Assembly (NCBI GenBank): GCA_902797695.1
Contig: CADBTW010000014.1
Coordinates: 1-33,195, forward strand
Source of the DNA: an uncultured Sutterellaceae bacterium
GTDB lineage: Bacteria > Pseudomonadota > Gammaproteobacteria > Burkholderiales > Burkholderiaceae_F
Length of the DNA stretch: 33,195 nucleotides
Direction: 5' to 3'
Shown here: positions 1-33,195 of the stretch, in pieces
Position numbering within the stretch: the stretch's first letter is position 1
How the letters are laid out: each line of letters begins with the position of its first letter
The notes under the pieces: model-generated
Told to the model about the DNA's origin: nothing
The model's input: only the letters and a program-made list of their open reading frames with translations
The model's database searches: none
Position numbers and translations under genes: made by a program

Positions 1-133
1 ATTGAGCGAAGGGAGCGGCTGCAGGTTTTCAAGAACACTGCAGAGCCAAGGATTTTGTCACTTGGTTATTTTCTTTCATAAAAAAAGTAACCGGAACAAT
101 CGTTTTGGTCCTGCTTTCAAAGGAGGTTTCTTT
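1..133 (+). promoter_or_regulatory. Leader region of the first trimeric autotransporter
   Basis: The segment upstream of the first autotransporter is AT-rich from about 55 to 120 and contains no gene. A strong Shine-Dalgarno (AAAGGAGG, about 119-126) sits 7 bases before the ATG at 134 and decides that start; the open frame itself continues upstream to the window edge. An imperfect inverted repeat (GGTTA near 65, GTAACC near 88) could form a hairpin in the leader. I could not assign -35 and -10 boxes with confidence. Confidence 0.5.
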
Positions 134-1978
134 ATGAAGAAGAGCTACAGCTCAGTCCAGTTCGCGGGTTCACCAGTTGCTCGGCTGGGAAGGAAGGCGC
201 TCCTGACGAGCGCCGTCGCCGCAGCTTGCCTCGCGCTCGCGTCTCCCGTGTTCGCTAACGGCATGGGAGCGAATTACATGGATGGGAACAGTGCAAACGG
301 CATTGCGAGCATCGCGGTTGGGTGCGACTCCAAAGTTGAAGGAAACGGCAACAGAATTGACGGCGCCCAAGGCGCGACTTCCATCTCGGTCGGAACACGG
401 AACACCGTGAAGATCGGCGGCGACAACGCGGAGTTCGACGGTGTCGCAAATACTGTGGTCGGGCAGGTGAACTCGACCGAGAACGCGAACGCCGCTGTCA
501 TTTATGGCGCAGCAAATGTCGTAAAGAACTCCTATCGCGGATTGAGCGACGGCACAACTGACTACACGGTTGCGAACGGCCTCGACAAGATCCGCGGCGC
601 GATGACAGACAAGGATGCTCAGAAGCTGATCGAGAACAGCGGCGGGCAGGTCATGGTGATGGGCGGAGCGAACCTCGTCGACGGCGCGATCCAGTCCCAG
701 GTGATGGGTGTCGGCAACACGCTCACCGGATCCTCCACAACTCACGCGCTCGACTATATCGAGGGCTTCCACAACACGATCGAGAATTCGAGGCAGGCCT
801 ATGTGATCGGGAGCGCGAACAAGGTTTCCGAAACGACCTCCGCGATCGTGTACGGCGACAACCGGACGCTCAGCTCTGCTGACGGCTCGGTCGTCATCGG
901 GTCAGCCGACAAGGAAACGGCGACCAGCGTGAAGAACGCGACGGTCCTTGGCAACAACGCGAACGTGACCGTGGAGGGTGGCGTCGCGCTCGGTTCTGAC
1001 TCCGTAGCGTCTGACGCCGTTCCGACCGAGTCCGGCTACGATCCATCGACCAAGACCGCTTCCACTGATACTTCGAACACCTGGCGCGCGACCCGTGCAG
1101 CGGTTTCCGTTGGTGACGCAGCGAACGACGTCACCCGCCGGATCACCGGAGTCGCCGCGGGTTCGGCTGACACCGACGCCGTGAACGTCGCCCAGCTGAA
1201 GCTCGTGAAGGGGGATGTTTCAGGCGCCGTCGCCGAAGCGCAGAAGCACAGCACGGTCGTCGCCGGCTCGAACATCACCGTGGCTCAGGGAACAAACGCC
1301 GCGGGCGGCGTCGAGTACACGGTCGCGACCTCACCCAACGTCAGCTTCGACTCGGTCACGGTCGGGAACGTGAAGGTCGACAAGAACGGGATCAACGCCG
1401 GGAACCAGAAGATCACGAACGTCGCCGCGGGCGAAGTCTCCGCCACGTCGACCGACGCCGTGAACGGCTCCCAGCTCTATCAGGTCCAGCAGTCGATCGG
1501 CGGGAATTCCGAAGCGATCGGCCAGATGAACCGCCGGATCAACGACCTCGACGAAGACATCGCGAAGACCGGCGCTACCGCCGCTGCCCTCGCCGCCCTC
1601 CACCCGGCTGACTTCGACCCTGAGCACCGCTTCATGCTCTCCGCGGGCCTTGGCCACTACAAGAGCCGCACGGGCGTCGCGGTCGGCGCGTTCCTCTATC
1701 CGACTGACACCGGGAACCTTCTCCTTTCCCTCGGATATGCGTCCGCCGCGTCCGACAGTCACATGGTGAACGCCGGACTCACGTACCGCTTCGGCGGAAG
1801 CGCGAAGCCGGTGACGAAACTCAACATGCAGGCGAAGTATGACAGCATGGCGGCCGAGAACCGCGACCTCACGCAGAAGGTCGGTGTCCTCACGACCCGG
1901 AACGCGGAGCTCGAGAAAAAGTACGACAAGGTTGCCGCTGAGCTCGCCCAGATCAAGGCGGCCCTCAAGCTGAAGTAA
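134..1978 (+). CDS. YadA-like trimeric autotransporter adhesin with a C-terminal coiled-coil extension
   Basis: This 614-residue protein is a trimeric autotransporter that should form a surface adhesin. The signal peptide is long, with a hydrophobic core near residues 20-42 ending in ASPVFA. A head of degenerate YadA-type repeats follows (about 50-300), then a neck containing DTDAVNVAQL, a short stalk, and a second neck (STDAVNGSQLYQV). The YadA anchor starts at about 455 with a short helix and continues through beta-strands (RFMLSAGLGHY, GVAVGAFLYP, NLLLSLGYA, MVNAGLTYRFGG) to about 557. Such anchors normally end the protein at a terminal aromatic residue. Here about 57 residues follow, rich in K, E, L and A with heptad spacing (RDLTQKVGVLTTRNAELEKK), which predicts a coiled coil on the periplasmic side. 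The head repeats are unusually irregular. The start is fixed by a strong ribosome-binding site. The family is certain; the ligand is unknown. Confidence 0.92.
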   Translation: MKKSYSSVQFAGSPVARLGRKALLTSAVAAACLALASPVFANGMGANYMDGNSANGIASIAVGCDSKVEGNGNRIDGAQGATSISVGTRNTVKIGGDNAEFDGVANTVVGQVNSTENANAAVIYGAANVVKNSYRGLSDGTTDYTVANGLDKIRGAMTDKDAQKLIENSGGQVMVMGGANLVDGAIQSQVMGVGNTLTGSSTTHALDYIEGFHNTIENSRQAYVIGSANKVSETTSAIVYGDNRTLSSADGSVVIGSADKETATSVKNATVLGNNANVTVEGGVALGSDSVASDAVPTESGYDPSTKTASTDTSNTWRATRAAVSVGDAANDVTRRITGVAAGSADTDAVNVAQLKLVKGDVSGAVAEAQKHSTVVAGSNITVAQGTNAAGGVEYTVATSPNVSFDSVTVGNVKVDKNGINAGNQKITNVAAGEVSATSTDAVNGSQLYQVQQSIGGNSEAIGQMNRRINDLDEDIAKTGATAAALAALHPADFDPEHRFMLSAGLGHYKSRTGVAVGAFLYPTDTGNLLLSLGYASAASDSHMVNAGLTYRFGGSAKPVTKLNMQAKYDSMAAENRDLTQKVGVLTTRNAELEKKYDKVAAELAQIKAALKLK

Positions 1979-2050
1979 GAAATTCTTCACGGAAAGGCAG
2001 GATCGAAGGCGCTTCGGCACCTTCGCCCGCCCGGTGAAGTACCAGAACAG

Positions 2051-2086
2051 GAAGCGCTCCGAAACCGATCGGGGCGCTTTCTTTTT
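2051..2086 (+). terminator. Intrinsic terminator after the first autotransporter
   Basis: GAAGCGCTCCG pairs with CGGGGCGCTTT (with G-T pairs) around a short loop, followed by CTTTTT. It lies 72 bases after the stop codon and closes the autotransporter as a single-gene unit. Confidence 0.75.
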
Positions 2087-2587
2087 CTGAAATCGAGGCT
2101 CCGTAACCCCCGGGCTTGTCCGCCCAGTCTGCGGACAGTGTCTTGCGGGCATTTTCCCCCGTATCCCAATAGGGCGATGAGGCCGTCCTCCCCTCCTCCC
2201 GATCCATCAGCCGATCGCCTGGTTCTTCCTCCGTAATCCTTCTTTGAATGCGGATTCCAGAGCCTCGAATCTTTCCTTTTCCTCCTTCTGTTTTAACCTT
2301 CATCTCAAAATCAAGACCGAGGTTGCCAGACAGAATGGTAACAAAACATTTCCGAATCAAGATCCCCGTGTGGCCAGCATTGCCATTATTGATTTGAGCA
2401 AACCTGAAACAGGGGAAAGGTAATCCCGGCCTGTTTTCGTCAGTCTTGCCGGGACTGGTCATCTTCGTTCAGGATCGCTTTGGGCTTAACATATTGTCTT
2501 TAAAATATAAAATTATTTTCCGTTCTTGGGTTGAGCATTCAATGCGCAGCAGCCAGGGCAATTCTTCCCGCTCGCGTGCCATCTCTT

Positions 2588-2608
2588 TATATAAAAGAAT
2601 TTTATATA
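2588..2608. repeat. Perfect AT-only inverted repeat
   Basis: TATATAAAA (2588-2596) and TTTTATATA (2600-2608) form a perfect 9-bp dyad with a 3-base GAA spacer, inside the lowest-GC part of the segment. It could be a cruciform or melting site, or a protein-binding dyad. Confidence 0.6.
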
Positions 2609-2659
2609 TCGGGGTCTGTTCAATTAACTAATCGTTGTGTCATTTCCCGTTAGATTAGG

Positions 2660-2695
2660 AGCTGATGGATCAGCAGCTGATGGATCAGGAGCTGA
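2660..2695. repeat. 15-bp tandem repeats containing a dyad
   Basis: The unit AGCTGATGGATCAGC occurs at 2660-2674, again with one change at 2675-2689, and a third copy begins at 2690 (AGCTGA). Each full unit contains the dyad CTGAT-GG-ATCAG and a GATC site. They lie about 70 bp upstream of the small ORF that leads into the primase gene and resemble short iterons. Confidence 0.7.
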
Positions 2696-2761
2696 CTCTA
2701 GATTTATTTTTGAAAAAGGAATTTGATATGGGAAGTGGCAGCAAACAATTTGGAGAAAAAC

Positions 2762-2944
2762 ATGACTCAGCCGCTTCCATCTCGAAACGGAATCAGGGAA
2801 CCACCTGAAAACCGAACACCACCAAATCCTCTTCCCCTGGATGAACCCCGGCTGCGGCACGTGAGCTTCTGGGTGAACCGCTGGATCGAGAAATCGATGC
2901 TTCCCTGTCTCGAAACCCGTAAAGAGGCGAAGCATGACGAGTGA
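2762..2944 (+). CDS. Small 60-residue protein, translationally coupled to the primase
   Basis: An ATG at 2762 is preceded by GGAG with 6-base spacing. The reading frame runs 60 codons and its TGA (2942-2944) overlaps the ATG of the following primase-type gene by 11 bases, which suggests translational coupling. The N-terminal half is rich in proline and asparagine; the C-terminal half (RHVSFWVNRWIEKSMLPC) could form a helix. I do not recognise the family. In mobile elements such short leaders before replication genes are often excisionase-like or accessory DNA-binding proteins, but no clear helix-turn-helix is visible. It is probably real because of its ribosome-binding site and overlap. Confidence 0.45.
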   Translation: MTQPLPSRNGIREPPENRTPPNPLPLDEPRLRHVSFWVNRWIEKSMLPCLETRKEAKHDE

Positions 2945-4817
2945 TCCTCGCTTTGTTTCCTCGGAACGCGGCTTCGATTCCGGAGCGGTTTCCCGCTCTT
3001 CCCCGACATCCCGGACGGAAAAACCTCCCCTCCGTGTCTATTCGCCGGGGAAGATCGTGAACCCCGTGTTCGAGGAACTCCTGAGGCGAGGGCTCGTCAG
3101 GCGACGGACCGGACCCGGAAAGTACGAGGTGGCCTGTCCCTGGTGCACTGGGAACGAAGGAGAACTGGATCCGGGCGCCGTCTACCGGGAGCCGGACGAG
3201 GAGCATCCCGCAGGGAGCTTCCGGTGCCTCCGCGGGCGATGCGCCGGAAAGGGAATCGACAATCTCCTCGGATTCCTCAGCCTCACCCGTGAGGACGCCT
3301 CCCTCAAGCCCCGGATCTGCACGATTCCCGGAAGGGTGAATCAGGTGGTCGAGGCGGCGGAGCAGGAGCTCGCCCGCACAGGACGATACTTCAGGCGCTC
3401 CGGCGAAGTGGTTTCAGTTTCCCGGCGTGGTGCGGGTAACCGCCTCACTCTCACCCCGGCGACGCAACCGAGCCTCATGATCGAGCTCACCCGGCTCGCC
3501 GACTGGTGCCACTACGACGGGAGACGAAGGAAGACCGTGCCGTGCGATCCCCCGCTCCGGTACCTCGCCGCGATTCTTGATAACCAGGACTCGTCCCGCC
3601 TCCCCGAGCTCTCCGGGGTTTCCCGCCAGCCAGTCCTCCGCCCGGACGGAAGCGTGCGGACGACGCCCGGATTCGACCCTGAGAACGGCCTCTACGGGGA
3701 CTTCGACCCGAAGGAGTTCGCGATCCCCGAGAACCCCGGAAAATCGGACGCCGAAGCGGCCTGCCGGGAGCTTGAGGCGGTCCTTGGCGAATTCCCGTTC
3801 GAAGCGCCCTGCGACAGGAGTGCCGCGGTGTCCGCAATGCTCTGCGCCGCGGTCCGCCCGCGCCTTCCCACCGCTCCGATGTACCACGCGAAGGCGCACC
3901 TCCCGGGATCCGGAAAGTCGTACCTCGCCTCGGTGATCGCGGCCTTCGGGTCGCCCGACGCCGTGCCCGTCGTCCCCTTCCCGAAGGACGAGGAGGAATG
4001 CAGGAAGCTTCTCCTCTCGATCTTCCTCGAGGCGCCCCCGGTTGTCGTCTTCGACAACCTCACGGAGGACATCCGGGCGTTCAAGAGCCTCTGCATAGCG
4101 CTAACCGAGCCCGCGATGGGCGGGCGGCTCCTCGGAACGAACCGCTCGGTCGACGTGAGCACGAAGACGCTTCTCCTCTCGACCGGAAACAACGTGGGCC
4201 CGGTCGCGGACATGACGCGGCGAGTCGTCCCGATCTGCCTCGCACCGAAGGACGAGATCCCTGCGAATCACGTCTTCCGCCGACCGGGGCTGCTTTCTGA
4301 CGTGAGGAGGGAAAGGGGGAGGCTTGTCTCCTCCGCCCTCACGGTCGTTTCCGCGTGGCTTCGCGCGGGGAGCCCCCGCTCCCCCTCTCTCCCGTCCGTC
4401 AATTCGTTCCAGGAGTGGTCCTCCCTCTGCCGCGAACCGCTTCTCTGGCTCGGGCGCGAGGACCCCGCGCAGAGGATGTTCGAGTCGATGCGGGAGGACC
4501 CGGAGCGGCTCTTCGATAACCGCATGCTCACGGCGCTTCGCGAAACGTTCCAGAACGGTCCCTTCACCGTGAAGATGATCGCGGACCGCTTCGCAGGATC
4601 ATTTGACAGCGGCCTCCGGGACGCGCTCGAGGACGAGTTCTGCAGCCGTGGAGAACTGAACCGAAGGCGCATGGGCTGGTGGCTGAAGAGCAAGGTCGGC
4701 ACCCGGGTGGACGGCAGGAAGCTCGTGAAGTCCGCTCCCTGGCAAAAGCAGCTCGCCTACCGGATCGAGCTCGCGGGGGAAGAACGGAAATCGCCCTCGT
4801 TCTGCGGCAGCCGTTGA
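2934..4817 (+). CDS. Mobile-element-type primase/helicase-like protein (zinc finger plus P-loop ATPase)
   Basis: This 627-residue protein likely acts in replication initiation of an integrated element. A zinc-finger-like N-terminus carries C68, C71, C98 and C103 (CPWC, then CLRGRC), as in primase CHC2-type fingers. The C-terminal half is a P-loop ATPase: Walker A PGSGKS at 324-329, Walker B VVVFDN at 370-375, and a sensor-like STGNN at 416-420 followed by DMTRR, whose arginines may act as fingers. This order resembles ATPases found in proteobacterial prophages and integrative elements. The start has GAGGCG just upstream and overlaps the preceding small ORF. No integrase, relaxase or capsid gene accompanies it, so it is an orphan or relic. 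Motifs are intact, so the protein may still be made. A phage or plasmid replicative helicase is the main alternative reading. Confidence 0.7.
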   Translation: MTSDPRFVSSERGFDSGAVSRSSPTSRTEKPPLRVYSPGKIVNPVFEELLRRGLVRRRTGPGKYEVACPWCTGNEGELDPGAVYREPDEEHPAGSFRCLRGRCAGKGIDNLLGFLSLTREDASLKPRICTIPGRVNQVVEAAEQELARTGRYFRRSGEVVSVSRRGAGNRLTLTPATQPSLMIELTRLADWCHYDGRRRKTVPCDPPLRYLAAILDNQDSSRLPELSGVSRQPVLRPDGSVRTTPGFDPENGLYGDFDPKEFAIPENPGKSDAEAACRELEAVLGEFPFEAPCDRSAAVSAMLCAAVRPRLPTAPMYHAKAHLPGSGKSYLASVIAAFGSPDAVPVVPFPKDEEECRKLLLSIFLEAPPVVVFDNLTEDIRAFKSLCIALTEPAMGGRLLGTNRSVDVSTKTLLLSTGNNVGPVADMTRRVVPICLAPKDEIPANHVFRRPGLLSDVRRERGRLVSSALTVVSAWLRAGSPRSPSLPSVNSFQEWSSLCREPLLWLGREDPAQRMFESMREDPERLFDNRMLTALRETFQNGPFTVKMIADRFAGSFDSGLRDALEDEFCSRGELNRRRMGWWLKSKVGTRVDGRKLVKSAPWQKQLAYRIELAGEERKSPSFCGSR

Positions 4818-4924
4818 AGCGAATCCTGAACGCGAGGGGGTTTCGGGGGTTCTGGCGGTTCAATTCCCCAAGCAGAGGAAAAATGTCACCGGTACGGGGA
4901 GGACATGAAGAGAGGAAGAGTCCT

Positions 4925-4965
4925 GAGGCACGAATCCAGAGGCACGAATCCAGAGGCTCAAACCC
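4925..4965. repeat. 14-bp tandem repeat, nearly three copies
   Basis: GAGGCACGAATCCA is repeated exactly at 4925-4938 and 4939-4952; the third copy (GAGGCTCAAACCC) has diverged. It sits 107 bp after the primase gene, mirroring the 15-bp repeats before it. Confidence 0.7.
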
Positions 4966-5245
4966 GTTCCCGGCCGCCATTCCTTTGATCCGTTCGAGGA
5001 GATCTGAAGTCCCAGGGGATCAGACGGGGAACAAGGTTCAAGCCTTGGGTCTAAAAAGAAAAAACTGAAAAACAGGAGGGTTCAGGCCCGGGCAAGGAGA
5101 AGCTCCGAAGGGGCCCGGGTGGCCCCCCAGGGGACTCATTGCGTCCCGTTCACCGTACGTCTCTTCAGGCGAAGACCTGACATTTTCCTGAAAGCGGGGA
5201 AAAGAACCCCGGAAACCCCAGAAACCCCCTTCGGATACAAACGAG

Positions 5246-5261
5246 AAGGCCGGAGAGCCTT
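5246..5261 (-). terminator. Weak hairpin downstream of the LysE-type exporter
   Basis: On the minus strand, AAGGC and GCCTT form a 5-bp stem directly after the stop codon, followed by a T-containing stretch (CTCGTTTG). The stem is short, so termination is only possible. Confidence 0.3.
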
Positions 5262-5264
5262 GCA

Positions 5265-5918
5265 TTACGCGCCGGTGAAGCCCTTCGCGACGGTCCAGGC
5301 AACGATGCCGGCGATCACGAAGAAGACCGAGCCGCAGGAGCGGCGGAGGATGAGGGCAGCCTGAGGCGACCGGAAGAAGGCCTTCGCGCGGCCGGCGGCA
5401 AAGGCGTACCCGTACATCACGAGGAAGACCGTGAGGGTGTAGACAATCGTCATAACCACGGCCTGAGGAATGTAGGGAAGCTTCGGATCGAAGAACTGCG
5501 GAAGAATCGAGACGAAGAAGACAAGCGGCTGCGGGTTCGTGATCTGGAGCATCATGGCCTGGAGGAAGAGCTTCGTGCCGCTAGTGGCGTTCGTTTTCTC
5601 CCCGGCTGGCCCGACGAGCGAAACGGCAGGCGCGCGCCACGCCCGGACGCCGAGCCAGACGAGGTAGGTGCAGCCGATCATCCGGAGGATCGTGAAGAGG
5701 GTCGGGCTCCCCGCGAGAACCACGCCGAGCCCCGAAACCGAGACCGTCATCAGGGAACCGATTCCCGCAGCGAGTCCGAGGCAGCAAATTAGGCGCTCCT
5801 TCCTTCCCGACTCAAGACCCGTCGTGATCGCCAGCACGACACCCGCACCGGGGGAGAGGATGTTTGCGGCGGAAATTGCGAAAAAAAGGCTGAAGAGAGA
5901 AAGGTTTAGGATTTCCAT
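5265..5918 (-). CDS. LysE/RhtB-family amino-acid exporter
   Basis: A 217-residue inner-membrane protein of the LysE/RhtB translocator family, which exports amino acids or related small molecules by proton exchange. It has about six hydrophobic segments, a family-typical length and the two conserved regions: the N-terminal ILSPGAGVVLAITTGLESGR (a variant of the usual PGP motif) and the central QITNPQPLVFFVSILPQF, close to the NPK-type signature of the family. The final helix and basic loop (AKAFFRSPQAALILRRSCG) are also characteristic. The ribosome-binding site is weak (GAGATAGAG before the ATG), so expression may be low. It stands alone, between the primase relic and a DUF4332 gene. The substrate cannot be read from the sequence; homoserine/threonine- or leucine-type export are candidates. 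Confidence 0.88.
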   Translation of the reverse strand: MEILNLSLFSLFFAISAANILSPGAGVVLAITTGLESGRKERLICCLGLAAGIGSLMTVSVSGLGVVLAGSPTLFTILRMIGCTYLVWLGVRAWRAPAVSLVGPAGEKTNATSGTKLFLQAMMLQITNPQPLVFFVSILPQFFDPKLPYIPQAVVMTIVYTLTVFLVMYGYAFAAGRAKAFFRSPQAALILRRSCGSVFFVIAGIVAWTVAKGFTGA

Positions 5919-6060
5919 CTCTATCTCAGGTCCGGGTCGGAGAAAAGGGGAATTCTACGCCTCCCGGAGGACTGCTTTCCCCGCCGAATCTAGGTGGCCG
6001 GAACCTTGAAAGGCGCAGTTTTTCTCTTCCGAATTTCCTCGGACCGAAGGAAGGAGGAAA

Positions 6061-6102
6061 CAAAAACGGGCGCGGCCCGGAAAGCTCCGGATCGCGCCCG
6101 TT
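6061..6102 (-). terminator. Intrinsic terminator of the DUF4332 gene
   Basis: Read on the minus strand, AACGGGCGCG (6102-6093) pairs with CGCGCCCGTT (6074-6065), with a smaller nested stem inside, and is followed by TTTTGTTTCC. It lies 35 bases after the stop codon of the DUF4332 gene and is a strong intrinsic terminator. Confidence 0.85.
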
Positions 6103-6137
6103 CGACCAAGAGGGACCCGGAAGGCCCCGAACCCGGC

Positions 6138-6548
6138 TTAGTAGCTCATCACGGCCGGCAGCGTCTTCGCCTCGGCCACCATCTTCGCGACCTCGGCCTC
6201 GGACGGAACGCGGCGGACGGCGTTCTTCTTCTCGTTCACTTCGGCGAGCTTCGCCGCGAGGTTCGCGGGAACGCGGTGGCCGAGCTCCTTCACGGTGTCG
6301 ACGCCGGCGTCCTCAAGGAGCTCCGCGAACTGCGGGCCGATCCCGTTCACGCGCATGAGGTCCGCGTGGTTCGTCCACGTTAGGATCAGCTTCTCGCTGA
6401 TCCCGGTCGCCTCGGCGAGCGCCTTGCGGCCGGCGGGCTTCGCGCACTTCTCAAGCAGCACCGCGGTGTCCTTGATGCCGGCTTCGAGCAGCTTCTTCGC
6501 GTACGCTTCGCCGATACCCTCGACATCGATGATCTTGTAAACGGACAT
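6138..6548 (-). CDS. DUF4332 helix-hairpin-helix protein
   Basis: A 136-residue cytoplasmic protein with two helix-hairpin-helix-like units: VEGIGEAYAKKLLEAGI near the N-terminus and VNGIGPQFAELLEDAGV near the middle. This spacing and the whole sequence match DUF4332, small proteins that probably bind nucleic acid through HhH motifs; the actual role is not established. The frame extends further upstream, but the ATG at 6548 is chosen because AGGAGA precedes it by about 9 bases and the homologous sequence starts with MSVYKIIDVEGIGE. The gene is monocistronic, with its own intrinsic terminator. Base composition agrees with the surrounding core genome. Confidence 0.85.
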   Translation of the reverse strand: MSVYKIIDVEGIGEAYAKKLLEAGIKDTAVLLEKCAKPAGRKALAEATGISEKLILTWTNHADLMRVNGIGPQFAELLEDAGVDTVKELGHRVPANLAAKLAEVNEKKNAVRRVPSEAEVAKMVAEAKTLPAVMSY

Positions 6549-6814
6549 GAGTGGTCTCCTATTGTTGGACGTCAGTTCCCCGGATTCGCGATGCATGCGC
6601 CGGAGCGGCTGGCCTGGCGGGGATTGGTGTGCCCCTTCGGAATCATTTTACCTGCCGGAAATCTGAAAGCGAATACTTTTCCCTTTGACCGCAGAACCCG
6701 GGGGAAAGCGCGGCGCCTCCCGTTCCTGAATCGACGGAATCTCCCTAAGATTAAGGCCATAGGCCGTTCGTTCAAGGGAGGGAAAGCAAGGAGAAAGGGA
6801 CGTAGCCGAACCGG

Positions 6815-7286
6815 GTGTCGCTTTTCAACAGGAACGTGCAGGTGTTCGCGCTCTGCTGCGACAATGGGCGACTCGTACGCGAGATCATGGGGATCATCAT
6901 CGCGGCCGGGGTGCTCGCGGCCGGGCTCAAGGCTTCCGGCCTCATCGAGGGGCTCACGGCGCTCATGATCCAGTCGAAGGAAATCGCCCAGTGGGGCGGC
7001 TCGATCGGGCCCTTCGTCCTCTCCGTCATCAAGGGGAAGCGGCGACGCGGGCCCGATGGCGTTCAACAGCGCCGTGACCCCGAAAGCCGCCGACTTCGGG
7101 ATGCAGGTCCACTGCCTCGGGTCGCTCGCGTTCCTTTCCGGCGCCGCCGGCGGCACGCCCTCCCCGATCGCCGGGATCACGATCCTCGTCGCGGGCCTCG
7201 CCCACGCGAACCCGTTCGACGTCGTGAAGCGCACCGCGCTCCCGATGCTGCTCGCCGTGGTTCTCCTCGCGGTCTTCATGCGCTGA
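6815..7286 (+). pseudogene. dcuC: Relic of a DcuC-type C4-dicarboxylate transporter, truncated and frameshifted
   Basis: Only the C-terminal third of a DcuC-family anaerobic C4-dicarboxylate carrier remains, about 150 of the usual 450 or so residues. The first part (EIMGIIIAAGVLAAGLKASG, then GSIGPFVLSVIKG) is in the frame of 6815. The rest (MAFNSAVTPKAADFGMQV to AVVLLAVFMR) is in the frame of 7056-7286. The two join if one extra A is removed near 7031-7038, restoring VIKGSGDAGPMAFN, a DcuC-like segment. No upstream part coding for the missing N-terminal helices is found, so this is a true relic and not only a sequencing slip. DcuC exports succinate or exchanges fumarate and succinate during fumarate respiration. 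The precise left edge of homology, between about 6,815 and 6,870, is uncertain. Confidence 0.75.
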
Positions 7287-7294
7287 CGGGAAGC

Positions 7295-7339
7295 TCCCCG
7301 GGGCAGGCGCGAAGCCCCCTTCAAGCCTGCCCCCGGGGA
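7295..7339 (+). terminator. GC-rich hairpin after the dcuC relic
   Basis: TCCCCGGGGCAGGC (7295-7308) pairs with GCCTGCCCCCGGGGA (7325-7339) across a 16-base loop. There is no T-tract, so it may be a leftover or partly active terminator of the former dcuC transcript, upstream of the asparaginase gene. Confidence 0.5.
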
Positions 7340-7387
7340 ACCGGCGCAGAATGAGGGGGCAACACGATTTCACTTCCGGACCAGTCC

Positions 7388-8386
7388 ATGCAAAGACCAA
7401 AGGTAGCCATCTTCTCAACCGGTGGCACGATCGTGAGCTCGGCCGCGAGTTCGACCCAGCTCACGAACTATGCGATCAGGGATTTCACGCCCGAAGCGCT
7501 CCTCGCCTCAGTCCCCTCGATCTCTGATGTCGCCGAGATCGAGATCGTCCCCGTCGCGAACATCCCGTCAAGCTGCATCGACGAGGCGACCTGGGTGAAG
7601 CTCGCCCGCGCGATTGACGCCGCTCTCGCGCGGGACGAGGTCGCGGGCGCGGTCGTGACACACGGGACCGATACGATGGAGGAGACGGCGTACTTCCTCA
7701 ATCTCGTCCTCGAGACGCGGAAGCCCGTCGTCCTCACGGGCTCCATGCGGCCCTCTTCCGCCCTGTCGGCTGACGGTCCTCTAAATCTTTTGAACGCTGT
7801 CCGGGTCGCGGCGTGCCCAGGGGCCGCAGACCGCGGTATCCTCATCACCCTGAACGGGGTCATCAACGCGGCCCGCTCGACGATGAAGTCGAACTCGATC
7901 TCGGTCGAAACGTTCCGGGCGCCGGAGTACGGCGCGCTCGGGTTCGTGGTCGGGGACGAGGTCGAGTTCGTCACCCGGGTCGAGAAGCCCCACACGGCGG
8001 AGACCGAGTTTTCGCCTGACGACTTCTCCTCCGGGGCGCCGAGGGTCGACATCGTCCTCGCGCACGCGGGGGACGACGGGCTCTTCGTCCGGGCCGCGGT
8101 CGAAGCAGGCGCAGAGGGAATCGTCCACGCGGGATGCGGCCACGGAACCATCTCGAAGAAGATGGAAGCGGCGCTCTTCGACGCGGCTTCGAAGGGGGTC
8201 GTCGTGGTCCGGGCTTCCCGGACCCCGACCGGGCCCGTGCTCCGGAGCCTCGACCGGTGGAGCGACGCGGGGTTCATTCCGGCGGGGACGCTTTCGCCTC
8301 AGAAGGCCCGCGTGCTGCTGCAGCTCGCGCTCGCGAAGTACCCGGGCGACGCCGCGGAAGTGGCAAGGATTTTCAGGACTTACTAG
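7388..8386 (+). CDS. L-asparaginase (type II-like, without signal peptide)
   Basis: This 332-residue enzyme hydrolyses L-asparagine to aspartate and ammonia. The catalytic residues of the bacterial asparaginase family are all visible: T14 in TGGTI, Y28, T94 and D95 in HGTDTMEE, and K167 in AARSTMKSNS. The conserved GSMRPSSALSADGPLN stretch lies at 118-133. Its length fits the type II (AnsB) class, but no signal peptide precedes the TGGTI strand, so the enzyme should be cytoplasmic. The start at 7388 lacks a good Shine-Dalgarno, yet no other start precedes the catalytic motif in a plausible position. It is followed after 26 bases by an amidohydrolase with a strong ribosome-binding site, so the two form an operon. 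Aspartate made here could feed fumarate respiration, in line with the adjacent dcuC relic. Confidence 0.9.
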   Translation: MQRPKVAIFSTGGTIVSSAASSTQLTNYAIRDFTPEALLASVPSISDVAEIEIVPVANIPSSCIDEATWVKLARAIDAALARDEVAGAVVTHGTDTMEETAYFLNLVLETRKPVVLTGSMRPSSALSADGPLNLLNAVRVAACPGAADRGILITLNGVINAARSTMKSNSISVETFRAPEYGALGFVVGDEVEFVTRVEKPHTAETEFSPDDFSSGAPRVDIVLAHAGDDGLFVRAAVEAGAEGIVHAGCGHGTISKKMEAALFDAASKGVVVVRASRTPTGPVLRSLDRWSDAGFIPAGTLSPQKARVLLQLALAKYPGDAAEVARIFRTY

Positions 8387-8412
8387 ACGTACCTAAAGAA
8401 GGAGATTCTCGA

Positions 8413-9825
8413 ATGTTTGACCTGTTGCTGAAGGGCGCCCGCGTGGTCGACCCGGTGAATAACATTGACCGCGTCGCGGACGTCGCCGTTGAGGGCGGGA
8501 AGATCGCGGCGGTCGGGACCGGGCTCGCAGGCGAAGCCCGCGAGACCGTCGACCTCACGGGTCTCGTCCTCACCCCGGGCGTCATCGACCCGCACCTCCA
8601 CCTCGGGGCCGAGTTCGGCTCGCCCTACGGCCAGCGGATGACGGCCCTCTCCGGCGTCACCACCTGCCTCGACATGGCGGGTCCTGTCCGCTCCATCATC
8701 GAGGACACCCGCTCCTACGGCTGCGGGATCAACGTCGCGATGCTGGAAGGTTTCTCCCCGATGCGCCAGTTCGGGACCGAATCCCCGACCTCCGGGCAGA
8801 TGGGGAAGTGGATCGACGAGTCGCTCGACGCCGGCGCGATCGGCGTGAAGATCATGGGCGGCCACTGGCCTGTCGCGCTCGAGACCGAGCTTGAGCTCGT
8901 GCGGCTCGCGCCCCAGCACCACTCCTACGTCGCCTGGCACGCGGGCTCGAGCACCGCGGGCTCGAACATCAAGGGCGTCCGCGAGGTCGTGAACGGGATC
9001 GGGGACCTCCCGCTCCACCTCGCCCACATCAACGCATACTGCCGCGGCCGCGTGAACCCGGTGGTGGACGAAGCCGAAGAGGCGCTCAGCCTCCTGCGCG
9101 CGCACCCGAACATCTGGTGCGAGTCCTACATCAGCCCGCTGAACGGCACGATCCTCGCCTGCGACCTCTCCGACGGCCACTGCACGGACCACGTCACCTG
9201 CAACTGCCTCAGGACCTACGGGTTCTCGGAGGACATGAAGGGGATCGAGGGCGCGATCCTCGCCGGGAAGCTCTTCGTGATCCGCGACAACGGCACGGTG
9301 TCCGAGCTCCTCGAGGGGAAGGCGGCGCTTGATCACTGGAAGGCGAAGGGGACGAAGACCGCGGGCTCCTTCCCGGTGAACCCGGCCGCGTCCCGCTTCC
9401 TCATCGCGACCGCGAAGCGCGAGGACGGGTCCTTCGTCGTCGACTCCCTCTGCACGGACGGCGGCTGCATCCCGCGCAACGTCATCATCCCGATGGGGCT
9501 TTCGCTCGTCCGGTTCGGAGCCCTCACGCTCCCCGAATTCGTCGTGAAGGCCTCCGTCAACGCCGCGCGCCACCTGAGGCTCGTGAACAAGGGCCACCTC
9601 TCGGAAGGCGCCGACGCCGACATCACGGTGTTCGACTTCGACCGGCAGCAGGCGGTCTACACCTGGGTCGCCGGGCGCCGCGTGCTTGACCACGGGAAGC
9701 TCCTCCAGAAGGGCGCGAACTTCATCACGAGCGAACGCGGCCGCGCCGCGGTCGAGAAGGCCGGGTTCACCTCGACCGTCGTCTCGTTCGACACGCCGGA
9801 ACCCGCGCGCTTCATCGCGAAGTAG
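8413..9825 (+). CDS. Metal-dependent amidohydrolase (dihydroorotase/D-aminoacylase-like)
   Basis: A 470-residue member of the amidohydrolase superfamily, probably hydrolysing a C-N bond in an amide, cyclic imide or N-acyl compound. The metal site of the TIM-barrel fold is complete: H61 and H63 (DPHLHLG), a likely carboxylated lysine K146 (IGVKIMGG), H176 (WHAGSS), H202 or H205 (LHLAHIN) and D349 (CTDGG). The N-terminal beta-sandwich (LLLKGARVVDP) and the C-terminal part (EGADADITVFD) are typical of dihydroorotase, D-aminoacylase and isoaspartyl-dipeptidase groups. The ATG at 8413 is set by AAGGAG about 9 bases upstream. Its operon partner is an asparaginase, so the substrate may be an asparagine- or aspartate-derived amide, but that is inference. 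The exact activity cannot be named. Confidence 0.85.
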   Translation: MFDLLLKGARVVDPVNNIDRVADVAVEGGKIAAVGTGLAGEARETVDLTGLVLTPGVIDPHLHLGAEFGSPYGQRMTALSGVTTCLDMAGPVRSIIEDTRSYGCGINVAMLEGFSPMRQFGTESPTSGQMGKWIDESLDAGAIGVKIMGGHWPVALETELELVRLAPQHHSYVAWHAGSSTAGSNIKGVREVVNGIGDLPLHLAHINAYCRGRVNPVVDEAEEALSLLRAHPNIWCESYISPLNGTILACDLSDGHCTDHVTCNCLRTYGFSEDMKGIEGAILAGKLFVIRDNGTVSELLEGKAALDHWKAKGTKTAGSFPVNPAASRFLIATAKREDGSFVVDSLCTDGGCIPRNVIIPMGLSLVRFGALTLPEFVVKASVNAARHLRLVNKGHLSEGADADITVFDFDRQQAVYTWVAGRRVLDHGKLLQKGANFITSERGRAAVEKAGFTSTVVSFDTPEPARFIAK

Positions 9826-9897
9826 TCGCTACCCTTCGTGCGGCTGCCGCCTTCTCCGCTGGAAGATCTTCCCGAGAAGGCTGGCCTAAAGGGAATG

Positions 9898-9928
9898 AAA
9901 AGGCGGCCTCCGAGGCCGCCTTTCTTCT
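9898..9928. terminator. Bidirectional intrinsic terminator between convergent genes
   Basis: AGGCGGCCTC and GAGGCCGCCT (9901-9921) form a near-perfect stem. On the plus strand it is followed by TTTCTTCT, serving the asparaginase-amidohydrolase operon. On the minus strand it is followed by TTTTCATTC, serving the RibD-C-like gene. Confidence 0.9.
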
Positions 9929-10023
9929 ATTCAAGTCCCCTTCCGGAGCCTGCTCCCCGGGAGGGGATTTCGTTCACTGCAGAGGAAAGTCCCCTCTCCC
10001 CCGCGGGAGGAAGAAACCGCTCC

Positions 10024-10710
10024 CTATTCCCGGGCTTCCTTCGGAACGCTCCACGTGATCCGGACCGAGTCGTCCGAAAGGCGCGCGATGTCCTTGAGCT
10101 TCAGCCGCACGGGTTCGGTAGTGCCGGCCGGGAATCCGTCGAAGACCGCGGTGCCCCCCTCGCGTCCGTCGACCGCGGGGCCATAGACCACGACCACTTC
10201 GTCGATCAGCCCAGCGCGGAGGAAGGCACCATTGAGGCGACCGCCCCCCGAAACGACAACCCGCCTGGATCCGAACTCCCGCGCGAGGATCTCGAGCGCT
10301 TTGCCGAGGTCAACACGGTCCTTCCCCGCGACGACGTACGAGATCCCGAGCTTCCTCAGGTAATCGAGGTACTCGGCGCTCGCCGCTTCGGAGAGGAGAC
10401 AGACGCGGCTGTTCTCACGTTCCTTTTCGCTCCACGCGAGCGTGCCGCGGGAATCCGCAACCGCCTGCCACTTACAGGACTCGCGCGCCTTCCAGAAGCA
10501 GGGCTTCCCGATTTTCTCCGGGTTCCGGGGCGCCCAGGTTCCTTCCGCTAGCTCGAGGACGCCGGTGACCCGCCCCTCGATCATCGTGTCCCAGCCGAGG
10601 GCGTCGAGCGTCTCGTAGTATCCGGTGCTCTCGATCTTCTCCAGCATCTTGCAGTCGATCCTGCCGTCCGCCGTCGCCATCATGAAGCAGGTGACAAAGG
10701 GCCTTGCCAT
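10024..10710 (-). CDS. RibD C-terminal/dihydrofolate reductase-like reductase
   Basis: A 228-residue protein of the RibD-C/DHFR-like fold, an NAD(P)H-dependent reductase family that includes the riboflavin-pathway pyrimidine reductase. The N-terminus (RPFVTCFMMATADGRID) is the usual first strand and substrate region, and VVSGGGRLNGAFLRAGLIDE is the conserved glycine-rich dinucleotide segment followed by the LIDE motif. There is no deaminase domain and no riboflavin gene nearby, so it is probably a stand-alone reductase of unknown substrate and not the biosynthetic RibD. The ATG at 10710 follows GAGGAG by 7 bases and is preferred to an upstream in-frame ATG. It converges with the amidohydrolase operon. 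Confidence 0.8.
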   Translation of the reverse strand: MARPFVTCFMMATADGRIDCKMLEKIESTGYYETLDALGWDTMIEGRVTGVLELAEGTWAPRNPEKIGKPCFWKARESCKWQAVADSRGTLAWSEKERENSRVCLLSEAASAEYLDYLRKLGISYVVAGKDRVDLGKALEILAREFGSRRVVVSGGGRLNGAFLRAGLIDEVVVVYGPAVDGREGGTAVFDGFPAGTTEPVRLKLKDIARLSDDSVRITWSVPKEARE

Positions 10711-10969
10711 GTCTTTCTCCTCAAAACTGATTTCTTCCGTACCGTAATTCGTATGGAGCATGCAATTTAAGGCAGCGGGGAGTGTCGCGTTCGGCCGATT
10801 CTCCCTCGTTCGAGCCTGATCCTCCCAAAATCGATTGAAGTGACTGAATTGTCCTGCCCCAAGCAGATAAGCCGTGACGGAGAGAAAGCGGAACCCGGCC
10901 TGGCAGCGTCACTCATGATCCCCCTCATCACCTAAAATCAAGAATGCCTATCTAATCGAAGAGCAATCC

Positions 10970-12577
10970 ATGGCGACAGTGATCCAGAAGCTTCCAATCG
11001 GCCTCTCTTCCTTTGACCTTCTGCGGGCCCAGGGCAAGGTTTACGTTGACAAAACTGATCTTGTCGCGAGGCTCACCGCGGAAGGCAGCCGTTATTTTCT
11101 GGCCCGTCCCCGGCGGTTCGGGAAATCGCTTTTGGTCTCGACTCTCGAATCCCTGTTCCGTCATGGAACAAGGGAGTTCGGAGGCCTAGCGATCGAGAAA
11201 ACCTGGATGGACAGGACCTACGATGTCCTCAGGCTTGATTTTTCGGATTTGCTTGTCGAGGAGAATCCGGCGGTTTTCCAGAAATCCCTCGGCCTCTTCC
11301 TTGAGGACAGCATTCGGGAAGCGGGATTTGCTCTTCCCACAGTTCCCGACCAATCAGCAGAGCCCCTGCGGTTGTTCCGGCAATGGCTGAGCGAGAGGCC
11401 TGTCAATTCGCTCGTGGTTCTCGTCGACGAATACGACGCGCCGCTCACGGCGTGCCTCCATGACAAGGCTCTTTTCGACAGTGTCCGGAAGCAGCTTTCG
11501 AGCTTCTACGCGGTGCTGAAGAAATTCGACCGGGCCCTGCGGTTCCTTTTCATCACCGGCATCACCCGCTTCCAGCGGACCAGCATCTTTTCCGCGATGA
11601 ACAACCTCGTCGACATTTCGCTCGACCCGGCCTACGGAACGCTTCTTGGCTATACGGAAGAGGAACTGCGCCGGTATTTCGGGGAAAGCCTTGGGCATGC
11701 TTCCGAAGTCCTTGGGATGGACGAGGACGAACTCATTCGAAGGATGCAGCTCCAGTATGACGGGTACTGCTTCGATGAACTTGCTTCCACCCACGTCTTC
11801 GTCCCATGGTCAACGCTTCTCTTTCTCTACCGGCCGCAGAGAGGCTTCAGGAACTATTGGTTTGAGAGCGGCGGGAAACCCGCCGTGCTTGCCCAGTACC
11901 TGAAGCGGCATTCACTCGGGAATCCGCTTCGCTACGAAGCCATCCGTTCCGTGCAGACGAGCGATTTCGCGGCGTCATCCGACTGGGACACGCTTACTGA
12001 CACCGTGCTTCTCACCCAGGCGGGCTATCTCACCATCAGGTCTTCAACACCCCAGGTGCTCTACCTCGGATACCCGAATCGTGAAGTGGCGGAATCCATG
12101 GCGCAGCTCTACACCTCGGAGCTCCTCCGAAAGAAGAACCTGGCTGAGGTGGGAGCAGGAAACATCCTCGACGCCATGAAGAAGGGCGAAACAGAAAGCT
12201 TCGTGAAAGAGCTGAACCGTGCGCTTATCGCAGTGGACTACGCAAGCTACCCGGTCAGAAACGAAGCGTCTCTTCGGGCTCTTGTGTCCGTGTTCCTCTC
12301 CGGAATCGGGCTTGCCCCGGTCTCCGAAGTCCACGGAGCCCTTGGACGCAGCGATCTCGAAGTCGTCGCAGGGGCCTGCCGATGGGTGATGGAGTTTAAG
12401 TTCGCGCGGGAAGGGGACGATCCTGAGAAGCTGCTTCTTGCAGGGCAGAACCAGATCCGCGAGCGCCGGTACGGGAGCACCGCGAAAGAAGACCGCATCG
12501 TATGCTCTGCGCTTGTTTTCTCCGAAAAAGAACGGCGGATTGTCCGGTTCAGTGCGTCGAACGGAGCGGGGCGTTGA
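10970..12577 (+). CDS. AAA-ATPase-like protein with C-terminal PD-(D/E)XK nuclease-like domain
   Basis: This 535-residue protein combines an AAA-ATPase-like domain with a C-terminal PD-(D/E)XK-like domain, a family abundant and often multicopy in gut anaerobes. The N-terminal phrase GLSSFDLLRAQGKVYVDKTD is the family signature. A P-loop variant, RPRRFGKSLLVSTL, is at about 46-59, and the Walker B-like VVLVDEYDAP lies near 145-155. The C-terminal domain carries RSDLEVVAG followed by WVMEFKFA, the D and E-x-K residues of the nuclease fold, at about 463-482. Its role is not known; defence, DNA processing or selfish mobility have been suggested for relatives. The start at 10970 has a weak ribosome-binding site (GAGCAATCC). 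Composition is somewhat less GC-rich than its neighbours, compatible with acquisition. It is an isolated gene. Confidence 0.85.
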   Translation: MATVIQKLPIGLSSFDLLRAQGKVYVDKTDLVARLTAEGSRYFLARPRRFGKSLLVSTLESLFRHGTREFGGLAIEKTWMDRTYDVLRLDFSDLLVEENPAVFQKSLGLFLEDSIREAGFALPTVPDQSAEPLRLFRQWLSERPVNSLVVLVDEYDAPLTACLHDKALFDSVRKQLSSFYAVLKKFDRALRFLFITGITRFQRTSIFSAMNNLVDISLDPAYGTLLGYTEEELRRYFGESLGHASEVLGMDEDELIRRMQLQYDGYCFDELASTHVFVPWSTLLFLYRPQRGFRNYWFESGGKPAVLAQYLKRHSLGNPLRYEAIRSVQTSDFAASSDWDTLTDTVLLTQAGYLTIRSSTPQVLYLGYPNREVAESMAQLYTSELLRKKNLAEVGAGNILDAMKKGETESFVKELNRALIAVDYASYPVRNEASLRALVSVFLSGIGLAPVSEVHGALGRSDLEVVAGACRWVMEFKFAREGDDPEKLLLAGQNQIRERRYGSTAKEDRIVCSALVFSEKERRIVRFSASNGAGR

Positions 12578-12789
12578 TTCTGTCCTTCCGTTCCGACACC
12601 GCCTCGAAACAAGGAATGTTTCCGACGCCCGGTTCGGGATCGAGAAAAAGGCGCCGCTGGAAAAGAAGTTACCGTTGGGCGCCTGACTGATCCGGAACCT
12701 CGCCTGCGAGGCCGGTCTCAGATCGAATAAATCTCGAATCTGTGCGGGCGATAGATTTAACAGATTCAGATAAACGGCCAATTAGCGTC

Positions 12790-13358
12790 TCAGTCATTTT
12801 CAGGTTCCAGGTCTTTCACTTTCCGGGCAGGCACGCCGACGACGACGGAATTCGGCGGAACGTCGCGGGTCACGACCGCCCCGGCTCCGATCACGGCGTT
12901 GTTCCCGATCGTCACGCCCGGGAGAATAACGCATCCGCCCCCGATCCAGACGTCATCCCCGATCACCACGGGCAATGCCCGCGCGAGCCTCGCTCGGCGC
13001 CCCTTCCTCGAAAGCGGATGGAAGACCGTCGTGATCAGGGTGTTCGGCCCGATCATGCAGTAGTCCCCGACGGTCACGGGGCGATGTCGAGGATCGTTAC
13101 GTTGTAGTTCGCGAGGAACTCGTCCCCGACCCGGATGTTCTTCCCGTTGTCGCACTGGAAGTTCGCGAGGACGACCGGGTTCCGGCCCGCCTTCCCGAAG
13201 AGTTTCCGGATGAGGGGCTCCTGCCTCGCGCGGTCCGTGTGCGGCACCGCGTTGAGCTCGCGGCAGAGCGACGCGGCCCCTGCCTTCCGGGCTTCCACCC
13301 CTGGATCCGTGAAGCAGTACTCGAGCCCGGCGTCGAGTTTCTCAAGCTCGGTCATCAT
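12790..13358 (-). pseudogene. maa: Maltose/sugar O-acetyltransferase (Maa/NodL type), frameshifted
   Basis: The two parts together give a full-length (about 189-residue) left-handed beta-helix acetyltransferase of the Maa/NodL type, which transfers acetyl from acetyl-CoA to sugars. The N-terminal part (13358 to about 13080) has the family's MTELEKLDAG start and the NFQCDNGKNIRVGDEFLANY segment. The C-terminal part continues in another frame with VTVGDYCMIGPNTLITT and hexapeptide repeats (VVIGDDVWIGGGCVILPG, TIGNNAVIGAGAVV), ending at 12790. Joining needs one extra C within the run of four (13078-13081), giving DIAPVTVGD. The break is either a genuine frameshift or a homopolymer error. A purine-rich AAAGGAA precedes the start. 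Apart from the slip no residue is missing, so the inactivation is recent or artefactual. Confidence 0.85.
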
Positions 13359-13399
13359 TTCCTTTCATTCCCTCCCTCGTGTCGTTCCCGCAGGGAAGT

Positions 13400-13435
13400 G
13401 CGGGAGGAAGGCGCGGAGAACCGCCCGCCTCCCGC
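13400..13435 (-). terminator. Hairpin after the iron alcohol dehydrogenase gene
   Basis: GCGGGAGG (13400-13407) pairs with CCTCCCGC (13428-13435) just downstream of the dehydrogenase stop codon. There is no T-tract on the minus strand, so it is a possible rather than a typical terminator. Confidence 0.4.
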
Positions 13436-13446
13436 TCCTCCCTAAT

Positions 13447-14613
13447 CTACCTGTAGGACTTCTCGTAGATCGCGAGGAAGTCCTCGTCCGAGAGCGGGAT
13501 GGGATCGGCCGAAATGTCGCCGCCCCCGATTCTCCTCGCGATCGCGGGGAGCGCCGCGAGCTCTTCCCGCCGGACTCCGTAGTCGCTCATCCTGAGGTTC
13601 GCGACGCCGCACCCCTCGATCAGGCGGTCGAGCGCGCGGACGAAGTCCTCGCCCGAGCTTGCCCCCTCGACCCCCATCGCCCGCGCCATCTTCACCATCT
13701 GCCCTTCGCACGCCTTCCGGGAAGCGAAGAACTCGTAGTACGCGTGGGCGATAATGATGAGCCCGGCCCCGTGCGGGAGGTTCGGGTGGGCGCCGCCGAG
13801 CGCGTGCTCGAGCGAGTGGGCCGAGGTGCAGCGCATGTAGAAGCCGGCAAGCGTGTTCGCGAGCGCGACGCGCCCCCGGGCCTCCTTGTCGTCCCCGTGG
13901 CGGACGGCGGTCGGGAGGTTCGCGGCGATGAGCTCCACCGCCTTCAGCGCGAACATTTCGCCCATCAGGTGGTTCTTCGCGTTGATCACGCTTTCGGAAG
14001 CGTGGAAGAATGCGTCCATCCCCTGGAACGCGGTGAGTTCGGGCGGCACAGTCATCATGAGGTCCGGGTCGACGACGGAAAGCACCGGGTACATGGAGTC
14101 GCCTGAGAAGAACCCGGACTTCTCGTTCGTCTCCTCGCGGGTGATCACGCCCCAGGGGTCGATCTCGGACCCGGTGCCGGCCGTGGTCGTGACGCAGACG
14201 ATCGGAAGGGGATCGGCGACCCGATCCTTCTTTCCGCCCGTCATGCTGGACGAATAGTCCCAGAGGTCCCCGGGGTTCGTCGCGGCGAACGCGATCGCCT
14301 TAGCGGCGTCCATCGCGCTCCCGCCGCCGAACCCGACCACGAAGTCGCAGCCTGCGGCCTTAAGCTCGGTTGCCCCCTCCATCACCTGGCGCACCGTGGG
14401 GTTCGGACGAACCTTGTCGTAAACGACGACGTCGGCGCCGCCCCGCCGCAGCTCCCCCTCAAGCTTCGCGAGCCACCCGTTCGCCTTGAGGCTCTTCCCC
14501 GAGCTCATCGCGACGAAAGCCTTCTTCCCGGGGAGCTTCTGGTCCCCGAGTTCCCCGAGCCGCCCCGCGCCAAAAAGAAGCCGGGTCGGAATGTAATAGT
14601 CAAAGCCGCGCAT
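13447..14613 (-). CDS. Iron-containing (group III) alcohol dehydrogenase
   Basis: A 388-residue NAD(P)-dependent, iron-containing alcohol dehydrogenase, cytoplasmic, interconverting aldehydes or ketones and alcohols. The family marks are clear: GGGSAMDAAK at 96-105 (nucleotide binding), D200 and H204 in GMDAFFHASE, and histidines in HSLEHALGGAHPNLPHG (266-281) that supply the remaining metal ligands. Length is normal for the butanol dehydrogenase/1,3-propanediol dehydrogenase group. The frame runs further upstream, but the ATG at 14613 has GGGAG about 8 bases before it and begins the conserved MRGFDYYIPTRLLFG. It is divergent from an AraC-type regulator 209 bases away, which could control it. 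The substrate cannot be read; a fermentative aldehyde is likely. Confidence 0.9.
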   Translation of the reverse strand: MRGFDYYIPTRLLFGAGRLGELGDQKLPGKKAFVAMSSGKSLKANGWLAKLEGELRRGGADVVVYDKVRPNPTVRQVMEGATELKAAGCDFVVGFGGGSAMDAAKAIAFAATNPGDLWDYSSSMTGGKKDRVADPLPIVCVTTTAGTGSEIDPWGVITREETNEKSGFFSGDSMYPVLSVVDPDLMMTVPPELTAFQGMDAFFHASESVINAKNHLMGEMFALKAVELIAANLPTAVRHGDDKEARGRVALANTLAGFYMRCTSAHSLEHALGGAHPNLPHGAGLIIIAHAYYEFFASRKACEGQMVKMARAMGVEGASSGEDFVRALDRLIEGCGVANLRMSDYGVRREELAALPAIARRIGGGDISADPIPLSDEDFLAIYEKSYR

Positions 14614-14740
14614 TTTCGTTCTCCCTCGATCTCCGCAACTGGAATCTCTTGAGGGAGCGCCTCGTCCGGTCCTTCGCCCGGTTTCTTCGGCGTCCCCTGC
14701 CTTCTGACAGGGCAAATGGTAGGTTCGGAGGGGGCTAAAA

Positions 14741-14750
14741 TCAGCGCTGA
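14741..14750. promoter_or_regulatory. Palindrome in the divergent adh-araC region
   Basis: TCAGCGCTGA is a perfect 10-bp palindrome within the region separating the alcohol dehydrogenase and the AraC-type gene. It might be an operator, but a single short palindrome can arise by chance. Confidence 0.25.
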
Positions 14751-14822
14751 ATCTTAAGAAAACATGCGGCGAATTCTCAGATTTCCCCGATCCTGCCGCA
14801 GTCCGGGAAGGAGGCGCGAGAC

Positions 14823-15799
14823 ATGCGGGACGCCGTGCTTGAAAAGGCTTTCGAAACGCTTGGCGCTGCCTTCGCGAGGCGCGACTGGAAGTTCCTCCGG
14901 GTTCCGGCCAGAAGCCCGCGCGAGAAGACCTACGCCTGGCCCGGAAGGCCTGACGAGCGGATCATGGTCTGCGTCCACAAGGGCCCCGTGATCCGGGAGC
15001 TCTTCCACCGCCAGGACTTCTTTTTCTTCAACTTCGCCTACCGGGGCGACTACGGGGCGCTCAGCTACCGGTTCGACAACCGGATCACCGTTCACGAGAA
15101 CGAGTGCTACATCGGGCAGCCCTACGCCGGGTACGCGCTCTCGGCCGAAAGCGCGAAGGAGATCGTGATCGTCGGCGTGCTCTTCCAGCGGGGCGCCTTC
15201 TTCAGGACGTTTTTCCCCGCGCTCTCCGGCGACCCGAGGCTCTTCCGGTTCTTCCTCGCCCCGCGGGCGGACGAATGGTCCGAGAATTCATCCGGGTGCG
15301 GTTCCGCGACTCGCGCCGGATCCGGCAGCTTCTCGAACTGATGGCGGTGGAGTACGCGAACCCGAGGGAGGACACGCAGGAGGTGCTGCAGCCCCTCGCG
15401 CTCGCCCTTCTCATGCTGGTCGCCCGCGAGTCCCGGGATTCCGCCCCCGGGAAGGAAGAGGAGAACCCCTCGGAGCGGATCGTCCGCTTCATGGGGGAGC
15501 GCCCCGACCGCGTGACGCTCACGGACTGCGCGAAGCGCTTCGGCTACCACCCGAACTACGTTTCGACCCTCCTTCGCCACGAAACCGGGAAGACCTTTTC
15601 CGAGATCCTCCTGAAGCTCCGGATGGAGCGGGCCTCGAGCCTCATCGCGGGAACCGACCTCCCGGTGGAGCAGGTTTCCCTCATGACGGGGTACCCGAAC
15701 ACGAGCAACTTCTACAAGGCCTTCCGGTCGTTCTACGGAAAGTCCCCGCGCGAGTGGGCGAAGAAAAACGGAACGGACGCCAGGAAGGAGAACGGATAG
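14823..15799 (+). pseudogene. AraC-family transcriptional regulator, frameshifted
   Basis: Two frames together give an AraC-type regulator of about 325 residues. The first frame, from the ATG at 14823 (AAGGAGG 8 bases upstream), encodes an N-terminal cupin-like sensing domain, including RFDNRITVHENECYIGQPYA. It runs into a stop at 15341 after leaving sense near APRADEW. The second frame resumes with EFIRVRFRDSRRIRQLLEL and carries a typical double helix-turn-helix: LTDCAKRFGYHPNYVSTLLR, then VEQVSLMTGYPNTSNFYKAF with the family's final SPREW. A one-base deletion near 15,280-15,295 explains the break. As read, no DNA-binding domain would be attached to the sensor. It probably used to control the divergent alcohol dehydrogenase. 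Confidence 0.85.
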
Positions 15800-16219
15800 C
15801 CCCTGCCCCCTCGTCCTGACCAACCTTCTCCCTCGCAGCTTCGGGAGGATCCGCCGCTGTTGCTTCCAATTTCCAATAGTGCCGCACTATCGTTTTCGGA
15901 TAGATCCCGCCGAACCTCTTCCTGTATTTTTCAAATCGCGTTTTCGAAAGGCCGGATTTCGGTAACGGAATCCAGAGAAACCGCGGGAACCTGCCCCGGC
16001 CTTCTTCTAATTGATTCCCTGTTCTAGAGGAAGCCATCCTGCGTGGGTAAACCGGACGGAAGAACAAAACCGAGCAGAAGGAAGGGGCAGTCTTCGCAGG
16101 CAGCTCTCCCGAAAGGGAAAGGCAGTGTTTCGGCTACTTTGAAAAACGTGTTTTATTTTTTCAACAAACGGCCTCCCTTTCCCTCTTTCGCGAGGCGCGT
16201 GCCATTTTAGGAACTGAAC
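15800..16219. other. Intergenic region upstream of the Sec-exported flavoprotein
   Basis: No gene is supported in this stretch. An AT-rich portion at about 16,140-16,170 contains arms AAAAC/GTTTT around a GT. The open frames here lack ribosome-binding sites. The promoter for the flavoprotein probably lies just downstream of this stretch. Confidence 0.5.
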
Positions 16220-16247
16220 TTGCAAATTTATGATTCCGGCCTAGAAT
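16220..16247 (+). promoter_or_regulatory. Possible sigma-70 promoter of the FMN/FAD reductase
   Basis: TTGCAA at 16220-16225 and TAGAAT at 16242-16247 are separated by 16 bases and fit -35 and -10 boxes (4 of 6 and 5 of 6 consensus positions). Transcription would begin near 16,254, giving a leader of about 95 bases before the ATG at 16349. Confidence 0.4.
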
Positions 16248-16348
16248 TCGCCACCGAATCACTGGTATCCCAGCCGAACCGGAATTTTCCTCTCCGGCTT
16301 CTGATGCCGGAATTTGTGTTCACAAATAGCAGTTTGGAGAGAAGTGTC

Positions 16349-18508
16349 ATGAAAATGAAGACTCTTATCGCGGTCGCGGTCGCTGCGGCGGTGGCGCCCG
16401 CGATGGCGGCTACCTACACAGAGAGCGTCGCGGGCCACAACGGACCGGTCGCCGTTCAGGTCACGGTTGAAAAAGGCGTCGTGAAGGCTGTCAAGGTCCT
16501 GAAGAACCAGGAAACGAAGGGAATCGGGAGCAAGGCGATCGACGCGATCCCGGGCGCGATCGTGAAGGCCGGGAAGGCTGACGTCGCCGCGGTCACGGGC
16601 GCCACCGTCACGTCGAACGCCATCATGACCGCCGTGAAGTCCGCGGTCGCGAAGGATAAGAACGGCGGCAAGGCCGCGAAGGCCCTCCCCACCTACAAGC
16701 CCGGCACCTACAAGGCGAAGGCCTACGGCTCCAACGGCTGGGTGAATGTCGAGGTCACGGTGGACGAGCACCGGATCAAGGACATCAAGACGCCTGAGCT
16801 CCGCGAGACCCGCCTGATGGGCGGAATGGCGGTCGAGCGCCTAACCAGCGAAATCGAGAAGTACCAGACCCTTAATGTCGACAGCGTCTCGGGCGCCACC
16901 GTCACTTCCGCCGCCTTCAAGAAGGCGGTCGGCGACGCCGTGAAGCAGGCGGGCGGCGACCTCTCGCTCCTCCAGACCCCGGTCCCGAAGAAGCGCGCCC
17001 CGAAGGGCGTGAAGACCGAGAAGGCTGATCTCGTGATCGTCGGTTCCGGCGGCGCCGGGCTCGCGGCCGCGGTCACCGCGACCGAAGGCGCGAAGCGTAA
17101 GGTGATCGTGATCGAGAAGATGCCGGTGATCGGCGGGAACACGCTCCGCTGCGCCTCGGCCTTCAACGCGGCGGACCCGGCCCGCCAGGCGAAGCTCCCG
17201 ATGACGGACACCCTGAAGGACGCGGTCGTGAAGGCGATCAGCGAGAAGCCCGCGAACGCGGAGCACGCGAAGCTGATGGCGGACGTGAAGGAGAAGTACG
17301 AGGCTTATCTCAAGAGCGGCTCGAAGTCCCTCTTCGACTGCCCCGAGTGGCACGCCCTCCAGACCTACAACGGCGGCGACAAGGTCGGGAAGATCCCGCT
17401 CATCCGCACCTACGCCTTCCACGTGAAGGGAACGCTCGACTGGCTGCAGGGCCTCGGCGCCCCTGTCCGCGACCGCGTCTCCCAGGGCGCCGGCGCCCTC
17501 TGGCAGCGCACGCACCAGTTTGACGCCCCGGCCGGGAACGCCCTGATCGAGCCGCTCCTCAAGGCCGCGACGAAGCAGGGCGTGAAGATCATCACCGGCA
17601 TGAAGGCCGAGAGCCTCATCGTGAAGAACGGCAAGGTTGTCGGCGTCCGCGCGACCGACACGATCGGCGGGAAGTACGCGTTCAACTCGAAGAACGGCGT
17701 GATCCTCGCGACCGGCGGCTACTCGCAGAACAAGAAGATGCGCCAGGAGTCCTCCCCTGTCCTCACGCCTGACATGGTGTCGACGAACCAGCCCGGCGCG
17801 ACCGGGGACGGCATCGTCATGGCCCGGAGGATCGGCGCGGACACGACCGGCATGAACTATGTCCAGGTCTACCCGCTTGCCACCCCGGGCTCAGGCACGC
17901 TCCAGGGCCGCGCCCGCAAGATGTCCGGCCTTGACGACGTGATCGACGTGAACAAGAACGGCCAGCGCTTCGTGAAGGAAGACGCCCGCCGCGACGTGTT
18001 CGTCGCCGCGATCAAGAAGCAGCCCGGCGCGATGTGCTACGACATCAACGACAGCCAGATCGTCGAGAAGACCAACTCCTTCAACGAGGACATGGAGACG
18101 CTTGTCCAGATCGGCCGCATCTACAAGGCGGACACCCTCGCCGAGCTCGCGAAGAAGATCGGCGTCCCGCCGAAGAACCTCGAGGAGACCGTCGCCGAGT
18201 ACAACAAGCAGGTCGAGGCGAAGAACGATCCGAAGTTCGGCCGCAAGCTCTTCGATAAGAAGATCGAGAAGGGCCCGTTCTACGCGACCCCGCGCGCGCC
18301 GTCCATTCACCACACGATGGGCGGACTCCTGATCGACACCCATGCCCGCGTCCTCAATAAGCAGGGGAAGGTGATCAAGGGCCTCTACGCCGCGGGCGAA
18401 GTGACCGGCGGCATCCACGGCTCGAACCGCCTCGGCGGGAACGCGACCGCTGACGTGACGACCTTCGGCCGGATCGCGGCGAAGACCGCCCTTGGGCTGA
18501 AGGACTAA
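16349..18508 (+). CDS. Sec-exported flavoprotein reductase: two FMN-binding domains plus FAD fumarate-reductase-like domain
   Basis: A 719-residue periplasmic reductase of the flavocytochrome c/urocanate-reductase group. A Sec signal (LIAVAVAAAVAPAMA) comes first. Two tandem FMN-binding domains follow, each ending in the motif where FMN is covalently attached to threonine: VTGATVTS near 84 and VSGATVTS near 182. The FAD domain begins with ADLVIVGSGGAGLAAA near 230. Catalytic features of the family are present: GQRFVKEDARRD (arginine corresponding to the catalytic Arg402 of Shewanella FccA, near 547), IHHTMGG near 653 and GGIHGSNRLGGNA near 690. The Thr-Glu pair lining the FccA substrate pocket is not conserved (R-K at the corresponding places by my alignment), so the substrate is probably not plain fumarate. 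There is no CXXCH, so no heme. The ATG at 16349 follows GGAGAG. Electrons would reach it through the FMN domains from a membrane donor not encoded here. Confidence 0.88.
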   Translation: MKMKTLIAVAVAAAVAPAMAATYTESVAGHNGPVAVQVTVEKGVVKAVKVLKNQETKGIGSKAIDAIPGAIVKAGKADVAAVTGATVTSNAIMTAVKSAVAKDKNGGKAAKALPTYKPGTYKAKAYGSNGWVNVEVTVDEHRIKDIKTPELRETRLMGGMAVERLTSEIEKYQTLNVDSVSGATVTSAAFKKAVGDAVKQAGGDLSLLQTPVPKKRAPKGVKTEKADLVIVGSGGAGLAAAVTATEGAKRKVIVIEKMPVIGGNTLRCASAFNAADPARQAKLPMTDTLKDAVVKAISEKPANAEHAKLMADVKEKYEAYLKSGSKSLFDCPEWHALQTYNGGDKVGKIPLIRTYAFHVKGTLDWLQGLGAPVRDRVSQGAGALWQRTHQFDAPAGNALIEPLLKAATKQGVKIITGMKAESLIVKNGKVVGVRATDTIGGKYAFNSKNGVILATGGYSQNKKMRQESSPVLTPDMVSTNQPGATGDGIVMARRIGADTTGMNYVQVYPLATPGSGTLQGRARKMSGLDDVIDVNKNGQRFVKEDARRDVFVAAIKKQPGAMCYDINDSQIVEKTNSFNEDMETLVQIGRIYKADTLAELAKKIGVPPKNLEETVAEYNKQVEAKNDPKFGRKLFDKKIEKGPFYATPRAPSIHHTMGGLLIDTHARVLNKQGKVIKGLYAAGEVTGGIHGSNRLGGNATADVTTFGRIAAKTALGLKD

Positions 18509-18579
18509 GGAGCTCGCTCCAGTCAGGAAGCCACGCAGGGGAACTTTTCCTTACGCGGCATTTCTGAAAGGGCTTCAGT

Positions 18580-18632
18580 AAGGCCGCGGGGATCCCTGGT
18601 TTTAAAGCCAGGGGATTCCCGCGGCCTTTTCC
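18580..18632 (+). terminator. Strong intrinsic terminator of the FMN/FAD reductase
   Basis: A long stem (GGCCGCGGGGATCCCTGG paired with CCAGGGGATTCCCGCGGCC, with small bulges) around TTTTAAAG is followed by TTTT. It ends the single-gene transcript; on the minus strand it could also help close the AlbA_2-type gene. Confidence 0.9.
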
Positions 18633-18804
18633 GTATCTGGAAACGACGGAAGACAGTCACCGGGCAGCTCTCGCATGTCTGCCGTGCGGTTCACAGAATT
18701 CCGGAAGGTGGGAAACGCTGGGAAAGCGTCAACCTCATGATGAAGGACCTGCTTTCCGGCAACTGGCCCCTCGAGGGCTCTTTCTTCTAGAAAACGATTT
18801 CCGG

Positions 18805-20292
18805 TCAGTTTTCCTCCGCCTTGCGGACAAGCCTGTAACGCTGCTTCGGGCTTTTCGGCGCTTCGAGTGGCTCGATTTTCCCCTCACCCACAAGCTTTCT
18901 CAGGTGCTGGGAGATGCTGGGGCGGGAGCGGCCGGACATCACCGTGAGTTCCTTCACGGAAAGGCTTGTTTCCTTGCTGAAGGCGTTGAGGATCGCCTCG
19001 TCCAGGCTTTTCCCGGAACTGCCGGAAAAGCCTCCTTCGTTTTCCTTCCTCTGGTCAAAGGTAATCTGGAAGAAAGTGAGGGAATTCCGGACCCGGGGCG
19101 GCGGCATCTGCGCGGCGTCGAGCGCCGCTTCGATCGTCATGAACCCAGTGCCCTTGTTTTCCACGACGAAGCCGTCCTCGTAGGGCGCATAAGTGAGAAG
19201 GCGCGAAAGGAATTCGTTCCTCGTGGAGGAAATGCCTTCCTTTCCGAGGGACTCTATCGTCGTCGCGCCGTAAAGACCTCCCGGATTGGTGATCTCAAGG
19301 CGGTCCGAATACATGTTGACCTGCACGTGCGTCCCGCGGCCTTCCGGGGAATAGTCCCGGTGCTGCAGGGCGTTCACGACGGCTTCCCGCACGGCGACGA
19401 TGGGATAGTCAGGCGTCTCCACCCTCAAGCCTCCCTTCACGACCGCCCCGGTGCGCATGCGCTGCGTGACGAGGGCAAGAGTGTCCATCAGCATGACGGG
19501 GATCGAGCCGACGAGCTCCTTCGAGTCGACATAACGTCGCCCGGTTGCCGGATCCCCTGCCTTCGAAGTCCCCGGGAACACCGTGAACACGACCTCGAGC
19601 CGCGGGAAATACTGTTGGGGAAAGAGCCCTGCCGAGAGGAGCCCTGCGAGCGTCGGGCGAAGCACGCCTCCGACCCGGACGGCACAGCCGAGCTGCACCA
19701 GTATGGTCTCATCCGAAAGCCGCCCGAAGACTCTCGGGAAAAGGCTTCTCGCACGACGGAGCACGGCGCTGACCACCACGGGATCGAGATCCGCCATCGA
19801 CGCTTTCTCAACGGGCTCCAGGTCGTGCTGCGGCTGCACTCTCGATTCCTTCAGGCGGTCGACCTCGTACGGGGTAAGGTGCCGGTTCCCGTCTCCTGAA
19901 CGGATGAAGGAACCCTCATACTGTCCGCGATTCCTTATGTAGCAGGGCTTTTCCTGCGGAGAGAGCCCCGGCACCCGTGCAACGACGATGACGCTGCCTT
20001 CAAACGGGACCTTTTCGACTTCCATCCGGACCATCGGTTCCAGCTTGTCGCCTGCCGCCTGAAGGGCGCTGCAGGTCCGTTCCGCGTCAAAGCCGGCAGC
20101 AGGCTTGAAGCCGTTTTTTTCAGACAGCCCGAGAATGATCAGCCCGCCCCGCAGGTTGGAAAAGGCCGATATCGTTTCCGGGAGTGTTTTCGGGATGTCC
20201 CGAACGGCCTCCTTCACTTCGCAGTCCTGGGTATCGTATCCGGTCCGGCGCATCCGGACGATCAGCCTCTCAATCTCTCCGTCTTCCATCAT
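18805..20292 (-). CDS. AlbA_2 (Schlafen-like) / HATPase_c_4 / winged-helix protein
   Basis: A 495-residue protein of the DNA- or RNA-binding AlbA_2 (Schlafen AAA-4) family. The N-terminal AlbA_2 domain spans about 20-140 (EVKEAVRDIPKTLPETISAF, then GGLIILGLSE, YIRNRGQYEGSFIRSGDGNR). A HATPase_c_4-type part follows with VREAVVNALQHRDYSPEG and LEITNPGGLYGATTIESLG. The C-terminus (about 435-490) is a winged helix: LSVKELTVMSGRSRPSISQH. This architecture suggests a regulator or defence-associated protein. Two ATGs start the frame; AAGGGGA fits the second better. Directly upstream lie two perfect palindromes (20335-20352 and 20366-20383), so autoregulation through the winged helix is plausible. 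Its partners are unknown. Confidence 0.85.
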   Translation of the reverse strand: MMEDGEIERLIVRMRRTGYDTQDCEVKEAVRDIPKTLPETISAFSNLRGGLIILGLSEKNGFKPAAGFDAERTCSALQAAGDKLEPMVRMEVEKVPFEGSVIVVARVPGLSPQEKPCYIRNRGQYEGSFIRSGDGNRHLTPYEVDRLKESRVQPQHDLEPVEKASMADLDPVVVSAVLRRARSLFPRVFGRLSDETILVQLGCAVRVGGVLRPTLAGLLSAGLFPQQYFPRLEVVFTVFPGTSKAGDPATGRRYVDSKELVGSIPVMLMDTLALVTQRMRTGAVVKGGLRVETPDYPIVAVREAVVNALQHRDYSPEGRGTHVQVNMYSDRLEITNPGGLYGATTIESLGKEGISSTRNEFLSRLLTYAPYEDGFVVENKGTGFMTIEAALDAAQMPPPRVRNSLTFFQITFDQRKENEGGFSGSSGKSLDEAILNAFSKETSLSVKELTVMSGRSRPSISQHLRKLVGEGKIEPLEAPKSPKQRYRLVRKAEEN

Positions 20293-20334
20293 CTTCCCCT
20301 TTCCAGTGCGGGAAATTTGAAAGCATCTAGGTTT

Positions 20335-20352
20335 TATACAGTTAACTGTATA
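20335..20352. promoter_or_regulatory. Operator-like palindrome, copy 1
   Basis: TATACAGTTAACTGTATA is a perfect 18-bp palindrome 43 bases upstream of the AlbA_2-type start. Its core, ACAGTTAACTGT, recurs at 20369, 20558 (degenerate) and 20589. Confidence 0.75.
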
Positions 20353-20364
20353 TATTATTCTATA

Positions 20365-20384
20365 TTATACAGTTAACTGTATAA
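20365..20384. promoter_or_regulatory. Operator-like palindrome, copy 2
   Basis: TTATACAGTTAACTGTATAA is a perfect 20-bp palindrome exactly 31 bp, about three helical turns, from copy 1. The AT-rich spacer could hold a promoter for the AlbA_2-type gene. Confidence 0.75.
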
Positions 20385-20557
20385 CAAAATGGAAAAATGG
20401 AACTGTCCGAAGTCATAGGCAGAAAAGGCTTCTGGATCAGCAAGCTCGCGCCTGATGCCCCATTCTCCCGGATTTCAAAAAAGGTTTCTGAAATAGTCCG
20501 GGCTCTCTCGGGCAGAGCACTTGGGCGGGACACAATTGCTAGGCAAACCGCTTTCAT

Positions 20558-20569
20558 ACAGTCAACTGC
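20558..20569. promoter_or_regulatory. Operator-like palindrome, copy 3 (degenerate)
   Basis: ACAGTCAACTGC differs from the core ACAGTTAACTGT at two positions and lies exactly 31 bp before copy 4. Confidence 0.5.
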
Positions 20570-20587
20570 CTATTTAAAAATTAAATG

Positions 20588-20601
20588 GACAGTTAACTGT
20601 C
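20588..20601. promoter_or_regulatory. Operator-like palindrome, copy 4
   Basis: GACAGTTAACTGTC is a perfect 14-bp palindrome with the same core as copies 1 and 2. With copy 3 it repeats the 31-bp spacing of the first pair. Confidence 0.65.
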
Positions 20602-20686
20602 TAATTATCAAGTTCGCCGTGCAGTTCTTTGAACAGAAGGCTCTTGTCCCGACGTTCTGAGTTCCTGAAACTGAAAAGGAAGCTAC

Positions 20687-20732
20687 CCGAAAAATGAAAG
20701 CCGGGCGGCTGTTCAGTTGATGCCGTCCGGCT
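20687..20732 (-). terminator. Intrinsic terminator of the DUF169-FAD reductase operon
   Basis: On the minus strand AGCCGGACGG (20732-20723) pairs with CCGCCCGGCT (20708-20699) and is followed by TTCATTTTTC. It lies about 70 bases after the FAD reductase stop codon. Confidence 0.8.
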
Positions 20733-20798
20733 GAAGCAGGATTCCAGGGAAAAGCACCGGGGGGGAGCCTTAGACCTTCCCTCCCCGGTACAGGACCG

Positions 20799-22325
20799 CT
20801 AGGCGGGCTTGTAGGCCTTCGCCGTGCGGGCCGCAGTCCGCCCGAAGATCATGCAGTCCGCGACCGCGACGGTTCCGAGGCGCACCATGCCGTGCACGCC
20901 GCCGGTCGCCTCACCCGCAGCGTAGAGCCCCGGAATCACGTTCCCGCGGGCGTCCAGCACCTGCGCCTTGTTGTTGATCTCGAGCCCGCCCATGCAGTGG
21001 TGGACGCGCGGCCAGAGCCTCCAGCCGTAGAACGGCCCGTTCGCCTCGGTGTTCGGGACGCCGTCCTTGAAGAACTTGCAGTTGAAGTCCGGGTCCTTCA
21101 TCGCCTTCATGTAGCCGTTGAACTTCTCGTTCTGGGCCTGGAGGGCGTCGTACGGGATATTGTAGAAAGCGGCGAGTTCCTTCAGGGTCGCGAACTTGTG
21201 GACGACGCCCGACTTCTGGAGCTCGGCCCACATCTTTTCGGAGAGGTTCTTCCCGACCGCCTGGTTCATGATGTTCTTCTCGCACGCGTACATCACGACC
21301 GGATGCCCGATCGCGACGATTGCGTCGGCGCGCACCTTGCGGTTCCCGGTCTCCATCACGAACCGCTTCGCGGTCTTGGGGTCCACCATCGGCCCGTAGC
21401 CGACGAGGGGCTCCGTGAGAAGCGGGCAGAGGCCGAACCCCTGCTCGTCCGGGCTCGTCCAGGGCCCGAGCTGGATCCAGTCCATGTGGACCGTGTTCGC
21501 GCCGAGGAACTGGGCTTCCTGAATGCCTTCCCCGGTCGCGCCCGGGTGGTTCGTGGAGCCGAAGGCCGAGGTGAGGCGGGGATCGTGGCTCATCCGCATC
21601 TTCACGTTCTGGGCAAAGCCCCCGCAGGCGAGCATCACGCCCTTCTTCGAGCGGACGTACTTCACCTTCCCCGACTTTTCCTTCGGGAAGACGTAACCCT
21701 CGCGGATCTTCGCTCCGACCACGCGGCCCTTTTCGTCCTCGATCAGGGCTTCGAGATAGGTGCGCATGCGAATCGGGATCCCGTACTTTTCGCACACCTT
21801 CAGCATCGGCTCGATGAAGCCCGAGCCCTGGTGCGCCGTGTTCGAGTGGCTGCGCTTGACCGAGTGGCCGCCATGGTACGTGACCGCGGCGAACTTGACC
21901 CCGATCTTGTCGCGGAGCCAGTAGAAGTTCTCAACCGACTCGTCCGCGATGTGGCGTGCGAGGTCCGGGTGCGCGATGCCGCCGCCCGCCTTCAGGATGT
22001 CCCTGTAGAGGAGGTCCGCGGAATCCTTGATCCCGGCCTTTTCCTGCATGTCGGTGCCGGCTGCGGCGACGGCGCCCCCGTTGATCACGGAGTTTCCGCC
22101 CGGGAACGCCATCTTCTCGATCACGACGACGTTCTTCATTCCGAGCGTATGGGCTTCGATTGCGGAGGCGAGCCCCGCGAACCCGGTGCCGACGATGAGG
22201 TATTCGACCGTTTCGTCCCACTTGCGCGGGGCCTTCTCGGTGAGTGCGCCGGCCGCGCCCGGAACGAATGCCGCGGCTGAGGCCGCCGCTGCGCCAAGGA
22301 ACCCGCGGCGAGAAATGGATGCCAT
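20799..22325 (-). CDS. Tat-exported FAD-dependent reductase, flavocytochrome c-like
   Basis: A 508-residue periplasmic FAD reductase of the fumarate-reductase flavoprotein type, lacking FMN-binding and heme domains. The Tat signal (SRRGFLGAAAASAAA) fits export in folded form with FAD. The dinucleotide motif GTGFAGLASAIE is near 45. The family's active-site histidine pair is in VHHCMGGL (about 440). By gapless comparison with Shewanella FccA as remembered, the Thr-Glu of the substrate pocket (LLTEPLVG) and catalytic arginine (METGNRK) are conserved, but Arg381 of the proton relay becomes V. The usual HGANRLGGNA is altered to HGMVRLGTVA, keeping the arginine. A fumarate-like acceptor is possible but not certain. 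The ATG at 22325 has AGGAGG 8 bases upstream. It ends an operon with an unknown protein and a Tat-exported DUF169 protein, which may supply electrons or substrate. Confidence 0.88.
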   Translation of the reverse strand: MASISRRGFLGAAAASAAAFVPGAAGALTEKAPRKWDETVEYLIVGTGFAGLASAIEAHTLGMKNVVVIEKMAFPGGNSVINGGAVAAAGTDMQEKAGIKDSADLLYRDILKAGGGIAHPDLARHIADESVENFYWLRDKIGVKFAAVTYHGGHSVKRSHSNTAHQGSGFIEPMLKVCEKYGIPIRMRTYLEALIEDEKGRVVGAKIREGYVFPKEKSGKVKYVRSKKGVMLACGGFAQNVKMRMSHDPRLTSAFGSTNHPGATGEGIQEAQFLGANTVHMDWIQLGPWTSPDEQGFGLCPLLTEPLVGYGPMVDPKTAKRFVMETGNRKVRADAIVAIGHPVVMYACEKNIMNQAVGKNLSEKMWAELQKSGVVHKFATLKELAAFYNIPYDALQAQNEKFNGYMKAMKDPDFNCKFFKDGVPNTEANGPFYGWRLWPRVHHCMGGLEINNKAQVLDARGNVIPGLYAAGEATGGVHGMVRLGTVAVADCMIFGRTAARTAKAYKPA

Positions 22326-22411
22326 GATTCTTCCTCCTAGAAAAAACACCAATGCCCGCGCCTCTCTTCAGGCGCCGGCCCTGAATCCTTGAAAACTCTT
22401 TTAGCCCTGGA

Positions 22412-23056
22412 CTAGTACCAGTTCGCCCAGGCTTCCTTGATCGCCTCGGCAAAAGCGGTCTTCTCGTCCTGCGTGAGGGACGAGACCTCCTCCACCTTCG
22501 AAATGTCCCCGTTCGGGACCTCGTCCCCGAGGCAGTCGTTGATCGAGCGGGCGTTCGGGTAGGAGACCGGGTCGAAGAGCCTGAAGCTCACGATCTCGGG
22601 CGTCTTCTTGAACTTCGCGACCGCGATCGCGGGCCCCATCAGCTTCGTGTCGATCCGGTACATGCTGTCGATGTAGATGTCGCCCCAACCTTCCGGCAGG
22701 AACTTCCCCGAGACGCAGCCCTGACGGAGCTCCTCGGGGAGCGTCGCGTTGATGCGCTTCAGGAGCGCCCTCACCTCGTTCGCGTGCCGCACGTCGTCGT
22801 CGATCGTCTCGTCAGGCGAAAAGACCCAGCTCGAGGCGAGCGCGAGCGAAAGCGCGTTCCCGAGGACGTCCACCTCGTGCCGCGAAAGGCTCAAGGGGTA
22901 CGCAGGTTCGGGTTCCGGCGTTTCTTCCGGAAGCCTTCCCTCGATCCTGGCCTCGATTTCATCAAGGCTTTCGGGAGCCTTCTCTTCCGCTTCCCGCTCG
23001 GCCTTCATCTCCTCATACTCTTCGCTCGAGACCACTTCGATTCTCTTTCCCGCCAT
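22412..23056 (-). CDS. Conserved-looking 214-residue protein of unknown function in the DUF169-reductase operon
   Basis: I do not recognise this protein. It has no signal peptide, membrane segment or CXXC motif. The first 60 residues are acidic and charged (SSEEYEEMKAEREAEEK, then a proline-rich PEETPEPEPAYP linker), suggesting a flexible or helical arm. The rest is a compact, mixed helix-strand region rich in DE (SRHEVDVLGNALSLALA, PDETIDDDVRHANEVRALL). It lies between the Tat-exported DUF169 protein and the Tat-exported reductase on one strand, so it is probably co-expressed. Because both neighbours carry Tat signals and it does not, a Tat-substrate chaperone role, as dedicated chaperones of redox enzymes have, is an attractive but unproven inference. 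The start has GAGG a short distance upstream. Confidence 0.6.
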   Translation of the reverse strand: MAGKRIEVVSSEEYEEMKAEREAEEKAPESLDEIEARIEGRLPEETPEPEPAYPLSLSRHEVDVLGNALSLALASSWVFSPDETIDDDVRHANEVRALLKRINATLPEELRQGCVSGKFLPEGWGDIYIDSMYRIDTKLMGPAIAVAKFKKTPEIVSFRLFDPVSYPNARSINDCLGDEVPNGDISKVEEVSSLTQDEKTAFAEAIKEAWANWY

Positions 23057-23137
23057 AACCTCGGATCCTTTCTGTTCAAACCGCCAGGGCAGCCGGCCAG
23101 GCTGCCTGTATCGGGAAACCGCCTGAAGGGCGGCGGA

Positions 23138-23165
23138 GCCCCGGGGAAATCCCCTTCCCCGGGGC
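23138..23165 (-). other. 11-bp perfect hairpin between the DUF169 gene and the next ORF
   Basis: GCCCCGGGGAA (23138-23148) and TTCCCCGGGGC (23155-23165) form a perfect stem with a six-base loop in the 131-base gap of the operon. There is no T-tract, so it may set mRNA stability or partial attenuation. Confidence 0.6.
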
Positions 23166-23187
23166 CGTCACCGGCCGGGGGACGGCC

Positions 23188-24174
23188 TTACATGTTCTTC
23201 TTGTTCTCGGGAAGCGCGAAGGACGAGTTCTTGTCGATCATCTTCGCGAGGTTGTTCCAGTTCCGCATGCGGTTCCGGAGAATCGTCTGGTCCTTCTCGT
23301 TCGGGCGGAAGGAAATGAGCTTCCAGTCCATCTGGCGAAGCGCGAGGACGAGCTCGTCAAGCTTCTGGTAGGGAACCGCGATGATGGAGAGGCCCTTCGG
23401 GTAAACCTTGCGGCGGCCCATGCCGTGGTGGCAGCCGGTCTCGAAGTGGTTCACCTTCCCGGTGATCCAGGGGTGGACGTAGGTCCAGGCGCAGGAGATG
23501 ACGTTCGTAGAGATGGACTCCCACATGTCGCCCGAGATGTAGCTCGTCGCCCGGAGGACGATGTCCGTCATATCGGCGTCCCCGACGAAGATCACGAGGT
23601 CGGGGTTGAACTTGCACTGCTCGATCGGGGAGAAGATCACGTAGTTGCAGGTACCCTTGATGAGGCGCGGGATGTTGTAGTAGACGCGGGAGTTCGCAGC
23701 GTGCGAGCGGTAGCAGCCGAAGTCGAAGCCCGCCTGGCCCGAGGCGCCGATCGGCGGCTCGTCCCACATGCCGAGCACCATCTTGCCCATGCAGTTCTCG
23801 TTATCGATCGTCATGTAGAAGGCCTTGTTCGTCTTCTGCGCAATGCTCACGAACTGGCAGAGCGACTTCTTCTCGGTCGTGTGCGGATAGTCGAAGCCGA
23901 AGACCTTCGGGGGAACGGCGAGGAACTTGATCGCGATCGGGCGGTACGCGCAGGGGAGCGCGGCGAGCGTCCGGATCGCCTCGTCGGAGAGCCGGTCGCT
24001 ACGGATCCTGAGCTCCGCGGGAACGCCGTTATCCTGGAAGCGGCCGACCTTCGGGTCGATGTCCTGGTTCATCTGGGCGGAGGCGGTCCCGCTCATTGCG
24101 GCGCCTGCGGCGACCGCCGCCGTGCCGGCAGCGGCGTACTTGAGGAAATTGCGGCGCTGGATCTGGCTTGTCAT
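23188..24174 (-). CDS. Tat-exported DUF169 protein
   Basis: A 328-residue protein with a clear Tat signal (QRRNFLKYAAAGTAA, cleavage near ASA-QM) followed by a DUF169 domain, recognisable by ALPCAYRPIAIKFL and later segments such as CNYVIFSPIEQ and FETGCHHGMGRRKVYP. DUF169 proteins are widespread in anaerobes and have no established function. Eight cysteines are scattered through the mature part (LPCAY, KSLCQF, NENCMG, FDFGCYRS, KGTCNY, EQCKF, ISCAW, ETGCHHG), enough to bind a metal, cluster or substrate. Export through Tat suggests it folds with a cofactor. It leads the operon with an unknown protein and an FAD reductase, and faces two Crp/Fnr-like genes. The ATG has AGGAGA 8 bases upstream. 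Its function with the reductase is inferred, not shown. Confidence 0.75.
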   Translation of the reverse strand: MTSQIQRRNFLKYAAAGTAAVAAGAAMSGTASAQMNQDIDPKVGRFQDNGVPAELRIRSDRLSDEAIRTLAALPCAYRPIAIKFLAVPPKVFGFDYPHTTEKKSLCQFVSIAQKTNKAFYMTIDNENCMGKMVLGMWDEPPIGASGQAGFDFGCYRSHAANSRVYYNIPRLIKGTCNYVIFSPIEQCKFNPDLVIFVGDADMTDIVLRATSYISGDMWESISTNVISCAWTYVHPWITGKVNHFETGCHHGMGRRKVYPKGLSIIAVPYQKLDELVLALRQMDWKLISFRPNEKDQTILRNRMRNWNNLAKMIDKNSSFALPENKKNM

Positions 24175-24368
24175 GCTCTCTTCTCCTATTCTTCGCGGCC
24201 CTCGGGAAGGATGCGAGCCGAAACCTCACCTTCCGATGCCGCCCTGGGGTCCTTCTTCTGTTCCGCCCGGTGCTTCTTCTTACCCGCAGCCGAACGGTTT
24301 CTTTTCCTTGGGGAAATATGCCCTGTCTAGGCAGAAAGAACTAGGACATGCTTAATACCTTCGTTTAA

Positions 24369-24378
24369 GGGTTAACCC
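24369..24378. promoter_or_regulatory. GGGTTAACCC palindrome in the divergent promoter region
   Basis: A perfect 10-bp palindrome lies about midway between the divergent DUF169 operon and the first Crp/Fnr-like gene. An 8-bp palindrome, GGTATACC, follows at about 24,395-24,402 and could contain a -10 element. Both are candidate sites for the adjacent regulators. Confidence 0.4.
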
Positions 24379-24447
24379 GTTCCTTGCTTTTGTGGTATAC
24401 CATTGCCCGCAATCTTGTGCCTGAATACAAGGAGAAAACCGGAAGCC

Positions 24448-25296
24448 ATGCAGCCCGCCGTTTCATGGACCGCGAGCGTGAACGAGGCAATCGCCCGCAG
24501 AAGGGACTGCTGGGATGCGAGGCACCCGTCCGAAATCCCGGTGCTCCCCTTCGTCACGCACGCCCTGCATCCGGAGCTCGCTGCCCTCGTCCGGCGGATC
24601 GGCGTCAGGCGCCGGTACCGGGCGGGAAGCGCCTTCGTCCAAAAGGGGAGCCCCGTCTCGGACCTCGCGCTCCTCGAGAACGGGGTCTCCGCGAGGACGC
24701 TCGGCTCCGCCGGCAGGGCGATCGCGATTTCTCTTCCCGGCCGGATCGCGTTCGGGAACCTCAACTTCTTTTCGGGACAGCCCTGCTTCGGGAGCTACTA
24801 CGCGGTGACGGAATGCGAGCTCACGCTCGTGCCGCAAGAGCTCATGAGGCGGATCCTTGAACAGGACCCGGGGCTCTCATGGCTCCTCTGCACGCAGTTC
24901 GAGCTCGCGAGACAGTCGGACAGGCTCTCGCTCGCGATGCTTCCGCAGCTCCAGACGTCCGAACGGCTGAAGGCTTTCTTCCTCTCCTGGTGCGCGACGC
25001 TCGGGCACTTTGAAACCGATCCGGACGGGGCGCGCTGGATCTCGGCCCCCTCGCCTGTCGCGCGGCGCGAGATCTGCCGCGTCGTGAACGCGTCTGAGGT
25101 GTCGGTCAACCTCGAACTCGCCGCATGGCGCCGCTCTAGGGACCTCGAGTCCGCGCGGCGCTCGATCCGCGTGAAGCCTTCCCTCTTCGAACCGGTCTGG
25201 GACTGGATCCTCAGGGCTGAGGAACCGGGTGCCGTCAGCCGCAGCCGGACGCTTGAAGAGGCCCTTTCGGATTTTCTCGGAACGAAGGCGCCCTGA
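24448..25296 (+). CDS. Crp/Fnr-like regulator, first of a tandem pair
   Basis: A 282-residue protein with the outline of a Crp/Fnr-family regulator: an N-terminal cyclic-nucleotide-like beta-roll (ALVRRIGVRRRYRAGSAFVQ, then GNLNFFSGQPCFGSYYAVTE) and a dimer helix (LARQSDRLSLAMLPQLQTSE). The C-terminal region (PSPVARREICRVVNASEVSV) would contain the DNA-binding helices, though no textbook helix-turn-helix stands out. No Fnr-type cysteine set for an iron-sulfur cluster is visible. The ATG at 24448 is chosen over an upstream TTG; the ribosome-binding site spacing is imperfect. Its stop overlaps the start of a paralogue. It is divergent from the DUF169-reductase operon, which it probably regulates. 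Confidence 0.65.
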   Translation: MQPAVSWTASVNEAIARRRDCWDARHPSEIPVLPFVTHALHPELAALVRRIGVRRRYRAGSAFVQKGSPVSDLALLENGVSARTLGSAGRAIAISLPGRIAFGNLNFFSGQPCFGSYYAVTECELTLVPQELMRRILEQDPGLSWLLCTQFELARQSDRLSLAMLPQLQTSERLKAFFLSWCATLGHFETDPDGARWISAPSPVARREICRVVNASEVSVNLELAAWRRSRDLESARRSIRVKPSLFEPVWDWILRAEEPGAVSRSRTLEEALSDFLGTKAP

Positions 25297-26189
25297 TGAA
25301 AGCGGTGAGGAATGGCGCCGCGGATCTCGAGCTCCTTAAGCGCGCCTACCGGAACGACACCGCGTGGGACTGGAGGACCGGCCCGGTCGCGTCTGTCTTC
25401 CCCTATATTTCGCACCCGGTCCATGACCGGATCGTGCGGGCGATCCGGGAGCACGGGACAGAGGACAGCTTCCCGAAAGGCGCATACATCACGCCGCCCG
25501 ACGCGCCGATCGACCGGATCGTCCTCGTGCTTTCGGGGCTCGTCGCGCGCCAGGCGGGAAGCGAAACGGGCCCGATTGGGCTTGCCCCGGTGGGCCGTTT
25601 CGCCTGCGGGCACCTCAACTTCTTCACGCGGCACCCGGCGATCGGGAGCTACTACGCGCTTGTTCCCGCCCGGGTCGCGTCGTTGAGCCAAAAGCGCTTC
25701 AGGCGGCTCCTCGAAGAGGACCCGGAGCTCATGCGGACGTTCGCGCTGCAATGCGAGCTCTGCACGCTCTCCGACCGCTACGGTCTCGCGACGCTCTCGC
25801 TCCTCCGGGTCCGGGAGCGGATCTGCGCGTTCCTCATCGCCTGGGCCCGCACGTTCGGCCGGATCGCGAAGACCTCAACCGCGGATACCGGCTGGTTCAT
25901 CCTCCCGAGGCTCCCGGTCGACATCGCCTGCCGCGTCGTGAATTCGACCCCCGAATACGCGGACCGCGTGCTCGGCCCCTGGACAAAGGAAGGACTTGCC
26001 CTGCAACACGGCACCGAATTCGCGGTCCACTCGTCCGTCCTCCTCCCGACCTTCGCGTGGCTCACCCGGATGCGGGGCGGGACCCGGATGCATCTTCCGG
26101 ACCTCTTCCTCGAAACCGCCTTCTCGATTCCGGAAGAGAGCCCGGCGCCCCGCTGGCTCCCTGCACGGGTCTCCGAACCTCGCCCATAA
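25296..26189 (+). CDS. Crp/Fnr-like regulator, second of a tandem pair
   Basis: A 297-residue paralogue of the preceding gene, sharing the order of elements: CGHLNFFTRHPAIGSYYALV (about 104-123), LSDRYGLATLSLLRVRERIC with the dimer-helix pattern, and the DNA-binding-region phrase VDIACRVVNSTPEYADRV. The ATG overlaps the TGA of the first gene by one base (TGATG), so they are translationally coupled. Identity between the two seems low apart from these blocks, which suggests an old duplication. Two paralogues may act as a heterodimer or sense two ligands. The target is probably the divergent DUF169 operon; nothing in the sequence shows the effector. Confidence 0.6.
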   Translation: MKAVRNGAADLELLKRAYRNDTAWDWRTGPVASVFPYISHPVHDRIVRAIREHGTEDSFPKGAYITPPDAPIDRIVLVLSGLVARQAGSETGPIGLAPVGRFACGHLNFFTRHPAIGSYYALVPARVASLSQKRFRRLLEEDPELMRTFALQCELCTLSDRYGLATLSLLRVRERICAFLIAWARTFGRIAKTSTADTGWFILPRLPVDIACRVVNSTPEYADRVLGPWTKEGLALQHGTEFAVHSSVLLPTFAWLTRMRGGTRMHLPDLFLETAFSIPEESPAPRWLPARVSEPRP

Positions 26190-26304
26190 GGAAAGCGGAC
26201 AGCCCTTTGAGGGAAACGGCACGGAGATACCCGGGCCACGAGGCAAAAGGAAAGCCGCCCCAGCCCAGGAAATCTCCAGCCGGAAGCGGCCTTGAAGCGG
26301 ATCA

Positions 26305-26330
26305 GGAAGGGGAAAGACCGATCCCCTTCC
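26305..26330. terminator. Hairpin between convergent transcripts
   Basis: GGAAGGGGA (26305-26313) pairs with TCCCCTTCC (26322-26330). It sits just beyond the stop of the TpgA-like gene on the minus strand and 116 bases after the second regulator on the plus strand. T-tracts are missing on both strands, so efficiency is uncertain. Confidence 0.5.
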
Positions 26331-26340
26331 CTTGTCCACA

Positions 26341-27276
26341 CTACTTCGAAGCGGCAGGCGTTGCCTCAACCTGCGGCGCGACGCCGAGTACGTCAACCAC
26401 GACGCGGCGGTTCGGAAGCAGGCAGTCGCGGAGCGCCTGCTGCGGGCGGACCCCCGTGCAGGCCTTCACCTGCTCCGACTTCCCGAGGCCGATCGCCGCG
26501 ATCTTCTCGCGCGGGACGCCGTGCTCCGCGAGGAACTCCTTCACGGTGTCGGCGCGGCGCTGCGAGAGCCCGAGGTTGTACGGAACCGACCCGAGCCTGT
26601 CGGTATAGCCGCGGACGCGGACAGCGTCGATCCGGGTGAAGCGCTTGAGCTCCTCCGCGAGCTTCACGAGCTCCTCGCGTCCCTTCGGCTTCATGTTCTG
26701 CGGGTCGCTCTTATCGAAGTTGAAGAGCGCGTCCGCGCCGATCGTGAAGCTCTTCATGACAGGCGCGGGCGCGGGCTTCGGAGCGGGAGCGGGCGGCGGC
26801 ACGACGACAGGCGCCGGAACTACCACTGGCGCAGGCTTCTTCGGCTTGGGTTCCCGCGGCGGGCAGGCGGCGTCCTTCGGATCCACCGGATTCCAGTAGA
26901 AGGAACGGGCGCGCATGTCCTTGTCGAACAGCACCATGTACTGGCAGGTCGTGACGCCGTCCGTGCCAACGCCCGGCGTATTGAAGTGGAAAAGATAGTT
27001 CCACTCGCGCGGCCTCCAGCCGTCCTGGTACTGCGGGCGGCCGATCAGTTCGTAGAGCTGGTCCTTCGTCATCCCGCTCCGGATCTCCTTCAACCCCTGG
27101 AGGTTCGGGAACGTGCCGAGGTGCTTATTGAAGATCACGTCGTCGTAGGGCTTGTGCCACTTCGGCTCGTCCGTCGTCCCGTCGTCCTTGATCACGGTGC
27201 CGCTTCCCGCGCACCCGGCGAGAACGACTGCGGCGAAGACTGCCGCGGCGGCAGCTGCGAATTTTCCATAAGTCAT
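26341..27276 (-). CDS. TpgA-like lipoprotein: BamE/SmpA-like plus OmpA-like peptidoglycan-binding domain
   Basis: A 311-residue lipoprotein with a lipobox (VLAGC, Cys22 followed by Ala, fitting the outer membrane). Next comes a BamE/SmpA-like region (LKEIRSGMTKDQLYELIGRP, near 60-80), a proline-rich linker (about 140-175), and an OmpA-like peptidoglycan-binding domain (about 180-300) with RVRGYTDRLGS and NLGLSQRRADTV, the TD...N..LS..RA signature. This two-domain order matches Acinetobacter TpgA, the peptidoglycan-anchoring partner of the trimeric autotransporter AtaA, encoded directly downstream of it. Here too it follows a trimeric autotransporter, 36 bases after its stop. Start 27276 has GAGGAAA about 8 bases upstream; an in-frame ATG at 27291 has none. 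It probably stabilises the giant adhesin in the cell envelope. Confidence 0.8.
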   Translation of the reverse strand: MTYGKFAAAAAAVFAAVVLAGCAGSGTVIKDDGTTDEPKWHKPYDDVIFNKHLGTFPNLQGLKEIRSGMTKDQLYELIGRPQYQDGWRPREWNYLFHFNTPGVGTDGVTTCQYMVLFDKDMRARSFYWNPVDPKDAACPPREPKPKKPAPVVVPAPVVVPPPAPAPKPAPAPVMKSFTIGADALFNFDKSDPQNMKPKGREELVKLAEELKRFTRIDAVRVRGYTDRLGSVPYNLGLSQRRADTVKEFLAEHGVPREKIAAIGLGKSEQVKACTGVRPQQALRDCLLPNRRVVVDVLGVAPQVEATPAASK

Positions 27277-27312
27277 TTCAAGTTTCCTCATTCGATTCGT
27301 TTCTGCCGCCCG

Positions 27313-30300
27313 TTACCACTGGTAGCCGATTCCGCCCGAGACCCCGAAGTCGCCCTCGGTGTTCCCGGAACCCTCGACCTTGAAGACCCAGGAGCCGTTG
27401 TCGGAGATCGAGGAGATGCCGATCGCGAGCGCGCTCTCGCCCTTGAAGTAGCCGACGCCGGCACCGGCGAGGTTCTTCCCGGGGAGGTAGGCCTGCGGAA
27501 GCCCCGCCATCGCCATGGCGGAGGCGATCCCGCCGCGGGACTCGTCCTTCACGTCGTTCACCTGGTCGCCGAGGCGCTTCAGCGAGTTCTGGACGTTCCC
27601 GCCGAACTTCTTCAGCTGCGAGACGTTCACGGCATCGGTGTCCGCGGTGCCGGGCGCGACGTTATGGATCTGGTTCCCCGCCATGTCGACGTTGTTCTTC
27701 GTGATCTGCGGTCCGTTCTTGATCGTGAGGCCGTCGTTATTGATCACCGTGTCCCCGACCGTGACGCTCTTGTTCACCTGGATCGTGTCGATGTCGTGGA
27801 GATCGCGGGCGAGCGACACCTGGATCGCCTGGTTCCCGTTCGACGCGGTCGACTGCTTCGTCACGACGTTCCCGAGCTGCTTCACGACGGTCTTTCCGGC
27901 CGAATTCGTCTCGTAGGTCGTGTCACCGATCACGTTAAGGGTCGTCCCGGACTTCCTCTCGATCGCGGCTTCCGTCACGTCGTCCGCCTGGAAGGAGAGG
28001 TTTCCCGCCTCGGCGATCTGACCCTCGAGCCGCTTCAGCTGGGCGACGTTAACGGCGTCCGTGTCCTCGGTGCCGGCTGCGACGTTCGTGAGCTGGCGCG
28101 TGATGTCAGCCTCCTTGCTTCCGAAGGAAACCGCGCCGCCTGTTGCGACCCAGGCGGAGCCCGTTTCGGTCGAGGCCTGCTTCGTAAGCGGGTCGTAGCC
28201 CACCTTCCCGGCGGCGACCGTCGAGGTAGAGCCTGAGCCGATCGCGACAGAGCCTTCGGCGGACGCTGCCGCGCCGCTTCCGATCGCGACCGACTCCTTG
28301 CCGGAAGCGTTCGCCTTGTTCCCGACCGCGACCGCCTCATCGCCGGACGCCTGCGTATAGGTGCCGGCGGCGAGCGCGTGGTTCCCGGTCGCGCCGTCGT
28401 TCTTATAGTTGCTGCCCTCGGCGGTCTTGTCCTCGTCCGTCCCCTTCACGCTGTAGTAGTGCGTGAGCTGGGAGACGTTCGCGACGTCGGTTTCGCTCGT
28501 GCCCGCCTGGACGTTGTGGATCTGGTTCTTGTCGCCGTCGATATTGATGTCGCCGACCGTGACGTTCTTGTTCACCTGGATCGTATCGATGTCCTTGAGG
28601 TCCCGCGCGAGCTTGATCGCGATCTGGTCGGTGCCGTTCGAGACGGTCTCGATATTCTGGATCTTCTCGTCGTTCTTCTCGTAAGCGTACCCGACGATCT
28701 TCAGGGTGTTCCCGTTCTTCCTCTCGATCTTGTTCGCCTCGCCGTCGTCCCCCTGGAAGAAGAGGCTCGCATCGGCGATCTGGGTTCCGAGGTTGTCGGA
28801 CACCCGCTTCAGCTGGGCGACGTTCACGGCGTCGGTATCGTCAGTGCCTGCCGCGACGTGCATCAGCTGGCGCGTCACCTCCGTGTCGCCCGAACCGCTC
28901 CCGAAGGAGACGGCGGCGCCGGTCGAGGTCCAGATGGGTTTTGCCTTTTCCTCGTCGGTCAGGGCTTTCTTGGTGTTCTCGAGCGGATCCCAGCCGACCG
29001 TGCCCTTCGCGACGTCCGCGACCGACCCCTGGCCGATCGCGATGCCGCCCTCGACAGTTGCCTGAGCACCGGACCCGATCGCAACGCCGCCAGTTGCGGC
29101 CTCGCTAGCCGTGGCGCCGTTCCCGAGCGCGAGGGACTGGGCGGCGGAAGCGCTCGCCTTGTTCCCGACCGCGACCGCTTCTTCGCCGGATGCGGTCGTG
29201 TAGGTGCCGGCAGCCAGCGCGTGGTTCCCGGTCGCGCCGTCATTGTTGTAATTGCTCTTCTCGGCGTCCTTGTCCTCGTCCGCCGCCTTCACGCTGTAGT
29301 AGTGGGCCTTTTCCTTCCGGAGCTGGGAGACGTTCACGACGTCGTTATCCTCGACGCCCTCGTTCACGTTGTGGATGATCTTGTCGCCATCCTTGTTGAT
29401 CACGATGTCGCCGACCTTCACCGAGTCGTCGACCGTGATCGTGGTGATGTCGTGGAGGTTCTTCGAGAGCCGGACCTGGATCGCCTGGTTCCCGTTCGAG
29501 GCGACGGATTGAGAAGTGAGGACGTTCCCTTCCTTCTCGACCGTCGGCTTCCCGTCGTCCCCCTTCACGACGTCGCCGTTATCGTCCTTCTTGTAGGTCG
29601 TGTCGCCGACAACGTTGAGGGTCTGGCCCGATTCCCTGAGGATCGGATCAACCGTCGTGTCGTCCCCCTGGAAGTTGAGGGACTGGTAGCTCGTGATCTT
29701 CCCCTCGACCCGCCTCAGCTGGGCGACGTTCACGGCGTCCGTATCCAGCGTGCCGGCCGAGATGTTGTTGATCTGCCGCGTGATCGCGGTCTGCGTTACG
29801 TTCCCGTCCTTGTCCTTTTCCTCCGCCCTGCCGAAGGAAACGGCAGCGTTGGTCGAGGTCCAGACGTAGTTTGCCTTCTCCTCGTCAGTCAGCGCCTTGT
29901 CGGTGCCTTCAAGCGGATCGAACCCGACGATTCCCTTGTCGGCGCCGGATTTGGAATAAGTGCCGAAGACGATCGAGTCCTCTTTCCACGCGCCAGCCCC
30001 GGTTCCAAAAGCGATGGCGTTCGTGCCGGCTCCGGCGCCCGAACCGACCGCAACGCTCTGGTCACCGTAGGCACTAGAGCGAACGCCGATCGAAACCGCG
30101 GACTTGCCGGCGCCTGAACCCACGCCGACCGCGACGGCGGAATCGCCCCAGGCGCTCGTCTGCTTGCCGATCGACGTCGCGTTGTCAGCCACCGCGCCGG
30201 ATTGATTGCCAATCGCGGTCGAAGAGGGACTGTTCGCCACGGTCTGGTAGCCAACCGCCGTTCCGTTCGTGCCGTTTGTGACTGCACCCGAGCCGACAGC

Positions 30301-32892
30301 GGTTGAGTTCTCGTTAAGCGAATTCGCGCGGAACCCGAGCGCGGTCGCGTAGTTTCCGTTCTTCGTAATCGAATAGGCGCCGGCTGCGAGCGAATAGTCG
30401 CTTTGGGCGTGGGAACTGTACCCAAACGCCGAGGACTGGTTTGCGAGCGCCGAGGCGTCAGAACCGAAGGCTGAGGATTGCGTTCCGTAAGCGTCTGCCG
30501 TGTTGCCCATTGCGGTGGACTTGGACCCGCGGGCCTTCGCGATATACCCCACGGCAGTTGAGTCAGGGCCTTCAGAGTATGCATACGAACCAACGGCGGA
30601 TCCATTCGAAGAATTGGTCTGAGCATTCGAGCCGATTGCCGTGCTGTCGCTCCCGTTCGCCATGGAGGTATAGCCGACCGCGGTGCCGTCGGAACCATAG
30701 GACTTTGCCGCACTGCCGACAGCAGTTGACTGGTTGCCCCATGTCTGGGAGTCGTAGCCGAGAGCTGTGGCGTAGTCGCTGTACGAGTTGTTGTGCGCGC
30801 CGTAGCCGATTGCGGTGCTGTAGTCCGCGTCATCGTCTACGACGCCGCTTCCGATGCTTGTCGAGTAGGAAGCGCTTGAGCCGATGCTTCCGCCGCCGAT
30901 TGCGGTGGAATGGTCGGAGTAAGAACTGACCACTCCGTTCACGGCCGTCGAGTTGTTCGCCCCGGTGCTGACGGTCGCCCCGCGTCCGACCGCCGTGCCG
31001 TTGGTCGCGGATTGCAACACCGCGCCGCCGACGGCGACGGAAGAGCTGGAGTATGAACCGACGGAACCGCCCACATTAACGCCGGAATCCACGTTGGAGC
31101 CGATGGTTCCGCCGACCGAGGTGGAGTTCTGGGAGTTCTTGTGAACCCAGCCGTTCACGGCAACTGAATTCGCAGAGCCGCTGTCAACTCCGGACTGGTT
31201 CCCGATCGCGGTCGACTGCTTGGAGTCGCCCGCAACATAAGTGTGCGAGCCAAGGGCTGTCGACTGTTCGCCGTGGGCCATCGCGCCGGTTCCGTAAGCG
31301 GAGCCTTCCTTCGCGGCCTGGGCGGCGGAGCCGATTGCTGTTCCCTTCTCGCCCCAGACCGACGCGTCGGATCCCATCGCGACCGCATCGTCTGCCCAGG
31401 CGTTCGTGTTGGTGCCGATCGCGACCGAGCGGTTCCCGGCGGACGAGGTCTTCGCGTTGCCGCTATCGTCCATGTCCGGGATCAGCGCCTTGCTGGGGTC
31501 GTCCGTCACGACGCCGTTCGCGTCGACCATCTGGCCGTCCGCGTTCGTGCGGTACTTGGTCTTCTTCCCGCCGATCACTACCGCCTGGTCGCCGTAGGCG
31601 TTTGCGTCGCTCCCGACCGCAACGGAGCCGGCCCCTGATGCGTGGGTCCTGACGCCTGCGGCGAGGGCGTCAAGGCCGGTCGCGCCGTCGTTCTCATAGT
31701 TGCTGCCATCGGTCTGGTCCGTCGCGTTCACGCTGTAGTAGTGCGTCCGCGCGGCCTTCAGCTGGGCGACGTTCACGGCATCCCAGTCGTCAGTGCCCGC
31801 TGCGACATGCGTGATCTGGCGCGTCACGTTCGCAGCCCCCTTCCCGTCAGCGGTTCCGCCGACCGAGACGGCGCCGGTGGTCGAGGTCCAGACCGGGTCG
31901 TCGGTCTTCGTGGAATCAGTTCTTGTCCGGGGATCGTACCCGGGCCGTACGCCCGTATCTGACTTCGAGCCCTGGCCAAGCGCGACGCCGCCTTCAGCCG
32001 AGGCGACCGCCCCGATGCCGACCGCCGTGCTGTTCTCGGCGGTCGCCTTCGAATTCGTGCCGAGGGTCGTCGACCCGGTGCCGCTCGCCTCGGCGCCGTA
32101 GCCTGCGGCGAGTGAATTCTCAGCCGTCGCCTTGGAGCTTGAGCCGAGGGTCGTGGAATCCTTTCCTGTCGCCGCGGAATCCGCGCCGAGCGCCGTGCCG
32201 TTTTCGCCTGACACCTTGGAGTTCGGGCCGACAGCCGTGCCGTTCACGCCGTCACCGGTCACCTTGGCGCCCGGGCCGAGCGCAGCGCCCGTGCCGTCAG
32301 AGCCTGTCGGGTTCTTCGCGTCAACTGCGGAGTCGTGGCCGAGCGCGACGCTGTCGCCGTGCGCCGTCGCGTTGTCGCCGACCGCCGTGCTTTCCTTGCC
32401 TACGGCGTGGGCGTCGACGCCGACCGCCGTGCTCTGGTCGCCTTCAGCGTGGGAATTGTGGCCGGCCGCGGTGCTGTCCTTTCCTTCGGCGTTGGCCTGC
32501 TGGCCTCCGGCAAAACCGCTGTCCCCCGTGGCAGAGGACTGCTGGCCAATCGCAGTCGATCCCTTCCCGGTGGCCTCCGCATGGTCGCCATAGGCCGAGG
32601 ACCCCATGGAAGCCTTGGAGTTGTTGCCGACCGCAACCGACAGGTCGCTACCCGCCGATGCCTTGTCGCCGATCACAATGCTGTCAGAAGCAGAAGTGTT
32701 TCCATCGTTCGTGATGGTCACAGCGAGCGCCTGCCCCGAGAGGGCGAGCGCTGCGGCAGCCGCAAGCACGATGCCGCTTCTCCTTGCGGCCCTCGAATAG
32801 CTCCCGGTCTTCACTTTTGATTTTGTCAGTTCGTTCGCGACGACCAGACGACCGCGGACGCGGTTCCAGACGATTCTGTAGACGCGGTTCAT
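27313..32892 (-). CDS. Giant trimeric autotransporter adhesin (ESPR signal, YadA anchor)
   Basis: This 1,859-residue protein should form a long surface fibre. It opens with an extended signal region (MNRVYRIVWNRVRGRLVVA) and a hydrophobic core cut near residue 57 (ALA-VTI). A first head of 14-residue YadA-type repeats ends in a neck near 374 (DAVNVAQLKAARTHYYSVN). A second, 600-residue, serine-, glycine- and tyrosine-rich head reaches a neck near 1,054. Then come alternating modules: necks near 1,187, 1,355, 1,473, 1,615 and 1,755, short heads starting HYYSV and SNY.NDGATG..ALAAG, and stalks with FQGDD or FQADD and INKDG or INIDG. The YadA anchor ends in GGIGYQW with a terminal W, as expected. 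GGAGGAGGGG precedes the start. The repeats are the main risk for assembly. A TpgA-like lipoprotein gene follows. The ligand is unknown. Confidence 0.93.
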   Translation of the reverse strand: MNRVYRIVWNRVRGRLVVANELTKSKVKTGSYSRAARRSGIVLAAAAALALSGQALAVTITNDGNTSASDSIVIGDKASAGSDLSVAVGNNSKASMGSSAYGDHAEATGKGSTAIGQQSSATGDSGFAGGQQANAEGKDSTAAGHNSHAEGDQSTAVGVDAHAVGKESTAVGDNATAHGDSVALGHDSAVDAKNPTGSDGTGAALGPGAKVTGDGVNGTAVGPNSKVSGENGTALGADSAATGKDSTTLGSSSKATAENSLAAGYGAEASGTGSTTLGTNSKATAENSTAVGIGAVASAEGGVALGQGSKSDTGVRPGYDPRTRTDSTKTDDPVWTSTTGAVSVGGTADGKGAANVTRQITHVAAGTDDWDAVNVAQLKAARTHYYSVNATDQTDGSNYENDGATGLDALAAGVRTHASGAGSVAVGSDANAYGDQAVVIGGKKTKYRTNADGQMVDANGVVTDDPSKALIPDMDDSGNAKTSSAGNRSVAIGTNTNAWADDAVAMGSDASVWGEKGTAIGSAAQAAKEGSAYGTGAMAHGEQSTALGSHTYVAGDSKQSTAIGNQSGVDSGSANSVAVNGWVHKNSQNSTSVGGTIGSNVDSGVNVGGSVGSYSSSSVAVGGAVLQSATNGTAVGRGATVSTGANNSTAVNGVVSSYSDHSTAIGGGSIGSSASYSTSIGSGVVDDDADYSTAIGYGAHNNSYSDYATALGYDSQTWGNQSTAVGSAAKSYGSDGTAVGYTSMANGSDSTAIGSNAQTNSSNGSAVGSYAYSEGPDSTAVGYIAKARGSKSTAMGNTADAYGTQSSAFGSDASALANQSSAFGYSSHAQSDYSLAAGAYSITKNGNYATALGFRANSLNENSTAVGSGAVTNGTNGTAVGYQTVANSPSSTAIGNQSGAVADNATSIGKQTSAWGDSAVAVGVGSGAGKSAVSIGVRSSAYGDQSVAVGSGAGAGTNAIAFGTGAGAWKEDSIVFGTYSKSGADKGIVGFDPLEGTDKALTDEEKANYVWTSTNAAVSFGRAEEKDKDGNVTQTAITRQINNISAGTLDTDAVNVAQLRRVEGKITSYQSLNFQGDDTTVDPILRESGQTLNVVGDTTYKKDDNGDVVKGDDGKPTVEKEGNVLTSQSVASNGNQAIQVRLSKNLHDITTITVDDSVKVGDIVINKDGDKIIHNVNEGVEDNDVVNVSQLRKEKAHYYSVKAADEDKDAEKSNYNNDGATGNHALAAGTYTTASGEEAVAVGNKASASAAQSLALGNGATASEAATGGVAIGSGAQATVEGGIAIGQGSVADVAKGTVGWDPLENTKKALTDEEKAKPIWTSTGAAVSFGSGSGDTEVTRQLMHVAAGTDDTDAVNVAQLKRVSDNLGTQIADASLFFQGDDGEANKIERKNGNTLKIVGYAYEKNDEKIQNIETVSNGTDQIAIKLARDLKDIDTIQVNKNVTVGDINIDGDKNQIHNVQAGTSETDVANVSQLTHYYSVKGTDEDKTAEGSNYKNDGATGNHALAAGTYTQASGDEAVAVGNKANASGKESVAIGSGAAASAEGSVAIGSGSTSTVAAGKVGYDPLTKQASTETGSAWVATGGAVSFGSKEADITRQLTNVAAGTEDTDAVNVAQLKRLEGQIAEAGNLSFQADDVTEAAIERKSGTTLNVIGDTTYETNSAGKTVVKQLGNVVTKQSTASNGNQAIQVSLARDLHDIDTIQVNKSVTVGDTVINNDGLTIKNGPQITKNNVDMAGNQIHNVAPGTADTDAVNVSQLKKFGGNVQNSLKRLGDQVNDVKDESRGGIASAMAMAGLPQAYLPGKNLAGAGVGYFKGESALAIGISSISDNGSWVFKVEGSGNTEGDFGVSGGIGYQW
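28377..28440 (-). repeat. Head/stalk module repeat within the giant adhesin, copy C
   Basis: This segment, encoding the HYYSVKGTDED, SNYKNDGATG and HALAAGTY block, repeats almost exactly in meaning at about 29,221-29,300 and more divergently at about 31,681-31,745. The shared DNA includes the phrase GTGGTTCCCGGTCGCGCCGTC in parts, showing internal duplication. Confidence 0.6.
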
Positions 32893-33195
32893 GGCAGAAC
32901 CCCTCCTCCACTCTTTCTGGCGGGGCCTCGCGGTTGTGCTCGATGCTCCCGCCTGCTTCTCGATTGTTGCCCAGGGCCTCTTTTTCTTATCCAGGGCCTT
33001 CGGCGCTTCGGGCGTTCTCGCGAAGGTTATTTTTTGGAAAACTCGCGGTCCAGGGAGGCATTTCCGTGATTCATCAATGAAACGCCGGTCCCTGAAAGCC
33101 GAAACGTACGGCCTTTCGCTGTTTTGAGTGGGTAAATTGAGGTTTAGGCCCTCTCTGTAGGCCTTTTCTGTATCAGTCCGTTCTTCTTCCGCAAC
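32893..33195. other. Upstream region of the giant adhesin, no gene
   Basis: These 303 bases reach the window edge and contain no gene I can support. The adhesin promoter must lie here, read on the minus strand, but no clear -35 and -10 pair was found. A 5-bp stem near 33,146-33,164 (AGGCC and GGCCT, then TTTT on the plus strand) could be a weak terminator from outside the window. Confidence 0.4.

Follow-up and report, generated by a model that had tools for sequence, protein, structure and literature searches.

A probable periplasmic respiratory flavin reductase of Sutterellaceae with a rare DUF169 protein beside it

We analyzed a stretch of 33,195 nucleotides (the window) from an uncultured Sutterellaceae bacterium. 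All five reading frames that a preliminary description of this DNA had listed are present, and the features of the locus are:

20799 to 22325, reverse strand: P0001, FAD reductase of the flavocytochrome-c family (TIGR01813) and of the Sutterellaceae GMVRLGTV clade, with a twin-arginine motif
22412 to 23056, reverse strand: P0002, 214 amino acids, family-less (Pfam and NCBIfam searches, homolog)
23057 to 23187, reverse strand: gap between the DUF169 and P0002 genes, with a GC-rich hairpin that lacks a U run (z = -1.95)
23188 to 24174, reverse strand: P0003, Tat-type DUF169 (PF02596) protein (Pfam, homolog alignments)
24175 to 24447: divergent intergenic region of 273 bases, with palindromes GGGTTAACCC and TGGTATACCA
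24448 to 25296, forward strand: P0004, Crp/Fnr-type regulator (cNMP_binding, 33.3 bits)
25296 to 26189, forward strand: P0005, second Crp/Fnr-type regulator, 31% identical to P0004

Profile searches identify P0001 as an FAD_binding_2/TIGR01813 reductase, and its score against TIGR01813 (443.8 bits) is above the NCBIfam cut-off of 285.45. The closest solved structure is the urocanate reductase UrdA (PDB 6t85; E = 5.2e-77). P0001 has the same FAD domain as FccA/Fcc3, but we found no CxxCH in the protein and, unlike in UrdA, FMN_bind (PF04205) is not among its Pfam matches. PF04205 is found on another reductase of the same stretch (16352-18508). As for the two Tat-exported proteins that had been proposed, P0003 carries a Pfam TAT signal above the cut-off; in P0001, a twin-arginine motif (SRRGFLG) is visible by eye, but its Pfam score (15.3 bits) is below the cut-off of 22.7.

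In our alignment, R329, H443, and R482 of P0001 correspond to R402 of Fcc3 and to the residues that we take to be its H504 and R544, while E305 corresponds to E378; all four are kept. V308 stands at the position of Arg381 in a pairwise alignment to the solved flavocytochrome, which agrees with the preliminary description, as does the MVRLGTV sequence. The proton relay of Fcc3 (R402-E378-R381) is therefore incomplete in P0001, with R329 and E305 present and V308 in place of R381. Another difference from Fcc3 is a T in place of what is presumably G547. P0001 also keeps the acid Arg and the carboxylate-holding His and Arg of UrdA; according to PMC10882135, the acid of UrdA is Arg411, and its contacts to the carboxylate are His520, Arg560, and Arg411. 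Because R329, H443, and R482 are kept, P0001 is likely to reduce an unsaturated acid. P0001 does not match an Fcc3-type fumarate reductase in two respects: R381 is replaced by V308, and P0001 does not group with FccA in the tree.

The V and MVRLGTV substitutions had been pointed out in this protein. They are there, but they are common to a clade of Sutterellaceae: the motif GMVRLGTVA is present in 27 of the 67 genomes of the family. Direct read-out of the Arg381 column at 23 loci gave V in 21, L in two (L047 and L051), and R in none; a 24th locus with split ORFs (L033) was left out. (All of these loci have GMVRLGTV because they were picked by that pattern.) Judging from these sequences, V (or L) at this position is a mark of the Sutterellaceae ortholog group. 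The orthologs of P0001 show 63-80% identity and form one clade with support of 100/100, in which the window copy lies next to two copies from its own genus (the tree included 9 orthologs, together with 19 of the 41 paralog frames from the window genome). FccA joins two FccA-like paralogs, L070 and L071, at 100/99, apart from the clade of P0001. UrdA is on a separate branch as well, and its own placement is weak (81/60). In a MAFFT alignment, 2 of the 41 own-genome paralog frames (40 stretches from a longer list) have R at the Arg381 column. MAFFT shifted P0001's own insert near Arg381, so we relied on the pairwise alignment, the tree, and the direct read-out instead. These comparisons give good support to an ortholog group of flavocytochrome-c-type FAD reductases in Sutterellaceae, to which P0001 belongs. 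A literature search on Sutterella reductases found nothing direct.

To describe the usual neighbors of these reductases, we used 20 of the 24 loci taken from 28 motif sites, namely those with 3 kb or more on either side (the P0001 locus is included). Within 3 kb of the reductase, 13 of the 20 loci have a Crp-like regulator, 13 have a porin, and 16 have a small multiheme-type ORF that carries at least three CxxCH. Pfam bore out Cytochrom_c3_2 on the two small CxxCH ORFs that were scanned. This combination of reductase, Crp-like regulator, porin, and small multiheme-type ORF is a known layout. In Geobacter sulfurreducens AM-1, a periplasmic flavin reductase and a multiheme cytochrome c (Mrd/Mcc) are encoded in one operon and reduce unsaturated acids such as methacrylate and acrylate, as given in PMC4427408. 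The preliminary description, in which a flavin reductase of the periplasm is regulated and serves an acceptor not yet known, is well supported, but enzymes of this kind are already known.

The P0001 locus differs from Mrd/Mcc in its DUF169 protein, P0002, and two Crp-like regulators, and in having no nearby cytochrome gene: we found no ORF with at least three CxxCH within 3 kb, and so no adjacent multiheme cytochrome c of the Mrd/Mcc type. The genome has 14 matches to Cytochrom_c3_2 (13 above the cut-off), and none of these is on the reductase contig. In two of four relatives from the same genus (G045 and G046), the regulator and reductase genes are direct divergent neighbors, with no DUF169. 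In G044, the regulator is upstream of the reductase in the same orientation, behind a porin, and in G047 no regulator was found within 3 kb of the reductase.

The two regulator genes overlap, as had been described, by a single base (position 25296). Their assignment as Crp/Fnr-like is firmer for P0004, which is above the Pfam cut-off of 27.5 bits for cNMP_binding, than for P0005, which is just under it (26.3 bits). Neither has a Crp-type HTH above the cut-off (P0004 scores 13.3 bits vs. 27, and none is listed for P0005 by Pfam). The oxygen sensor FNR has a cluster of cysteines near its N-terminus. P0004 has one cysteine before residue 113 and P0005 has none before residue 104, so this mark of an FNR-type oxygen sensor is absent from both. 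A tandem pair of the same type also lies beside another exported enzyme (at C66), so the pair is not specific to the reductase. A shared operator was rejected, as perfect dyads across the upstream regions were not above the shuffle level. AACCC[CT]TA occurs in 4 of 23 upstream regions (the P0001 locus, two near-identical relatives from its own genus, and one other), compared to a block-shuffle mean of 0.5 and maximum of 3. This motif was chosen after looking and its looser forms stay within the shuffle range, and we consider it a weak lead.

The DUF169, P0002, and reductase genes had been described as one operon with a shared terminator. A single operon is no more than plausible, with intergenic gaps of 131 and 86 bases and the hairpin in the first gap. 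The case for the terminator is weak: there are four terminator-like sites, which is fewer than the mean of 5.7 in shuffled sequences. On the strand of the reductase, one of these sites (20601-20588) is found about 200 bases beyond the stop codon of that gene, and the hairpin directly behind the stop has z = -1.17.

P0003 matches DUF169 (PF02596, COG2043) with E = 4.4e-28 and 99.0 bits (gathering cut-off of 27). It has 328 residues and a Tat signal, whereas three aligned members from other families have about 260-275 residues and no signal. P0003 does have the eight cysteines that had been counted, but only four of them (C106, C128, C187, and C228) are invariant in the three Sutterellaceae homologs, and in a set of six proteins this holds for C128 and C228 alone. 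We found no known cofactor site in P0003, and a profile search against solved structures gave no match up to E = 10. To our knowledge, no chemistry is known for DUF169. A literature search found neither DUF169 nor COG2043 in any title or abstract; in the accessible parts of the texts, DUF169 appears as a table entry or in a remark on gene neighbors.

P0002 had been described as a protein of no known family, and we agree: it has no Pfam or NCBIfam family, and its two Pfam matches are below the cut-off (E = 0.04). No signal peptide was seen by eye, and P0002 is probably cytosolic. The best of its two solved-structure matches, to the RNA polymerase alpha subunit (E = 0.096), was not accepted as real. 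A homolog of P0002 (44%) lies near the same genes in Duodenibacillus.

Homologs of the reductase, DUF169, P0002, and the regulators each exist in other genomes, and the whole set recurs in one of them: in Duodenibacillus, DUF169, P0002, the reductase, and a regulator lie within about 9 kb, in another order and on both strands. The genes are therefore adjacent elsewhere, if rarely. The counts weaken the idea of a fixed three-gene system. Compared to 27 of 67 genomes for the reductase motif, DUF169 is in 3 and P0002 is in 2 (plus one borderline match, E = 8.5e-4). As 25 of the 27 genomes with the motif lack DUF169, the reductase does not need it. The third genome with DUF169, Sutterella G055 (79% complete), has a homolog that lacks a twin-arginine stretch, and we found no reductase motif and no P0002 in that genome. 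A contig scan for relatives of P0003 gave two loci, both in the family, and a search of the class gave its own genome only (1 of 369). A plasmid search with P0003 had no match; with another DUF169, it gave one Cupriavidus record.

A comparison of how often DUF169 and flavoprotein reductases co-occur had also been suggested. We collected 25 DUF169 neighborhoods from outside the Sutterellaceae (20 of 30 matches from the order search and 5 of 10 from a phylum search; stretches of 4.6 to 15 kb, some ended by contig ends), and one (L146) contains a flavin-reductase homolog, with 26% identity to FccA. In this sample, a general partnership of DUF169 with flavin reductases finds no support. The DUF169 gene was not refound by BLAST in two of these (L135 and L154); in four of the other 23 (L145, L153, L067, and L068) a script flagged a Tat-like motif, which we take to reflect frames called too long, in which additional sequence precedes the DUF169 match. 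The rarity of DUF169, both in the family and near flavin reductases elsewhere, and its presence without either partner in G055 are what would be expected if DUF169 and P0002 had landed by chance next to a resident reductase and had an unrelated function. However, the same four gene types are clustered in two genera in differing orders, for which chance is not a ready explanation, and we find this account doubtful.

In Duodenibacillus, the set is accompanied by an aconitase-X (AcnX) homolog (E = 2.6e-80), which lies between the reductase ortholog and the P0002 and DUF169 genes. This might indicate a two-step periplasmic pathway, with an exported enzyme (DUF169, or the AcnX-family protein in Duodenibacillus) making an unsaturated acceptor that the reductase then uses. 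The AcnX enzymes characterized so far are dehydratases, according to the parts of that literature available to us, and elsewhere DUF169 is near seemingly catabolic genes (acetamidase-like by eye, or annotated as acyl-CoA ligase). The best NCBIfam match of the Duodenibacillus protein is cis-3-hydroxyproline dehydratase, at 134 bits, far below the cut-off of 700. A twin-arginine stretch is visible in it by eye, but Pfam gave no TAT signal. Also, AcnX was not found in the genome of P0001, which is 94% complete, and the AcnX case is from one genome. We consider such a pathway unlikely.

It is quite unlikely that, as in the strong form of the preliminary reading, the three proteins form a dedicated reductase in which DUF169 carries a cofactor as a partner or donates electrons, in place of the missing cytochrome. 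The twin-arginine motifs on both exported proteins, the lack of a local cytochrome gene, and the joint recurrence of the three genes in a second genus would fit. But in Duodenibacillus, DUF169 is present and a small ORF that carries at least three CxxCH also lies 91 bases away from the reductase, so neither simply replaces the other; nor do the absence of this type of DUF169 from most genomes with the motif, the two invariant cysteines, and the lack of a recognizable cofactor site favor it. We also think rather improbable a reading in which DUF169, exported by Tat, works as an enzyme in the periplasm. P0002 would help it mature in the cytosol, it would make or activate the acceptor that the adjacent reductase then respires, and in Duodenibacillus AcnX would provide an additional or alternative first step.

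We propose instead, as a fairly probable explanation, that this is a periplasmic respiratory reductase of the known flavocytochrome-c/methacrylate-reductase kind, native to Sutterellaceae and probably under Crp control, to which a rare accessory pair (DUF169 and P0002) has been added. The reductase is fairly ordinary; the unusual parts are the Tat-type DUF169 protein and P0002, which look like an accessory recruited to a pre-existing reductase, presumably by insertion between the regulator and the reductase. The Crp-like regulator would sense a small ligand and turn on the divergent genes, and the reductase would be exported folded, with its FAD, by the Tat path. A small periplasmic multiheme cytochrome c encoded elsewhere in the genome would donate electrons to it. 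FAD would supply the hydride and Arg329 the proton for reducing the C=C bond of the acceptor, an unsaturated carboxylic acid whose carboxylate would be held by His443 and Arg482. Our guess is that DUF169, which would enter the same compartment, prepares or otherwise handles the acceptor, and that P0002 aids the folding or loading of DUF169 before export.

One of the many unassigned flavin reductases of gut Sutterellaceae thereby gains a defined clade and a set of usual partners, and an assay of a single representative could serve the whole group. The uncharacterized DUF169 family gains a likely periplasmic compartment, via Tat, and common neighbors in two genera, so its function becomes testable.

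The window spans all of C14, one of the 104 contigs of a 2.3 Mb genome, and it carries five genes of interest, all at the coordinates at which they were originally described:

20799-22325, minus strand: FAD reductase (P0001), matching the TIGR01813 profile
22412-23056, minus strand: P0002, 214 residues, without a family in profile searches
23188-24174, minus strand: Tat-type DUF169 protein (P0003), by profile match
24448-25296 and 25296-26189, plus strand: P0004 and P0005, Crp/Fnr-type regulators, overlapping by 1 base and divergent from the DUF169 gene

The window also encodes two long repetitive surface proteins (2-1978, plus strand; 27313-32892, minus strand), which by their motifs are presumably YadA-type trimeric autotransporters (a candidate identity).

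Because the gaps between the DUF169 gene, P0002, and the reductase gene are 131 and 86 bases, and the first contains a GC-rich hairpin that lacks a U run (z of -1.95; the folding z of the second gap is -2.56), a single operon of these three genes is plausible but unproven. The preliminary description gave them a shared terminator, but our scan found just 4 terminator-like sites, fewer than in shuffled sequences (mean 5.7), which does not support this. One of the four lies about 200 bases beyond the reductase gene.

P0001 clears the TIGR01813 cut-off of 285.45 with 443.8 bits, and its closest solved relative is urocanate reductase (UrdA). By alignment, R329, H443, and R482 correspond to the substrate-protonating and carboxylate-holding residues of Fcc3 and UrdA; we take H443 and R482 to be H504 and R544 in Fcc3 numbering. 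E305 aligns with E378 of Fcc3, and V308 is at the position of R381. PMC10882135 describes the roles of the acid and of the carboxylate-holding residues in UrdA, and states that UrdA, too, is without the proton relay of Fcc3, so the loss of the relay in P0001 is not unique.

V308 and the MVRLGTV motif are indeed present, but they are not peculiar to the window's reductase. A DNA pattern for GMVRLGTVA was found in 27 of 67 Sutterellaceae genomes, including all five of the same genus, while the reversed pattern had 0 matches in the same genomes. Among 399 genomes sampled from the order, 7 had the pattern, and all 7 are Sutterellaceae. The R381 position is V at 21 of 23 motif loci and L at the other two. 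These substitutions mark a clade of reductases. In a 32-row tree, a single group (100/100) holds the window's copy and nine orthologs, the window's copy lying beside two copies from its own genus; this group nests within a larger one (100/99) with seven other reductases from the same genome, apart from FccA. The most economical interpretation is a native, vertically inherited reductase. FAD_binding_2 gives 54 match rows in the genome, some of which are pieces of a single gene. A second flavin reductase in the window (16352-18508, plus strand) has two FMN_bind stretches and a domain layout like that of UrdA, but in the tree it lies with two other reductases from this genome instead of with UrdA.

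Of the 28 motif sites, 24 were extracted together with their flanks, including the window and the Duodenibacillus locus (sites in G059, G060, G061, and G064 were left out); 20 of these, including the window, have at least 3 kb on each side and are the basis of our neighbor counts. Within 3 kb of the reductase, we found a Crp-like regulator at 13 of the 20 loci, a porin at 13, and a small ORF with at least three CxxCH motifs at 16. Two of these small ORFs were checked by profile, and both were Cytochrom_c3_2. The ortholog loci are similar to the flavoprotein and cytochrome layout of the methacrylate system, as described in PMC4427408. The window's reductase has no cytochrome ORF within 3 kb; its genome has 14 Cytochrom_c3_2 matches, all away from this contig. 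(They are on 12 contigs: C1, C6, C35, C38, C45, C48, C52, C55, C61, C81, C88, and C95.) Each of these contigs also has FAD_binding_2 matches, a hint that flavoprotein-cytochrome pairs are numerous in this genome. In two genomes of the same genus (G045 and G046), the regulator and the reductase are immediate divergent neighbors with no DUF169, so the window's DUF169 and P0002 fill the place between them. In another (G044), a regulator and a porin share the reductase's strand and lie upstream of it; for G047, we found no regulator within 3 kb.

P0004 and P0005 are 31% identical to each other, and neither has an FNR-like N-terminal cysteine cluster. A second tandem pair (56% and 59% to the window's pair) is on contig C66 of the same genome (L112:4983-7784). 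Its divergently oriented neighbor resembles a hydrolase and, by eye, carries twin arginines (RRSFLLL) and a lipobox-like stretch, so the tandem arrangement is not specific to the reductase. Of 14 family regulators other than the window's pair and the C66 copies, 7 have GNLNFF...G.Y.A in the ligand domain; the pattern was not found in the other 7.

Homologs of the window's type of DUF169 were found in 3 of the 67 family genomes, and homologs of P0002 in 2, with a third, borderline match (E = 8.5e-4 over 54 residues). The reductase, DUF169, P0002, and a regulator do recur together in Duodenibacillus (G019), but in a different order:

another reductase, then the reductase ortholog (65%)
a small CxxCH-rich ORF, 91 bases from the ortholog
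an AcnX-family protein after the ortholog (L008:5702-7135 of the retrieved locus), with a twin-arginine stretch by eye
the P0002 homolog (44-47%), then a porin
DUF169 (65-67%), with a twin-arginine stretch by eye
a divergent regulator, 36% to P0004

AcnX (aconitase X) is present in 3 of the 67 family genomes. In a Sutterella MAG (G055), reading upstream of DUF169 in the three forward frames revealed no twin-arginine stretch; genes close by encode a lactate-type MFS transporter, a porin, an amidohydrolase, and a DcuC-type carrier. That amidohydrolase is 43% identical to the window's (8413-9825). In the window, a type II asparaginase (7388-8386) and this amidohydrolase are immediately preceded by a DcuC-type fragment (about 6815-7330, plus strand) that is truncated and spread over more than one frame.

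More broadly, DUF169 is in 32 of 399 order genomes (counting this genome and G019) and 11 of 398 phylum genomes (counting this genome). Three aligned members from other families have about 260-275 residues and starts without a Tat signal. A Tat-like motif was flagged at 4 other-family loci, but the frames are over-long and the motif is doubtful. A general co-occurrence of DUF169 with flavin reductases was not supported there, as only 1 of 25 neighborhoods from other families has a flavin-reductase homolog; the neighbors include acetamidase-like genes (by eye) and genes annotated as acyl-CoA ligases. The sole phenotype we found in the literature is a table row in PMC4001038, where a Desulfovibrio mutant with a disrupted DUF169 gene has high fitness under nitrate.

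Judging from sequence, the window's reductase is probably a periplasmic flavin reductase of the ordinary kind. The Tat-type DUF169 and P0002 are a rare, unexplained accessory that recurs with the reductase in a second genus, and this accessory is the part of the locus that is worth testing.
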